Origin: Zunongwangia pacifica
GTDB lineage: Bacteria; Bacteroidota; Bacteroidia; Flavobacteriales; Flavobacteriaceae
Direction: 5' to 3'
NCBI RefSeq assembly: GCF_023499215.1
Contig: NZ_JAKHSK010000030.1
Location: 1 to 59,604, forward strand
Length of the DNA stretch: 59,604 nucleotides
In this document: piece after piece, positions 1-59,604 of the stretch
How positions within the stretch are numbered: the stretch's first letter is position 1
Layout of the letters: each line of letters starts with the position of its first letter
Translations under genes and position numbers: made by a program
Notes under the pieces: generated by a model
Told to the model about the DNA's origin: nothing
Databases searched by the model: none
Seen by the model: the letters and a program-made list of their open reading frames with translations, nothing else

Positions 1-13
1 CAATAAATTGCTA

Positions 14-21
14 TAACTTTG
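14..21 (+). promoter_or_regulatory. possible -7 promoter box (TAnnTTTG)
   Basis: The octamer TAACTTTG fits the Bacteroidota -7 consensus TAnnTTTG. The -33 TTG would lie at or beyond the left edge, so it cannot be checked. It would give a leader of about 150 nt for the lipoprotein gene starting at 178. An 8-bp inverted repeat (GGAGCATA at 26-33, TATGCTCC at 80-87) lies just downstream. This is only a motif match. Confidence 0.3.
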
Positions 22-132
22 TCCTGGAGCATAGTAAGTGCATTTTGAAGTTAGATATCTCAAAATTAAGGACTTATTTTATGCTCCTCTTTTTTATTTT
101 TTAGGAAACTCGAGTTAGTTAATAAATTCCTT

Positions 133-177
133 ACGCAACCTTTTACGGTTTTTAGTATCTCATTAAAAACCAATATT
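133..177 (+). promoter_or_regulatory. conserved leader motif, copy A
   Basis: ACGCAACC at 133-140 is followed by a T-rich stretch, TAGTATCT and an A-rich run up to the ATG at 178. The same order (ACGCAACC, T-rich stretch, AGCATCT, A-rich run) precedes the lipoprotein gene at 53360, and a relative precedes 54536. AACC at 137-140 and GGTT at 147-150 could pair as a short hairpin. Function unknown. Confidence 0.5.
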
Positions 178-639
178 ATGAAAAAATATACCTTATTATT
201 TTTAATATGCTTTTTTAGTCTTTTTGCTTGTGGTGATAATGAAAAGGATGAATTAGAAAGTTTACCTTTAATCGCCATTAATAGTGATAAATTAGTTGGA
301 GAGTGGAAGCTTGTAGAATCTAAAGTTAGCCCGGGCGGACAAGTATCATGGTCGCCGGTATCACAAAGTTATACCATAAAATTTTTAGCTGATGCTACTT
401 TTATAAAAAATGACGGTAATTGTGAAACCGGGACTTATCGTGTTGTAGCGCATCCAGAATATGAGGGCAAACAAATGATAGAACTTACTTATTCCTGTGA
501 TCTGGACCAGGCTGTTTATCCCGATAATAAATCATATTGGGGTATAGAGGTTTTAGATGATGAGTATTTGGTTTATCATCCTACTTATAAAGGACCAATA
601 TGTACAGAAGGCTGTTCTTATAAATTTAAGAAACAATAA
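178..639 (+). CDS. small lipocalin-like lipoprotein
   Basis: A 153-residue secreted lipoprotein. Residues 1-17 form a signal peptide with a Lys-rich start and hydrophobic core, and Cys18 in LFACG is the lipobox cysteine. The mature part contains GEWKLVES followed by beta-rich sequence (TIKFLADATF, NCETGTYRV) and cysteines near the end. This resembles the lipocalin-like lipoproteins common in Bacteroidota, which start with a G-x-W motif, but no binding residues can be named. The protein probably sits on the outer membrane or periplasmic face. Its 5' leader (133-177) resembles the leaders of the lipoprotein genes at 53360 and 54536. Function unknown; the lipoprotein call is firm, the fold is inference. 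Confidence 0.8.
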   Translation: MKKYTLLFLICFFSLFACGDNEKDELESLPLIAINSDKLVGEWKLVESKVSPGGQVSWSPVSQSYTIKFLADATFIKNDGNCETGTYRVVAHPEYEGKQMIELTYSCDLDQAVYPDNKSYWGIEVLDDEYLVYHPTYKGPICTEGCSYKFKKQ

Positions 640-703
640 ATTAATTGAGTCACACTGGTCTTCCTAACGCTAATATTGTATTTTGGTCTTTTAAAAGTAC
701 GAT

Positions 704-1477
704 ATGAATTCCAGAGAAGAACAACTAAAGGCCTTCGACAGATTACTTACTATAATGGATGAACTTAGGGAAAAATGTCCCTGGGATCGCAAACAAACCA
801 TGGAAAGTCTTAGGCATTTAACCATAGAAGAAACTTACGAACTTGGTGATGCCATTTTAGATAAAGATACTGATGAAATTAGAAAAGAATTAGGCGATTT
901 ATTGTTGCATCTTGTCTTTTATGCAAAAATAGGAAGTGAGACCAATGATTTTGATATTGCTGATGTTGCCAACGGAATTTGTGAAAAGCTAATTTCCAGA
1001 CATCCGCATATTTATGGGGATGTAAAAGTAGAAAATGTAGAAGACGTTAAAAGGAATTGGGAGAACCTAAAACTAAAGGAGGGAAAGAAAAGCGTTCTAG
1101 AAGGGGTCCCAAGATCTTTACCCGCATTGGTAAAGGCAAGTAGGATTCAGGATAAGGTTGCAGGCGTTGGGTTTGACTGGGAAGAACCGCAGCAGGTGTT
1201 CGAAAAGTTACAGGAAGAGTTAGGCGAACTACAGGAAGAGGTAGATAAAGCTGATAAGGATAAAATGGAGGCCGAATTTGGTGATGTTATGTTCTCTATG
1301 ATCAATTACGCACGCTTTCTAAAAATTAATCCTGAAAACGCCTTAGAACGGACCAATAAGAAATTTATAAACCGTTTTAGATATCTTGAAGAAAAGGCTG
1401 CTGAAAATAATACCGCATTAAAAGATATGAGCCTTGCTGAAATGGATGTTTATTGGATTGAAGCAAAGAAGTTATAG
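704..1477 (+). CDS. mazG: nucleoside triphosphate pyrophosphohydrolase MazG
   Basis: A 257-residue protein with two MazG domains. It hydrolyses non-canonical or excess nucleoside triphosphates to monophosphate and pyrophosphate. The first domain carries EETYE (residues 42-46) and a KELGDLLLHLVFY helix; the second has EELGELQEEV (171-180) and EFGDVMFSMINYARF around 191-205. These ExxE and ExxD sets bind magnesium in the family. Length matches the usual two-domain form of about 260 residues. It precedes lgt on the same strand with 28 bp between, so the two are probably co-transcribed, although no functional link is known. Confidence 0.95.
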   Translation: MNSREEQLKAFDRLLTIMDELREKCPWDRKQTMESLRHLTIEETYELGDAILDKDTDEIRKELGDLLLHLVFYAKIGSETNDFDIADVANGICEKLISRHPHIYGDVKVENVEDVKRNWENLKLKEGKKSVLEGVPRSLPALVKASRIQDKVAGVGFDWEEPQQVFEKLQEELGELQEEVDKADKDKMEAEFGDVMFSMINYARFLKINPENALERTNKKFINRFRYLEEKAAENNTALKDMSLAEMDVYWIEAKKL

Positions 1478-1505
1478 GGTATTTAATGATCAATATTAGA
1501 TAATC

Positions 1506-2336
1506 GTGAAGGATGCTATTTTTTATTGGGATGTAGATCCCGTCTTGTTTTGGATCACAGCTACTTTTCCGTTGAAGTATTACGGTTTATTATTTGTAAC
1601 CGGGCTGATGCTTGGTTATTTAATCGTTAGAAATATCTATAAAAAAGAGAATATTCCCGTTGAAAATCTAGATAGTTTGTTATCCTATATTATATTGGGA
1701 ACCGTAATAGGGGCAAGATTAGGCCATTGTTTATTTTACCAGCCAGACTATTTCTTTTCGCATCCTTTAGAAATGTTCCTTCCTATACAGAAGATTGAGG
1801 GGAGTTATCAATTTGTGGGGTATCAGGGATTGGCCAGTCACGGTGGTGCTTTGGGTGTTTTTATAGTAATTGTACTGTATTGCCGAAAATATAAAGTAAA
1901 GCTATTATGGATACTGGACAAGGTCGCTTTAGGAACGCCGGTAACCGGTGCTTTTATTCGATTAGGGAATTTTATGAATTCTGAAATTTATGGAAAACCT
2001 ACTAATGGCAATTGGGGAGTGGTATTTGTTAGGGATGATATGATTCCCAGACATCCAACACAACTTTATGAGGCTTTTGCTTATTTACTGATTTTTGTAG
2101 TTTTATACGTTATTTATACTAAAATGAAAGTTAGAAATGGGCAGATTTTTGGCCTATTCTTAATTTTATTATTTCTTAGCAGATTTTTCATTGAATTTTT
2201 TAAAGAAAATCAGGTAGCATTCGAAAGTAATATGGCTTTAAATATGGGGCAGTGGTTAAGTATTCCATTTATAATTGCTGGTAGCCTTATTATATTTTTA
2301 AGTAAAAGAAAGCATACAAACCTGCAAATCTTTTAG
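1506..2336 (+). CDS. lgt: prolipoprotein diacylglyceryl transferase
   Basis: Inner-membrane enzyme that transfers diacylglycerol from phosphatidylglycerol to the lipobox cysteine of prolipoproteins, the first step of lipoprotein maturation. The 276-residue sequence has about seven hydrophobic segments. Family signatures are visible: GARLGHCLFY (69-78), the HGG motif around His112, and RLGNFMNSEIYG (152-163) with the conserved Arg, Asn and Glu. The chosen start is GTG, which keeps the N-terminal part expected for Lgt; no ATG fits upstream. The many lipoproteins in this window are its likely substrates. A bidirectional terminator follows. Confidence 0.95.
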   Translation: MKDAIFYWDVDPVLFWITATFPLKYYGLLFVTGLMLGYLIVRNIYKKENIPVENLDSLLSYIILGTVIGARLGHCLFYQPDYFFSHPLEMFLPIQKIEGSYQFVGYQGLASHGGALGVFIVIVLYCRKYKVKLLWILDKVALGTPVTGAFIRLGNFMNSEIYGKPTNGNWGVVFVRDDMIPRHPTQLYEAFAYLLIFVVLYVIYTKMKVRNGQIFGLFLILLFLSRFFIEFFKENQVAFESNMALNMGQWLSIPFIIAGSLIIFLSKRKHTNLQIF

Positions 2337-2480
2337 GCCTTTATTATAGATTTAATTATCCCGTGTTAGTTCCTTTAGATTTTGGAGTTGGGAGATCTAA
2401 ATTATATATAAAGTGATTTAAGATTTAAACCTCTAAAGACTGTTCTTATATTCTTGCTTTTCAATATTTAAGAAAATAAA

Positions 2481-2513
2481 AAACCATCGGTAATTATTAC
2501 CGACGGTTTTTTA
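2481..2513. terminator. bidirectional terminator between lgt and the DUF349 gene
   Basis: An inverted repeat (AACCATCGGTAAT paired with ATTACCGACGGTT, one mismatch) is flanked by A-rich sequence on the left and a T run on the right. It can end transcription both of lgt (plus) and of the convergent DUF349 gene (minus). Confidence 0.8.
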
Positions 2514-2533
2514 TTCTGTATGCTATCCAAATA

Positions 2534-4636
2534 CTAGTAAAGTGATTTTACTTTCTTTAGTTTTTCTCGCCAAACTTTTAGCTGAGCTTTGTGATTATCA
2601 ATGTTTTTATGTACTTCCTGCACCAGTGGATTATCATCATCTACATTAGAGAAGAATTGTAAGTTGTTCTCTAATTGGCGAATTTCAGCCTGTGTTTCTT
2701 CAATTTTCTTAGAAAGGAAAAAGTGTTCATTTCTAATCTTATTGTCATCATCGGCGTCATTAAGTGCCTGGATTTTATTTTCGTATTTCAGCATTTCTGC
2801 TTTTGTACGATTTATATCTAGTTTTTTAAATAATTGATCTAAGGCCTTATTGAATTTTCCTTCAATAAATCGCTTGTTAAACGGAACTCTTCCCAAAGTT
2901 TTCCATTCAGCAATAAAAGATTTGATGGTTTTAAGATCCTCTTCTTTGTTGCCCGAATGATCGAATGATCGTATTTTATCCAGAAGCTCTTTTTTGTTAC
3001 CAAAAGATTCCATTTCTTCTTTATTCTCTTCACTTCGGTTTTCGTGAACGCGATCAAAATAATAATTGCAGGCGGCCTTAAACTGTTTCCAAACCTTATC
3101 ACTATCCTTTCTTGGAACATGCCCGATTTTTTTCCAGTCAGCCTGGATTTTTTTCATCAGTGGTGTGATGGTTTTAAAATCATCACTGTCCTTATTATCT
3201 TCAGCAATCTGGATTAGTTCTTTTTTCTTTTCCAGATTATCGTATTGCTGTTTTTTAAGATTCTTATAAAACGAATTTTTCTTACGGTTAAAACGTCTTA
3301 CGGTCTCCTTAAAATCAGCCCAGGTTTCTTCGTTTTTACTTTTTGGTACTTTACCGGCTTTAAAGAATTCTTCGCGAAGCGCTTCAATTTCTTTAATTTT
3401 TTGCTGCCATTTATTATGACTACTTAAATCATGATCGGCTATTTCTCGGATCTTTTCGATAATTTGCTGCTTATTTTCCCAGTTTTTCTCGAATTCTTTA
3501 TCCAGATTTTCAAAATATTCCTGACGGCGATCATGGACTACTTTGGTGGCATTGCTAAAGCGTTCCCATATTTCTTCACGGTATTCTTTAGCGACAGGCC
3601 CCAACTCTTCTTTCCACATCTTATGAAGCATTTGCAGCTCTCTAAAGGCACGGTTAATGTCCTGTTCCTGTGCTAACTCCTCAGCACGATCAATAACCTT
3701 AAGTTTTTGATCTAAATTGTGCTTAAAGTCCATATCCCTAAATTCACGATTTAGGTGAAGAAAATCATAAAAATTCTCTACGTGATGGTGATAAGTATTC
3801 CATACATTGTTGTATTTATCACGAGGAATCGGGCCGGCAGTACGCCATTTATCCTGAATATCTTTAAAGTGATTATATGTAGTATTGATGTTTTCCTCAA
3901 CATCAAGTAAGCCTTTTAATTCTTCAATGATTTCAAGACGTTTACTAAGATTCGCGTTAAGATCCTGTTTTAACTGCTGGTAATATTTATTTCGTTTTTC
4001 ACGATAATCAAAATACAGCGAATTAAAACGGTTTTTAAGCGGGGTAGAGTAGTGGAAGTCGATAATATTACCACCATCGGCAAGGAAATCTTCTTTCTTT
4101 TCCTCTAATTCTTCATCGAATTTAGCATTAAATTCGGTTCTAATTTCGATTACGTGCTCTTTTATCGCCTGTATTTTTTCATTCTTTAGCAATCGTTCTA
4201 ACTCATCGGTTAGTTGCTCTTTGCTCATCGAATGATAATCTTTTTTAGGAATGGTGTGGCGCTCGGTAGCGCTTTCATCCTCACTATCCTCGGCAAGAGA
4301 ATCATCTACTCCTTTTTTATGCTCTTCGATCATGGCATCTTCATGATCGTCTTCATCGTCTTCTTTAATATCTTCGGTACCGTCAGCATTTGCCTTTTTG
4401 TGATCTTCGGTATCCTGAACAAAAGTAGATTCGGCTACCATAGCTTCTTCAAGCTCGTTAGCTGTAGCTTTTGGATGCTCAACCTCTTCCGAAAAAGATT
4501 CCTCTACCTTCTTTTCTTCTGTTGTACTTTCTGAAGAGGTATCCTGCTGCTGAGTGGTTTCAGTAGTTTCAGGAGTCTCTTTTTTGGAAAGTTCTTCTTT
4601 CTTGTTTTCGTTATCTGATTGAGACATATCTTTCAA
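2534..4636 (-). CDS. DUF349 domain-containing protein
   Basis: A 700-residue, highly charged, probably cytoplasmic protein. Residues 1-130 are acidic and low-complexity (runs of E, D, K, T, S). The rest consists of repeated helical units of the DUF349 type, each with a W-x-x-x-G-x-(V/I)-(P)-(K/R) core; examples are KWRTAGPIPRDKYN, WKEELGPVAKEYRE, FFKAGKVPKSKNE, WKKIGHVPRKDSD and WKTLGRVPFNKRF. That gives about five or more repeats. The C-terminus is a predicted coiled coil. The family is widespread in Bacteroidota; its molecular role is not known to me. It lies downstream of aroE (108 bp gap) and may end that transcription unit. Confidence 0.9.
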   Translation of the reverse strand: MKDMSQSDNENKKEELSKKETPETTETTQQQDTSSESTTEEKKVEESFSEEVEHPKATANELEEAMVAESTFVQDTEDHKKANADGTEDIKEDDEDDHEDAMIEEHKKGVDDSLAEDSEDESATERHTIPKKDYHSMSKEQLTDELERLLKNEKIQAIKEHVIEIRTEFNAKFDEELEEKKEDFLADGGNIIDFHYSTPLKNRFNSLYFDYREKRNKYYQQLKQDLNANLSKRLEIIEELKGLLDVEENINTTYNHFKDIQDKWRTAGPIPRDKYNNVWNTYHHHVENFYDFLHLNREFRDMDFKHNLDQKLKVIDRAEELAQEQDINRAFRELQMLHKMWKEELGPVAKEYREEIWERFSNATKVVHDRRQEYFENLDKEFEKNWENKQQIIEKIREIADHDLSSHNKWQQKIKEIEALREEFFKAGKVPKSKNEETWADFKETVRRFNRKKNSFYKNLKKQQYDNLEKKKELIQIAEDNKDSDDFKTITPLMKKIQADWKKIGHVPRKDSDKVWKQFKAACNYYFDRVHENRSEENKEEMESFGNKKELLDKIRSFDHSGNKEEDLKTIKSFIAEWKTLGRVPFNKRFIEGKFNKALDQLFKKLDINRTKAEMLKYENKIQALNDADDDNKIRNEHFFLSKKIEETQAEIRQLENNLQFFSNVDDDNPLVQEVHKNIDNHKAQLKVWREKLKKVKSLY

Positions 4637-4744
4637 TGTTAAAGTTCTGTATGTTTAATAAAGCTGAAAGATAACAACTACACGAAAATTGGGCAAGCAA
4701 ACCAAATCTTTTATGATAAAATAACCGCGAAAATCCTCAAATTT

Positions 4745-5476
4745 TTAAGAATTCCATATTGCCCAGGCTGCTTCGGCCTGTAATTCGAGCATTTTATGGC
4801 CATTTACAGCGGTAGCCCCCTCTTTCTTACTGTTACTCATAAATTTTGTTTCGGCAGGATTATAAATCAAATCGAAAACAAGATGGTTTTTCGTCATAAA
4901 GTGATAAGGAATATCCGGGCAGTTATCGATGTTTGGGAATGTTCCCAATGGCGTAGTATTAACGATCAGAGAATATTTAAGGATAATTTCTTCGTTTAGG
5001 TTGGTATAAGCATATTGTTCCTGAAGCGGATTTCTGGAAACGAATTTGTATGAAATCCCCATGGTTTTTAAAGCGTATGCAACTGCTTTTGATGCGCCAC
5101 CCGTGCCCAAAATCAGTGCATGCGTGTGCTGAGGCCTAAGATGAGGTTTTAAAGAATCCCTAAAACCTATAAAATCGGTATTATGACCAATTAATTTTCC
5201 GCCGTTTTCAAACTTGATCACGTTTACAGCTTCAATTTCTTTAGCATCTTCAGAGAGATCATCCAAAAACTTCATCACTTCCAGCTTATAAGGAATCGTA
5301 ACATTCATTCCTGAAAGTGTAGGATTTTTAGTAATTACCAGTGGGAAATCGGTAATTTCAGGAATATCAAAATTGACATATTCAGCATCAATTTTTTCTT
5401 TTTCAAATTTCTCGTTGAAATATTTTCTTGAAAATGAATAGGCTATGTTTTTACCTAACAGTCCGAATTTCTTCAT
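4745..5476 (-). CDS. aroE: shikimate dehydrogenase
   Basis: Reduces 3-dehydroshikimate to shikimate with NADPH in aromatic amino-acid synthesis. The 243-residue length is slightly short for AroE. The N-terminal domain has SGMNVTIPYK with the catalytic Lys near residue 64, and GHNTDFIGF with the partner Asp near 101. The C-terminal domain has the nucleotide loop LGTGGASKA. The final segment NGHKMLELQAEAAW is the usual AroE C-terminal signature. It lies 63 bp downstream of a DUF368 pair, in a probable minus-strand unit TPR-DUF368-DUF368-aroE. Confidence 0.95.
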   Translation of the reverse strand: MKKFGLLGKNIAYSFSRKYFNEKFEKEKIDAEYVNFDIPEITDFPLVITKNPTLSGMNVTIPYKLEVMKFLDDLSEDAKEIEAVNVIKFENGGKLIGHNTDFIGFRDSLKPHLRPQHTHALILGTGGASKAVAYALKTMGISYKFVSRNPLQEQYAYTNLNEEIILKYSLIVNTTPLGTFPNIDNCPDIPYHFMTKNHLVFDLIYNPAETKFMSNSKKEGATAVNGHKMLELQAEAAWAIWNS

Positions 5477-5539
5477 TTTTTGGTTGCTTTTGAATCTCTA
5501 TTTACTGATCTTTTTCTCAAAAAACATTGTGTAGAGCTC

Positions 5540-6577
5540 TTACTTTGGCACTCTGGCTTTCTTTTTTGCATGTTCTTTTTTCTCGTAGAATGCAAGTCCC
5601 AGGACAATAAAAATACCTACCAGAATAAAGAATATGGCCAGGTAAGTTTCGCTATTTGTAAAGTCGGGAAAAAATCTATTGTAATTATCTATAATTTTAT
5701 CACCGTGGCTATCCAATAATAAATTACCAGCCGTATCGGTTTTATATGTTTTGATTTTCCAGGGCCAGACAACGCCCAAAGAACCAGTAATAAAGCCAAT
5801 GATGGTTGCAAAGGTGTCTTTCTTATAATGCTTTAATACAAACCCTAGCAAATGCGAAAGGGAAACCAAGCCTGCCAGGGATCCCAAAGCGAAAACGATC
5901 ATCACCTGTAGCAAATGCATCCTTGATGGGTTAGCAGTAAAACTAAAGTCCAGACTAAGAATATCGGCTAAGGTATCGTACAATGCGTTAACCGAATCTA
6001 CCAGTAATAACACATAGTTTCCTAGTAAAATAAGGATAAAAGACCCGCTTAATCCCGGTAATGTCATACCCGAGACACCAATTATTCCGCAGAAGAAAAC
6101 AAACCATAAATTATCATTTTCGCGTGCAGGCTCTAACATGCTTATGGCAACGCCAAAAGCAATCCCTAAACTAACAAATAATATACTGCGGCGGCTCCAT
6201 TCATCAAAATCTTTACTGATGTAATAAATCGAGCCAATAATCATCCCAAAGAAAGCTGACCAAACGTAAAGTTCGTAATGAACGATGAGATAATCTAAAA
6301 TTTTGGAAATGCTGAAGTAACTAATAAGCATCCCCAAAATAAGTAGGCCTAAAAACTTCCCATTTATATAATGATAAAGACTGCGAAAACGGCCGGCAAT
6401 TAAAAGTTTACCAGCCTTAAGGTTTATCTTTTGTAATGAATAAATAAATTCTTCGTAAAAACCGGCAACAAAAGCCACAACACCACCAGAAACCCCAGGA
6501 ACTTTATTGGCAGCTCCCATGGCTAATCCTTTTAATACAAGGAATAATTTATCTGTTAATGTTCTAGTTTGTTGCAT
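5540..6577 (-). CDS. DUF368 membrane protein (second of a tandem pair)
   Basis: A 345-residue polytopic membrane protein. The N-terminal motif GLAMGAANKVPGVSGGVVAFVAGFYEEF and the mid-protein GMTLPGLSGSFILILLGNY are the duplicated P-G-x-S-G signatures of DUF368. The family has been linked to transport of polyprenyl-phosphate carriers; I treat that as known for some members and not shown here. It overlaps the upstream DUF368 gene by 14 bp, implying translational coupling. The two proteins are clearly paralogous, so they may form a heteromer or act separately. Confidence 0.9.
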   Translation of the reverse strand: MQQTRTLTDKLFLVLKGLAMGAANKVPGVSGGVVAFVAGFYEEFIYSLQKINLKAGKLLIAGRFRSLYHYINGKFLGLLILGMLISYFSISKILDYLIVHYELYVWSAFFGMIIGSIYYISKDFDEWSRRSILFVSLGIAFGVAISMLEPARENDNLWFVFFCGIIGVSGMTLPGLSGSFILILLGNYVLLLVDSVNALYDTLADILSLDFSFTANPSRMHLLQVMIVFALGSLAGLVSLSHLLGFVLKHYKKDTFATIIGFITGSLGVVWPWKIKTYKTDTAGNLLLDSHGDKIIDNYNRFFPDFTNSETYLAIFFILVGIFIVLGLAFYEKKEHAKKKARVPK

Positions 6578-7502
6578 TAGATTCTTCGGATTGGTTGCCT
6601 GCTAAGCTTTCCAGAAGAAAAATGAGTCCGAATCCTGCTAACATCAGGACTACTGAAAATAATAATTGAGAATCGCCCTCAAAATTCCACGGTAAAACAG
6701 AAGTTTCATTAATCACAATTTCTTTATCCTCAAATCTGGCGACTTCCAATACCTTTTTCCAGGGCCATATTTTATTTAGTGAGCCTGCAATAAAACCAGT
6801 TAAGACGGCTAGAGTAATACTGGTATAATGGGTAAAAAGCCACTTTAGAATTTTGGAAAAGCTAAGTAACCCAAAAATAGCACCAGCACCAACGATAGCC
6901 AGAGTTTTAATATCGAAGTTGTGGGCAGCTTCGGTTACGGGGCGATAGGCCCCCAGTAATACCAGGATAAACGCTCCTGAAATTCCGGGCAGGATCATCG
7001 CGCAAACGGCAATAGCTCCGGCAATAAACATAAAAACGCTACTCTCTGAACTTCCCATAGGTGGCAGAGATGTAACATAAAGCGCTACCGCAGCCCCAAG
7101 AATTAGTGCGATAACAATTTTAAAATTCCATTTTGGGATTTGTTTAGCAACATACCAGATACTTGCCAGCACCAATCCAAAAAAGAATGACCAGATTAAT
7201 ACAGGGTGGTTTTGTAGCAAATAATTTGCCAGTCGCATTAGTGTGAATAAACTAATAAGGATTCCTAGCAACAGCGAAACGATAAAACCGCCATTTAATT
7301 GAAGCCACATTGCTTTAAAGCCTTCTGTTTTCCAGGTTTTTAAAAGAGAAAGATCGATACCACTAATGGTAGAGATCAATTCTTCGTAAATTCCTGAAAT
7401 AAAAGCGATGGTTCCTCCCGATACTCCAGGGACAACATCTGCGGCTCCCATAGCCATACCTTTTAAAGTAATGCTTAGGTATTCTCGTAAGCTTCTTTGC
7501 AT
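6564..7502 (-). CDS. DUF368 membrane protein (first of a tandem pair)
   Basis: A 312-residue polytopic membrane protein. The motifs GMAMGAADVVPGVSGGTIAFISGIYEE near the N-terminus and AMILPGISGAFILVLLGAY in the middle match DUF368, with the same two P-G-x-S-G signatures as its downstream neighbour. About eight hydrophobic segments can be seen. The start MQRSLREYLSITLK places a short basic helix before the first motif. It lies 37 bp after the TPR protein gene and overlaps the second DUF368 gene by 14 bp. The duplication is probably old, because the sequences differ throughout while the motifs are kept. Confidence 0.9.
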   Translation of the reverse strand: MQRSLREYLSITLKGMAMGAADVVPGVSGGTIAFISGIYEELISTISGIDLSLLKTWKTEGFKAMWLQLNGGFIVSLLLGILISLFTLMRLANYLLQNHPVLIWSFFFGLVLASIWYVAKQIPKWNFKIVIALILGAAVALYVTSLPPMGSSESSVFMFIAGAIAVCAMILPGISGAFILVLLGAYRPVTEAAHNFDIKTLAIVGAGAIFGLLSFSKILKWLFTHYTSITLAVLTGFIAGSLNKIWPWKKVLEVARFEDKEIVINETSVLPWNFEGDSQLLFSVVLMLAGFGLIFLLESLAGNQSEESNATN

Positions 7503-7539
7503 ATCCTAAAAATTAGATTCGCCCAAAGTTAGGAAATTA

Positions 7540-8943
7540 CTATGAAGCCTTTTGATAAGAATCTATTAATTGTTTAACGCTTTTTCTTTTAAAGATTTCA
7601 GGGAAAAGTTCTTCGATGATAATATAATATTCAGCATCAGCTTTTAAACCGTTTTCCAGGTGTTTATAGGCAAGATCGGCTTTATTCAGCATAAAATATA
7701 GCCCGCTTAGTCGATATTCAATTTCAGCAATACCAGGATAAAATTCATTAGCCTGCAACAAATTTTGCACGGCAGTTTCCCATTCTGCAAGGTTAATTAA
7801 GATATCACAACGTCTAATCCAGGTTTCTAATTCGTAATTTCCAAGATCTAAAGTTTTACGATAGCCACGTTCGGCTTCCCGGTCTAAATTTAAACGGTTA
7901 TTGATTTTTGCGTAACGTTTCCAATACAGCACATTTTCTTCATCGATATTGATTGCTTTGTTGATATAGTAGAGCGCTTTTTTAAAATTTTTCTTCTTGA
8001 TATAAAAATCGGTGATTGCGATCCAGCCTTTATCTAAAAGTGGATCTTCATGAACCGTTTTTTCATAATTTGAAAGTGCCAGTTTATCATTACCCAGTTT
8101 TTCAAAACATTTACCAATTCGCAAATAGGCGAAAGAAGTAGGGTCGTCTAGTTCTAAAGTAACATTATAGTTTTCTATAGCCTCTACATAACGTTCCAGT
8201 TTTTCCAGTACTTTTCCTTTTTCTAAATAAGCACCTATAAAATATTCGTCGCTAATAATGGCAAAATCAAAAGCGGCTAAAGCTTTTTTGTAGTCTTTTA
8301 AATCAAAATATTGTTTTCCTACTTGATGCCATGCTACCTCGCAATATGGGTTTTTATCCAGGTACATATTAAGGTACTCTATAGCTTCTTCTTTTTCACC
8401 AAGAAAATCGAAGCAATACATTACATTGTATAGGGCAGAATAATCTTCTTCATCGGCTTCAAGACAATTCATAAAATTGATCTTGGCATTTTCAAAATCT
8501 TCAAGAAAAAGGTATTCCATGCCAATCATCGAGTAGATCTCAGCCGCTTCATCGGTAACCTCTAAAGCCAGTTCTAAAACGTTGATGGCCTTGTGATGTT
8601 CATCTCGCTTAGAAAAGATTTGTGCTTTTTGGATATACACTTCTTCGTTATTGGCTTCCAGATCCTGTACTTCGGCCAATAGACCATCGGCAAGATCTAG
8701 TTTGTCTTCAAAAACAAGAATTTCAACTTTAAGAAGTTTAAGGTTGATTGATGATGGATGCTGGGAAAGACCTAATTTAACGGCCTTTTTAGCAAGATTT
8801 ATCTTTCCGATTTCTAAATAATGATGAATAATGTTTTCGAATTCGTTAGAATCAAAGAATAAAACATCATTGGTCTTAAGCATAGATTCGAAACGGGAAA
8901 GTGAGAAATTGTTATCTTCGTTATGACTTAACTGCATAAGCAA
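7540..8943 (-). CDS. tetratricopeptide repeat protein
   Basis: A 467-residue protein made of helical TPR repeats. Typical repeat cores are visible, for example AEIYSMIGMEYLFLEDFENA, CEVAWHQVGKQYFDLKDYKKA, FAYLRIGKCFEKLGNDKLA and VLYWKRYAKINNRLNLDREA, giving about ten units. No signal peptide is evident, so it is probably cytoplasmic. TPR arrays usually bind other proteins; the partner is unknown. It heads the minus-strand run of DUF368-DUF368-aroE. The alternative start one codon later (MQL) cannot be excluded. Confidence 0.9.
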   Translation of the reverse strand: MLMQLSHNEDNNFSLSRFESMLKTNDVLFFDSNEFENIIHHYLEIGKINLAKKAVKLGLSQHPSSINLKLLKVEILVFEDKLDLADGLLAEVQDLEANNEEVYIQKAQIFSKRDEHHKAINVLELALEVTDEAAEIYSMIGMEYLFLEDFENAKINFMNCLEADEEDYSALYNVMYCFDFLGEKEEAIEYLNMYLDKNPYCEVAWHQVGKQYFDLKDYKKALAAFDFAIISDEYFIGAYLEKGKVLEKLERYVEAIENYNVTLELDDPTSFAYLRIGKCFEKLGNDKLALSNYEKTVHEDPLLDKGWIAITDFYIKKKNFKKALYYINKAINIDEENVLYWKRYAKINNRLNLDREAERGYRKTLDLGNYELETWIRRCDILINLAEWETAVQNLLQANEFYPGIAEIEYRLSGLYFMLNKADLAYKHLENGLKADAEYYIIIEELFPEIFKRKSVKQLIDSYQKAS

Positions 8944-9036
8944 GTTGTTACTGGATTCCTACTTTACTAAAGTTAAAAAACGATTTAACCGAGTATCGCA
9001 GATGCTTTAATTGTTGTTAACAAAGTAATCAACAAC

Positions 9037-10224
9037 CTAAGCTTTGTTTTTTATTTTGTTTAAAACGTCAATTATAATGCCACAACCTTCTTCAATCTCT
9101 TCCATAGAAATTGTTAGTGGCGGGGTAATTCTTACAGCTCTTTTTTCGAATAAAAGCCAGAATAAAATTACTCCTTTTTCTTTACAATTTAAGATGATCT
9201 TATTGGCTATATCCTCAGAGGCCACAATAGCTGCAAGCATTAATCCTTTTCCTCTTACTTCTGAAATTAAAGGATGGACAAGCAATTCTCTGAAGCGTTT
9301 TTCTTTTTCTAAGGTTTCTGCCATTAATTCAGATTCCAGAATTGTTTTTAAGGTGGCATGACAGGCAGCTGCCACAAGTGGATTTCCGCCAAAAGTGGTA
9401 ATATGTCCCATTTTTGGATTATCTGAAAGCAAATCCATTAACGCTTCTGAGGCGACAAAAGCTCCAACAGGTAAACCGCCGCCCATTCCTTTGCCTATCG
9501 CCATGATATCTGGTACAACATTGTAATTTTCGAATCCGAATAATTTTCCGGTTCGTCCAAAACCAGGCTGAATTTCATCTAAAATCAGTAATGCGCCTAC
9601 TGCTGTACAGCGTGCTTTTACCTTTTTTAAATAATCATTTTCAGGCTGAATAAATCCGGCGCCACCCTGAATGGTTTCTAAAATAACCGCTGCGGTTTTT
9701 TCTGTAATTCGATTTAAATGATCCTCATTGTTAAATTCAATAAAATCGATGTCACCAATTAAAGGCCTAAAGGGTTTCTGCCGTTCTTCATAATTCATTA
9801 AACTTAAAGAACCCATAGTATTTCCGTGGTAGGCGTTTTTAGCCGCCAGGATTTCTGTTCTGCCGGTGGCACGTCGGGCTAATTTTAAAGCACCTTCAAT
9901 AGCTTCGGTACCGGAGTTTACCAGATAAACTTTGTTTAATGGATTAGGAAGGCTTTCCGCTAAAAGTTTTGAGAAATCTACAGCCGGAGCCTGCGCATAT
10001 TCCCCATACACCATAACATGCAGATATTTGTCGGCCTGCTTTTTTATAGCAGTGATTACCGCAGGATGGCAATGTCCTAAACTTGTAGCCGAAACACCGG
10101 CCACAAAATCAAGATGTTTTTGCCCGTCTGAAGTATAAATATAAGATCCCTTCGCATCGATAACTTCTAAACCTAAAGGATGGGGCGTTGTTTGTGCCTG
10201 ATATTTTAAAAAATCTTTATTCAA
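9037..10224 (-). CDS. class III (aspartate family) PLP-dependent aminotransferase
   Basis: A 395-residue fold-type I aminotransferase of the ornithine/acetylornithine/GABA group. PLP-binding residues are visible: NSGTEAIEGALKLARR (103-118) for the phosphate, LDEIQPGFGRTG with Asp216 pairing to the pyridine nitrogen, and GKGMGGGLPVGAF with the Schiff-base Lys near 245. Substrate specificity cannot be decided from sequence alone. No arginine or ornithine genes are nearby. The start overlaps the stop of the OstA-like gene by 8 bp, so they are probably translated from one message although no functional connection is obvious. Confidence 0.9.
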   Translation of the reverse strand: MNKDFLKYQAQTTPHPLGLEVIDAKGSYIYTSDGQKHLDFVAGVSATSLGHCHPAVITAIKKQADKYLHVMVYGEYAQAPAVDFSKLLAESLPNPLNKVYLVNSGTEAIEGALKLARRATGRTEILAAKNAYHGNTMGSLSLMNYEERQKPFRPLIGDIDFIEFNNEDHLNRITEKTAAVILETIQGGAGFIQPENDYLKKVKARCTAVGALLILDEIQPGFGRTGKLFGFENYNVVPDIMAIGKGMGGGLPVGAFVASEALMDLLSDNPKMGHITTFGGNPLVAAACHATLKTILESELMAETLEKEKRFRELLVHPLISEVRGKGLMLAAIVASEDIANKIILNCKEKGVILFWLLFEKRAVRITPPLTISMEEIEEGCGIIIDVLNKIKNKA

Positions 10225-12058
10225 TCTTAAGCGGAGCTTTTGGGGTTTCCAGACTATCTTTTTTGGTTTCAGGTGTTATTTTAGATTCTTTCCCTTCAGA
10301 TGGCGAAAAGGATGCGGGTTTTACCTGAACGCCCTGTGGAATCATCGATTGTACGCTGGGAATGCTATCCTGCACCTTATCTTTTAAGTCTTGCGGTTTT
10401 AACCTTGAGTTTTCATTTAACAGCATATCGCCTTCTTCACGTTCATCAAAGAAATCTTCGATTTGTTCGGGTAGTGGGATCCCCTCAATTTTTACGAGTT
10501 CAGGGAGCTCTTTACCTTTAAACAAATCTTGTTTTTTTTCTAATCTTTCGTCGCCACGCCAGTTAAAACCTTGCAGCGTTCGATTACTTTTTAATACTTG
10601 TTCTTCAGGTTTTAAAGTGCCATCGATAGCCTGATAATAATATACGTCCTCTATTTGGCGGTCTTTAAAAAAAACCTCGATTCTGCTTGATAGGGTTTTA
10701 TTAATTCCAATAAGGTCGTTATTTTCGGTTCGGCTGTAATATAATGTCTCTGTATTTTTATCGATATTCACTTTATAAAGCTCATTTTCTTCAAATAAGC
10801 CTATCAAGAACTGTCCTTTAATTTGATTGTAGCCATCAATACTATCTTTATTGATCAGAAAGGCATTGTTATATACTTTTAAACTATCCAACTGTTCGGT
10901 TTCTTTATTACTGATAATCTGAATTGTGTCCCCGGTCATCTGGTTTAGTCCGGACCATAGCACCGGATTTCTTTTTACGGAGGTTGCCGAATTTTCTCCC
11001 GGATTAATATTGATCAGTTTTGTAATTCCGGCTTGTTGGTTTACGTATATAGAATCACTTTTACCGCTCATATCACTCTTATACATTCTAACATCGTAGA
11101 ATCCGCGTAGAATCCGATTTTCAGGTTTACCGGTCACTAAGAGCGTATCACTATGAATAAATACCGAATCCTGATCCTGAAGGCTGGCTGCAACAGGCCA
11201 TTTTGTTATAATTACCGAATCTTTTTCCCGAAAAACTTCGGCATAATGGCCGGTTACTTTACTATTATTTGCGGTATCGATTACCTGAATATTATTGGTA
11301 GCCGAAGCAAAACTGGTATTACGATCAAAATAAAGGCTGTCGCCTAACACCGTTCGGTTATCGTAATCTATTCTTGAATTTTTTACAAAATAGCCGGTAT
11401 CACCCCGAGTGTCATAAAAGCCACGTTCGCAATAAACTGTACTTTCTTCTCCTTCTATAGTCGATGGGCCGTAAAGATAAGCGTGACCACTTTCAGAATA
11501 AAAATCGATATGATCTGAATTTACAATATAATCGGGATTGGTGATTTTTACATTTGATAAAAAGGTGTATTTATCTTCTTCAAAATAATACCTTCCTATG
11601 GTACTGGTAAGAACACTGGCGGTATCGGTAACTTTACCACCGCTTCTATAATAAGCTTCCTGTTTTATACGATCAAAAAATAAGGAGTCTGTTTCCAGGG
11701 TAGTTTGCGGGCGTTTCATTTTTACTTTTCCACTGGCAAAAGCAAATTGGGTGTTGCCGTTGTATTCAGCATAATCGCTATTCATGCTAACGGTATCTCC
11801 CTGTTTCATCCTTACCTCGCCATAAGCCTTAAAGAAATTGTCGTTTTCGTAAAATACTGCATTATTACACCACACTTCGATCCCCTGATGGATAAAATGA
11901 ACCTGGTTGGTTACTTTACTCATCACCAAAGCACCCGGATATCTTTCTTCATCGCGATATTGACGGTCGTTTTCATAATCGATTTTACGACCGTTCTCCT
12001 GCGCATTTGCAAAGCTTATGCTAAAAAGAAAAAGTAAGATATAGAGGTAATTTTTCAA
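10217..12058 (-). CDS. OstA-like (LptA-fold) envelope protein
   Basis: A 613-residue exported protein. Residues 1-19 form a signal peptide ending in FANAQ. The N-terminal 300 residues contain repeating beta strands typical of the OstA/LptA jelly-roll, with alternating phrases such as AYGEVRMKQGDTVSMNSDYAEYNG and FASGKVKMKRPQTTLETDSLFFD. Known LptA proteins bridge the periplasm and carry lipopolysaccharide; by homology this protein probably takes part in LPS transport or assembly in Bacteroidota. The C-terminal 100 residues are Pro/Glu/Lys-rich and look disordered. It is divergent from the ferritin-like pair. Confidence 0.85.
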   Translation of the reverse strand: MKNYLYILLFLFSISFANAQENGRKIDYENDRQYRDEERYPGALVMSKVTNQVHFIHQGIEVWCNNAVFYENDNFFKAYGEVRMKQGDTVSMNSDYAEYNGNTQFAFASGKVKMKRPQTTLETDSLFFDRIKQEAYYRSGGKVTDTASVLTSTIGRYYFEEDKYTFLSNVKITNPDYIVNSDHIDFYSESGHAYLYGPSTIEGEESTVYCERGFYDTRGDTGYFVKNSRIDYDNRTVLGDSLYFDRNTSFASATNNIQVIDTANNSKVTGHYAEVFREKDSVIITKWPVAASLQDQDSVFIHSDTLLVTGKPENRILRGFYDVRMYKSDMSGKSDSIYVNQQAGITKLININPGENSATSVKRNPVLWSGLNQMTGDTIQIISNKETEQLDSLKVYNNAFLINKDSIDGYNQIKGQFLIGLFEENELYKVNIDKNTETLYYSRTENNDLIGINKTLSSRIEVFFKDRQIEDVYYYQAIDGTLKPEEQVLKSNRTLQGFNWRGDERLEKKQDLFKGKELPELVKIEGIPLPEQIEDFFDEREEGDMLLNENSRLKPQDLKDKVQDSIPSVQSMIPQGVQVKPASFSPSEGKESKITPETKKDSLETPKAPLKIE

Positions 12059-12320
12059 GATTCTAAAATTTGTGCAAAAATAGCGAAAATGATTGGATCA
12101 GCTGAAACAAGGTTTTTAATTATGATAACGTTGTAAATTGAGAATATTTTAAATTTTAGACCTCAACAATGATAAATTATTTCTTAATAGATAATAAATG
12201 TTTCTAAAAATTGTGAATAATTAAGTTTTTAAGGACTGCTTTAATAAAAGATTAACGATTAAATGAAAACCAAAGGGGATTTCCCTGCGTAAGTTTAATA
12301 TAAACTAATAAAATTTAATT
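12059..12320. other. 262-bp AT-rich divergent intergenic region
   Basis: Lies between the OstA-like gene (minus) and the ferritin-like gene (plus), so it must hold promoters for both. I see TAAGTTTA near 12291, close to the TAnnTTTG box, and a short GGGGATTTCCC inverted repeat near 12276. No complete consensus promoter or small gene is visible. Confidence 0.4.
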
Positions 12321-13106
12321 ATGAAAAAACCAGTTGTTAAGTTGGAATTTGATGATAAAAAGGGTCAGGGAAATTCCAGAAGAAGATTTATTAAAATGGG
12401 CGGTTTGGCATTTGCGGGCTCAACTTTGTTGTACGCATGTAGTGAAGATGATGATTTTAATCCCGGAATGCAACCTGAACCGGAACCTGAGCCTGAGCCT
12501 GAGCCAGAAGTTTTTGATTTAGGAAGTGGAGATTTAGGAATTTTAAATTATGCTTATGCTTTAGAACAACTCGAAGCTGCTTTTTATACAGCGGTAAGAA
12601 CAGGCAATTACTATGCCGGTGCTCCAGATGAAGAAAAAGAATTATTCGATGATTTATATAATCACGAGGTGATTCACAGAGAGTTTTTTAGAACCGCAAT
12701 AGCGGCGGCAACTGCGGATAATCCTGATGCCATGTTACCAGATCTGGAATTTAATTTAGAAGGAGCAGGTATAGATATTAATAATCGGGATAGTGTTCTT
12801 CAGACAGCAAAACTACTGGAAGATACAGGGGTTAGTGCTTATAATGGAGCTGGAGACCGTATTGAAACGGCAGCTTATTTAGTAATTGCAGGTAAAATAG
12901 TTTCTGTAGAAGCTAGACATGCCTCGGCAATTAGATCTCTACTTAATCCAGATTCAGCTGATTTTGCGGGAGATGATGTGATTGATGTGAATGGATTAGA
13001 TCCAGCTGCAGATCCAGGAGATATCTATAATGCAGTTGTAGATCTTGGTGTAGTTGCCACTCCATTTACAGCCAATAATTTACCTGCTCCACAACACGAA
13101 TCATAG
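12321..13106 (+). CDS. Tat-exported ferritin-like lipoprotein
   Basis: A 261-residue protein of the ferritin-like (Ferritin_2) group. Residues 19-25 (SRRRFIK) form a twin-arginine motif, followed by a hydrophobic stretch and a lipobox LLYAC with Cys40. A Pro-Glu linker of about 12 residues follows. The four-helix part keeps candidate metal ligands: LEQLEAAFY, NHEVIHREFF, LLEDTGVSAY and SVEARHASAI. Such E, ExxH, E, ExxH sets bind a di-metal site in ferritin-like proteins. Role is inferred as iron or oxidant handling outside the cytoplasm. It is followed after 28 bp by a paralogue, so the two were probably duplicated and are co-expressed. Confidence 0.88.
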   Translation: MKKPVVKLEFDDKKGQGNSRRRFIKMGGLAFAGSTLLYACSEDDDFNPGMQPEPEPEPEPEPEVFDLGSGDLGILNYAYALEQLEAAFYTAVRTGNYYAGAPDEEKELFDDLYNHEVIHREFFRTAIAAATADNPDAMLPDLEFNLEGAGIDINNRDSVLQTAKLLEDTGVSAYNGAGDRIETAAYLVIAGKIVSVEARHASAIRSLLNPDSADFAGDDVIDVNGLDPAADPGDIYNAVVDLGVVATPFTANNLPAPQHES

Positions 13107-13134
13107 AAACTACTAACTTAAAACGAAAAAAATT

Positions 13135-13980
13135 ATGAGTATTATAAAGATGTTAGATGAATTTTCTTCTGAAAATTTAATGAATAAAAAATCATCCAGA
13201 AGAGATATGTTTGGAACATTAAGTTCTTTTGGTAAAAAAGCCGCTATCGCCGCGGTACCTTTTGGACTTGCTACCAATAAAGCGAAAGCAGCTGCTTTTC
13301 AGGATAGTGGGAATAGTGCAGTAGATGCTTTACAATTGGCATTGACACTAGAGTATCTTGAAGCTGAATTTTATATGATGGCATTAGAATCTGATGTTTT
13401 AGAAGGAGGATCCAGATCTGAAATTGCTTTTATGCAAATATCAAAACATGAATCTGCTCATGTAGATTTTTTAATTAGTGGTTTAGAAGGTGCTGGAGTA
13501 GAACCTGTTGCCAAACCAACTTTCGATTTTACCGCTGGAGGTTCTTTTGATCCTTTTAATGATGGTGATACTTCTATGGAGGTTTCCAGAGCTCAAATGC
13601 TGGCTTTAGCACAGGCGTTTGAAGATACCGGAGTAAGAGCCTATAAAGGGCAGGCAGCTAATTTGATGGGAACAGCATTTTTGGAGCCAGCACTTCAAAT
13701 TCATTCTGTAGAAGCGAAACATGCTTCAGAAATTAGAAGAATTAGAGGGCTAAAAGGTTGGATTACCGGAAATCAAAGAGGTGATGGTATGCCAGAAGCT
13801 ACTCAGGATGTTTATAATGGGGAAGAAGTAACTATGCAGGCAGATATAGACTTAGTAGGATATGATTATGGAGATTCGCCTCTTGTAGGAGATAAAACAG
13901 TGGCGGTGACTCAGGCTTTTGATGAGCCAATGAGCGGAGAAACAGCAAGTACTATTGCGGGACTATTTATAGTAAGCTAG
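13135..13980 (+). CDS. Tat-exported ferritin-like protein
   Basis: A 281-residue paralogue of the upstream gene. The N-terminus carries SRRDMFG (21-27), a twin-arginine type motif, then a moderately hydrophobic segment ending in a probable signal peptidase I site AKA-A near 50-53; there is no lipobox, so this copy should be soluble in the periplasm. Candidate metal ligands are LEYLEAEFY, SKHESAHVDF, AFEDTGVRAY and SVEAKHASEI, matching the first protein position by position. The C-terminal 60 residues (after GWITGN) have no counterpart I recognise. A terminator follows at 14034. Function is inferred from fold only. Confidence 0.88.
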   Translation: MSIIKMLDEFSSENLMNKKSSRRDMFGTLSSFGKKAAIAAVPFGLATNKAKAAAFQDSGNSAVDALQLALTLEYLEAEFYMMALESDVLEGGSRSEIAFMQISKHESAHVDFLISGLEGAGVEPVAKPTFDFTAGGSFDPFNDGDTSMEVSRAQMLALAQAFEDTGVRAYKGQAANLMGTAFLEPALQIHSVEAKHASEIRRIRGLKGWITGNQRGDGMPEATQDVYNGEEVTMQADIDLVGYDYGDSPLVGDKTVAVTQAFDEPMSGETASTIAGLFIVS

Positions 13981-14033
13981 ACATACCTTCAGGTAGTTTT
14001 CCCTTTATTACTTTCCATGAAAAGTAAGAAAAT

Positions 14034-14063
14034 AAAAAAGGCTGTTGAAAAACGGCCTTTTTT
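14034..14063. terminator. bidirectional terminator
   Basis: AAAAAAGGC(T)GTT and AAC(G)GCCTTTTTT form a stem with loop GAAA, A-rich on the left and T-rich on the right. It sits between the convergent ferritin-like gene and purA and can serve both. Confidence 0.85.
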
Positions 14064-14088
14064 AATATCAAAAATCGATAATTTCGAT

Positions 14089-15363
14089 CTATTTTCTAGT
14101 AATTGTCTGAGTCCTATCTGGCCCTACCGAAACTACCGAAATAGGTACGTTTAGTTCTTTTTCTAAAAAGTCTACGTAATCGTTAAACTCTTTTGGAAGT
14201 TGTGAAGCTTCAGTCATTCCTGTAAGATCTGCAGACCATCCTTTTAATTCGGTATAAACAGGCGATACATTTTGCTCTTCAATATTATAAGGAAGATGTT
14301 TTATCTCTTCTCCACGATATTTATAAGAAGTACAAACTTTTAAAGTGTCAAAACCACTTAAAACATCACCTTTCATCATGATAAGCTGAGTGATCCCGTT
14401 AACCTGTACGGCATATTTAAGCGCTACTAAATCCAGCCAGCCACATCTTCTTGGTCTACCTGTAGTTGCTCCAAATTCGTTACCAACTCTTCCCATGGTT
14501 TTACCGTCTTCGTCAAAAAGCTCGGTAGGGAATGGCCCGCTACCTACACGTGTGGTATACGCTTTAAAAATACCAAAAGCTTCGCCAATTTGCCTAGGAG
14601 ATACTCCAAGCCCGGTACATGCCCCGGCAGCAGTAGTATTTGAGGAAGTTACAAATGGATAAGTACCAAAATCGATATCTAAAAGCGATCCCTGTGCACC
14701 TTCAGCAAGAATAGTTTTACCTTCAGCCTGGGCTTGTTGTAAATATTCTTCACTATCAATAAATTGAAGTGATTTTAAGGTTTTAACCGCTTCAAAGAAT
14801 TCTTTCTCTAATTCACTAAGATCGTATTGCACATCTGCATCGTAAAAATCGATCATCTTTACATGCTTATCCGCAAGACTTTGGTAACGTTCTTTCCAGT
14901 CATCTAATTCTAAATCACCAACTCTAATTCCGTTTCTTCCGGTTTTGTCCATATACGTAGGACCAATTCCTTTAAGGGTAGAACCAATTTTGGCTTTACC
15001 TTTAGAAGCTTCAGAAGCTGCATCCAATAATCGATGCGTAGGTAAGATTAAATGTGCTTTTCTGGAAATTAATAATCTGCTTTTATAATCTACATGATGT
15101 TTTGCCAGATTATCTAATTCTCTTTTAAAAATTACAGGATCGATCACTACTCCGTTACCCACAAGGTTTACGGTATTTTCGTGAAAAATTCCTGAAGGAA
15201 TGGTGTGTAATACGTGTTTTTGCCCATCGAATTCTAGCGTATGTCCTGCATTTGGACCACCCTGAAAACGAGCAATAATATCATATTTAGAGGTAAATAC
15301 GTCGACAATTTTTCCTTTGCCTTCGTCACCCCATTGAAGCCCGAGTAGTAAATCTACCGCCAT
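14089..15363 (-). CDS. purA: adenylosuccinate synthetase
   Basis: Joins IMP and aspartate with GTP hydrolysis to make adenylosuccinate, the first committed step to AMP. The 424-residue length is normal. The N-terminal loop QWGDEGKGK (10-18) binds GTP; GGPNAGHT, GSTLKGIGPTYMDK, EGAQGSLLDIDFGTYPFVTSSN and the C-terminal SVGPDRTQTI are family signatures. It is the last gene of a minus-strand unit spoT-fur-purA, with 11 bp after the Fur-family gene. Linkage of an IMP-consuming enzyme to the (p)ppGpp enzyme may be meaningful, since PurA is inhibited by ppGpp in other bacteria. Confidence 0.97.
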   Translation of the reverse strand: MAVDLLLGLQWGDEGKGKIVDVFTSKYDIIARFQGGPNAGHTLEFDGQKHVLHTIPSGIFHENTVNLVGNGVVIDPVIFKRELDNLAKHHVDYKSRLLISRKAHLILPTHRLLDAASEASKGKAKIGSTLKGIGPTYMDKTGRNGIRVGDLELDDWKERYQSLADKHVKMIDFYDADVQYDLSELEKEFFEAVKTLKSLQFIDSEEYLQQAQAEGKTILAEGAQGSLLDIDFGTYPFVTSSNTTAAGACTGLGVSPRQIGEAFGIFKAYTTRVGSGPFPTELFDEDGKTMGRVGNEFGATTGRPRRCGWLDLVALKYAVQVNGITQLIMMKGDVLSGFDTLKVCTSYKYRGEEIKHLPYNIEEQNVSPVYTELKGWSADLTGMTEASQLPKEFNDYVDFLEKELNVPISVVSVGPDRTQTITRK

Positions 15364-15374
15364 GAAAATTATAC

Positions 15375-15830
15375 TTAATTAGTTGATTTTTTAATGCCGT
15401 AAAAATATAAAGAATGTTTGTTTATTTCGATATCGAACACTTCTTCTATGGTTTGTTTAATAGATTGAATTCTAGGATCGCAAAACTCGATCACCTCGCC
15501 GGTATCGGTAAGAATGATATGGTCGTGCTGCCTGTCGAAATAGGATTTTTCGTATTGTGCCTGATTTTGCCCAAATTGATGCTTACGTACCAGGCCACAT
15601 TCTAATAATAATTCGATGGTATTGTATAATGTAGCACGGCTAACGCGATACTTTTTATTTTTCATTTTGATATATAAAGATTCGATATCAAAATGTTCAT
15701 CATTATCATAGATCTCCTGTAAAATAGCAAAACGTTCAGGGGTTTTTCGGTGCCCTTTATCTTCTAAAAACTTGGTGAATACGTTTTTAACTACTGCCTG
15801 GTCGTTCTTATTTACAACTTTTTTACTCAT
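15375..15830 (-). CDS. Fur/PerR-family transcriptional regulator
   Basis: A 151-residue metal-responsive DNA-binding regulator. The N-terminal winged helix includes [16 protein letters not shown] and [20 protein letters not shown] (recognition helix). The dimerisation domain keeps [18 protein letters not shown] with candidate metal-binding His and Glu. The CxxC pairs of the structural zinc site of many Fur and PerR proteins are absent. Whether it senses iron, zinc or peroxide cannot be decided. It sits between spoT (30 bp gap) and purA (11 bp gap). A -7 box on the minus strand at 15848-15855 could give it a separate transcript. Confidence 0.92.
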
Positions 15831-15847
15831 AATTTTTTACTGCCGCA

Positions 15848-15855
15848 CAAAGGTA
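15848..15855 (-). promoter_or_regulatory. possible -7 box for the Fur-family gene
   Basis: On the minus strand this reads TACCTTTG, matching TAnnTTTG, 18 bp before the start codon. No TTG is found at the expected -33 distance, which would lie inside the 3' end of spoT. Weak internal promoter candidate. Confidence 0.35.
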
Positions 15856-15860
15856 TGCGA

Positions 15861-18071
15861 TTATTCACGGGTAACCTTATCTATGCCGTTAATTTTTTTA
15901 AGTCTATTTATAATTTTGGTCAAAATATCATTGTTTTTAACCACCACGGTAATACGGCCGCTAAAAATTCCGTCGTCACTTTCAAAATTAATATTCTTCA
16001 TATTTACATGCATGTTACTCGAAATTTCCCGGGTTACATCGCTAACAAGACCAATATTATCTATTCCGTTTAGTTTAATTACTGCTTTGAAGTCCTGCTG
16101 AGAACTATCTACCCATTTTGCCTGAATAATGCGATACGCATAATTACTTTGTAATTGTATGGCATTGGGGCAATCGACCTTATGTACCTTGATTCCTTCA
16201 TTTACCGTTACAAAGCCAAAAACATCATCTCCTGGGATAGGATTACAGCAATTGGCAAGTTTGTATCCCAGCTCGTCTTCTTCTTTTCCAAAAACTAACT
16301 GATCGTAATTTGCGGTAATTTCGTCTTTATTAAGATCGTGATTAACTTCTGGCTTTTTACTTATTTTTCGTTTAATATAACTAACCAGTGCATTGCTTCT
16401 GGAGGCTGCGAATTCTTTTAGGGCCTGGTTATCAATTTTTCCAATACCTACGCGATAAAATAAATCCAGACTTGTTTTTAGATGAAAATGGACTACAAGT
16501 TCATTTACCGTTTTCTCGCTAAATGGAATTTTTTGTGCTCTTAATTTTCTGGTTAAAACTGCTTTTCCCTCTTCGGCAATTTGCTTTTTCTCTTCTTTTA
16601 AAGACGATTTTATTTTGGCCCTTGCTCTTGCGGTAGTAGCATAATCCAGCCAGTTGATATTTGGTTTAGCACTATCTGAGGTAATAATTTCTACCTGATC
16701 ACCACTCTTTAACACATGACTTAGCGGAACCAATTTATTGTTTACACGTGCTCCACGGGTGTGAGCTCCAATTTCAGTATGAATACTGAACGCAAAATCG
16801 AGTGGGGTAGAACCTTTTGGCAGGGATTTTAAATCTCCCTGGGGTGTAAACACAAATATTTCTTTAGAGTATAAATTGAGTTTAAATTGCTCTACAAAAT
16901 CCACGGCGTTTACCGTAGGGTTTTCTAAAACTTCCTGTAGTCGGTTTAACCATTCTTCGATACCCTGTTCTTCTTTTTCGTCGGCATTTTTATATTTATA
17001 ATGCGCGGCATAACCTTTTTCGGCAATTTCGTGCATTCGCTCGCTACGAATCTGTACTTCTACCCAACGACCTTTTGGCCCCATTACGGTAATGTGCAAA
17101 GCTTCATATCCCGTAGATTTAGGGGAAGAAATCCAATCGCGTAAACGGGTAGGGTTTGGTCTAAAATGATCGGTTACGACCGAGTAGATTTTCCAGGCCA
17201 GGAACTTCTCGTTAGCCTGATCACTTTTATAGATAATACGGATCGCAAATTTGTCGTAAACTTCATCAAAACTGATGTTTTGTGCATTCATTTTACGACG
17301 GATCGAAAAGATGGATTTTGGTCGTCCTTTTATTTCGTAGTCAAGATTTTCTTTATCTAAAGAATCCTGAATGACTCTGGAAAACTCATTGATATAAGCA
17401 TCCTGTTCTTCTTTGCTTTCCTTTATCTTGGTTAAAATATCCTGGTAAACTTCTGGTTCGGTATATTTTAGGCCAAGATCTTCAAGTTCCGTTTTTACGT
17501 TGTAAAGTCCAATTCTATGGGCTAAAGGAGCATAGATATAAAGTGTTTCTGAAGCAATTTTTAACTGCTTATCCCTACGCATGGCATCCATTGTTTGCAT
17601 ATTGTGCAAACGGTCTGCAATTTTGATGATAATTACCCGAATATCATCATTTAGCGTGAGCAGCATTTTTCTGAAATTCTCGGCTTGTAGAGAAACATCT
17701 TTATCTTTTTTAAGACTTGAAATTTTTGTGAGTCCGTCTACGATTTTAGCAACGGTTTCCCCAAACATTCTTTCCAGATCATCCAGAGTGTAAGAGGTGT
17801 CTTCTACAACATCATGAAGTAGGGCAGCGGCAATAGAGGTGGCATCCAGACCGATTTCTGAAGCCACGATTTTTGCCACCGCAATGGGGTGGAAAATATA
17901 TGCCTCGCCAGATTTTCGACGCTGATCTTTATGCGCGTCAACAGCCGTATCAAACGCCGATCTAATGAGTTTTTTATCCTCATCGGTTAAGGTTTGATAG
18001 CTAATCCTTAGCAGTTCTTTGTACTGCTGTGCGATTTCTTTGTTTTCTTTTTCTATAGCTGCCTCTGTCAT
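15861..18071 (-). CDS. spoT: bifunctional (p)ppGpp synthetase/hydrolase
   Basis: A 736-residue RelA/SpoT enzyme that makes and degrades the alarmone (p)ppGpp. Domain order: HD hydrolase domain with FHPIAVAKIV and ALLHDVVEDT (His-Asp at 86-87); synthetase domain with YDKFAIRIIY, DWISSPKSTGYEALHITV and VEVQIRSERMHEIAEKGYAAH; TGS domain with EIFVFTPQGDLKSLPKGSTPLDFAF; zinc-finger-like CCNPIPGDDVFGFV; and a C-terminal ACT domain. Both catalytic domains appear intact by motif. It is first in the unit with the Fur-family gene and purA. Its upstream gap carries a 7-bp periodic repeat. Confidence 0.96.
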   Translation of the reverse strand: MTEAAIEKENKEIAQQYKELLRISYQTLTDEDKKLIRSAFDTAVDAHKDQRRKSGEAYIFHPIAVAKIVASEIGLDATSIAAALLHDVVEDTSYTLDDLERMFGETVAKIVDGLTKISSLKKDKDVSLQAENFRKMLLTLNDDIRVIIIKIADRLHNMQTMDAMRRDKQLKIASETLYIYAPLAHRIGLYNVKTELEDLGLKYTEPEVYQDILTKIKESKEEQDAYINEFSRVIQDSLDKENLDYEIKGRPKSIFSIRRKMNAQNISFDEVYDKFAIRIIYKSDQANEKFLAWKIYSVVTDHFRPNPTRLRDWISSPKSTGYEALHITVMGPKGRWVEVQIRSERMHEIAEKGYAAHYKYKNADEKEEQGIEEWLNRLQEVLENPTVNAVDFVEQFKLNLYSKEIFVFTPQGDLKSLPKGSTPLDFAFSIHTEIGAHTRGARVNNKLVPLSHVLKSGDQVEIITSDSAKPNINWLDYATTARARAKIKSSLKEEKKQIAEEGKAVLTRKLRAQKIPFSEKTVNELVVHFHLKTSLDLFYRVGIGKIDNQALKEFAASRSNALVSYIKRKISKKPEVNHDLNKDEITANYDQLVFGKEEDELGYKLANCCNPIPGDDVFGFVTVNEGIKVHKVDCPNAIQLQSNYAYRIIQAKWVDSSQQDFKAVIKLNGIDNIGLVSDVTREISSNMHVNMKNINFESDDGIFSGRITVVVKNNDILTKIINRLKKINGIDKVTRE

Positions 18072-18083
18072 ATTTTAAAAATA

Positions 18084-18132
18084 CATAAACAAATTTCAAT
18101 AAACAACGCTCAATTAGCAATAAACAATAATC
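18084..18132. repeat. degenerate heptamer array upstream of spoT
   Basis: Seven consecutive 7-bp units read on the plus strand: CATAAAC, AAATTTC, AATAAAC, AACGCTC, AATTAGC, AATAAAC, AATAATC. Consensus is AATnnnC. The same kind of periodicity occurs, in the opposite orientation, at 56794-56842 and 57165-57192. Starts 13 bp from the spoT start codon. Confidence 0.65.
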
Positions 18133-18238
18133 ATTTAAAAAAGATCACTCTAAAACATCGAATATCGATATTCAGTTTCTAGCTTCTTTTAAATTCAATG
18201 TTTGTCAATTAAATCGAGCTATTTTTCTCTGGTATTTT

Positions 18239-18280
18239 TATCTAGGATCTATCGTCTAACATCTAATATCTAGTATCTAA
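18239..18280. repeat. degenerate heptamer array (TATCTAA type)
   Basis: Six consecutive 7-bp units: TATCTAG, GATCTAT, CGTCTAA, CATCTAA, TATCTAG, TATCTAA. Lies just beyond the stop of the M48 protease gene at 18288 (minus strand), in its 3' region. Confidence 0.65.
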
Positions 18281-18287
18281 TCGAACC

Positions 18288-19520
18288 CTAATTCATCAAA
18301 TTCCTATAGCGCTGTAAAAGGCTGGGATGTGAATAGTGCCAGAAAATATAAGTTTTATGAGGTGTTAAATTGCTTAAACTGTTTTTACTGAGTTTCTTTA
18401 AACTGCTAATTAAATCTTTGGCGTTATAGGTCTCTTTGGCGTAATTATCGGCCTGATATTCAAATTTTCTGGAAATAAGGTTCATTATGAGTCCGGTTAT
18501 TTCTGAAATAGGACTGTATAAAATTCCGAAGGCGATTAAACCAATATGAAAACTTGGTGTTTCTACACCTAAAGCTTGTGATAATACCGCATTCCCCACA
18601 AATAAGCTTAGTAACCAAAGCGTAAAACCAGTTGTTAATACTGAAGCCACCAAATTAAAAATGATATGTTTTCTTTTGTAATGTCCAACTTCGTGTGCCA
18701 GTACCGCAACAATTTCTTCTTCCTCTAAATCATTTACCAAAGTGTCGTAAAGCGTCACTCTTTTTTCGCTGCCAAAACCAGAAAAATAGGCATTGGCTTT
18801 GGTACTTCTTTTAGAGCCATCGATAATAAAAATATTGTCTAACTGAAAGCCAACACTTTTAGCGTAATTTTCGATTTTGACTCTAAGGGAGCCATCTTCA
18901 AGCGGACTTTGCTTATTAAACAACGGCACAATAAGTTTGGCGTAGAACATATTCAGGAATATGGAAAATACAGCGATCAGAATCCAGGCGTACCACCAAA
19001 AATCTGAGCCTGCAAATTGATAAAACCATACAATAAGCGCTAAGATGCCGCCACCGAGAATGGCCATTAATAGCCATCCTTTTAGTTTATCTATAAAAAA
19101 TGTGGATTTTGAGGTTTTATTGAAACCATATTTTTCCTCGATCACAAAAGTAGCATAGTAGGAGAAAGGCGTGGTGAGAATATCGCTGCCAATCATTATA
19201 ATGCCAAAGAAGATAAGCGAAATTACAATTTCATTATCAGAGAATCCTCTGGCGATATGATCCACCCATTCAAAACCATCCAAAAATAGAAAGCCCAAGG
19301 TTAAAACAAGTGAAAACCCCGAAATTAAGATCCCAAATTTATAGTTTTCTTTTTTATAGTGTTGTGATTTTTCGTACTCTTCTTTGTCGTAAACATCAGA
19401 CAATTCGGGAGGGAGAGGATCATCAAAATGACGCGCATTTAGAGTATCCAGTATTTTATCGAAAATAAAATCGGCCAAAATAAGCGCGACAATAATGTAA
19501 AATAAAGTTTCAGGATTCAA
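18288..19520 (-). CDS. M48 family membrane metalloprotease (Ste24-like)
   Basis: A 410-residue integral membrane zinc protease of the CAAX prenyl protease 1 type. Several membrane segments precede the catalytic part. The zinc motif HEVGH is at 276-280 (VLAHEVGHYKRKH), and the third ligand is probably the Glu in KFEYQADNYA. The N-terminal region DPLPPELSDVYDKEEYEKSQ is typical of this subfamily. Bacteria lack prenylated CAAX proteins of the eukaryotic kind, so its role is probably membrane protein quality control; that is inference. A 42-bp gap separates it from the rRNA methyltransferase upstream. Confidence 0.93.
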   Translation of the reverse strand: MNPETLFYIIVALILADFIFDKILDTLNARHFDDPLPPELSDVYDKEEYEKSQHYKKENYKFGILISGFSLVLTLGFLFLDGFEWVDHIARGFSDNEIVISLIFFGIIMIGSDILTTPFSYYATFVIEEKYGFNKTSKSTFFIDKLKGWLLMAILGGGILALIVWFYQFAGSDFWWYAWILIAVFSIFLNMFYAKLIVPLFNKQSPLEDGSLRVKIENYAKSVGFQLDNIFIIDGSKRSTKANAYFSGFGSEKRVTLYDTLVNDLEEEEIVAVLAHEVGHYKRKHIIFNLVASVLTTGFTLWLLSLFVGNAVLSQALGVETPSFHIGLIAFGILYSPISEITGLIMNLISRKFEYQADNYAKETYNAKDLISSLKKLSKNSLSNLTPHKTYIFWHYSHPSLLQRYRNLMN

Positions 19521-19562
19521 ATTGAGAATTTTAAAAATTGAATAGCAAATTAAATGCCGAAT

Positions 19563-20369
19563 CTACAAAAATGATCGTTGTCTTTTGGCTTCGAAAATAA
19601 GAATTCCGGCAGCTACAGAAACATTCATACTATCAATAGCTCCATTCATTGGGATGATAATATTTTGTTTTGCAGCATCTCGCCATTCCTGATTAAGTCC
19701 GGTTGCTTCAGTGCCTACAACGATAGCCGATGCTTTTGTGAAATCCATTTTGGTATAAATTTCTGAAGCCTGTAAAGCAGCCGCGTAAATAGTGATATTT
19801 TTTTGCTGAAGAAATTCAATAATTTCAGCAGTAGTTCCCGTAGCGATATTGTTGGTAAAAACGCAACCTACACTAGATCGAATGATATTGGGATTGTACA
19901 GATCGGTTTTTGGGTTGGCGATTAAAACTGCATCAACATTCGCCGCATCTGCGGTTCTAAGGATTGCTCCTATATTACCTGGTTTTTCAGGCGCTTCAGC
20001 CACTAAAATAAGTGGGTTTTTGGTTTTGAAATTCAGGGTCTTAAGGCTGTTTTCTTTTGAAGCAAATACCGTAATTAAACCTTCTGTACTCGAACGGTAG
20101 GCCAGTTTTTGGTAAACTTCTGAAGAAATCTCGATAATTTCGGCATCAGTATGTTCAAAATCGGGAATTGCTTTAAACTCATTTTTAGAAAAAAAATCGG
20201 GACAAAAATAGACTTCCAAAAGCTTAAAACCACCCTGAAGAGCAAGACCTGTTTCCCGTAAACCTTCTACTACAAACTGGTTTTCTTTTCTGCGGTTTCT
20301 GGATTTTTCCTGAAGCTGTAAAAGATGTTTAACGCGTTTATTCTGAGTGCTCGAAATTGCTGTATTCAT
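19563..20369 (-). CDS. TrmH/SpoU-family RNA 2'-O-methyltransferase
   Basis: A 268-residue SAM-dependent methyltransferase with the SPOUT knot. The N-terminal substrate-binding part starts SSTQNKRVKHLLQLQEKSRNRRKENQFVVEG. The three SpoU motifs are visible: PGNIGAILRTADAANVDAVL (motif 1), AIVVGTEATGL (motif 2) and IIPMNGAIDSMNVSVAAGILIFE (motif 3) with the conserved Asn-Ser. It probably methylates a ribose in rRNA; the exact target is unknown. It lies between a terminator (20386-20416) and the M48 protease gene. Confidence 0.92.
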   Translation of the reverse strand: MNTAISSTQNKRVKHLLQLQEKSRNRRKENQFVVEGLRETGLALQGGFKLLEVYFCPDFFSKNEFKAIPDFEHTDAEIIEISSEVYQKLAYRSSTEGLITVFASKENSLKTLNFKTKNPLILVAEAPEKPGNIGAILRTADAANVDAVLIANPKTDLYNPNIIRSSVGCVFTNNIATGTTAEIIEFLQQKNITIYAAALQASEIYTKMDFTKASAIVVGTEATGLNQEWRDAAKQNIIIPMNGAIDSMNVSVAAGILIFEAKRQRSFL

Positions 20370-20385
20370 AATTGCAAAAATACTA

Positions 20386-20416
20386 AAAAAAGCTGCCCGA
20401 TTTCGGACAGCTTTTG
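20386..20416 (-). terminator. terminator after the amidohydrolase pair
   Basis: On the minus strand AAAAGCTGTCCGAAA and TCGGGCAGCTTTT pair, followed by a T run. It lies directly after the stop of the 20444-21757 gene and before the methyltransferase start. Confidence 0.8.
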
Positions 20417-20443
20417 GTTGAATTTAAAGGAAGTTTTTATCGA

Positions 20444-21757
20444 TTATTTTCCAGCTTCCTGTCGTTCATATTTTTTCATATAGCGTTTCCAAAGCTTGGT
20501 TTGCCGGGTATCTAGGCTAATTTTTCTTCCCTGAATAAAAGCATCGGTAAGAAGATTGCTTCTCATATCTAAGGCATCGCCTTCGCTAATAAAAAGTGTG
20601 GCGTCTTTGCCTTCTTCTAATGTTCCGGCAAAATCATCGATGCCCAAAATTTTAGCGGTGTTACTGGTGATTAGTTTTAAAGCTTCTTCTTTGTTAAGAC
20701 CATAAGCCACTGCGGTACCGGCATAAAAAGGCAGGTTTCGGGAATTCATACGTTCCATGCTACCGCTACCTTCAATACCTACCAGAATTCCTTTTTTAGA
20801 TAATTTGGCAGCTAATTTGTAGGGTAAATCATAATCGTCGTCATCCTGATTGGGTAAGCTATGTGGTCTGCCCGTTAACACCGAAATGCTATTGGCTTTT
20901 AGCTCATCTGCAATTTTTAAGGCGTCATAAGCCCCTACAATGACAAGATCATCCAGTTTTTCATCTTTTTTAAACTGAATCACATCAAGCATTTCTTTTT
21001 CTCCGTTTACATGAACATATACTTTTTTATCGCCGTTAAAAACGCTTTCCATCGCAAGATAGGGGAGGTTGCTTTCTTTTCGATCTCCAGCCAGATAGGC
21101 TTTAGCTTCAGCAAAAAAGCTCTTTAGATTCATGATATTTTCCTGGTATTCTTTATTCGGTTTTATTCCAGGATCTTCACCCATCCACCAGCGACCACGG
21201 CGTACGCTGTTTGGCCAGTTAATATGCAGGCCATCGTCGTTTTTTACAGCGGCATCTTCCCAATTCCAGGCATCAAACTGTACAATCGATGAGGTGCCAG
21301 AGATAAATCCGCCTCTTGGTGCGATCTGGCCTAATAAAACGCCATTTGGTCGCATCGTTTCAGTAACCTGACTTTCGGCATTATAAGCGATTAAACTACG
21401 AATATGCGGTAGCATTTCACCAATTTCATCTTCATCGTCTGTTGCTCTAACGGCATCGATCTCTACCAAACCTAAAGTAGCATTTGGGGCTATAAAACCT
21501 GGATAAACGTGTTTTCCTTTGGCATTGATAATTTCACCTTTAGCCTGGGAAGCGGCGGCAGTGGCGTCACCCACCATTGTAATTTTCCCATCTTCAAAAA
21601 TAATAAGGCTGTTTTCGATAATCTCGCCATTGCCAATATGCGCCGTTGCGCCAACGATGCTAACAGCTTCAGCCTGCTTGGCAGCAGGCATTTGTTGTGC
21701 ATTTAATCCTAAAGCAGCAATAAATGCAAGTATATAGGTAATATTAAATAATTTCAT
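20444..21757 (-). CDS. amidohydrolase-like secreted protein, HxH motif missing
   Basis: A 437-residue exported protein with signal peptide (residues 1-20, ending GLNAQ). The urease-type beta strand flanks are clear: ENSLIIFEDGKITMVG at the start and DFAGTLEEGKDATLFISEGDAL near the end. The usual metal-binding HxH after the first barrel strand is replaced (GFIAPNATLGLVEIDA where GxIDxHxH is expected). The sequence therefore looks catalytically altered or inactive. It follows a 997-residue double amidohydrolase by 12 bp, so they are almost certainly co-transcribed and may form a complex. Substrate unknown. Confidence 0.88.
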   Translation of the reverse strand: MKLFNITYILAFIAALGLNAQQMPAAKQAEAVSIVGATAHIGNGEIIENSLIIFEDGKITMVGDATAAASQAKGEIINAKGKHVYPGFIAPNATLGLVEIDAVRATDDEDEIGEMLPHIRSLIAYNAESQVTETMRPNGVLLGQIAPRGGFISGTSSIVQFDAWNWEDAAVKNDDGLHINWPNSVRRGRWWMGEDPGIKPNKEYQENIMNLKSFFAEAKAYLAGDRKESNLPYLAMESVFNGDKKVYVHVNGEKEMLDVIQFKKDEKLDDLVIVGAYDALKIADELKANSISVLTGRPHSLPNQDDDDYDLPYKLAAKLSKKGILVGIEGSGSMERMNSRNLPFYAGTAVAYGLNKEEALKLITSNTAKILGIDDFAGTLEEGKDATLFISEGDALDMRSNLLTDAFIQGRKISLDTRQTKLWKRYMKKYERQEAGK

Positions 21758-21769
21758 TTTTCTGAATTT

Positions 21770-24763
21770 TTATCGGATTGCTTCCATGGTGTCACAGTGT
21801 GCTTCAATTTTCTCTTTCTTTACTACAGGCTGAGTTTTCATGCCCTGGTTTTTTGCCTGAAGCATCTGTGTGATCAATTCACTTTTTTGTTTTTGAATAT
21901 CTTTTCTCATCGCTTTGTCACGTTCGATATCAAAATAAACAACACCTTCAATCATTGTTTTTTCAGCTTTAGCATATACCGATAGTGGATGATCGCTCCA
22001 AAGTACTAAATCGGCATCTTTACCTTCTTTAATACTTCCTACTTTATCATCTATATGAAGTAATTTGGCTGGATTTAGAGTTACAAATTTCCAGGCTTCT
22101 TCTTCAGAAACACCACCGTATTTCATTGTTTTTGCTGCTTCCTGATTTAAGCGACGGCTCATTTCGGCATCATCACTGTTAATAGCAACGGTAACTCCCT
22201 GGCTATTCATGATGGCGGCATTGTAAGGGATGGCATCTTCAACTTCATATTTATACGCCCACCAGTCTGAAAAAGTAGAACCGCCAATATTACGCGCAGC
22301 CATTTTATCAGCAAGTTTGTAGCCTTCAAGGATATGCGTAAAAGTATTAATCCTGAAATCCATACTATCGGCGACACTTATAAGCATATTGATTTCACTT
22401 TGTACATACGAGTGGCAGCTAATAAACCTTTCGTCACGTAATATTTCGGCAAGCGTTTCCATTTCGATATCCTTACGATAAGAATCGGGATTAGCTTCTT
22501 TATTTTTCATGTAATCCTTGGCACGGCCAAAGTAATCTATAAAGACCTGCTCTACACCCATTCTGGTTACCGGGAATCGATTACCGCTTCCCCAGTTGGA
22601 TTGTTTTACGTTTTCTCCTAAAGCAAATTTTATGAATTTTGGAGACTCCGGGAAGATCATATCATTGGCAGAAGCTCCCCATTTTAAACGAATGATAGCA
22701 GATCTACCACCTATTGGGTTTGCAGAACCATGCAGTAATTGAGCAGTGGTTACTCCGCCGGCAAGATCGCGATAAAGCGCAATATCAGATGGGTCTATCA
22801 CATCTTCCATACTAACTTCAGCTGAAGAGTTATGACCGCCTTCGTTGATGGAAGAAAGCGCAATATGCGAGTGTTCGTCTATGATCCCAGAGGTTAAATG
22901 TTTTCCTGTGGCGTCTACAACGGTAGCACCGCTGGCTTTTAAATCTTTACCAATTTTGGCGATTTTTCCTTTTTTTACAAGAACATCGGCATTTTCCAAA
23001 ATCCCCTGTTCTTCGTTGGTCCAAACCGTAGCATTTTTAAAAAGGATATCTTCGGCTTCTGGCATTTCTTCAAAACCATAAGCTTCATTAGGGAAGGTTA
23101 CCGGTAAAACTTCCGGGTGTTTACTTTTTTCTTCGTCTTCGTCTTTTTCTTTTTTGTCTTTATCCGATTTTTCTTCTGAAGATTTTTTGGTTGCCGTAAA
23201 AACGGTGGTGTCTCCGTTTGGTAATATTGCTTTACCGCTAATCTTATCTGAGACTGAAGGGACATGGGCCGATAATCTAATAAACTCGGTTTTAGTAGTA
23301 TCTGGAGAAGAAATCAGTAAGTTCATCCAGTTATCCTCAAAACTCAATTTAGAACCCACTTTAACATCGTCGGTTTCTAATTTTGCACTTGGTTTTTCGG
23401 CAGAACCGGTAATCTCTAAAGTGTAGTTTTTATCCTCTAATTTAAGGTTATACTTGCCGGTAATATCGGTTGTATTCATCGTGCTGATCACGGCTTTTTC
23501 TCCCTGAACCCAGTTTTCGAAGATTTTGGTATCTTTTTCAAAGTAATCACCAGAGGTAATAATAAAGTTCGCCCAGGCTCCTTTCTTAAGTTCCCCTAAT
23601 TTTCCAGACTGGCCAATGATTTTAGCCGGGGTTGTGGTTAATGCTGAAAGGGCGTCTTCTTTAGAAAGTCCGTATTCTATGGCTTTTAATAGATTCTCCT
23701 TAAATTCTTTTGCGGGATCTACACCTTTTGTGGTGATGGTAAATGGCACATCGGCATCGGCAAGCATTTTTAAGTTGGCAGGCGCCTGATTCCATCTTTT
23801 CATTTCAGAAAGGCTCACATATTCTGCCATAAAGGGATCCTCAACATCATAAGCTGCCGGAAAGCTTAACGGAACAATATAAGTGGCTCCCGATGATTTG
23901 ATTTCATCTAGTTTTTCATATTCAAAACCACTCCCAAGAATGGTGTATGCAATACCAAATTCGTTACCTATTTTGGCTGCTCTTAGCTGGTCTAAAAGAT
24001 TATCTGTTGTAAAAATCTGGGTAAGGTTTTGGTTTCTATTTACCGCTTCTAAAGCAAGATCTCTGTTAGTTGCATTACCTTTTGCATACCATGTTGCATC
24101 CAGGTATACCTGTCTTATTAAAGCCATAGCTCCCATTACTGATGAAGGGTAAGATTGCTGAGATTTTACACTTTTATCGAATGATAAATATTGAGCAGAA
24201 CGATCTTTTAAGATTCGATCACCTTCAGTTCCATTAGGGTTTAGCGCTACTAAAACGCCACTTCCGCGAATAATACCGTCTGGTATATGTGTGTTTACCA
24301 CTCCAAATCCGCCGTTATGATATTTACCGGCTTCTTTGGGGTCGTAGCTAAAACTTTCTATCGCATTTTGCTCTGGCCTAATATGGTCGTTCCAGTAATA
24401 ACCTTCTCGGCTGGCTTCATATTGTCCCGATCTTCCAGAGCCAGATTCCCGTTCTGGTTTTTTAATCCCAAATTCACTGTAAAGATCGATAAAAGAAGGA
24501 TAAACATCTTTGCCTTTTAGATCGATAACTACGCTGTTTTTGGGAATGGTGATCGATTTTCCAACAGCGGTAATTTTTCCTTTCTGAATGGCAAGCATTC
24601 CATTTTCTATAGTAGCCGTGGGATCTACATGAATATTTGCATTTTTAAATACGGTGTAATTGGTGTTGGTTGTTTTGACTCCCGAGTTGGTGGGAAAATA
24701 TTCCTGAGCAGACAAATTGATCATTCCCAGAAATAAAAAAAATAGTAGAAATTTATATTTCAT
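21770..24763 (-). CDS. secreted double-domain amidohydrolase
   Basis: A 997-residue exported protein with a signal peptide (1-19, ending NLSAQ). It contains two amidohydrolase-like halves. The first (about 35-430) starts with ENGMLAIQKGKITAVG but its metal motif is degenerate (YPSFIDLYSEFGI). A Glu/Lys-rich linker around 545-570 follows. The second half (about 585-960) is intact: GIIDEHSHIALSS provides HxH, CHSYVQSE and FTHILEGYK supply further His, and AINSDDAEMSRR supplies the catalytic Asp. Likely hydrolyses an imide, amide or dipeptide outside the cytoplasm; substrate unknown. Tightly linked to the degenerate amidohydrolase downstream. Confidence 0.9.
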   Translation of the reverse strand: MKYKFLLFFLFLGMINLSAQEYFPTNSGVKTTNTNYTVFKNANIHVDPTATIENGMLAIQKGKITAVGKSITIPKNSVVIDLKGKDVYPSFIDLYSEFGIKKPERESGSGRSGQYEASREGYYWNDHIRPEQNAIESFSYDPKEAGKYHNGGFGVVNTHIPDGIIRGSGVLVALNPNGTEGDRILKDRSAQYLSFDKSVKSQQSYPSSVMGAMALIRQVYLDATWYAKGNATNRDLALEAVNRNQNLTQIFTTDNLLDQLRAAKIGNEFGIAYTILGSGFEYEKLDEIKSSGATYIVPLSFPAAYDVEDPFMAEYVSLSEMKRWNQAPANLKMLADADVPFTITTKGVDPAKEFKENLLKAIEYGLSKEDALSALTTTPAKIIGQSGKLGELKKGAWANFIITSGDYFEKDTKIFENWVQGEKAVISTMNTTDITGKYNLKLEDKNYTLEITGSAEKPSAKLETDDVKVGSKLSFEDNWMNLLISSPDTTKTEFIRLSAHVPSVSDKISGKAILPNGDTTVFTATKKSSEEKSDKDKKEKDEDEEKSKHPEVLPVTFPNEAYGFEEMPEAEDILFKNATVWTNEEQGILENADVLVKKGKIAKIGKDLKASGATVVDATGKHLTSGIIDEHSHIALSSINEGGHNSSAEVSMEDVIDPSDIALYRDLAGGVTTAQLLHGSANPIGGRSAIIRLKWGASANDMIFPESPKFIKFALGENVKQSNWGSGNRFPVTRMGVEQVFIDYFGRAKDYMKNKEANPDSYRKDIEMETLAEILRDERFISCHSYVQSEINMLISVADSMDFRINTFTHILEGYKLADKMAARNIGGSTFSDWWAYKYEVEDAIPYNAAIMNSQGVTVAINSDDAEMSRRLNQEAAKTMKYGGVSEEEAWKFVTLNPAKLLHIDDKVGSIKEGKDADLVLWSDHPLSVYAKAEKTMIEGVVYFDIERDKAMRKDIQKQKSELITQMLQAKNQGMKTQPVVKKEKIEAHCDTMEAIR

Positions 24764-24845
24764 AAATGTTAGGGGTTTGGTTAAAATGTGGTTGAAATTA
24801 TAAAAAGCAGAAAATTAAGAAAAAATTAATGAAAGCTTAATATTT

Positions 24846-25919
24846 TTAAAAAGCATTTTCTGTGTCTTCATAATAATTAACAAGAAGAGCAACCACATAA
24901 CTATAACTACGTAAGCCATCCTGTTGATTGTTTGCCATAAGAAAGCGGTTGTAAAACGCCTGAAATAAAGGCTCGAATGGGTTTTGATGCTGAAGCCAGA
25001 AATCTTCGACTTCCTGATAGTTTTTTAGAATCCCGGGATGTAATTTTTTAATTAATTCTTCGCCCATTTCTTTATCTCTTCTAAAGAGTTCTGCCAAACA
25101 ATAGCGAAGTGCGAAAGTGAATCCGCAATATCTAAAATAAGGATCGGGATGATTAATGGTCACCAGGCAGGCGATAAAGTTGGCTTCATTCTCTTTGGCA
25201 AAACCTAACTGGTGCCCAACTTCATGGCTTGCTGTAGTGGGTATTTTAAAGGGGAGAATAGTAGTGTTTACCTGAGCTTCTGCAGTAAGCGGATTTAAAT
25301 ATCCGTTAAATCCCATGTAGGTTAGCGGCCAGCTAAATAACGATCTTTTTAAACTTCGTCCTGTGTAAGTTAACTCTGGGAAATCTTTTTTTATATGATC
25401 GTAACCCTGAACGGTAACGTCAAAAATTTCTGCTTTAGAATAGGGAATATCAACTTTTATAGTGTCATTTTGTACAATTTCAAGATGAATTTTATTGGAT
25501 TCTTTAATTAGCTTTTCTGTAAGCAAAACAAGCTCTTCTTTAGAATATTCGTCATCAATATCTAAAGATTGGTGAAGGGGCAAACGGTAATAATTAAACC
25601 CCCAAAAAAGATGAAAACAAAAATAGACGATAGAAAGAGTAGCAAACATTTCGGCCATCCATTCCTTTGGTTTTTTAAAGCGTGTTTTAATCCTTTTTAA
25701 TAGCCATCGGATGATAAAGATGATAAGAATCGTATATAACAGGTCTCCAAACGAAAATGAAAGAATACCCAGTGACCATCGCATCATTCTAGAGATATAT
25801 GGATAAATCCCACGACTGTACCAACTTTCTATCAGCCATTCGTTCCCTGCTAATAGTTTAATGAGAATGATTTGTACAGGCAGTAAAATAGCCAGAATTA
25901 TTTGAGATTTCTTTTTCAC
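24846..25919 (-). CDS. DUF3810 membrane protein with zincin-like HExxH
   Basis: A 357-residue protein with three hydrophobic segments at about 8-25, 48-72 and 92-108, then a soluble C-terminal domain. Residues 232-236 are HEVGH, followed by QLGFAKENEANFIA, whose Glu near 243-245 is placed as a third zinc ligand in gluzincin-like proteases. This matches the DUF3810 family. The function is not established to my knowledge; the motif suggests a membrane-anchored metallopeptidase. It is separated from the amidohydrolase pair by 82 bp on the same strand. Confidence 0.88.
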   Translation of the reverse strand: MKKKSQIILAILLPVQIILIKLLAGNEWLIESWYSRGIYPYISRMMRWSLGILSFSFGDLLYTILIIFIIRWLLKRIKTRFKKPKEWMAEMFATLSIVYFCFHLFWGFNYYRLPLHQSLDIDDEYSKEELVLLTEKLIKESNKIHLEIVQNDTIKVDIPYSKAEIFDVTVQGYDHIKKDFPELTYTGRSLKRSLFSWPLTYMGFNGYLNPLTAEAQVNTTILPFKIPTTASHEVGHQLGFAKENEANFIACLVTINHPDPYFRYCGFTFALRYCLAELFRRDKEMGEELIKKLHPGILKNYQEVEDFWLQHQNPFEPLFQAFYNRFLMANNQQDGLRSYSYVVALLVNYYEDTENAF

Positions 25920-26074
25920 AATTTCAAAAATAGGACTTTTATATGGAGAATATAGTACTACTTTTTAGGTATATGCTAATTTAATTGAACCATAAGGGAA
26001 TATAGTAGCAGTTTAAATTTGGGATAGTTTATAATATTGATATGAGAATTTAACCAATTTAATACTTTTTATGT

Positions 26075-27937
26075 ATGATAAAGCTTAAAAAATTTACTAT
26101 TCTTCTGTTTTTGAATCTTTTGCTTGTGAATTGTTCTTCTGATGAACAGGTTGTTAAAGAAGAGCAACCAGCACCAACAGAAGAAGGAACCGGGGAGCAG
26201 CAGGTCTCCACAGAAGAAGGGCTTTCAATTTACATTCCTAACGAATTTAGTGATATGGATTTTGAAGACCCAGAAAGTACCTGGGCTTATAGTCGAAGCC
26301 GTGAATCTGAACATTTTATTATGTTTTGGGGCAAAGGCTATGGCGATAATGATCCGGGATCTCAAAGCACAGCCTCAAAATATCGTGTAGATATCGATGA
26401 CCTTTTAGCAAAAGCTGAGGACTTTTATGCACTTAATACCGGAGATTTAGGATTCGCAGAAACGGGGACAGGGAATTCGAATTTGAATCAATACAAAATG
26501 ATGATTTTCTTGTATTATCAGGAGGATTGGCTTGCCACGGGATCGGGTTACGATGATACCATTGGTGCTTTATGGATTAGCCCCAATACCGCCCAGCCTG
26601 TAGGGCATACCATCGCACACGAAATAGGACATAGTTTCCAGTATCAGGTGTTTGCAGATCTGGCCAACGGACACGGATTTAGATACGGTTTTGGCGGTAA
26701 TGGAGGGAATGCATTTTGGGAGCAAACAGCCCAATGGCAGGGTTTTCAATCTTATCCAGAACAAGTTTTTGAAACATACGATTTTAGTGAATACATCAAT
26801 AATTATAATAAGCATATTCATCACGAAGATTATAGATATGCGAGCTATTTTATTCACTATTACTGGACCTTTTTGCATGGTCATGATTTTATTGGTCGTT
26901 TATGGAGAGAAGCTCAGGAGCCAGAAGATCCTGTACAGGCTTATATGCGATTAACAGGAATTAGTGTGAGCGAATTTAATGATGAAATTTATGAGGCTGC
27001 TACAAGATTTGTAACCTGGGATTTAGAGCCATTAAGAACTTATGGCGAGGATCATATAGGAGCACAGCATTATAACTATACTACCCAGGATGATGGTAGC
27101 CATATCGTAAGCCCGGATTATGTTCCACAAACTACAGGTTATAATGTAATTCCGCTAAACGTTCCCCAAGCTAATACTGAAGTAAGTGTAGATTTTACAG
27201 GGCTTCCCAATGCAAGTGGGTTTAATAGTGTAGATGCTTCTATAGCGGGTTGGCGTTACGGTTTTGTAGCCTTACAGGAAAACGCAACAAGGGTTTATGG
27301 AACGATGAATCAGGCAAGTCTGGGAAACGCTTCGTTTGTGGTACCCGAAAATACCACGCATCTTTGGTTAGTGGTGACCGGTGCACCAACCGAATATAAA
27401 CCCCATGCCTGGGACGATGATAACAGTAACGATGACCAATGGCCCTATAAAGTTTCTTTTTCTGACACAAATATGTTAGGAGTAGTAGATATTGATGAAG
27501 GGGAAGAGCCACAAGATGTAGATTTTAATTATGATGTTTCTTTTCCTTTAGATAATGAGAATTATACCGGCACTACGGTTTCTTTAAATAAAGAAAAGTT
27601 AGCGAAAGCTTTTTTAATGCAGCCTAAGCAAATCTCAGATGAAATAGGTAACGCTATTATGTTTTATGCAATGAACAGTAACGGAGATTTAATTTCTGAA
27701 ACTACAGCCAATGGATATGGTCACTGGTTCGATGCAGCGGGCGATGTAATAGGCTGGGGCGATTCCGCAAAAGTATATTCAGAATTTGATGAAATCAACT
27801 TTAATTTTGAAATTGGGCAATATCCGGGACATTCTGTTTTAGGAGACACGTATACTATAAAACAGGTGCTGGTATATGAATACGAATCTGGCAAATTTAC
27901 TCAGGCTATGATAACATTTAATATCACGATAGAATAA
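26075..27937 (+). CDS. DUF6055-DUF4859 lipoprotein with zincin motif
   Basis: A 620-residue outer-envelope lipoprotein; lipobox LLVNC with Cys20, then an acidic linker (21-50). Residues 70-330 form a DUF6055-type domain with HTIAHEIGHSFQYQ, giving HEIGH at 182-186, and FWEQTAQWQ with Glu216 as a candidate third zinc ligand. The C-terminal 130 residues (DFNYDVSFPLDN onward) fit DUF4859, a beta-rich carbohydrate-binding-like module, by sequence style. I infer a secreted metallopeptidase acting on a surface or polysaccharide-linked substrate. Followed within 22 bp by the inverted-repeat element. Confidence 0.88.
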   Translation: MIKLKKFTILLFLNLLLVNCSSDEQVVKEEQPAPTEEGTGEQQVSTEEGLSIYIPNEFSDMDFEDPESTWAYSRSRESEHFIMFWGKGYGDNDPGSQSTASKYRVDIDDLLAKAEDFYALNTGDLGFAETGTGNSNLNQYKMMIFLYYQEDWLATGSGYDDTIGALWISPNTAQPVGHTIAHEIGHSFQYQVFADLANGHGFRYGFGGNGGNAFWEQTAQWQGFQSYPEQVFETYDFSEYINNYNKHIHHEDYRYASYFIHYYWTFLHGHDFIGRLWREAQEPEDPVQAYMRLTGISVSEFNDEIYEAATRFVTWDLEPLRTYGEDHIGAQHYNYTTQDDGSHIVSPDYVPQTTGYNVIPLNVPQANTEVSVDFTGLPNASGFNSVDASIAGWRYGFVALQENATRVYGTMNQASLGNASFVVPENTTHLWLVVTGAPTEYKPHAWDDDNSNDDQWPYKVSFSDTNMLGVVDIDEGEEPQDVDFNYDVSFPLDNENYTGTTVSLNKEKLAKAFLMQPKQISDEIGNAIMFYAMNSNGDLISETTANGYGHWFDAAGDVIGWGDSAKVYSEFDEINFNFEIGQYPGHSVLGDTYTIKQVLVYEYESGKFTQAMITFNITIE

Positions 27938-27959
27938 TTTTTTTATTCTAAAAATTGAC

Positions 27960-28088
27960 GAGGCTGTCTAAAAACATCCAAAAACGTCATTCTGAACTTG
28001 TTTCAGAATCTCATCTCATTGATTTAAAAATCGTTATGAGAACCTGAAACAAGTTCAGGTTGACTAAAATTGAGTTTTTAGACAGCCT
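27960..28088 (+). repeat. 129-bp terminal-inverted-repeat element, copy 1
   Basis: This copy is the exact reverse complement of 35588-35716 over 129 bases. Ends AGGCTGTCTAAAAAC and GTTTTTAGACAGCCT form a 15-bp terminal inverted repeat. Inside are three hairpins: 27989-28009 (ATTCTGAA/TTCAGAAT), about 28014-28040 (GATTT/AAATC inside CTCAT/ATGAG) and 28041-28061 (AACCTGAA/TTCAGGTT). It begins 22 bp after a stop codon, so it may also act as a terminator. No clear target duplication. Confidence 0.9.
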
Positions 28089-28156
28089 ATTTAGTTTTCA
28101 TGCTTAAATTAAGATATTATTATAATTCTTGTCTTTAATTCTCAGTTAAATAGCGT

Positions 28157-28164
28157 TATTTTTG
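28157..28164 (+). promoter_or_regulatory. -7 promoter box upstream of pepD
   Basis: TATTTTTG matches TAnnTTTG and ends 23 bp before the ATG of pepD. The nearest TTG (28129-28131) is 25 bp away, longer than the usual spacing of about 19, so only the -7 element is convincing. Confidence 0.45.
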
Positions 28165-28187
28165 AAAATACATCAAAAAATATAAAA

Positions 28188-29648
28188 ATGAATGATGAGA
28201 TAAGGGATTTACAACCCAAAGCACTTTGGAATAACTTTGCCGATTTAAATGCAGTGCCCAGAGCGTCTAAAAAAGAAGAAAAGGTAATCGAGTTTATCAA
28301 AAACTTTGGGGAGCAGTTAGGGCTGGATACTCAGGTTGATGACACTGGTAATGTGGTGATTCGCAAACCGGCAACTCAAGGTTTAGCAGATCGAAAAACG
28401 GTAGTTTTGCAATCCCATTTAGATATGGTGCATCAAAAAAATAACGATACCAAATTCGATTTTGATACACAGGGAATAAAAATGTATGTAGATGGCGACT
28501 GGGTAAAAGCTGAAGGGACCACTCTTGGAGCCGATAATGGTCTTGGTGTTGCTACGATTATGGCTATTTTGCAAAGTGATGATATTGCACATCCTGCGAT
28601 CGAAGCCCTTTTTACCATCGACGAGGAAACAGGCATGACCGGCGCAAAAGGACTTTCTCCAGATTTATTAAATGGCGATATTTTATTGAATCTGGATACC
28701 GAGGAAGATGACGAAATTGGTATAGGCTGTGCCGGTGGTATCGATATTACGGCCTTACGGGAATACGAAGAAGAGAATATTCCAGATAATAGTGTTGGGT
28801 ATAAAATTGTAGTAAAAGGATTGCAGGGCGGACATTCAGGCATGGATATCATCAAAGGTCTGGCAAATGCCAATAAGTTAATGGCCAGATTATTATATAC
28901 GGCTTATCGCGATTTTGGATTACGGGTATCTGAATTACATGGCGGTGGATTACGAAATGCCATTCCGCGTGAAAGTGAAGCTTTTGTAGTTGTTGATAAA
29001 GAAGATACCAACTTTTTTGTACAGCAAATGCTGGTTTGGATAGACGAGATTAAAAAAGAATATGCCAGTCTGGAACCCAATATGGATATTAGCATTTCTG
29101 AAGCTGAAATTAATGGAAAGTTGATGAAGGTTGAAGATCAAATGGAAATTCTAAAAGGGATCGCATCTGCACATAATGGCGTTTATAGAATGAGTCCCGA
29201 TATTGAAGTTTTGGTTGAAGCTTCTAATAATATTGCGAATGTTGTGGTGGCTAATGGAAAAGCTAAGATTAAATGTCTTACAAGATCTTCTGTAGAATCT
29301 TCAAAAAGTGATCTTGCCCATAGTTTACAGGCAAGTTTCGAGCTGGCTAAATTTAAAGTAAAGCAATCTGGTGAATATCCTGGCTGGGCACCAAATCCAG
29401 CGTCAGCAATCTTAAAAGTCTTAGATGAAATTTATCAAAAACAACATGGGGAAAAGGCCAATATCGCTGCCTGCCATGCAGGTTTGGAATGCGGAATTAT
29501 AGGAAATCATTATCCAGAGATGGATATGATCTCTTTTGGCCCTACCATTAAAGGAGCGCACTCTCCCGATGAGAGGGCAAGTATTTATTCGACTCAAAAA
29601 TTTTGGGATTTTACATTAGAGGTCCTAAAAAATATTCCGAAGAAATAA
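28188..29648 (+). CDS. pepD: aminoacyl-histidine dipeptidase (M20)
   Basis: A 486-residue cytoplasmic dipeptidase of the PepD/carnosinase type. The M20 zinc-site motifs are present: LQSHLDMVHQ (first His and following Asp), TTLGADNGLGVA, FTIDEETGMTGA (catalytic Glu with metal Glu), LLNLDTEEDDE, GLQGGHSGMDI and FGPTIKGAHSPDER near the C-terminus. Length matches the family. No signal peptide. It has its own -7 box and a strong terminator at 29677. It is the first gene inside the 7.5-kb segment between the inverted repeats. Confidence 0.95.
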   Translation: MNDEIRDLQPKALWNNFADLNAVPRASKKEEKVIEFIKNFGEQLGLDTQVDDTGNVVIRKPATQGLADRKTVVLQSHLDMVHQKNNDTKFDFDTQGIKMYVDGDWVKAEGTTLGADNGLGVATIMAILQSDDIAHPAIEALFTIDEETGMTGAKGLSPDLLNGDILLNLDTEEDDEIGIGCAGGIDITALREYEEENIPDNSVGYKIVVKGLQGGHSGMDIIKGLANANKLMARLLYTAYRDFGLRVSELHGGGLRNAIPRESEAFVVVDKEDTNFFVQQMLVWIDEIKKEYASLEPNMDISISEAEINGKLMKVEDQMEILKGIASAHNGVYRMSPDIEVLVEASNNIANVVVANGKAKIKCLTRSSVESSKSDLAHSLQASFELAKFKVKQSGEYPGWAPNPASAILKVLDEIYQKQHGEKANIAACHAGLECGIIGNHYPEMDMISFGPTIKGAHSPDERASIYSTQKFWDFTLEVLKNIPKK

Positions 29649-29676
29649 GAATAAATAAAAAGTATCCTATAGATTC

Positions 29677-29703
29677 AAAAACCGCCTTTTCGGGCGGTTT
29701 TTT
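29677..29703 (+). terminator. terminator after pepD
   Basis: AAAACCGCC and GGCGGTTTT form a 9-bp stem with loop TTTTCG and a following T run. Strong rho-independent type signal. Confidence 0.9.
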
Positions 29704-29794
29704 ATGTTTAAATAGAAATAATAAATTTTAGTTTTTTTAGATAAATGAGTGTAATTTTAAGGATATTAACTGGATGTAAAAAAATGATGTAAAA

Positions 29795-30985
29795 TTGGCT
29801 AATATTGATACTTATTCCGATGAATTACTAGCCAGCGCTCAGCAATTTGTATTCGATTTTTTTAATAGTAATTATACTGTTGATCTTTTTTTTCATAATT
29901 ATTCGTATACCGTTGAAATAATTTCTGAAGCTGAAAAATTAGTTAATGCAGAAGACTTATCGCCCACAGATGCTCAATTAGTACTTCTAGCCTGTTGGTT
30001 TCTGAATACCGGCTATGTGAAGAAAGGAAAAAATCCGCTTCAAGAAGCTGTAAATATTGTAACTAATTTTTTAGAAGAGCACCATATTCCGAAGCAACAA
30101 ATAAAGACGGTTACCCATGCCATTTTGGTTTCAGAAAGTGAAGAAAACCTACAATCGATGGTCGATAAAGCCATATTCGATTTAGCGACGGTTTATATCA
30201 CTTTCTCTGATTATCGAGATCGATTGGCATTGCTTGAAGAAGAGCAAAAAAGACTTTCCCATAGCAATGAAAAACAGGATGTGACTAAAAATGCGGTCGA
30301 TTTTCTTGAGAAACGGCATCATTTTCAAACCACCTATGCCATTACTAACTGGCAAATCGGAAAGCAGAAAAACCTGTTGAAATTACTTAAAAAGGCAACT
30401 AAAAATTCAGATGCTAAATTAGAAGAAAAGCAAAAGAAACAACAATCCAAAGAAACCGACAAAGGGGTAAATAATTTATACCGAATTACGCTAAGAAACC
30501 ATATTTCGTTAAGCGAAAATGCTGATCGGAAAGCTCATATTTTACTATCGGTAAATTCGATAATACTTTCTTTGCTGCTGTCGCGACTTTTCCCAAAGCT
30601 CGATAGCCCCTCTAATCAATATTTGTATATTCCTACAGTAATTTTTTTAACTTCAGCAGTTATCGGTATTATTCTATCGGTTATAGCTACGCGACCTCAG
30701 GTAAATTCAGGCAAGTTCAGTAAAAAAGATATTTCAGAAAGGAATAAGAATATTTTATTCTTTGGAAATTTTTATAATATGGATTTTGATGATTTTGAAC
30801 TCGGATTAAGCGAAATCATGAAAGATAAAGATTTAATTTACCATTCATTAACCAGGGATTTATATAATTTAGGGCAGGTAGTGGCTAGAAAATATCAGGT
30901 TTTACGAATTGCATATACCGTTTTTGTAATTGGTATTGTGGTATCTGTAATTGCTTATGCTATCGCTTATAACATAACGTATTAA
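29795..30985 (+). CDS. orphan PycTM (DUF5706) protein with degenerate HD domain
   Basis: A 396-residue membrane protein. The N-terminal part (30-180) looks like an HD phosphohydrolase: FHNYSYTVE and LACWFLNTGY sit where related proteins have HNxxHT and WFHDTGY. The metal-binding HD dyad is L-N here (residues 70-71) and the second His is Tyr38, so the site is probably inactive. A charged linker (195-225) leads to a PycTM region: ENADRKAHILLSVNSIILS, then membrane segments at about 247-263, 279-298 and 371-391. PycTM proteins are effectors of the Pycsar anti-phage system, but no cyclase gene is adjacent. Start is TTG: an in-frame stop lies 18 bp upstream and the next ATG is far inside. Confidence 0.85.
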   Translation: MANIDTYSDELLASAQQFVFDFFNSNYTVDLFFHNYSYTVEIISEAEKLVNAEDLSPTDAQLVLLACWFLNTGYVKKGKNPLQEAVNIVTNFLEEHHIPKQQIKTVTHAILVSESEENLQSMVDKAIFDLATVYITFSDYRDRLALLEEEQKRLSHSNEKQDVTKNAVDFLEKRHHFQTTYAITNWQIGKQKNLLKLLKKATKNSDAKLEEKQKKQQSKETDKGVNNLYRITLRNHISLSENADRKAHILLSVNSIILSLLLSRLFPKLDSPSNQYLYIPTVIFLTSAVIGIILSVIATRPQVNSGKFSKKDISERNKNILFFGNFYNMDFDDFELGLSEIMKDKDLIYHSLTRDLYNLGQVVARKYQVLRIAYTVFVIGIVVSVIAYAIAYNITY

Positions 30986-30990
30986 AAATA

Positions 30991-31022
30991 AAAAGCCGAA
31001 TCAAAAAAATGTCCGGCTTTTA
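30991..31022. terminator. bidirectional terminator
   Basis: AAAAGCCG and CGGCTTTT pair around a 16-nt loop, between the convergent PycTM gene and the cyclophilin-FKBP gene. Works in both directions by A/T flanks. Confidence 0.75.
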
Positions 31023-31045
31023 AAGAATATCGATGATGATCTTTT

Positions 31046-32164
31046 TTATTCCTGAATTTCAGTTAATTTAACTATAAACACAAGATCGGTATTAGGTTTT
31101 ATTGGTCCCATTCCTCTTTCTCCATAAGCCAAATGACTTGGGATATATAAAATAGCTTTATCGCCAATTTTCATTTCCATAATGCCTTCTTTAAATCCTG
31201 CGATCATTGGTGAATCTGGTCCATAAACTAGATTTAGTGGCGCATAGCCACCCTGCATGCTGCGCATCTCGTTAAAAATATCCCATTTCTTAGCTAAATC
31301 TTCTTTGCTGGTGTCGAAGATGCCACCATCTAAAAAGTAACCTTCGTAATCTACACCTACATTTTGCCCAATTTTAGGTTTTGGTCCATCACCTTCTTTA
31401 AGAATGTAAATTCCCAGTCCGCTATCTAAAGTTGTTGCTTCATCCCGATATTTATCGAACATGGCTTTATTTTCAGCTTTTGCCTCTTCAAGTTTTCTGG
31501 CAGCTTCCTCTTCAGCTTCTTTAATTTTCTCAAGCTCTTCTTCAAAAACCTTTGGCGCATCAAATTTTTTGGCCGATTTTCCTTTTCGAATAATTTCAAC
31601 CTCGTTGATAACCACATCTTTTATAGGTCGATCATTACCATCTATTTCTACTTTTCCTATCGCATCAACTACATCCTGCCCTTTTATTACTTTTCCAAAA
31701 ACGGTATGTCTTCCATCTAAATTTGTAGTAGGAGCAAGGGTAATAAAAAACTGACTTCCGTTAGTTCCCGGGCCGGCATTGGCCATAGAAAGGATCCCTT
31801 TAGAATCATGACTTAAACTATCGATAGTTTCATCTGGGAAACGGTACCCAGGGCCACCACGTCCCGTTCCGGTAGGGTCACCACCCTGAATAACAAAACC
31901 ATCAATTATTCTGTGAAAAATGAGTCCGTCATAAAAATTCTTATTCTTATAAGTACTGTCTACCATGGTGCTGGTTCCTTCAGCAAGAGACACAAAGCTG
32001 GCAACAGTAATTGGGGTTTGCTCGTAATAAAGTTCAGCTATAAAAGGCCCCATAGAGGTATCGAACTTCGCGTACATCCCATCTTCTAAATCTGGGTAGT
32101 CGTCTTTACAGGCTGTAAAGGCCAAAACAATAGCACTTAAAAGTAAAAGGCTAAATTTCTTCAT
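31046..32164 (-). CDS. cyclophilin-FKBP fusion peptidyl-prolyl isomerase lipoprotein
   Basis: A 372-residue protein-folding lipoprotein; lipobox AFTAC with Cys19. Residues about 30-190 are a cyclophilin domain: FHRIIDGFVIQGGDPTGTG, SMANAGPGTNGSQFFI and LDGRHTVFGKVIKG carry the active-site pattern. A Lys/Glu-rich helical linker (195-240) is followed by an FKBP domain (245-372) with GQNVGVDYEGYFLDGGIFDTS and IPSHLAYGERGMGPI. Having both PPIase folds in one chain is a Bacteroidota feature. It lies downstream of gldI with 39 bp between and probably helps fold envelope or secreted proteins. Confidence 0.94.
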   Translation of the reverse strand: MKKFSLLLLSAIVLAFTACKDDYPDLEDGMYAKFDTSMGPFIAELYYEQTPITVASFVSLAEGTSTMVDSTYKNKNFYDGLIFHRIIDGFVIQGGDPTGTGRGGPGYRFPDETIDSLSHDSKGILSMANAGPGTNGSQFFITLAPTTNLDGRHTVFGKVIKGQDVVDAIGKVEIDGNDRPIKDVVINEVEIIRKGKSAKKFDAPKVFEEELEKIKEAEEEAARKLEEAKAENKAMFDKYRDEATTLDSGLGIYILKEGDGPKPKIGQNVGVDYEGYFLDGGIFDTSKEDLAKKWDIFNEMRSMQGGYAPLNLVYGPDSPMIAGFKEGIMEMKIGDKAILYIPSHLAYGERGMGPIKPNTDLVFIVKLTEIQE

Positions 32165-32203
32165 TATGTTGATTTTAATTTTAGGTAAAAATAAATAAGA
32201 TTT

Positions 32204-32758
32204 TTAGTTTATAGTATCCTGTTTTCTGATTGAATGCAGCGTAACGGTGGTTTTTATAGGAATATTGGTCCCAATTTTATCTTTATCGCCGTAATATCCA
32301 AAAGCTTTATAGGATGGGAATAAGAAAGTAACGGTTTCCCCGGCTTTCATTAATTTTAAACCATCCCTTAAACCACTAAATAAATTTTCCTGATCTATCG
32401 CATATTCTTTTGTGGGCTTTTCGCCTTCAGCGTAGATGGTCTGGTCGTTTAGAGTTTTAATATGATAATCGAAATTAACAATATCGCCAAATTCTGGTTT
32501 TATGGTAGAAACCGAATCAGCTACTTTTTTATTATAGAAATACCAAAATCCGCCATTGCTTGCGATATAATTTGTAGTACTATCTTCTGCAATTATATCT
32601 TTTATTAAAGATTCCTCCTGTGCCAGTAGCTTTTTATTTCTGGCCACAGATTCGTTGATATAACTTCCAGAATTTTGACTCACGGGATAGCGAGCTTCTG
32701 GAGATTTACAAGAAATTATTACAGAAATAATTAAGAAACTAAAGATTATTTTTTTCAT
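32204..32758 (-). CDS. gldI: gliding motility-associated FKBP-type PPIase GldI
   Basis: A 184-residue lipoprotein; lipobox VIISC with Cys17. The C-terminal half is FKBP-like: GDIVNFDYHIKTLNDQTIYAE, LRDGLKLMKAGETVTFLFPSYKAFGYYGD and IPIKTTVTLHSI. GldI is a lipoprotein required for gliding in Flavobacterium johnsoniae, thought to help fold Gld proteins. The gene order nrnA-gldI with a 4-bp overlap (32755-32758) supports the assignment. Whether this organism glides cannot be told from this window. Confidence 0.88.
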   Translation of the reverse strand: MKKIIFSFLIISVIISCKSPEARYPVSQNSGSYINESVARNKKLLAQEESLIKDIIAEDSTTNYIASNGGFWYFYNKKVADSVSTIKPEFGDIVNFDYHIKTLNDQTIYAEGEKPTKEYAIDQENLFSGLRDGLKLMKAGETVTFLFPSYKAFGYYGDKDKIGTNIPIKTTVTLHSIRKQDTIN

Positions 32759-33771
32759 GCCTGAAGTTGTTCTTTATATTCAGGAAGCAATCTATTAAAT
32801 TCTACAATCGTATCGTTCATAGATAAATCACTTCTACCACCGGCCGCATTATTATGACCGCCACCATTAAAGTGAGCTCTGGCGAATGTATTTACTGAAA
32901 AATCACCTTTAGAACGGAATGAAATTTTAATAATCCCTTCTTGCTTGTTTTCGATAAAAATAGCTGCAAAAATAATTCCATCTAAAGAAAGTCCGTAATT
33001 TACAAAACCTTCAGTATCACCTTTTTTAAAGTTATGGGCATCTAATTCTTCTTGAGAAATGGTAATATAAGCGGTTCTAAACTGTCGATTGACTTTTAAA
33101 TTTTGAAGCGCAACGCCCAAAAGTTGTAAGCGACTTTCAGAATTGGTATCAAAAACATCCTGATGAATTTTGCTGTTTTTAGCCCCTTTTTCAATAAGAT
33201 CGGCTACCACGCGGTGGGTGTTTGGTGTCGTGCTGGAAAACCGGAATGAACCGGTATCGGTCATAATCCCGGTATACAGACAGCTGGCAATTTCAGGAGT
33301 GATTTTGTTTTTAGCACGAAGCCTTTCTATAAAATGATAGACCATCTCACAGGTAGAGCTCATGCTGGTATCACTATAGGTATAATCGGCATAATCTGCC
33401 GGTTCCTGATGGTGATCGATCATTATAAAAGTGGCTTCACTAGCTTCTAATGCTTGTTGCATATCACCGCAACGAGAAAGATCGTTAAAATCTAAAGTGA
33501 AAATAATCTCTGCTTTTTCAATAATATCGTCTGCCTGTTTTTTATTTTCTTCATATATAATTACCTCGTCGTTGCCAGGTAACCACTTTAGAAAATTTGG
33601 ATATTCATTAGGGGCGATAACATTGGCATTATGTCCTTTGTTTTTTAGGAAATGCATTAAAGCCAATGTGCTTCCCATGGCATCACCGTCTGGGCCTTTG
33701 TGAGGAACAATAACGATATTGTTCGATTTAGATAATTCGGCCGTTATTTCTAAAATATATTGTTCTATCAT
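32755..33771 (-). CDS. nrnA: DHH-family oligoribonuclease/pAp phosphatase NrnA
   Basis: A 338-residue cytoplasmic phosphoesterase. N-terminal DHH domain has HKGPDGDAMGS (24-34), TLDFND (93-98) and MIDHHQEP with the DHH triad at 119-121. The C-terminal DHHA1 domain ends with FNGGGHNNAAGGR. NrnA degrades short RNA oligomers and removes the 3' phosphate of pAp in other bacteria. It overlaps gldI by 4 bp, so it heads the nrnA-gldI-PPIase unit. Confidence 0.95.
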   Translation of the reverse strand: MIEQYILEITAELSKSNNIVIVPHKGPDGDAMGSTLALMHFLKNKGHNANVIAPNEYPNFLKWLPGNDEVIIYEENKKQADDIIEKAEIIFTLDFNDLSRCGDMQQALEASEATFIMIDHHQEPADYADYTYSDTSMSSTCEMVYHFIERLRAKNKITPEIASCLYTGIMTDTGSFRFSSTTPNTHRVVADLIEKGAKNSKIHQDVFDTNSESRLQLLGVALQNLKVNRQFRTAYITISQEELDAHNFKKGDTEGFVNYGLSLDGIIFAAIFIENKQEGIIKISFRSKGDFSVNTFARAHFNGGGHNNAAGGRSDLSMNDTIVEFNRLLPEYKEQLQA

Positions 33772-34025
33772 AAGATTGGTAAAGATACAATTTAATGCCT
33801 CATAGAGGGGTTAATTCCCTCGAAGCTTGGTTTGTGATTTATAAAATGTTTTCCAGTCCTTACTTCGCATATTTGCCCTAAAATTATTAACACCTTTTAA
33901 ATACTGGTATTAGGGTCCAGTAGGGCATCTGCAATCTAAGTTGTTTTTAAAATCATAAAAGTTTAATCCATTATAATTTACCATTACGTTAAACCTATGG
34001 CTTCTTTTAAAAACTTACCCAGGCA
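33772..34025. other. 254-bp divergent intergenic region
   Basis: Lies between nrnA (minus) and the PhoD-like gene (plus). A short perfect inverted repeat GAGGG/CCCTC occurs at 33805-33821. I find no full promoter consensus and no small gene. On the minus strand TATCTTTA near the nrnA start is one base off the -7 consensus. Confidence 0.4.
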
Positions 34026-34037
34026 ATGTGTATTTTT

Positions 34038-35063
34038 ATGAAATATAAAACAACAAAAATGCTTAAAATTTTACGATTTTCTTTTATTTTATTTTTGGTT
34101 GCCTGTAATTCTACTTCTGGGATAGTAGAAAATGAACAACAGGAACAACCGCAAAAAGATTATGACTTCACTATTGTTTTTGGTAGTTGTAACGATCAGG
34201 ATAATGCCCAACCATTATGGGAGCCTATATTAGCTCATCATCCCGATGCTTTTATCTGGGGTGGCGATAATATTTATGCCGATACACCAGATATGGAGAA
34301 GATGAAAGCTATGTATGAATTTCAGAAAAATGTAGAAGGCTATCGAAAACTGGTAAATACTGCTGTAATGTTGGGCACTTGGGACGATCATGATTTTGGT
34401 AAAAATAATGCTGGAAAAGAATGGGAGAAAAAGGCTGAAAGTCAGCAATTATTCCTTGATTTTATGAATGTACCACAGGATGATGTACGTCGTAATCGTG
34501 AAGGTGTTTACTATGCACAGGATTTAATGACTGATGGAAAAACGATAAAAGTTATTTTGCTGGATACCCGCTATTTTAGGGATCCTATAGATGAGGGTAG
34601 GGAAGGTACTATTCTGGGAGATGCACAGTGGGATTGGTTAGAAGATGAATTAAATAGTAGTACTGCCGATTATCATATTATTATGAGTAGTATACAAGTG
34701 CTAAGCAGGCAGCATCGTTTTGAAAAATGGGCGAATTTTCCGGAAGATCGGCAACATTTACTTGATTTAATTGTGAGTTCAGGAATTAAAAAACCGATTA
34801 TAATTAGCGGAGATCGTCATATTTCAGAATTCTCTAAAATGGATATTGAAGGTTTGGGAGCTCCACTTTATGATTTCACCTCTAGCGGAATGACGCACGT
34901 TTATGAAGATTTTGATGGTGAGCCTAACAGATATCGTGAAGGTGACGTGGTTTTTCAGTTGAGTTTTGGTGTTTTAAACTTTGATTTTGAAAATGAGATC
35001 GTTAATATGCAAATGCGAGGTGTTGAAAATGCGCTTTTGCAAGAAACCAGCGTGAAATTTTAG
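34038..35063 (+). CDS. PhoD-like phosphatase lipoprotein
   Basis: A 341-residue alkaline phosphatase D family metallophosphoesterase. The lipobox FLVAC has Cys at about residue 23. Metal-binding motifs: VFGSCNDQD, FIWGGDNIYADT, GTWDDHDFGKNN and ISGDRHISEFS, followed by YDFTSSGMTH. These match the PhoD-type phosphatases, which act on phosphomonoesters or diesters outside the cytoplasm. Starts at 34026, 34038 and 34059 are all in frame; I prefer 34038 because it gives a Lys-rich signal-peptide start. It lies 78 bp before ndk, but ndk has its own promoter. Confidence 0.9.
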   Translation: MKYKTTKMLKILRFSFILFLVACNSTSGIVENEQQEQPQKDYDFTIVFGSCNDQDNAQPLWEPILAHHPDAFIWGGDNIYADTPDMEKMKAMYEFQKNVEGYRKLVNTAVMLGTWDDHDFGKNNAGKEWEKKAESQQLFLDFMNVPQDDVRRNREGVYYAQDLMTDGKTIKVILLDTRYFRDPIDEGREGTILGDAQWDWLEDELNSSTADYHIIMSSIQVLSRQHRFEKWANFPEDRQHLLDLIVSSGIKKPIIISGDRHISEFSKMDIEGLGAPLYDFTSSGMTHVYEDFDGEPNRYREGDVVFQLSFGVLNFDFENEIVNMQMRGVENALLQETSVKF

Positions 35064-35089
35064 AAAGTTGATATAAAGTTTTAATAACC

Positions 35090-35119
35090 TTGTATTTGGA
35101 AGAGAATTGGTTATTTTTG
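35090..35119 (+). promoter_or_regulatory. consensus Bacteroidota promoter of ndk
   Basis: TTG at 35090-35092, a spacer of exactly 19 bp, then TATTTTTG at 35112-35119. This matches TTG-N19-TAnnTTTG. Transcription would begin about 7 bp further on, giving a leader of roughly 15 nt before the ATG at 35142. Confidence 0.85.
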
Positions 35120-35141
35120 CTGAAAATTTAAAAAACACGAA

Positions 35142-35561
35142 ATGGCAGGAAACAGAACTTTCACCATGATTAAGCCTGATGCTGTAGAAAAGGGGCATAT
35201 TGGTGCAATTTTAGATCAGATCAATGCTTCAGGTTTTAGAATCGTAGCCATGAAGTTAACGCAAATGACAACAGCAGATGCAGAGACTTTTTACGCGGTT
35301 CATAAAGAACGTCCGTTCTTTGGAGAATTGGTAGAATTTATGACTAGAGGTCCAATCGTTGCCGCAATCTTAGAAAAAGAAAACGCAGTTGAAGATTTTA
35401 GAACGTTAATTGGTGCAACAAACCCTGAAGATGCTGCTGAAGGTACTATCAGAAAAAAATATGCTTCTTCTGTAGGAGAGAATGCAGTTCACGGTAGTGA
35501 CAGCGATGAGAATGCTGCTATCGAAGGTGCATTTCATTTTGCAGGAAGAGAAATGTTCTAA
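35142..35561 (+). CDS. ndk: nucleoside-diphosphate kinase
   Basis: Transfers the terminal phosphate from ATP to nucleoside diphosphates through a phospho-histidine. The 139 residues match the family size. Motifs: [17 protein letters not shown] at the start, [23 protein letters not shown] in the middle, and [15 protein letters not shown], where the His in the VHGSDS loop is the phosphorylated residue. A perfect promoter lies upstream, and the second inverted-repeat copy follows 26 bp after the stop. Confidence 0.97.
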
Positions 35562-35587
35562 GAACATTTTTAATAAAACAAAGGAAG

Positions 35588-35716
35588 AGGCTGTCTAAAA
35601 ACTCAATTTTAGTCAACCTGAACTTGTTTCAGGTTCTCATAACGATTTTTAAATCAATGAGATGAGATTCTGAAACAAGTTCAGAATGACGTTTTTGGAT
35701 GTTTTTAGACAGCCTC
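35588..35716 (-). repeat. 129-bp terminal-inverted-repeat element, copy 2
   Basis: Exact reverse complement of 27960-28088. With flanking bases the terminal repeats extend to 16 bp (GAGGCTGTCTAAAAAC and GTTTTTAGACAGCCTC), and a T run follows on the right, so this copy looks like a working terminator for ndk. Internal hairpins are the same as in copy 1. Confidence 0.9.
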
Positions 35717-35784
35717 TTTTTTATGCCCTTTAAAGAAGTTTCTCTTTTCAATTAGTGTTTCTCAATTTTAAATGCTTATTATGA

Positions 35785-35820
35785 AAAAAGGGCTAGACTT
35801 TAATAAATCTAACCCTTTTC
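35785..35820 (-). terminator. terminator of the leu operon
   Basis: On the minus strand AAAAGGGTTAGA and TCTAGCCCTTTT pair with one mismatch around a 10-nt loop and are followed by T residues. It lies about 80 bp after the leuB stop. Confidence 0.75.
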
Positions 35821-35897
35821 CTAAATAAACTTTAAACAATTTTAGAGTCGTATGGCTTAACCCGTTTTTAAATATAACTAAGACTACAAACGCTAAA

Positions 35898-37010
35898 CTA
35901 GATAATGGTCATTTGACCAAAATTTAGATTTTCGTCATTGATATTATTTTCAGACTCACTAATTAAGCCTTCTAAGAAGTCTCCAACTTTTTCAGTACTG
36001 TAGGGATTATCTTTATTAATATCCTCGGTACATACATTTACTTTTATACTTGTAGCCACTGCTTTTCTAATCACATCACCTTCTTCAACAAGGCCAAAAT
36101 GATCCAGTAGCATTGCTGCGGAAAGGATGGATGCTACGGGATTGGCAATTCCTTTACCGGTAGCTTGTGGATAAGAGCCGTGAATAGGTTCGAACATGGC
36201 ATTAGCGCCACCAACTGAAGCTGAAGCTAATAAACCAATACTTCCGCCAATCACACTGGCTTCATCAGAGATAATGTCCCCAAACATATTTTCAGTAAGA
36301 ATCACATCAAATTGCTTAGGATTTAAGATCATTTGCATGGCAGCATTATCTATAAATAAGAAATCAAGTTCTACATCCTTATATTCTTCAGCAACTTTCT
36401 TCACGGTTTTTCTCCAAAGACGGGAAGTTTCCAAAACATTCGCTTTATCAACCAGCGTTAATTTCTTACGGCGCTGTTGTGCTGCTTTAAACGCTAAATG
36501 TGCTATTCTTTCGATTTCTTCTACAGAATAGGTACATACATCTGTAGCACTTTGTCCATCTTCGCTCTGGCTTTTTTCACCAAAATAAATTCCGCCAGTT
36601 AACTCTCTAAAAATCGTTAAATCTGCTCCCTGAATTCTTTCTGGTCTCAGCGGGGATTGATCGATAAGTTTAGGATAAGTGGTTACAGGACGGATATTGG
36701 CATAAAGACCTAACTCTTTTCTTAGTTTTAGTAATCCTTGTTCTGGTCGTACTTTAGCATCTGGATTGTTGTCATATTTAGGGTGACCAATCGCACCAAA
36801 AAGAACAGCATCAGATTTTTTACAAAGATCTAAAGTAGCTTCAGGAAGTGGATTATCCAGTAAATCTATTGCAGCGGCACCTACAATCGCTTCTTCAAAT
36901 TCAAATTCATGATCAAAACGATCGGCGATAGCTTTAAGTATTTTGATGGATTGCTGAGTAATTTCCGGTCCAATCCCATCTCCGGCTAATACGGCTATTT
37001 TAAGTTTCAT
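35898..37010 (-). CDS. leuB: 3-isopropylmalate dehydrogenase
   Basis: Oxidises and decarboxylates 3-isopropylmalate with NAD to 2-oxoisocaproate, third step of leucine synthesis. The 370-residue length is normal. Visible signatures: AVLAGDGIGPEIT at the start, FRELTGGIYFGEKS with the substrate-binding Arg, TLVDKANVLETSRLWRK with the catalytic Lys, DIISDEASVIGGSIGLLASAS and FEPIHGSYPQATGKGIANP. It is last in leuACDB, 33 bp after leuD. Confidence 0.97.
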   Translation of the reverse strand: MKLKIAVLAGDGIGPEITQQSIKILKAIADRFDHEFEFEEAIVGAAAIDLLDNPLPEATLDLCKKSDAVLFGAIGHPKYDNNPDAKVRPEQGLLKLRKELGLYANIRPVTTYPKLIDQSPLRPERIQGADLTIFRELTGGIYFGEKSQSEDGQSATDVCTYSVEEIERIAHLAFKAAQQRRKKLTLVDKANVLETSRLWRKTVKKVAEEYKDVELDFLFIDNAAMQMILNPKQFDVILTENMFGDIISDEASVIGGSIGLLASASVGGANAMFEPIHGSYPQATGKGIANPVASILSAAMLLDHFGLVEEGDVIRKAVATSIKVNVCTEDINKDNPYSTEKVGDFLEGLISESENNINDENLNFGQMTII

Positions 37011-37043
37011 ATTTTTTTCTCTAAAAGTTCTTAGATTCAGTTC

Positions 37044-37658
37044 CTATTCCTGAATCGCTGCTTCACGCATTTGCGTTTGTTTTTCTTCAAATTTCTTAAT
37101 GGCATCTAATTTACTCACTAAAAAATCAATATCATCAAAACCATTAATTAAACAGGTCTTTTTATAAGCATCGATGGCAAAATTCTCGGATTTTCCGCTA
37201 CTTAAAATTTCAATTTTTTGATTTTCAAGATCAATTTTAAAGCTTTCTTTATTGTCTTTTCTTATGGCCAGGAAAAGTTCCTCTAAGAATTCAGGTGAAA
37301 CCTGAACAGGAAGCAAACCATTATTCAACGCATTGCCTTTAAAAATATCGGCAAAATAACTAGAAACGACTACCTTAAACCCATAAGCTTTTAAGGCCCA
37401 TGCAGCATGTTCTCTACTAGAGCCGCAACCAAAGTTATTACCGGCGATTAAAATTTGCCCTGAATATTGATCCTGATTTAAAGAGAAATCCTCTACAGGT
37501 TTTCCATCTTTATCAAAACGCCAGTCTTTAAAAAGATTTTCGCCAAAACCTGCTTTATCTGTTGCCTTTAGGAAACGGGCAGGAATGATCTGATCTGTAT
37601 CTATATTCTCGACCTCTAATGGGACGGCTGTATCTTGTAGTGTGGTGAATTTTTCCAT
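37044..37658 (-). CDS. leuD: 3-isopropylmalate dehydratase small subunit
   Basis: The swivelling subunit of isopropylmalate isomerase, which works with LeuC. Features: [14 protein letters not shown] near the N-terminus, [34 protein letters not shown] in the middle, and NGLLPVQV. The 204 residues are normal. It overlaps the last base of leuC (stop and start share 37658), so translation is coupled and gives matched subunit levels. Confidence 0.97.
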
Positions 37659-39040
37659 TAATTCAAGCTTTTTGTAAAGTCGGTTATTTTTCCGGCTACG
37701 GCGGTTGCTGCGGCGGTTAGCGGGCTGGCTAAGATGGTTCTTGAACCTTGTCCCTGTCTTCCTTCAAAATTTCTATTACTGGTAGAAACGCAATATTCGC
37801 CTTCCGGAATTTTATCATCGTTCATGGCCAGACACGCAGAGCATCCAGGTTGTCTAAGTTTAAATCCTGCTTCTTCAAAAACTTTATCTAAACCTTCTTG
37901 TTGAATTTGAGCGGCAACCTGTCTACTTCCCGGAACGATTAATGCATTTACATTTTCAGCTTTTTTCTTTCCTTTGATATAGCTTGCAGCCATTCTAAAA
38001 TCTTCAATACGGCTATTGGTACAACTGCCAATAAAGATATAATTAATAGGTTTGTCGATTAAACTTTCACCGGGTTTAAAGCCCATATAACTTAATGCTT
38101 TGGCATCACTTTTACCACCTTCAACCGGGATGGAACCCGTAATTTTAATTCCCATTCCAGGATTGGTTCCGTAGGTAATCATTGGTTCGATATCTTCGGC
38201 ATCAAAAGAATATTCCTGGTCAAACTCGGCGCCTTCATCGGTTTTTAAGGTTTCCCAGTACGCTTTTAATTTATCGAATTCTTCTCCTTTGGGTGCAAAT
38301 TCCCTTCCTTCAACATAATCATAAGTGGTTTGGTCTGGCGCTATTAATCCGCCACGAGCTCCCATCTCGATACTCATGTTACAAACCGTCATACGACCTT
38401 CCATCGACATGTTTTCAAAAACATCACCGGCATATTCACAAAAATAACCTGTACCTGAGTTGGTTCCCAGTTTACTGATCACATAAAGAATAACATCTTT
38501 TGGAGTTACTCCCTTTCTTAGATCTCCGTTTACATTTACACGCAGTCTTTTTGGTTTTTCTACTAATAAGCATTGTGAAGCGAAAACCTGAGTTACCTGA
38601 CTGGTACCTATACCAAAAGCAATTGCACCAAAAGCACCATGCGTAGAGGTATGGCTATCGCCACAAACCATTGTTTTTCCTGGTTGGGTAATCCCCAGTT
38701 CAGGAGCCATTACGTGAACAATCCCGTTATAAGGATGTCCTAATCCGTAAAGTGTAATATTATTTTCTTCGCAGTTTTGCGAAAGTTCTTTTAATTGTTT
38801 TCTGGATAGCAGATCCTTAACCGGTAAATGCTGATTTTCTGTTGGTGTGTTATGATCTGCCGTAGCAACGATTTTATTAGGTCTAAAAACAGGGATTTCC
38901 CGCTCTTTTAATTCGTTAAAGGCTTGCGGACTCGTAACTTCATGTATTAAATGCTGGTCGATATACAAAATGTCTGGACCATCAGGAATCGACTCTACCA
39001 CGTGGGCATCCCAAATTTTATCAAAAAGGGTTTTCTTCAT
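37658..39040 (-). CDS. leuC: 3-isopropylmalate dehydratase large subunit
   Basis: Aconitase-family enzyme that interconverts 2- and 3-isopropylmalate with a [4Fe-4S] cluster. The 460-residue protein keeps [37 protein letters not shown] and [12 protein letters not shown], which together supply the three cluster cysteines. It follows leuA after 70 bp, a gap that contains two tandem hairpins, and overlaps leuD by one base. Confidence 0.97.
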
Positions 39041-39055
39041 TTCTTTAAATTTTTA

Positions 39056-39100
39056 AACACAGCACGAGGGCTGTGTTATGATAAGTTTTCTGTAACTTAT
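39056..39100. promoter_or_regulatory. two tandem hairpins between leuA and leuC
   Basis: AACACAGC/GCTGTGTT (39056-39077, 6-nt loop) and ATAAGTT/AACTTAT (39081-39100, 6-nt loop) are both perfect stems. Neither is followed by a clear T run in the direction of transcription. They could mark an mRNA processing or stability site inside the operon. Confidence 0.55.
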
Positions 39101-39110
39101 TATGATGTAG

Positions 39111-40283
39111 TTATGCGGTTGCTTTAATTTTATCTTTAGAGATAGCCATAATTTCATGGATATCTTCGTCTAGTACCTCTTTCTTCATATCTGCATAATT
39201 AAGAAATTCGGCATAAACAGCATCCAATTCTAATTTAGTAAGGTTATAACCTACTTTTTTAGCTTTATAGGCTAAGGCAGCACGACCGCTTCGGGCAGTT
39301 AAAACTATGGCAGATTCGGTTACACCAACATCAGCCGGATCGATAATCTCGTAAGTTTCACGATTTTTAATTACGCCATCCTGGTGAATTCCAGAGCTGT
39401 GAGCAAAAGCGTTTGCTCCTACAATAGCTTTATTTGGCTGAACAAACATTCCCATTTCTCTAGCAACCATTTTACTTACTTCAAATAGTAATTTTGGGTT
39501 AATGTCTGTATTAAGATTTAAAGTTGGGTGTTGGCGAAGAATCATCACCACTTCCTCTAAGGCGGTATTTCCGGCGCGTTCACCTATACCATTAATAGTA
39601 CATTCAATTTGGCGGGCACCATTAGCCACCCCGGCAATGGCGTTAGCTGTAGCTAAACCTAAATCATTATGGCAGTGACAGGAAATGGTAACATTATCGA
39701 TACCTACCACATGATCTTTTAAATATTTTATCTTTTTCCCATATTCTTCAGGAAGACAATATCCTGTAGTATCGGGAATGTTTAAAACTGTAGCCCCGGC
39801 ATTGACGACCTCCTGGCAGACCTGCGCAAGAAACGCATTATCTGTTCTACCGGCATCTTCTGCATAAAACTCGACATCGTCAGCAAAGTTTTTAGCGTAA
39901 GCAACAGCTTCTACCGCGCGTTCTATAATCTGCTCTGGCGTGGCATTAAATTTATATTTAATATGAGATTCTGATGTTCCTATACCCGTATGAATACGAG
40001 GTTTTTTGGCATATTTTAATGCCTCGGCAGCAACTTCAATATCTTGTTTTACGGCTCTGGTGAGTCCACAAACGGCAGCGTTTTTTACGATTTTTGATAT
40101 TTCGGTAACAGATTGAAAATCACCAGGACTTGATACAGGGAATCCGGCTTCTATTACATCTACACCCAGTTCATCCAGTCTTGCCGCAATTTTTAATTTT
40201 TGTGCCGTATTCAATTTACATCCGGGAACTTGTTCACCGTCTCTCAAAGTTGTGTCAAAAATTTCTACCTTTTCTGCGCTCAT
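39111..40283 (-). CDS. leuA: 2-isopropylmalate synthase, short form
   Basis: Condenses acetyl-CoA with 2-oxoisovalerate, the entry step of leucine synthesis. Motifs: [13 protein letters not shown] at the start (catalytic Arg-Asp), [39 protein letters not shown] for metal binding, and HSSGIHQDG. The 390 residues end soon after the catalytic and linker region, so the C-terminal leucine-sensing domain of the usual form of about 510 residues is missing. It is first in leuACDB. The context of leuCDB makes LeuA more likely than a homocitrate or citramalate synthase. Confidence 0.93.
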
Positions 40284-40379
40284 AAGAGTATTTTTTTGCT
40301 TTATCTTTAACTAAAGTATAATAAAGCCTGTTGCTGGCGTAGTGAACCTATTTAGGTGTTACGATAATTAAATGAGTTG

Positions 40380-40387
40380 TATTTTTG
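40380..40387 (+). promoter_or_regulatory. -7 box upstream of the alpha-solenoid gene
   Basis: TATTTTTG matches TAnnTTTG and lies 43 bp before the ATG at 40431. No TTG is found about 19 bp upstream, so the -33 element is not supported. Its position argues against a TTG start at 40377. Confidence 0.45.
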
Positions 40388-40430
40388 TAATACATCTGAT
40401 AATCAGTTATTTAAAAAGTATCTTGTTACA

Positions 40431-41975
40431 ATGACCAACGATTTAACGGATAACCTATTTTCTTTAATTAAATCACTTTCTCCTTCTGAAAAAAGACAAT
40501 TTTCGTTGTATGTTGGAAGAATTGGTGTGAATTCAGACAGTAAATTTCTTAACCTGTTTAAGGTTTTAAGCAAGCAAAAGAAATACGATGAAAAATTAGT
40601 GCTTAAAAACACCAATATCACCAAGCTACAATTATCGAATATTAAGGCTCATCTTTATAAGCAGATCTTAATTAGTTTGCGCCTTAACCCGGCACATCAA
40701 AGTATTCCAATTCAGATTAGAGAACAACTGGATTTTGCCATTATTTTATACCGAAAAGGACTTTACAAGCAAAGTTTAAAACTGTTGGATAAAACCAAGG
40801 CCACTGCTTTGGCATACGAAGAGAAAAATATTGCTTATGAGATTTTGGAGCTCGAAAAAATCATCGAGTCGCAATACATTACCAGAAGTATTGAAAACAG
40901 GGCCGAAATTTTAATCAAGCAAACAGAAGAACTTACTTATCTTAATCAGATTTCCAGTAAATTGTCTAACCTGTCGCTTCAGCTGTACGGTATTTTTTTA
41001 AAAATGGGATATGCACGTACTGAAGATGAGGCCATAACGATAAATACTTATTTTGAAACGCATTTACCTGAATATACATTCGCAGATTTAGGATTTAAAG
41101 AGAAATTGTGGCTTTTTCAGGCCCATTTATGGTATAGTTTTATTACGCAGAACTTCTTAAATGCTTTTAAATATTCTTCCAAATGGATCGATCTTTTTAA
41201 TGATAATCCGCATTTAATCCCGGTACATCCTGTTTTTTATTTAAAAGGAAATCATTACTTATTAGAATCGTTATTCTATTTAAACCATACTCCAACTTTC
41301 GAGAAGGTTTTACATCGCTTTGAGGATACGCTTAAGAACCCAAAAATTCCTGATGACGATAATATAGCTTCTTTGTCCTTTTTATACTTATATGAAAATA
41401 AGCTGAACCTAAGGTTTATGAAAGGCGAGTTTCATGGCGGAGAAACACTTGTCGAAAAAATCGATCAGAAAATTAAACGATTTAAAGGGAAAATCGACGA
41501 ACATCATATTATGGTGTTTTATTATAAAATCGCATCGCTTTATTTTGGTGATGGTAATAATAAAAAATGTATCGAATATTTAGGGAAAATCATTCATAAT
41601 AAATCTTTAGAAATGCGAGAAGATTTAATGTGTTTTTCCCGGATCCTGAGTCTGGTTGCGCATTATGAGGCGGGTATGGATTATCATTTAGAGCGCCTTA
41701 TAAAATCTACCTATAAATTTTTAATCAGGATGAACGATTTGCACGAGGTTCAAAAAGAAATGATCAAGTTTCTTAGGAATCTTCCAGATGTTAGTCCGCT
41801 TGATATCAAAGATGAATTTAGAAAGCTTCACGCCACATTAAAACAGTATGAAGATCATCCATTTGAACGCCGTGCTTTTTTATATCTTGATATTATTTCG
41901 TGGCTGGAAAGTAAAATCGATAATCGCCCTGTGGCCGATGTGATTAAAGAAAAAGTAAGTGATTACGCAAGATAA
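40431..41975 (+). CDS. helical-repeat protein of unknown function
   Basis: A 514-residue, all-helical, probably cytoplasmic protein with no recognised catalytic motif. It begins LTDNLFSLIKSLSPSEKRQFSLY, then shows TPR-like helix pairs (IILYRKGLYKQSLKLLDKTKA, IMVFYYKIASLYFGDGNNKK). I recognise it only as a conserved Bacteroidota type protein. The ATG at 40431 is chosen because the longer frame would start at TTG within a promoter box. It is divergent from leuA and followed by an EamA transporter after 11 bp, so the latter two are co-transcribed. Confidence 0.8.
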   Translation: MTNDLTDNLFSLIKSLSPSEKRQFSLYVGRIGVNSDSKFLNLFKVLSKQKKYDEKLVLKNTNITKLQLSNIKAHLYKQILISLRLNPAHQSIPIQIREQLDFAIILYRKGLYKQSLKLLDKTKATALAYEEKNIAYEILELEKIIESQYITRSIENRAEILIKQTEELTYLNQISSKLSNLSLQLYGIFLKMGYARTEDEAITINTYFETHLPEYTFADLGFKEKLWLFQAHLWYSFITQNFLNAFKYSSKWIDLFNDNPHLIPVHPVFYLKGNHYLLESLFYLNHTPTFEKVLHRFEDTLKNPKIPDDDNIASLSFLYLYENKLNLRFMKGEFHGGETLVEKIDQKIKRFKGKIDEHHIMVFYYKIASLYFGDGNNKKCIEYLGKIIHNKSLEMREDLMCFSRILSLVAHYEAGMDYHLERLIKSTYKFLIRMNDLHEVQKEMIKFLRNLPDVSPLDIKDEFRKLHATLKQYEDHPFERRAFLYLDIISWLESKIDNRPVADVIKEKVSDYAR

Positions 41976-41986
41976 AATGCTATAAT

Positions 41987-42853
41987 TTGGTTGAAGAAAG
42001 AGCCTATTTAAAACATATCTTCCAATTAAACCTGGCGGTTATTATTATTAGTACGTCTGGTACTTTGGGCAGATATATAGATTTAAGCCCTTTTTTAATC
42101 ATTTTCCTTAGGTCTTTTATCGCTGTTTGGGCGTTGCTCATTTTTTGTAAGATTAGGGGTTTTAATCTGGGTTTTGCAAATAAAAAAGACCTTCTAAAAG
42201 TTTTATTTGCCGGTGTTTTAATGTGCGCTCACTGGCTTACTTATTTTCAGTCGTTAAAATTATCCAGTGTAGCCATTGGGATGCTTTCTATTTATACTTA
42301 TCCCGTAATCACCACTTTTTTAGAGCCTCTTATTCGAAAAACAGGCTTTAATAAAATACACTTTCTTTTAGGGATTTTGGTCTTAATGGGCGTCTACTTT
42401 TTGGTGCCAGAATTTAGTTTAGATAACCAGCAAACCATTGCAGTTTGTTTTGGGGTTGGTTCGGCATTTTTATATTCGCTTCGCAATATTTTAATGAAAC
42501 AGGAATCTGCTAAATATAATGGTTCGGTATTAATGCTGTACCAGATGTTTGTGGTTAGCGGCTTGTTGTTGCCGGTCTTGTTTTTCTTTGATTTATCGGT
42601 TATTCCATCGCAACTGGCGCCTGTTTTAATATTGGGGTTATTTACTACGTCGGTTGGGCACACTCTTTTAGTGAGCAGTTTTAAATATTTTTCTGCCACT
42701 ACCGCCAGTATTATAAGCAGTGCTCAGCCTATTTATGGTATTGTAATGGGTTATTTTATTCTGAATGAGATTCCATCCACAAATACGATGATAGGCGGAG
42801 TATTAATTGCTACCGCTGTTTTTGCAGAAATTTTTAGGAGTTTTAAAAAGTAG
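41987..42853 (+). CDS. EamA/DMT family transporter
   Basis: A 288-residue inner-membrane protein with about ten hydrophobic segments, in two EamA halves: residues 10-135 and 148-285. Typical phrases are SPFLIIFLRSFIAVWALLIF, SVAIGMLSIYTYPVITTFLEP and SIISSAQPIYGIVMGYFILNE. Members export amino acids, metabolites or drugs; the substrate is unknown. The start is TTG at 41987, since the ATG just upstream (41976) meets a stop after two codons. Tightly linked to the upstream helical-repeat gene. Confidence 0.9.
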   Translation: MVEERAYLKHIFQLNLAVIIISTSGTLGRYIDLSPFLIIFLRSFIAVWALLIFCKIRGFNLGFANKKDLLKVLFAGVLMCAHWLTYFQSLKLSSVAIGMLSIYTYPVITTFLEPLIRKTGFNKIHFLLGILVLMGVYFLVPEFSLDNQQTIAVCFGVGSAFLYSLRNILMKQESAKYNGSVLMLYQMFVVSGLLLPVLFFFDLSVIPSQLAPVLILGLFTTSVGHTLLVSSFKYFSATTASIISSAQPIYGIVMGYFILNEIPSTNTMIGGVLIATAVFAEIFRSFKK

Positions 42854-43131
42854 CTGAAATTATATAATATTAGCTATTGTTTTTTCTATGCATTTTTTTC
42901 GTTATTCCAATCCTGCCGGCAGGTGAAGAGAAGCGGAATGGAGAAATCTTTTCTTAAGCAATGAAAAATTGTTAGGCCTGAAACTAAAAGCTTATGCTAA
43001 TCGTCAACTTTTCATGATTTCCTCTGAACATGAAGATAATTAGTGAAGTTGTGGTCTACCTTAAAATTGTATGTTTTTAATACGGTAATAATTCCTTTTT
43101 AACCTTGAAACCTTCAACTTTTAACTATTAT
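42854..43131. other. 278-bp intergenic region between convergent genes
   Basis: Contains a perfect 12-bp G+C palindrome CCTGCCGGCAGG (42912-42923) in otherwise AT-rich DNA and, at its right end, a heptamer array (43101-43135). No gene, tRNA or clear terminator is visible. Confidence 0.5.
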
Positions 43132-43135
43132 CTAG
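43101..43135. repeat. degenerate heptamer array (AACTTT type)
   Basis: Units AACCTTG, AAACCTT, CAACTTT, TAACTAT, TATCTAG run in phase and reach into the stop codon of the pseudouridine synthase gene (43132-43134, minus). Confidence 0.55.
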
Positions 43136-43830
43136 TTACAAGCCTGCCATAAGGGTTCATCTGGAACTTCAGCAATTACTTTTATAGCTTCTTTTTTAAC
43201 CGGATGTATAAATTCTAATTTTCGTGCATGTAAATGGATTCCGGCATCTTTATTACTGCGATCAAAACCGTATTTTAAATCGCCTTTTATAGGACAGCCA
43301 ATGGCAGAAAGCTGACTACGGATCTGGTGATGTCTTCCGGTTTGTAAATCGATTTCCAGTAAAAAATAGTTGTTTAATTCTTTTAAAATTCGGTATTCCA
43401 AAATCGCTTTTTTACTATCTGGAACTTCGTTTTTATGGGCAAAAGATTTGTTTTGTTTTGGGTTGCGCTTAAGATAATGTATCAGGGTGTCATGATCTTT
43501 TGGCGGTCGGTTTTTTACCACGGCCCAATAGGTTTTTTTCGCATCTTTTTGCTGAAATAATTTATTCAGTCGGGGTAAAGCTTTTGAAGTTTTAGAAAAT
43601 AAAACGATACCAGTGGTTGGCCTGTCCAAACGATGTACTACGCCCAAATATACATTACCCGGTTTGTTGTATTTTTCTTTAATATAAGATTTTACCACTT
43701 CACTGAGTGGTTTGTCACCGGTTTTGTCGCCCTGTACAATATCACCCACACGTTTATTAACGATGATTATATGATTATCTTCGTGTAAAACCTTTAGGTT
43801 GTTTTTATTGGAAAGTAACTTATCTGCCAA
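43132..43830 (-). CDS. RluA-family pseudouridine synthase
   Basis: A 232-residue RNA-modifying enzyme that isomerises uridine to pseudouridine in rRNA or tRNA. The catalytic motif is VVHRLDRPTTGIVLFSKT with the nucleophile Asp at residue 69. Other motifs are LEIDLQTGRHHQIRSQLSAIGCPIKGDLKYG and IHLHARKLEF. The N-terminal S4-like RNA-binding domain of longer members is lacking, so it belongs to the short group. Start is TTG. The gene leads away from a cupin gene (54 bp gap) and panB on the same strand. Confidence 0.93.
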   Translation of the reverse strand: MADKLLSNKNNLKVLHEDNHIIIVNKRVGDIVQGDKTGDKPLSEVVKSYIKEKYNKPGNVYLGVVHRLDRPTTGIVLFSKTSKALPRLNKLFQQKDAKKTYWAVVKNRPPKDHDTLIHYLKRNPKQNKSFAHKNEVPDSKKAILEYRILKELNNYFLLEIDLQTGRHHQIRSQLSAIGCPIKGDLKYGFDRSNKDAGIHLHARKLEFIHPVKKEAIKVIAEVPDEPLWQACN

Positions 43831-43884
43831 AATTGAATTTAAAACTTAAAGATAAACAACTAATTTCAGTGAATGCTAATCTGA

Positions 43885-44385
43885 TTATCGGGTAAAATGA
43901 GTGATGATCTCCTCATGCTTAGGGAATTCTTTAATTAAAGATGCACGATCCGCTAAAGTAAAATCATTAAAATCAAATCCCGGTGCCACGGTGCAACCTA
44001 CAAAAGAGAATTGGTTTTGTTCGATAACTTTTGCCGCAAACCAGTAATTTCTTGGAACCACATATTGAGGAACTTCACCGTTTTCCAGATTGCGACCAAT
44101 TTTTATTTCTGAAAGTTCTCCAGAAGGGGAAATGCTATATAAAAGAAGAGGAGAGCCATCGTAAAAATGCCAAACCTCTTCCTGATTTATTTTATGAAAT
44201 GCTGAAAAATTCTCTGAAGTCAGCAGAAAATAAATACTGGTAGAATAATGTCGTTCGGTTTTAAAAACTTCAGGTAAAGCATCGGCTTCGATGATATCTG
44301 AGCTTCGATAAACTTCTTTAAAGTAACCACCTTCTGGATGAGGTTGTAAATTTAACCGATCGATAATTTTTTCAGCAGTATTCAT
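43885..44385 (-). CDS. DUF985 cupin-domain protein
   Basis: A 166-residue cupin. Visible family sequence: LQPHPEGGYFKEVYRS, STSIYFLLTSENFSAFHKINQEEVWHFYDGSPL, and FVGCTVAPGFDFNDFTLADR. The His and Glu in HKINQEEVWHFY are possible metal ligands as in other cupins. The catalytic role of DUF985 proteins is not known to me. It lies 27 bp after panB and before the pseudouridine synthase on the same strand. Confidence 0.9.
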   Translation of the reverse strand: MNTAEKIIDRLNLQPHPEGGYFKEVYRSSDIIEADALPEVFKTERHYSTSIYFLLTSENFSAFHKINQEEVWHFYDGSPLLLYSISPSGELSEIKIGRNLENGEVPQYVVPRNYWFAAKVIEQNQFSFVGCTVAPGFDFNDFTLADRASLIKEFPKHEEIITHFTR

Positions 44386-44412
44386 TCTGTAAAAATCTTT
44401 TAAACAAAAGCT

Positions 44413-45231
44413 TTAATATTGTTCATCTTCAGAAGGAAAATCACCACTTTTTACATCTTCAGCATACCGCTGAAAAGCCCCTGTCATTTCGGTATGAAGA
44501 TCTAAATACCTGCGTAAAAATCGTGGATGGAATTCCTTGGTCATTCCCAACATATCGTGCACCACTAAAACCTGTCCGTCACAACCATTACCGGCACCAA
44601 TACCAATAATAGGAATGCTTACGCTCTCAGCAACTTCTCTGGCTAATTTTGCAGGCACTTTTTCTAAAACTATTGCAAAACATCCTAACCTTTCCAAAAG
44701 TTTAGCATCAGATTTAAGCTTTTCTGCTTCCTCTTCATCTTTTGCACGAACAGTGTAAGTACCAAATTTATATATAGATTGCGGCGTTAATCCTAAATGT
44801 CCCATCACCGGAATCCCGGCATGCAAGATTCGTTTTATAGACTCCTTTATTTCTTTACCACCTTCAAGTTTTATGGCGTGTGCACCACTTTCTTTCATAA
44901 TTCTTATCGAGGATCGTAAAGCTTCTTTAGGATCACTTTGGTAAGTACCAAAAGGAAGATCCACAACGACCAAAGAACGGTTAATAGCATTTACCACACT
45001 TGTAGCGTGATAAATCATGTGATCTAGCGTCATTGGGAGGGTAGTTTCGTATCCGGCCATCACATTACTGGCAGAATCTCCAACCAAAATCACATCGATC
45101 CCGGCGCCATCCATGATTTTTGCCATGGAATAATCGTAGGCGGTTAACATAGAGATTTTCTCTCCACGTTTTTTCATGTCAACTAAAGACTTAACGGTAA
45201 TTCTTTTATATTCTTTTTTAGCAACAGACAT
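44413..45231 (-). CDS. panB: 3-methyl-2-oxobutanoate hydroxymethyltransferase
   Basis: Makes ketopantoate from 2-oxoisovalerate and methylene-tetrahydrofolate, the first step of pantothenate and coenzyme A synthesis. The 272 residues show [34 protein letters not shown] (metal and substrate binding), [24 protein letters not shown] and [24 protein letters not shown]. The substrate is shared with the leucine branch encoded 4 kb away, though other pan genes are not in this window. First gene of the panB-cupin-pseudouridine synthase run. Confidence 0.97.
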
Positions 45232-45315
45232 TCATCTAAATTTTTATATGCGTAAAAATAGGATTTTAATGAGAGACTAATTAAGATATTGCCAAGAATT
45301 TGGAAAGTCAAAGTT

Positions 45316-45603
45316 TTAAATACGATTTTTAAAATAGAAATTTAAAGAAAAATACAGCGTATATAAAACTGTAATCAGCGTGATGAACCAATTCCATTTT
45401 TTTAGAAAAACCTTACTGATGGCAAAAAGGAGAAACCCTACAAATAGTAAGATCCAGGGGAATACATAAGGAATTATACCAGCATGATTAGAACTCGGCG
45501 GCATATACGTATTGCATGCGACAAAGAATGTAACCAAGGCGGTGCAACAATAGATTCTGAAATTAAAGCTCCAGTTGTTTAATTTATTCCTCTCGATTTT
45601 CAT
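45316..45603 (-). CDS. small membrane protein of unknown function
   Basis: A 95-residue protein with three hydrophobic segments (about 16-30, 43-63 and 72-92) and Lys/Arg-rich ends. No motif is recognised. Its start overlaps the stop of the GH18 gene by 4 bp (45600-45603), which suggests coupling. It may be a genuine small membrane partner or simply a linked gene. Confidence 0.65.
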   Translation of the reverse strand: MKIERNKLNNWSFNFRIYCCTALVTFFVACNTYMPPSSNHAGIIPYVFPWILLFVGFLLFAISKVFLKKWNWFITLITVLYTLYFSLNFYFKNRI

Positions 45604-46721
45604 TTTTTTAAATAGAGAAAAAGGCTTTCTAAAAGTTCCCCATCATCACCATGATACTGCCAAAACATGGCACCACCCAGGTTTTCAGTTTTGATAAATT
45701 CGGCTTTCTTTTTTAAAGATACAGGATCATCGTACGTAATAAAGATCTGGTCTTTCGCATTCCATAAATAAGGGGCCTGTGCCGCCTCGTCCCAGTAACG
45801 ATGATATTTCCCGGAACGTAAACTATCTTTTATCGAAGAATAATTTAAAGAAAATGTCTGGCCTTTTGCTGGTTGATATAATCCATTGTTTTTAGGGTTT
45901 ACTTTCTTCCAGCCGCGCCCATAAAAAGGTGCGCCAATAACTAATTTAGAGGGATCTGCACCAGCCTCGATATAGCTTTTAACCACCTGTGCGGTACTTT
46001 GTTTATATTTTTTAGGGTCTGTTTCTGAAGTCGATAAATTGGTATGATGAGCGGTTGAAGTATGCCAATCGTCATGATAATCATAACACATGATATTAAT
46101 GAAATCCACAACTTTAGCAATTTTATCGATTTCAATATGTTTTAAATAATCCGGTTTAGGAGCAGTAGCTACGCTTAATAAATATTGATTGTTTGTTTTT
46201 GCTGAAAAAGAGTCTAATTTTTGCCGAATTTTAGCGAGTAAGAGCGTGAAATTTTCTTTGTATTCTGGCAGAAATGCGCTGGTTTCTTTGTTTTTAGGGT
46301 ATTCCCAATCTAAATCGATTCCATCTAATCGATAGTTCTGCAAAAACTGAAGCGCACTATTGGCAAATCGTGTTCTGGAACTATCACTACTGGCTACAGA
46401 AGGGAAACTTGCTGCATTGGCCCAACCCCCAACCGAAATTAGCAGTTTTAGGGTTGGATTTTTAGACTTTAAGGTATTTAGGGTTTTAAAATGTTTAGGG
46501 TCATCTTCATTGGTTATGTTTATTTCTCCGTTTTCAATTTTGGCAAAAGCATAATTTAAATGCGTTAGTTTTTCAGCATGAATAGGATGTTCAGATTTTT
46601 CCATCAGGTCTCCAAAAACATAGCCAATAATTTTGTATTCTTTAGAGGTGTGTTGCTGTGCAACAAGTAGATTTCCAAAGAAATATATGAAGAAAAGGAA
46701 GGTATGCTTTGCGATTTTCAT
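45600..46721 (-). CDS. secreted GH18 family glycoside hydrolase (chitinase-like)
   Basis: A 373-residue exported enzyme. A signal peptide (MKIAKHTFLFFIYFFGNLLVAQ) follows the ATG at 46721; a longer frame from a TTG at 46736 would add five residues before it. The GH18 catalytic motif DGIDLDWEYP (DxxDxDxE) is intact with Glu as the acid/base. Other signatures are KLLISVGGWANAASF, DFINIMCYDYHDDWH and LVIGAPFYGRGWK, and GGAMFWQYHGD near the end. It should cut beta-1,4-N-acetylglucosamine polymers such as chitin or peptidoglycan-related chains outside the cytoplasm. Confidence 0.93.
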   Translation of the reverse strand: MKIAKHTFLFFIYFFGNLLVAQQHTSKEYKIIGYVFGDLMEKSEHPIHAEKLTHLNYAFAKIENGEINITNEDDPKHFKTLNTLKSKNPTLKLLISVGGWANAASFPSVASSDSSRTRFANSALQFLQNYRLDGIDLDWEYPKNKETSAFLPEYKENFTLLLAKIRQKLDSFSAKTNNQYLLSVATAPKPDYLKHIEIDKIAKVVDFINIMCYDYHDDWHTSTAHHTNLSTSETDPKKYKQSTAQVVKSYIEAGADPSKLVIGAPFYGRGWKKVNPKNNGLYQPAKGQTFSLNYSSIKDSLRSGKYHRYWDEAAQAPYLWNAKDQIFITYDDPVSLKKKAEFIKTENLGGAMFWQYHGDDGELLESLFLYLKK

Positions 46722-46771
46722 TAAGCCGATTTTCAAGATTTTTTTAAATTTAGAAAAAATATAGGCTAAGT

Positions 46772-46799
46772 TTGATAAAGCTGGATAATCTTAACTTTG
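46772..46799 (+). promoter_or_regulatory. promoter candidate for the NTF2-like gene
   Basis: TTG at 46772-46774, spacer of 17 bp, TAACTTTG at 46792-46799. The box ends 6 bp before the ATG at 46806, so transcription would start at about the start codon and the message may be leaderless. Confidence 0.5.
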
Positions 46800-46805
46800 T
46801 TTTAT

Positions 46806-47258
46806 ATGAAAGCGATTTTATACGTAGTTTTTCTGTTTGCTTTTAGTGTGGTAAATGCACAAAGTGAAACCGAAAATGTAAAAAAAACGATCGATTCTTT
46901 TTTTGATTCTTTCCACGCTCAGGATTCTGTTGGCATGAAAAGTTTTGTCTCCCAAAAGGTAATCATCCAATCGGTAGGAGAGAATCAGCAAGGTGCAGTG
47001 GGGATACACAAAACTTCGCTTTCAGACTTTTTAAAGGCAATTGCCAGTATTCCCAAGGAGGTTAGTTTTAAAGAAGAGCTTTTGGATTATCAAATTTCGA
47101 TTGATGGGAATATGGCCAATGTTTGGACACCTTATAATTTTTATTTTAAAGGCAGATTTAGTCATTGTGGAGTAAATTCTTTTCAATTAGTAAAGATCAA
47201 CGGTAAATGGCAAATAATTTATATTATTGATACGCGCAGAAAAGAAGGATGTGAATAA
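46806..47258 (+). CDS. exported NTF2-like protein
   Basis: A 150-residue exported protein. Signal peptide MKAILYVVFLFAFSVVNAQ is followed by ENVKKTIDSFFDSFHAQDSVGMKSFV and DYQISIDGNMANVWTPYNFYFKGRFSHCGVNSFQLVKINGKWQIIYI, a SnoaL/NTF2-like cone fold by sequence style. Such domains bind small ligands or act as isomerases; no catalytic residue is obvious. ATG at 46806 is chosen because the upstream TTG lies inside the promoter box. Confidence 0.82.
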   Translation: MKAILYVVFLFAFSVVNAQSETENVKKTIDSFFDSFHAQDSVGMKSFVSQKVIIQSVGENQQGAVGIHKTSLSDFLKAIASIPKEVSFKEELLDYQISIDGNMANVWTPYNFYFKGRFSHCGVNSFQLVKINGKWQIIYIIDTRRKEGCE

Positions 47259-47290
47259 AAAGCCATCAAATAAAATAAATGATGGCTTTA
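47259..47290. terminator. bidirectional terminator
   Basis: AAAGCCATCA and TGATGGCTTT form a 10-bp stem with an 11-nt loop between convergent genes (NTF2-like and alcohol dehydrogenase). A tract on the left and T-rich on the right support both directions. Confidence 0.8.
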
Positions 47291-47315
47291 ATATAAACTT
47301 TTGGATTTATTCTTT

Positions 47316-48320
47316 TTATGGTTTTAGAACCACTCTAAACCGGGCTTCATTATCCATCATTTTCTGGTAAGCATTTTTAACATCAGAAAGCGGATATTCC
47401 TCGATCATTGGTTTTGTACCGCTTAAGGCACTAAAATTTAAAGTATCTTCACTATCCATGGCTGTTCCGCTTGCCCAACCTGCAACCGCATTTTTTCCCA
47501 TGATTAATTGAAATGGAGAAACCGAAAGTGGATCGCCGGTAGCACCAACGATAAGAAGTTTACCGTTTGGTCCCAGCCCATCAACTACACTACTAATTGC
47601 TTCACTATTTGGTGCTGTTGCCAAAATTAATGATGCACCTCCTAATTTTTGTAATTCGTCTACAGTATCCTGCTCTTTTGCATTTATAAAATGATGCGCA
47701 CCAAGATCTGAAGCTAATGATTTTTTATCATCGCTGGTGGAGATGGCAACGGTACGCATGCCCATTTTTGCGGCATATTGAATGGCTAAATGGCCCAATC
47801 CACCAATTCCCTGAATAGCGACTACATTACCGGGTTTGATTCCTGAATTTCTTAGCGCATTAAAAACCGTGATCCCTGCGCAAAGTAACGGAGCAGCCTC
47901 AGCAGAAGATAACTCATCCGGAACACTGGCAATCGCTTCCTGTGGTGCCGTCATAAATTCGGCATAGCCGCCATCATAAGAAATACCACTAATTTTTGCA
48001 TTCTGGCAATTGATAAAATCACCACGTCGACAGGGTTCGCATTCAAAACAATGACCACCATGCCAACCCACACCAACACGTTGTCCTTCTTTCCATTGGG
48101 TAACACGTTCTCCTACTTGTTCGACGATTCCTACAACTTCATGTCCCGGGATTCTTGGATATTCAATAGGCATCACCCCTTCTTTGGTAATGGCATCGCT
48201 ATGGCAAATACCACATGCTTCAATTTTAATTAAAACCTCGTTTTCTTTTGGTGAAGGTTTGTCCACATCGACGTATTCAAATTCACCACCTTTTTCTTTT
48301 ACTTGTACTGCTTTCATCAT
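47316..48320 (-). CDS. zinc-dependent alcohol dehydrogenase
   Basis: A 334-residue medium-chain dehydrogenase/reductase of the AdhP type. Catalytic zinc ligands are in CGICHSD (Cys39) and GHEVVG (His60 with Glu61). The structural zinc site is formed by four Cys at about 91, 94, 97 and 105 (CFECEPC...C). The cofactor fold has VAIQGIGGLGHLAIQYAAKMG. It would oxidise or reduce alcohols and aldehydes with NAD(P)H; substrate unknown. Two adjacent ATG codons (48320 and 48317) could start it. Confidence 0.94.
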   Translation of the reverse strand: MMKAVQVKEKGGEFEYVDVDKPSPKENEVLIKIEACGICHSDAITKEGVMPIEYPRIPGHEVVGIVEQVGERVTQWKEGQRVGVGWHGGHCFECEPCRRGDFINCQNAKISGISYDGGYAEFMTAPQEAIASVPDELSSAEAAPLLCAGITVFNALRNSGIKPGNVVAIQGIGGLGHLAIQYAAKMGMRTVAISTSDDKKSLASDLGAHHFINAKEQDTVDELQKLGGASLILATAPNSEAISSVVDGLGPNGKLLIVGATGDPLSVSPFQLIMGKNAVAGWASGTAMDSEDTLNFSALSGTKPMIEEYPLSDVKNAYQKMMDNEARFRVVLKP

Positions 48321-48378
48321 TCACTTTTTTTACTGACTTAATTTACAAAATCAGATAGTGAAGATTTCTAAGTCTTTG

Positions 48379-49074
48379 TTAAATAAATATATCGGTGATT
48401 TCATCAGCTTTAGAAGAGATAAGTACTACGATACCGTTATTCATTGCATGAAGCAACATAGGCCAATATAATTCCCGATTTTGGACCTTTAATCTTCCGA
48501 AGAAATATCCTGCAATGATTCTGGGGAAAATCAGGATAAATAAAATAAGATTAAATTCGAAACCTGAAACGTAATTCCAAACATGCACATAGCCAAAAAT
48601 TACGGCTGAAAGTATCCAGATTAACCGGTAATACTTATGAAGGTAATATTGGAGTTTTTTCATCTTCTTTTCAGGAATAATCGATTTCAGGAATAAAAAG
48701 ATGATAAAAACAGTTAATAGGAGTAAACTGTATTTTAAAATCAAATGCGCTTCGGCAGGAATAAAAGGAAGGCTTATAAATAAAATCCACGAACAGATAA
48801 AGACCAGGATTTCATTTTGCGAAGGCTTAATGAGACTTCTAAAAAGACACTCTTCCATGATTGGCGCGATGATTACAGCCAGGATAAAAAATACCAACGG
48901 ATTGTCGGTCATCATCTCATAGATTTCTGTCTGCTGATAACGATCGAAATCTAATTCAGGAAATATCGTATTTAAAACGCCCATTCCCATAAAAAACAGA
49001 AAGTAGCACGCCATAGTTAGAAAATAATGACGAAAAAGGTTTTTTATTTTGGAAGCTGGGCTTAATGTGTACAA
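48379..49074 (-). CDS. CPBP family intramembrane metalloprotease
   Basis: A 231-residue polytopic membrane protein. The CPBP/Abi motifs are present: APIMEECLFRSLI (EExxxR, Glu74-75 and Arg79), FGYVHVWNY (first His) and LLHAMNNGIV (second His). Family members cleave membrane proteins or process peptides; in bacteria some give self-immunity to bacteriocins. No bacteriocin gene is nearby. The start codon is TTG; an ATG 20 codons downstream (MACYFLFF) is possible. Confidence 0.88.
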   Translation of the reverse strand: MYTLSPASKIKNLFRHYFLTMACYFLFFMGMGVLNTIFPELDFDRYQQTEIYEMMTDNPLVFFILAVIIAPIMEECLFRSLIKPSQNEILVFICSWILFISLPFIPAEAHLILKYSLLLLTVFIIFLFLKSIIPEKKMKKLQYYLHKYYRLIWILSAVIFGYVHVWNYVSGFEFNLILFILIFPRIIAGYFFGRLKVQNRELYWPMLLHAMNNGIVVLISSKADEITDIFI

Positions 49075-49167
49075 TGATTTTTGCTGTATTTTGCTCGATA
49101 ATCGAGATGACTCGAAATAAAAAAATAATTTTCTAATAACTACCTTATGGGCTTGCTCTTAGGTAAT

Positions 49168-49626
49168 TTACTGACTCATATAATAATTAATAATTTCTAC
49201 ATCATTAATTATATTATTATTTTCCTTAATGATGCTGAAGCCCTTACGTTCAAAAAATGGTCTTGCCGTTTTACTAACGTTGGAAGTTAGTTGATTACAA
49301 CCAAGTTCTATCGATTTACGTTGAAGGCCTTCAAATATCTTACTGGCAATTCCCTTCCTCAGGAAATCTTTATGAACATACATAAAATCGATATAATCCT
49401 TATCTAAGGATCCAAATCCAACTATTTTACGGTTAATTTCAGCAATTAAAACATACTGGTTAGCCAGCATGGATTTCCAACGTTCTTTATTCTTCACAGT
49501 ACTCGCCCAGGCTTCAGTCTGTTTTTCGCTGTAATCGCTGTTGGGAATATTTTTGATAGCTTCCAAAAATAAGTCTTGCATTTCTTCCAGATCACTATAA
49601 TTTGCTTCTCTAACATTTATATTCAA
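49168..49626 (-). CDS. GNAT family N-acetyltransferase
   Basis: A 152-residue acetyl-CoA dependent transferase. The core pattern is visible: VLIAEINRKIVGFGSLD, DFMYVHKDFLRKGIASKIFEGLQRKS (acetyl-CoA P-loop R-x-x-G-I-A/G) and ARPFFERKGFSII. Substrate cannot be predicted. It lies 44 bp downstream of the serine dehydratase gene on the same strand. Confidence 0.92.
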   Translation of the reverse strand: MNINVREANYSDLEEMQDLFLEAIKNIPNSDYSEKQTEAWASTVKNKERWKSMLANQYVLIAEINRKIVGFGSLDKDYIDFMYVHKDFLRKGIASKIFEGLQRKSIELGCNQLTSNVSKTARPFFERKGFSIIKENNNIINDVEIINYYMSQ

Positions 49627-49669
49627 GACACCATATTTTTAAGATCAAAAAATAAATGCATTAGTACGA

Positions 49670-51094
49670 TTAACAGTCACTAAGACTTACTTTTACTGCA
49701 AGTCCGCCCTCACTGGTCTCTTTATACTTAGAATTCATATCTTTTGCCGTGTCCCACATGGTAGCGATTACTTTGTCTAATGGCACTTTTGCTTTTGTAG
49801 CATCGCTTTCTAGGGCAATTTCGGCAGCATTAATCGCTTTAATGGCTCCCATGGCATTACGTTCTATACATGGCACCTGCACCAATCCGGCAATAGGATC
49901 ACAGGTTAAACCAAGGTGATGTTCCATAGCGATTTCACTGGCCATTAAAACCTGCGCTGGTGTCCCGCCAAGTAATTCGGTTAATCCACCGGCGGCCATC
50001 GCCGAGGAGACACCTATTTCTGCCTGGCATCCACCCATTGCGGCAGAGATGGTGGCTCCTTTTTTAAATAAACTACCAATTTCTCCGGCAACCAGCATAA
50101 AACGTTTCATATCTTCAAAAGTAGCCTCATGATTTTCGATGACCATATAGTACATCATCACGGCAGGAACTGTACCGGCGCTACCATTTGTTGGTGCCGT
50201 TACCACGCGCCCTAAACTGGCATTAACTTCGTTTACACTTAGGGCAAAGCAACTTACCCATTTTAAGATTTGGCGAAATTTTACTTCGGTATTTCTAATG
50301 GCATTTATCCAGCTTTCAGGAGAATCGTATTGTTCTTCGCCAATAAGACGTTGATGCATTTCGAAAGCGCGACGTTTTACACTTAATCCACCTGGTAAAG
50401 TGCCTTCAGTATGGCAGCCAATATACATCGATTCCAGCATGGTATTCCATATTTGTTGAAGGCCGGCATCGATCTGCTCATCGTTTCTTAAAGAACGTTC
50501 ATTTTGCAATACCAATTGAGAGATGCTAAGGTCTTCAGCGTTGCAGTAATCTAAAAGTTGATTCGCAGTTTCTACCGGAAAAGGAAATTCCTCAAATTTA
50601 TCCTGTTTCTTTTTCGCATTTTTTCGGGTCTTTTTAACTACAAATCCACCTCCTATAGAAAAGAAAGACGACGAGCATTTTTTGCCATTTTTAAGGGTGG
50701 CCCTAAAAATCATTCCGTTAGGATGAAAATCCAGAAATTTACGATTGAATTTTATATCGGTTTCAAAATTAAAAGGAAGATCTATTTCTTTATTAAAGGA
50801 AAGGATCTTTTGTTCTTTTATTGCTGAAATCTCGGTTTCAATTAGTGAAATATCCATTGTTACCGGGTCGTGACCGCATAAACCTAATAAAGTCGCAACA
50901 TCTGTAGCATGACCTTTTCCTGTTAAAGAAAGCGAGCCGTAAAGATCGATATGAATTTTTTCTACCTCATTAAATAGATTTTTAGCCTTAAGCTCTAAGA
51001 TCCATCGTTGGGCAGCACGCCATGGTCCTAAAGTGTGAGAACTGGACGGGCCTACGCCAACCTTTAACATGTCGAATACGCTAATACATTCCAT
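49670..51094 (-). CDS. sdaA: L-serine dehydratase (iron-sulphur type)
   Basis: Converts L-serine to pyruvate and ammonia with a [4Fe-4S] cluster. The 474-residue single-chain form combines the beta domain (VFDMLKVGVGPSSSHTLGPWRAA) and the alpha domain (GRVVTAPTNGSAGTVPAVMMYY, AAMGGCQAEIGVSSAMAAGG, LTCDPIAGLVQVPCIERN) with the cluster cysteines. C-terminus ends with a Ser-Asp-Cys, and a C-terminal Cys is used as a cluster ligand in characterised relatives. The gene is divergent from dnaK. Confidence 0.96.
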   Translation of the reverse strand: MECISVFDMLKVGVGPSSSHTLGPWRAAQRWILELKAKNLFNEVEKIHIDLYGSLSLTGKGHATDVATLLGLCGHDPVTMDISLIETEISAIKEQKILSFNKEIDLPFNFETDIKFNRKFLDFHPNGMIFRATLKNGKKCSSSFFSIGGGFVVKKTRKNAKKKQDKFEEFPFPVETANQLLDYCNAEDLSISQLVLQNERSLRNDEQIDAGLQQIWNTMLESMYIGCHTEGTLPGGLSVKRRAFEMHQRLIGEEQYDSPESWINAIRNTEVKFRQILKWVSCFALSVNEVNASLGRVVTAPTNGSAGTVPAVMMYYMVIENHEATFEDMKRFMLVAGEIGSLFKKGATISAAMGGCQAEIGVSSAMAAGGLTELLGGTPAQVLMASEIAMEHHLGLTCDPIAGLVQVPCIERNAMGAIKAINAAEIALESDATKAKVPLDKVIATMWDTAKDMNSKYKETSEGGLAVKVSLSDC

Positions 51095-51270
51095 ATCGAA
51101 AATTTATGCAAACAAATGTATAATTTAAGGCACAGATTCAGAAATAAAAAGTTAGTAGTAACTGCCTAATTATACACAATTGATTGAAGACTCTGCAAAA
51201 GTTTCATTGATTTTTCTTCAAAATCGATGTGTTCAACAATGTTTCTGCCAACCTGTCATAAGTTTTTTGC

Positions 51271-51285
51271 TGGCATAAAGATTGA
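51271..51285 (+). promoter_or_regulatory. sigma-54-like element upstream of dnaK
   Basis: TGGCAT, 5 bp, TTGA fits the spacing of the -24/-12 consensus TGGCAC-N5-TTGC with two mismatches, one of them in the -12 GC. TGCCA at 51246-51250 and TGGCA at 51271-51275 also form an inverted repeat. No CIRCE operator and no TAnnTTTG box were found upstream of dnaK. Confidence 0.35.
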
Positions 51286-51335
51286 CTTTTAGAGAGCGAA
51301 ACAATGAATAAAATATTAAATCAACGTATAAAGTT

Positions 51336-53255
51336 ATGAGTAAGATAATTGGAATTGACTTAGGTACAACTAACTCCTGCGTTTCAGTTATGGAAGGTAA
51401 CGAGCCTACGGTAATCCCTAATGCCGAAGGTAAAAGAACAACACCTTCTGTAATTGCTTTTGTAGAAGGTGGTGAAATAAAAGTTGGGGACCCTGCAAAA
51501 AGACAGGCCGTAACCAATCCAGAGAAAACAATCGCTTCGATTAAAAGATTTATGGGAAATAAATTCTCTGAATCTGAAAGAGAAGCAGGACGTGTGGCTT
51601 ATAAAGTTAAAAAAGGAGATAATGATACCCCTCGGGTAGATATCGATGGTCGTCTTTACACTCCGCAGGAACTTTCAGCAATGATCCTTCAGAAAATGAA
51701 GAAAACTGCTGAAGATTATTTAGGGCAGGATGTTACTGAAGCTGTTATTACAGTACCAGCTTATTTTAATGATTCTCAGCGTCAGGCTACCAAAGAAGCC
51801 GGTGAAATCGCTGGTCTTAAAGTAAGACGTATTATTAACGAACCAACCGCTGCTGCACTTGCTTACGGTTTGGATAAAAAATCAACTGACCAAAAAATCG
51901 CGGTTTATGACCTTGGTGGTGGTACTTTCGATATTTCTATCCTGGAACTAGGTGATGGTGTATTTGAAGTATTATCTACAAATGGTGATACCCACCTTGG
52001 TGGTGATGATTTTGATGAAGTAATTATCGATTGGTTAGCAGATACGTTCCAGAAAGCTGAAGATATCGATCTTAGAAAAGATCCTATGGCGTTACAACGT
52101 CTAAAAGAAGCTGCGGAAAAAGCTAAAATCGAATTGTCTTCATCTTCTCAAACAGAGATCAACCTACCTTATGTTACCGCTACAGCTAGTGGACCAAAAC
52201 ACCTGGTAGAGACATTAACAAGATCTAAGTTTGAGCAGTTAGCAGCCGAACTAGTTACAAGATCTATGGAGCCGGTTAAAAAGGCGCTTCAGGATGCAGG
52301 TCTTTCTAAAAGCGATATTGATGAGGTAATTTTAGTAGGTGGTTCTACCCGTATTCCTAAAATTCAGGAAGAAGTAGAAAGTTTCTTCGGAAAAAAACCT
52401 TCTAAAGGAGTAAACCCAGATGAGGTAGTATCTATTGGTGCTGCAATTCAGGGTGGTGTACTAACTGGTGATGTTAAGGATGTATTGTTATTAGATGTTA
52501 CTCCACTTTCTTTAGGTATTGAAACTATGGGTGGTGTAAACACTAAACTTATCGAAGCGAATACAACTATTCCTTCTAAAAAGTCCCAAACATTCTCTAC
52601 CGCGGCAGATAATCAGCCATCAGTAGAAATTCACGTACTACAGGGTGAGCGTCCAATGGCAGCCGATAATAAAACGATTGGTAGATTCCATTTAGATGGT
52701 ATTCCACCAGCGCCAAGAGGAACTCCTCAAATTGAAGTAACTTTCGATATCGATGCCAACGGTATTATCAAAGTAAGTGCTACAGATAAAGCAACCGGAA
52801 AATCTCAGGATATCCGTATCGAAGCTTCTTCTGGATTAACCGAAGAAGAAATCGCTAAAATGAAGCAGGAAGCTGAAGCAAATGCTGATGCCGATAAGAA
52901 AGCGAAAGAAAAAGTAGATAAGCTTAATGAAGCTGATGGAATGATCTTCCAGACAGAAAAGCAATTAAAAGAGTTTGGAGATAAACTTTCTGATGATAAG
53001 AAAAAGCCTATCGAAGACGCTTTAGCAGAACTTAAGAAAGCTTACGAAACTAAAGAAGTTGAAACTATTCAGCCAGCATTAGACAAATTGAATGAAGCAT
53101 GGAAAACAGCTTCAGAAGAAATGTATAAGGCACAAGCTGAAGCTCAGGGTGGTGCTCAACAAGGAGCAACCGGAGCTGAAGGAGGTCAAGCCGGAGGCGG
53201 AGAAGCCAAAGGTGGAGATGATGTAGAAGATGTTGACTTCGAGGAAGTGAAATAA
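51336..53255 (+). CDS. dnaK: molecular chaperone DnaK (Hsp70)
   Basis: A 639-residue ATP-dependent chaperone. The nucleotide-binding domain (1-385) has [53 protein letters not shown] and [13 protein letters not shown]; the substrate-binding domain has [14 protein letters not shown]; the helical lid ends with a Gly-rich tail and the terminal EEVK. Grown under heat or envelope stress it refolds proteins with DnaJ and GrpE, which are not in this window. Its promoter differs from the housekeeping type. A strong terminator follows. Confidence 0.98.
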
Positions 53256-53277
53256 GCTTCATCCAGATATTTGATAA

Positions 53278-53307
53278 AAAGCCGCTGATTTTTCAGCGGC
53301 TTTTTTT
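53278..53307 (+). terminator. terminator after dnaK
   Basis: AAAGCCGCTGA and TCAGCGGCTTT pair around a TTTT loop and are followed by a T run. It ends immediately before the conserved leader of the next lipoprotein gene. Confidence 0.9.
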
Positions 53308-53309
53308 GT

Positions 53310-53359
53310 ACGCAACCTTTTAGGATTTTTAGCATCTACTTATAAATCAATCAAATGTT
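53310..53359 (+). promoter_or_regulatory. conserved leader motif, copy B
   Basis: ACGCAACC at 53310-53317, a T-rich stretch, AGCATCT and an A-rich run up to the ATG at 53360. The AACC-to-ATG distance is 46 bp, the same as in copy C, and 34 of 46 positions agree between copies B and C. Confidence 0.55.
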
Positions 53360-53710
53360 ATGATCAGAAAACTACCAATTTTAATAGTAGCAATGTTACT
53401 ATTTTCATGTTCAGACGATGATGATTCTAATTGTCCCGGTGGAATAAATGAAACTTGGTTTACTAGTTTTAAATCTGAACTGAACGCTAATTGCGGAACT
53501 GAAGTATCGATTTTTAGAGGTGATTATGAGGGACAGATTGTTTACTATGAATTAATAACTGATCCTACAGTAAATTTTCAAGCAATAATAACATTTTACG
53601 ACTGCAGCGGAAATGTTGTAGCCGAATTAACTGCAAAAGAAAGTAATGCGTACTTAGAAAATGAAGGCCGGGATGATATAAAGGTTTTTACCTGCTCTTC
53701 TTCAGATTAA
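53360..53710 (+). CDS. small lipoprotein, unknown function
   Basis: A 116-residue lipoprotein. Signal peptide MIRKLPILIVAMLLFS precedes Cys17, then DDDDS. The mature protein has Cys in NCPGG, NCGTE, DCSGN and FTCSS, which could form disulphides in the periplasm or outside. It contains RGDYEGQIVYYELITDP but no recognised domain. Starts right after the dnaK terminator and has a leader shared with two other lipoprotein genes. Confidence 0.75.
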   Translation: MIRKLPILIVAMLLFSCSDDDDSNCPGGINETWFTSFKSELNANCGTEVSIFRGDYEGQIVYYELITDPTVNFQAIITFYDCSGNVVAELTAKESNAYLENEGRDDIKVFTCSSSD

Positions 53711-53849
53711 ACGATAACACAGTGATGTCCACTTTTCCATACTTTAACTCACTTAAATTTACACGCTTTGTACAGATTCTTAGGATTAAAAAACTAGTAT
53801 CTTTTAAAGAAATACTTAAAAATATCAAATAACTAAATTCAAATTACAA

Positions 53850-54431
53850 ATGAAAAAACTTTTACTTCTATGTCTATTAACCTGTCTTAGCCTATCTTGT
53901 AGTAATGATGATGATTCAACAAATTTTAGGTATGAGCCATATAATTTGAGCCTTGGTTCTTTAAGTAATTGTTCAATGCTTGAAGTTGCTTGCCCCAGTG
54001 GCGTCACTTGTGACGAGAACTATAGTTATCGTGCTTATAGCTATTCGGATGAGGATTTTCAAATTTATATAAGTTTCGATACAGACATCATTAATAATTT
54101 TTCTGAAGAGAGTATTCGTGAAAATTTTAATTATATGAATTTTGTATTTCGTTTTCCAGAGCACTCGAACGAAAATGTTAGCTATTATTACAGTACTCTA
54201 AATCCTATCAGAACTTTAAATGAAACTACTGGAGAAGGAGCTAACTTCAGAATCAATAGTTTTGAAAATGGAGTTTTAAATGTAACATTATTTGGGTATA
54301 CAAATAAGATTTCAAAAACAACTATCTCGGATGATGCAGATTGTTACAGTGGTGACGTTGGTGGTATGTGTGCTGAAACTATTGATGCAGATATAAAATA
54401 TAGTATAGATTTAAGTTTTTGTTTTGAGTAA
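53850..54431 (+). CDS. lipoprotein, unknown function
   Basis: A 193-residue lipoprotein; signal peptide ends at Cys17 (LSLSCSNDDDS). The mature part is rich in aromatic and Ser/Asn residues with several Cys (NCSMLEVACPSGVTC, DCYSG, MCAET, SFCFE). It looks like a beta-rich extracellular domain. No family recognised. The leader carries TTAGGATT and TAGTATCT, parts of the motif in copies A and B, but in a different spacing. Confidence 0.75.
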   Translation: MKKLLLLCLLTCLSLSCSNDDDSTNFRYEPYNLSLGSLSNCSMLEVACPSGVTCDENYSYRAYSYSDEDFQIYISFDTDIINNFSEESIRENFNYMNFVFRFPEHSNENVSYYYSTLNPIRTLNETTGEGANFRINSFENGVLNVTLFGYTNKISKTTISDDADCYSGDVGGMCAETIDADIKYSIDLSFCFE

Positions 54432-54489
54432 GCTTTGAAAAATAATTTTAGATGAGTAAACGTTGATTTTTCAGTGACTTTTTACAGAT

Positions 54490-54535
54490 AACCTCTTTGA
54501 GTTTTCTGCATTTACTTAAAAATTAATTAACTATT
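54490..54535 (+). promoter_or_regulatory. conserved leader motif, copy C
   Basis: AACCT, T-rich stretch, TGCATTTACTTA and an A/T run to the ATG at 54536, ungapped and 74% identical to copy B over 46 bases. The ACGC of copies A and B is GAT here, so the 5' edge is less conserved. Confidence 0.55.
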
Positions 54536-55177
54536 ATGATCAAAAAATTATCAATTTTAGCCTTTACATTTTTCCTGTTTTCTTGTTCAGACGATGATGA
54601 CAACGGAATTAAAGTAAACCTGGATGATTTTGAAGCAATAACCGAAGACTTTCCTTTTGAAGATCTTCATCCTGCAACGAATTTTGATTATTTTGAGTTG
54701 ATAAGAGCAATTGTTAATTCTCCAGAAGTACCAAATAATGAATACATTTTGTCTTCATCAGGGGAATTGTGCTCAGCAGAAACCTGTAAAACCAATTTTG
54801 AGCAAATGACTGCGGATAGAGGTTTTGGACCCGATTGTTTGCCAGGATCATGTTTTAATTATATAAAAACTCAAAAAAACGATCAATTCAGCGTTATTAA
54901 TTCTAAAGAAGGATTAAAAGACTTCTTGGGAACAATAGATACTGCTGGCGACGCGCTATTGTGGGTTCGTACTAATGGTTATTATTGGGACTTAAGCGAT
55001 ATTGCTAACGGAGCGATAAAAGAAACCGAGGATGGATTTGAATTAATCATGTTACAAACGGTGAAATACTGTACACCACTCCAGACCAATAGATTTCATT
55101 TAAAAATAGATTATGATGGTACTATTTCAATTTTGGCAGAAGAGGTTGCAGAATTTGATAAAAATGCCTGTGTTTAA
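54536..55177 (+). CDS. lipoprotein, unknown function
   Basis: A 213-residue lipoprotein; signal peptide MIKKLSILAFTFFLFS ends at Cys17, then DDDDNG. The N-terminal 22 residues closely match the gene at 53360, while the mature parts differ. The mature region has paired Cys (LCSAETC, DCLPGSC, KYC, NAC) and no recognised domain. Leader copy C precedes it. The signal peptide and leader similarity suggest that a secretion and expression cassette was reused in front of unrelated domains. Confidence 0.75.
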   Translation: MIKKLSILAFTFFLFSCSDDDDNGIKVNLDDFEAITEDFPFEDLHPATNFDYFELIRAIVNSPEVPNNEYILSSSGELCSAETCKTNFEQMTADRGFGPDCLPGSCFNYIKTQKNDQFSVINSKEGLKDFLGTIDTAGDALLWVRTNGYYWDLSDIANGAIKETEDGFELIMLQTVKYCTPLQTNRFHLKIDYDGTISILAEEVAEFDKNACV

Positions 55178-55225
55178 TCCTTTTCTGATGGTTGATTCAG
55201 CAAGTCTTGCCTTGATATTATTAAA

Positions 55226-55252
55226 AAAAGAAATAGCTGCACCAGCTTCTTT
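55226..55252 (-). terminator. terminator candidate after the Nramp-family gene
   Basis: On the minus strand AGCTG and CAGCT pair with flanking A/T complementarity (AAGA and TTCTTT) and lead into a T run. Lies 7 bp after the stop codon of the transporter gene. Confidence 0.6.
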
Positions 55253-55258
55253 ATGACT

Positions 55259-56545
55259 TTATACCATAAAATGATATCCCAGATAAACGGCATTAAAAAT
55301 CAGCAACAACACAAAACATATTATCGTGAAAATCTTATAGGATTTACCCGGGCGATCTGCTGCTGGCATTTCATTACCCGTAACCAGTTTATAATTAAAC
55401 CAGGCCAATATCGGGGCAGATAAAAAAGATAAACCGGCGGCAAAATCGACAAGAATGGTAAACGATCCTGAGGTAAAATAAAGGATGCCCAATGAAAGTA
55501 TGGGGATGATAAATATCGATATTTTATAAAACTGCCAACGCTTTTTCCGATTATCGCTATCAGCTTCATTCGGTTTTTCTGGATGAAAAAGTTCAGAGAT
55601 TACACGCGGATAAGCATCGGTAACTGTAATTACGGTACTCAGCATAGTTACAAAAGCAGCTATGGCAATCACCGGTTTGCTCCATTGTCCTAAAGTCCTT
55701 CCGTAAAGATTAATAAGTTGAGAAGAGAATTCTACGCTATTACTGCTAAAACTTTCTCCGCTTCCAAACATCACCAAAACACCTAGCAGGAAGAACAAAA
55801 CTCCAATAAAGCAGGCAGATAAATAACCAATATTAAAATCTAAAAAAGCGCTTTTTAAACTGAGCTTTTCATTATTTCCGTGTGCTTTTTCTTTGGTCCA
55901 GATCGAATGCCAAACAGCAGCATCTAAAGGAATAGGCATCCAGCCCATAAAAGCTATAATAAAGCCGAGGCTGGCGGTAGTCCATAAAGACGGAACTTCA
56001 ATGGTTTCTACCGGATCTTTATGAATTCCTAATGCCATACAGACAGCGGCTAAAGTCGCAAGTGTAAGTAAACTCACGATAATTTTCATGCTTTTATCTA
56101 ACCCCGGATATTTACCGATTAGTAAAAGCGCAATGCAGGCTCCAAAAATGATAAAACTCCATATAAAAGGCGAAAGTCCAAAATTAAAAAGACGTTCGGC
56201 TAAACCAGCGGTTACGATCGTTACCGCTGCCTGGATGATAAACATACTGGCTACAGTAATAAATATGAATAGATAATAGGGAATCTTCCCCAGCTGTTTA
56301 TAACCAGCGATCAGATGTTTCCCTGTTCCCGCAACATATCTTGGGCCAAATTCTAGAAATGGATATTTAGAAATACAGGCCAATAACAACGCCCAAATAA
56401 GAATATAACCATAATCGGCTCCTGCTCGGGTAGATTGCACCAAATGTGAAACACCAATAGCGGCACCTGCAAGTAAAAAACCCGGACCGATATTCTTTAA
56501 AATTGAAGTCTTTTTTGCTTTTATTGAATTTTGTTGTGGTTGCAT
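55259..56545 (-). CDS. Nramp-related transporter with non-canonical metal site
   Basis: A 428-residue membrane protein with about eleven hydrophobic segments of the Nramp/LeuT fold. The first segment has GPGFLLAGAAIGVSH, where Nramp proteins carry a D-P-G-N metal motif; residues 30-34 are IGVSH. The sixth segment reads FMGWMPIPLDAAVW (199-212), where Nramp has a Met-Pro-His motif. So the canonical Asp, Asn and His ligands are absent and manganese or iron transport is doubtful. A non-canonical substrate is possible. No linked regulator. Confidence 0.85.
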   Translation of the reverse strand: MQPQQNSIKAKKTSILKNIGPGFLLAGAAIGVSHLVQSTRAGADYGYILIWALLLACISKYPFLEFGPRYVAGTGKHLIAGYKQLGKIPYYLFIFITVASMFIIQAAVTIVTAGLAERLFNFGLSPFIWSFIIFGACIALLLIGKYPGLDKSMKIIVSLLTLATLAAVCMALGIHKDPVETIEVPSLWTTASLGFIIAFMGWMPIPLDAAVWHSIWTKEKAHGNNEKLSLKSAFLDFNIGYLSACFIGVLFFLLGVLVMFGSGESFSSNSVEFSSQLINLYGRTLGQWSKPVIAIAAFVTMLSTVITVTDAYPRVISELFHPEKPNEADSDNRKKRWQFYKISIFIIPILSLGILYFTSGSFTILVDFAAGLSFLSAPILAWFNYKLVTGNEMPAADRPGKSYKIFTIICFVLLLIFNAVYLGYHFMV

Positions 56546-56793
56546 TATAGTTCTAAATCAGATTTAGCGAAAATATTTAAAATTATTCAGAAAAAAATGG
56601 AAATCTGTTTGTGAGTTGAGTTCTTTAGGAGACAAGAGAAAGGTAGATTAGAATATTGGAATCTTGGTATTTTAGAGGTATATATTATTTTTAGTGACTT
56701 GCCGTTGCAAGTGCTAACTAAAGTTTAGGTTTAGTTATCAATAGAAAAGTTTTTCAGCTTTCAGCCCAAAAATAGTCTTTAAAACGAAAAACG

Positions 56794-56842
56794 TTAATTG
56801 ATAATTGTTTACTGTTAATTGCTCATCGCTTATTGTCCACTG
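56794..56842. repeat. degenerate heptamer array (TTAATTG type)
   Basis: Seven in-phase units: TTAATTG, ATAATTG, TTTACTG, TTAATTG, CTCATCG, CTTATTG, TCCACTG. Consensus TTnATTG. Reverse-complement relation to the array at 18084-18132. Confidence 0.65.
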
Positions 56843-57015
56843 CGCCTACTAACTGTAACAGACTTCTCGATACATTTTATATCTTCGCTACGCTATACAA
56901 TAAAACACTGGAAGTGACATTTTTAGAATTTGTCACCTTATGTTTGTGATGATTAGATTTACGTGAAATAATGATTACATTTCAATAGAAAAAGGGAAAG
57001 CAATAGAACCAGGCT

Positions 57016-57100
57016 TTGTCATCTCGACCGAAGTGGAGAGATCTTTTTTGAAACAGAGTAAAGATTTCTCGACTTCACTTCGTTGCGCTCGAAAAGACAA
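57016..57100. repeat. imperfect palindromic repeat element
   Basis: Left arm 57016-57047 (TTGTC...CGACCGAAGTGGAGAGAT) pairs with right arm 57060-57100 (AAAGAT...GACAA), with a 10-nt insertion in the right arm. Resembles short palindromic intergenic elements often seen in Flavobacteriaceae; family not assigned. Confidence 0.5.
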
Positions 57101-57164
57101 ATTTTAATCAAAGTTAGCAGAAAAGCTTTTAAGCTTTCAGCGTTCAGCGAAAAACTGAACATGA

Positions 57165-57192
57165 TTTATTGATAATTGTTTACTTTTAATTG
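57165..57192. repeat. degenerate heptamer array, second copy
   Basis: Units TTTATTG, ATAATTG, TTTACTT, TTAATTG. The block upstream (57118-57164) matches 56741-56793 in part, including AGCTTTCAGC, so the two blocks are duplicates. Confidence 0.55.
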
Positions 57193-57224
57193 ATTGTTTT
57201 TCAATACATTATCAGATTTTCAAA

Positions 57225-57860
57225 TCAACTCAGTTTTTCAATAATTTCAGTATTAAATTCGTGTCCGCCGTGGTAGGTTAGGATTTCAAGATTATGCGGA
57301 AACAGGGATTTTAGGCGTTCTTCTTCCACTTCAATAATACCTTTTTTTAGATATTCATCTTCTGTTCCGTAGAGATAAGTCACTTTAGTATCTTTCAGAA
57401 ATTCAAGATCTTCAGCAGTGATTTCAGCAGGAACTTTGCCGGAATGTAAAATCAGTTGATCGCAATTTATTTTCCGTCTAGCTAAAAAACGAGTAGCTAC
57501 AGAAACACCTTGCGAATAGCCCAAAATGATGAGGTTTGGAACTTCTGCTAAGTTTTCTTCAGCATAGACTTCGTCTAAATAACTCAGCACATTGTCAATT
57601 TCACTTTCTGTATTTTCTTTTGTTAACCAGGAAGCGCCTACATGCCGGTAATCATCTTTCAGGTAATATTTGCTTTGGGCTTGTGGAGCAATAATATAGT
57701 TTTCGCTCGCATCCAGATGATTAAAATGACGAATAAAATATCGACTTAAATAGCCAATACCGTGGCACACCAGCCATACGTTTTTTGTCTTTTGCGTAAA
57801 CTCGTTTAAAACACTGTAGGTATTACTAATTTGGTAAGAAAGCTTTTTTTCGCGGCTCAT
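57225..57860 (-). CDS. alpha/beta hydrolase (esterase-like)
   Basis: A 211-residue cytoplasmic hydrolase of the phospholipase/carboxylesterase type. VCHGIGYLS is the oxyanion region, GYSQGVSVATRFLARR holds the nucleophile Ser at 116, YGTEDEYL the Asp, and YHGGHEFN the His. The substrate is unknown. It is divergent from the thioesterase gene (48 bp between the start codons). Confidence 0.9.
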   Translation of the reverse strand: MSREKKLSYQISNTYSVLNEFTQKTKNVWLVCHGIGYLSRYFIRHFNHLDASENYIIAPQAQSKYYLKDDYRHVGASWLTKENTESEIDNVLSYLDEVYAEENLAEVPNLIILGYSQGVSVATRFLARRKINCDQLILHSGKVPAEITAEDLEFLKDTKVTYLYGTEDEYLKKGIIEVEEERLKSLFPHNLEILTYHGGHEFNTEIIEKLS

Positions 57861-57908
57861 GCTGTAGATTCAATTTTGTACTTTTACAAAGTAATTAATC
57901 GTATTGCT

Positions 57909-58331
57909 ATGAACAAAGAGGAAATCCTGGGAATGTGTGCAAAAATGTGTAAAAACACATTAATGGAAACCTTGAATATTGAATTTATCGATGTTGGTGA
58001 AGATTATTTAACCGCCAAAATGCCGGTAACACCAAAAGTACATCAGCCAGATGGTGTGTTGCATGGTGGCGCAAGTGTCGCTTTGGCCGAAAGTGTAGGT
58101 AGTGCGGCAAGTTATTTATTTTTAGATACCAAAGATTTTGTAATTCGAGGGATCGAAATTTCTGCCAATCACCTTAAAAGTATCAAAGACGGCGATGTTT
58201 TTGCCAAAGCCACTTTTATTCATAAAGGACGCACCACACAACTTTGGAATATTCATATTACCGATGCCGAGGATCATTTAATTTCCCTGGTAAAATTAAC
58301 CACCATAGCATTAGCAAAAAAGAAATCATGA
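57909..58331 (+). CDS. hotdog-fold thioesterase (PaaI/MenI-like)
   Basis: A 140-residue acyl-CoA thioesterase. The signature QPDGVLHGGASVALAESVGSAA supplies the catalytic region, and TFIHKGRTTQLWNIHITD the second strand pair. ATG at 57909 gives a normal length; earlier in-frame codons are TTG in the opposing hydrolase start. It overlaps the isochorismate synthase start by 4 bp (ATGA). This pairing suggests the DHNA-CoA thioesterase step of menaquinone synthesis, but phenylacetate-type thioesterases look alike. Confidence 0.88.
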   Translation: MNKEEILGMCAKMCKNTLMETLNIEFIDVGEDYLTAKMPVTPKVHQPDGVLHGGASVALAESVGSAASYLFLDTKDFVIRGIEISANHLKSIKDGDVFAKATFIHKGRTTQLWNIHITDAEDHLISLVKLTTIALAKKKS

Positions 58332-59467
58332 TGCAGGCGATGGCGTTTTTTAACACGTTAGAAGACCATAACAATAAAAATTTACCTTTTGTGGCTTATC
58401 GAAAACCCGATGAAAATGTGATTAAAGCATTTTTACAGAACGATAAGCAAGTATATAAGACCACTAATTTTGCTGAAAGCGGATTTGTTTTTTCAGATTT
58501 CTGCGGAAATATTAGTTTATTAATTCCTGAAGAACATTCTGAAGTTATGACTACAGCATATACAGCAGAGAAACTTATCACTGAAACTTCAGAATATATT
58601 CCTGAAATCACGAATTCCCGCGAACAAAAAAAACATGAAGAGCTGGTAGCCAAAGCAATTACCGAAATTAAATTGGGAAGCATGAAAAAAGTGGTACTGG
58701 CCCGAAAGGAGCAAAGTCCCACACAACTTTCAGCGCTTTCAATTTTTAAAAATCTGCTACAGCGTTATCCAAAAGCGTTCTGTTATATCTGGTCGCATCC
58801 TGAAAGTGGGATCTGGATTGGTGCCACACCAGAGACTTTGGTGAAAGTAGAGCGGAATCGCTTTAAAACCATGGCACTTGCGGGAACGCAGTCGTATAAT
58901 GGGGAAATTGAAAATGCGGCCTGGACACCTAAAGAAGTGGAGGAACAAAAAATTGTTTCAGATGAAATTGTGCAAAAATTAAAGGATTTTAAAGTCGCTG
59001 CCGGATCGATTAATCTCAGCGATCCTTATACCGTGAAAGCCGGGAATTTGCTACATATTCGTACTGATATTTCAGGAACTTTGGAGAATGATAATCTTTC
59101 GAATTTACTGGAGAGTTTGCATCCCACTCCTGCCGTTTGTGGTTTTCCCAGAGAGGAAGCAAAGGAGTTTATTTTGGAAAATGAACAAAGCGAACGCGAA
59201 TTTTACGCCGGATTTCTAGGCGAAATAAATTTAAAACAGGAAGTAAAACGAAATTCGAATCGGCGAAATCAGGAAAATCAGGCTTACGCCAGTATTTTAA
59301 AACAGTCGCAGATTTTTGTAAACCTACGCTGTATGAAATTATCGAAAGGGGAAGCCGAAATTTTTATTGGTGGTGGGATCACAGCAGATTCTAATCCAAC
59401 GGCCGAGTGGGAAGAAACAGTAAATAAAAGTTATACGATCAAGTCGGTTTTAGTGAATCAGGACTAA
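58328..59467 (+). CDS. menF: isochorismate synthase
   Basis: Chorismate-binding enzyme that makes isochorismate, the entry to menaquinone. The 379 residues include MKKVVLARKEQ, GIWIGATPETLVKVE, FKTMALAGTQ, EQKIVSDEI, GNLLHIRTDISGTL, LHPTPAVCGFPREEAKEFI, EREFYAGFLGEIN and EIFIGGGITADSNP, with metal-binding Glu residues. The ATG at 58328 overlaps the thioesterase stop (ATGA); an earlier frame would run into the thioesterase. The menD gene usually following is not seen; an IS1595-like start appears 80 bp downstream. Confidence 0.93.
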   Translation: MMQAMAFFNTLEDHNNKNLPFVAYRKPDENVIKAFLQNDKQVYKTTNFAESGFVFSDFCGNISLLIPEEHSEVMTTAYTAEKLITETSEYIPEITNSREQKKHEELVAKAITEIKLGSMKKVVLARKEQSPTQLSALSIFKNLLQRYPKAFCYIWSHPESGIWIGATPETLVKVERNRFKTMALAGTQSYNGEIENAAWTPKEVEEQKIVSDEIVQKLKDFKVAAGSINLSDPYTVKAGNLLHIRTDISGTLENDNLSNLLESLHPTPAVCGFPREEAKEFILENEQSEREFYAGFLGEINLKQEVKRNSNRRNQENQAYASILKQSQIFVNLRCMKLSKGEAEIFIGGGITADSNPTAEWEETVNKSYTIKSVLVNQD

Positions 59468-59546
59468 ATCGAAAATAAATAAATTGATTATCCGTAAATA
59501 CTCATAATTTTTTAATTTTGATTATATTCACCTCAAATTCAATATA

Positions 59547-59604
59547 ATGAATATCTTCACTTTTACAGCTCATTTTGATAGTGAGCAATCCTGTCGTGCG
59601 CATT
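59547..59604 (+). mobile_element. 5' end of a probable IS1595-family transposase gene
   Basis: An ATG at 59547 opens a frame of 19 codons running off the window, beginning MNIFTFTAHFDSEQSC. This resembles the N-terminus of IS1595-family transposases (a short start followed by xSxxSCxxHF and a zinc ribbon), as I recall the family. The left terminal inverted repeat was not identified. If right, an insertion sequence lies just downstream of isochorismate synthase. Confidence 0.55.

Follow-up and report, generated by a model that had tools for sequence, protein, structure and literature searches.

The occurrence of two identical inverted repeats around a 7.5-kb segment of the Zunongwangia pacifica genome raises the question of whether this segment is a switch that flips by recombination or whether the repeats reached their places independently. 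The stretch of DNA analysed here (the window) comprises 59,604 nucleotides of contig NZ_JAKHSK010000030.1. The exact inverted identity described in the initial annotation was reproduced, with 27960-28088 being the reverse complement of 35588-35716 at 129/129 positions, a sequence match far beyond chance. In a repeat search of the window the pair grows to 132 nt at 99% complementarity, its arms separated by 7,493 nt, and it is the sole inverted pair of at least 40 nt reported there (seed 14). Both copies do lie after plus-strand stop codons, as had been stated, beginning 22-26 bases past stops that end at 27937 and 35561. We consider it highly probable that both repeats are copies of a non-autonomous IS1182-type miniature inverted-repeat transposable element (MITE) of about 130 bp which replaces terminator stem-loops, and that they represent two independent insertions and no switch. 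The copies, their parts and the genes bearing them are:

27960..28089, plus strand: element copy A, 130-base unit GAGGC..GCCT[A], 3' of the DUF6055 gene (exact repeat 27960-28088)
35587..35716, minus strand: element copy B, 130-base unit, 3' of ndk (exact repeat 35588-35716)
27960..27974, plus strand: terminal repeat of copy A, GAGGCTGTCTAAAAA
28075..28088, minus strand: other terminal repeat of copy A, AGGCTGTCTAAAAA on the minus strand
35587..35601, plus strand: terminal repeat of copy B
35702..35716, minus strand: other terminal repeat of copy B
27985..28010, plus strand: CGTC-tagged REP-like unit 1 of copy A, found by pattern (L001)
28040..28065, minus strand: REP-like unit 2 of copy A, head to head with unit 1, tag AGTC
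35666..35691, minus strand: REP-like unit 1 of copy B, by identity with copy A
35611..35636, plus strand: REP-like unit 2 of copy B, by identity with copy A
26075..27937, plus strand: DUF6055/DUF4859 gene, its 3' end bearing copy A
35142..35561, plus strand: ndk, its 3' end bearing copy B

The 5.10-Mb genome holds 21 longer matches to the element, and its absence from the rest of the genome, which the initial annotation had named as counting against its reading, is thus not the case. On other contigs, two copies match the window pair at 100% over the 129 bases, and three further copies show 95-99% identity over 132-133 bases. Perfect identity had been attributed to recent spread or gene conversion; spread is borne out by the identical copies on other contigs, which also make it unnecessary to invoke gene conversion within the window pair. 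Random placement of 21 long copies over 5.10 Mb would yield about 0.63 pairs as close as this (210 pairs x 2 x 7.6 kb / 5,096 kb), which makes the proximity of the two window copies unremarkable. The scored copies (n=20) measure 130-163 bp and are short, numerous, bounded by terminal inverted repeats and devoid of coding capacity. Long copies occupy single gene ends, as terminators do: 16 of the 21 lie between convergent ORFs, five between tandem and none between divergent ORFs, against 7 convergent, 36 tandem and 7 divergent among neighbouring ORF pairs of the window (p=8e-7).

The ends of the element (GAGGCTGTCTAAAAA) match those of a 1.7-kb insertion sequence (IS) in the same genome, the left 15 bases being identical and the right IS end differing by one change. 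This IS encodes a 510-aa transposase scoring 469 bits against NF033551 (IS1182; cut-off 270). Because of these matching ends, the element is probably best called an IS1182-type MITE. The IS is present as a single copy of its clade, the MITE interior is not derived from it, and it is their ends alone that appear to connect the two. The distribution of close transposases does not follow that of the MITE: matches at 1e-30 occur in 3/20 genomes that carry the element or its core versus 2/20 not listed with the element, a weak co-occurrence. No direct repeat was seen at the flanks when filled and empty sites were compared; target duplication is not expected for IS1272-type insertion. Searches of a plasmid collection with the element, of a collection of genome contigs with an exact 28-base pattern and of Rfam with positions 24000-38000 (at gathering score) returned no match.

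The core of the MITE consists of two CGTC-tagged REP palindromes placed head to head. Unit 1 has the layout CGTC-ATTCTGAA-CTTGT-TTCAGAAT, and the tag of unit 2 is AGTC in the Z. pacifica genome (G000), while in other genomes many copies have CGTC there. The core agrees with the definition of a CGTC REP dimer (CGTC tag, 8-9 bp stem starting with AT, loop of 4-5 nt, head-to-head arrangement). For the unpaired tail the definition asks for a fit to CCA; the units here run on into CTCA. Since this dimer sits between inverted ends, the whole element can, by prediction, fold into one long hairpin.

Evidence on how the element inserts comes from an empty-site comparison of 23 insertions with three congeners. 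A strong intrinsic terminator is present in at least one congener at 21/23 insertions (in G004 at 19/23), as against 7/44 control gene ends that lack the element and have a homologue in G004 (p=1e-7). All seven control ends with a terminator keep a hairpin in G000. The hairpin of the congeners was found beside the element at none of the 21 sites, with L053 ambiguous in that G000 retains, downstream of the element, a hairpin resembling that of G003 and G001. Terminator hairpins occur at the site of copy A in G004, G003 and G001, and relatives also have one at the site of copy B. In the clearest cases, including the IS at C5, flanks align up to the A-tract and resume from the T-tract. The 1.7-kb IS shows the same footprint, with loss of the hairpin stem-loop and no duplication, in one insertion only (L080 compared with L192 and L193). 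In 20 copies a mean of 5.3 A in the 8 bases before the stem and 6.0 T in the 8 after it was counted; the pattern is weak at copy A, whose T-tract is TTTAGTTT only. The much greater frequency of terminators at insertions than at control ends (21/23 versus 7/44), together with the absence of the congeners' hairpin beside the element (0/21), suggests that the element seems to insert by replacing terminator hairpins, bringing a predicted one of its own.

At two of the 23 sites, L012 and L018, none of the examined relatives shows a strong terminator. At L015, insertion into the loop or conversion is possible, because relatives already carry a GGCTGTCT stem resembling the end of the element itself. 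A covariation test for RNA structure (15 copies from 15 genomes) gave only -0.1 kcal/mol, with the double change kept in 6/34 pairs, and so lends no support to selection on RNA structure. Copies in 14 other genomes bear the same ends, and 14 of them lie at eight convergent, six tandem and no divergent positions. An equivalent case was found in another genus, where G089 has the MITE in place of a hairpin present in G295 and retains both flanks.

We propose that the MITE targets the stem-loop of intrinsic terminators 3' of genes. The target stem-loop would be lost, most of the preceding A-tract and of the following T-tract would stay, no target duplication would arise, and insertion and hairpin loss would be one event. 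The inverted ends of the element, placed between the old tracts, would build a new stem expected to terminate transcription. The C5 transposase or a close relative may move the MITE, and the 7.5-kb segment would simply be flanked by two independent insertions. What can be read from sequence in this scheme is the copy number, the shared ends, the position at gene ends, the missing congener hairpin, the IS footprint and one clear case in another genus.

The composition of the core admits another reading, that of a REP/REPIN-type element: a Y1 (RAYT-like) transposase would mobilise the CGTC REP dimer itself, and the outer repeats would be no more than stems of host terminators. REP units occur in all 13 of the other genome stretches examined, none of them among end-like sequences, and the L015 terminator of relatives shares its stem with the element ends. 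However, the ends are constant where congeners show many different stems, an IS without the REP core has the same ends and footprint, and a single Y1_Tnp gene (C30) was found in the genome, its 2.3-kb locus being free of such REPs. Mobilisation by a RAYT was rejected on this last ground, and we regard the reading as very unlikely. Even less likely is entry of the element into the loop of pre-existing GGCTGTCT terminators, with the outer repeats belonging to the target. This would fit L015, where AAAAGGCTGTCTAA..TTAGACAGCCTTTT is found, exactly or nearly, in three congeners, but congeners have other stems at the remaining 20 sites with a strong terminator, the control ends keep their hairpins in G000, and the same ends accompany the copies in the 14 other genomes.

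Recombination between the repeats, flipping the pepD-ndk segment as a switch or structural variant, is a highly improbable explanation that ranks lower again. Inverted repeats of 129 bases are long enough in principle for homologous recombination, the present ones are perfect and lie 7.5 kb apart, and the positions bear out the suggestion that no gene would be broken by an inversion. However, with the DUF3810 gene as reference, homologues of pepD, the PPIase, gldI and nrnA-like genes and ndk are arranged in the same order and orientation in 5/5 congeners, none of which has an insertion at either place; the right flank (leuB-leuC) is also seen in G004 only. Given this shared arrangement, the present orientation is, judged by gene order, ancestral. 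Many equal partner copies exist elsewhere in the genome, the window insertions sit at terminators like other copies, and a pair this close is near what chance provides. The proposed flip finds no support in this comparison of genomes, and an invertible switch was rejected on synteny and copy number. Least credible of all is the spread of host-made bidirectional terminators by gene conversion without transposition, which fits the location and predicted structure but does not account for 129-base copies that are identical although their sites are unlinked and their flanks unrelated, nor for ends common to an IS.

Terminator replacement by a MITE has precedents in its parts. Targeting of hairpins with stem-loop loss has already been published for IS1272, which with TnSha1 belongs to the IS1182 family and comes from staphylococci; these elements share with the system described here an IS1182-family transposase, hairpin targets without sequence consensus, partial stem-loop deletion and no target duplication, and 5/7 sequenced targets were confirmed as terminators (PMC4923244). 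Those are an autonomous IS and a gene-carrying IS, whereas the commonest mover here is a 130-bp REP-core MITE of Bacteroidota whose own ends appear to rebuild a predicted terminator. Published CGTC REPs are similar in their CGTC tag, 8-bp stem from AT, 5-nt loop, head-to-head dimers, position downstream of genes and Bacteroidetes hosts; the 2013 report on them found no associated transposase, and most were free of other repeats (PMC3733652). The dimer here differs in lying inside IS1182-type ends, and the nearest parallel named is that of H. neapolitanus CGTC-1 dimers within a 41-bp palindrome (PMC3733652). The same source names RUP, NEMIS and ERIC as bacterial MITEs (PMC3733652). Bacterial MITEs of this kind likewise are short, ORF-less and hairpin-folding, have terminal repeats and lie beside genes. 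Some of them share terminal repeats with an IS, and they make short target duplications and are not known to remove a target hairpin. Among the open-access papers listed in literature searches, the IS1272 paper was found and no terminator-replacing, IS1182-derived or REP-carrying MITE appeared. The terminator-replacing MITE and its spread among Flavobacteriaceae appear to be new, as does the candidate vehicle that it provides for CGTC REPs.

A broader and more doubtful proposal, to which we lend tentative credence, is that self-compensating IS1182-type MITEs across Flavobacteriaceae land on terminators, delete them and become terminators themselves, also spreading CGTC REP dimers in Bacteroidota. 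If this is true, insertion would be nearly neutral, the terminator set of the host would be gradually rewritten and the question of what moves CGTC REPs, for which a concrete candidate transposase is now on offer, would be answered. In genomes of this kind, long inverted repeats on either side of genes can stem from independent insertions and not from switches, which calls for caution in annotation. Terminators seem to be safe sites for a transposon that returns a terminator-like hairpin, and a single genome offering some 20 insertions for which congeners have empty sites makes transposition-driven evolution of terminators directly testable.

The inverted repeats that bracket the 7.5-kb segment from pepD to ndk are best explained as copies of a terminator-replacing, IS1182-type MITE with a core of CGTC REPs. 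The two 129-base stretches described in the initial annotation as exact reverse complements agree at 129 of 129 positions and form the sole inverted pair of at least 40 nt reported by the repeat search in the window. Folded alone as RNA, each strand gives a single long hairpin (-60.9 and -61.6 kcal/mol). The pair and other features of the window are as follows.

26075-27937: DUF6055/DUF4859 protein, with a weak NF040510 (Svx/AvrXca) match far below the cut-off (58 bits vs 625)
27960-28089, plus strand: copy A, 3' of the DUF6055 gene
29795-30985: PycTM-domain gene (Pycsar effector), within the bracketed segment
35587-35716, minus strand: copy B, 3' of ndk
53303-53424 and 54479-54600: a 122-nt sequence repeated in the same direction at 75% identity, the two 1,176 nt apart

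The element was used as a query against the source genome (G000; 5.10 Mb, 100 contigs), where 77 candidates were found at first and 40 scored. The 63 matches were sorted by hand into 21 longer ones, 17 on the reverse strand which are the same palindromic copies as the longer ones, 3 degraded or partial, and 22 short ones which hit the inner palindrome only, at 19 places. The search for same-genome copies proposed in the initial annotation was therefore positive, with copies on contigs C23 and C2 showing 100% identity over 129 bases. Alignment of 23 places showed constant ends (GAGGCTGTCTAAAAA / TTTTTAGACAGCCTC) enclosing spacers and a core of two palindromes placed head to head, CGTCATTCTGAACTTGTTTCAGAATC and, on the opposite strand, AGTCAACCTGAACTTGTTTCAGGTTC; in some copies one arm also holds additional small palindromes (TTCCGATAGCTATCGGAA; CCTGTCT..CGACAGGCAGG). 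In the 20 copies scored for length and flanks (L020 was not scorable), the distance from GAGGC to GCCTC is 130 bp in 7, 131 bp in 1 and 144-163 bp in 12, and the 8 bases preceding the element contain 5.3 A on average, the 8 following it 6.0 T. The T-tract after copy A is weak (TTTAGTTT). CGTC REP-like units also cluster at spacings of ~185 bp or multiples of that in L266 (C3:49700-51300), there without IS1182-type ends.

A pattern search for the element ends in the same genome led to a 1.7-kb insertion sequence on contig C5 (L080), with ends AAAGAGGCTGTCTAAAAAG and AAAGAGGCTGTCTGAAAAG. Its 510-aa transposase passes the NCBIfam model NF033551 for the IS1182 family (469 bits, cut-off 270) and also matches Pfam DDE_Tnp_1_6, DUF772 and DDE_Tnp_1. 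This is the sole close copy in the genome, the remaining matches being 25-35% identical, and close transposases are scarce (at 1e-30, in 3/20 genomes carrying the element or its core and in 2/20 not listed with it). A second short element of ~95 bp on contig C35 (L082, 2326-2421) has near-identical ends (GAGGCTGCCTAAAAA / TTTTTAGACAGCCT), lacks the REP core and is single-copy by pattern search. More distant IS1182-family elements, in the source genome (L098, L124, L126, L221) and in others (L202, L203, L212), have different ends (TGTCTCAAAAC, GTTGCACAA, CTGTCTAATAAC); the sequences on either side of several of them are partly complementary (CGTCAG..CTGACG, for example) and may be remnants of other hairpin targets; any likeness to attC sites is no more than an impression.

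Copies lie at gene ends. By mechanically called neighbouring ORFs, 16 of the 21 long copies are convergent, 5 tandem and none divergent, vs 7, 36 and 7 among adjacent ORF pairs of the window (Fisher p=8e-7); 14 copies from 14 other family genomes divide into 8, 6 and 0. Empty sites were examined by finding orthologues of the gene ends in three congeners (G001, G003, G004) with a chimeric query and taking the downstream DNA (60 stretches; the copy A and copy B sites come from other, larger ones). The 23 testable insertions comprise 19 long copies (A and B with 17 others), three degraded copies (L028, L030, L053) and the C5 insertion sequence; L011 (no match), L020 (59% match) and the C35 element (L054) fall outside. 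Under one scoring rule, a strong intrinsic terminator lies within 150 bp in at least one congener at 21/23 sites, and in G004 itself at 19/23, vs 7/44 control gene ends in G004 (p=1e-7), the controls being the non-element ends among the 46 of 51 window ORFs left after removal of 5 without a G004 homologue. Restriction to long copies gives 15/19 (p=3e-6). At all 7 terminator-bearing control ends the source genome also has a hairpin and T-tract (scores 12.9-21.0), and in that genome itself 6/28 window gene ends with at least 60 bp to the next ORF have a strong terminator. The congener hairpin was found beside the element at 0/21 sites, a result informative mainly for the right side, since at 16/21 the left flank is shorter than the hairpin and has no space upstream for a complete one.

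At the clearest sites, congener and source flanks agree up to the A-tract and again from the T-tract, which we take to reflect insertion with loss of the terminator hairpin, the element ends now occupying its position. Downstream of a sucB-like gene, G004 has AAAAAGGGAAGC-GTAA-GCTTCCCTTTTTAAATTTTGG and the source genome AAAAAGAGGCTGTCT..IS..AGACAGCCTCTTTTAAGTTTTGG, here with the C5 insertion sequence; downstream of ndk, AAGCTATCC..GGATAGCTTTTTTTATGC in G004 corresponds to GAGGCTGTCT..AGACAGCCTCTTTTTTATGC around copy B. Other sites, like the weak T-tract of copy A, speak against this reading: none of the relatives examined has a strong terminator at L012 or L018; the rule finds one at L008 and L010 in G003 and G001 and none in G004; at L053 a hairpin resembling that of G003/G001 persists in the source genome downstream of the element; and at L015 a GGCTGTCT stem is already present in the three relatives. 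The L018 copy begins within the 3' end of the upstream ORF (~1490-1515), whose final codons, E-A-F-stop, are supplied by the element end, although relatives finish in near-identical residues.

Matches at 1e-10 or better occur in 45/299 family genomes, the source genome included, some covering the REP core only (two candidates were scored per genome). In a second genus, G295 has the hairpin AACGTCTCAA..TTGAGGCGTT downstream of a dksA-like gene, and G089 has the MITE in its stead, with flanks intact on both sides. Downstream of a katG-like gene, the hairpin AAAAGCAGC..GCTGCTTTT is present in G004 and G002, and the MITE lies at that place in G005. At an rsmB-like site in G295, the congener terminator is farther downstream, beyond unmatched sequence, which makes this case ambiguous. 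The labels sucB, dksA, katG and rsmB are presumed identifications from the look of the sequences.

The reading of the bracketed segment as invertible, a potential switch, is unsupported: homologues of DUF3810, pepD, PPIase, gldI, nrnA-like and ndk keep the window order and orientation in 5/5 congeners, and nothing in these comparisons suggests inversion, although it may occur rarely. The DUF6055 and PhoD-like genes are present in 3/5 congener stretches and leuB-leuC in G004 only; the nearest named match of pepD is from Z. mangrovi (95%). The PycTM gene is unmatched in all five syntenic congener stretches and so looks like a lineage-specific gain.

According to PMC4923244, the IS1182-family elements IS1272 and TnSha1 target hairpins, 5/7 of them confirmed terminators, insertion partly deleting the hairpin with duplication absent, a mode termed novel to IS elements. 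CGTC REPs were defined in PMC3733652, which describes a dedicated transposase as apparently lacking, and the word IS1182 is absent from the accessible text of PMC12306157. The open-access literature searched, in the parts available, gave no account of an IS1182-derived MITE replacing terminators or carrying REPs. The mechanism would be the one known from staphylococci (IS1272, TnSha1), with a vehicle, a host group and a likely consequence that would be new relative to that case.
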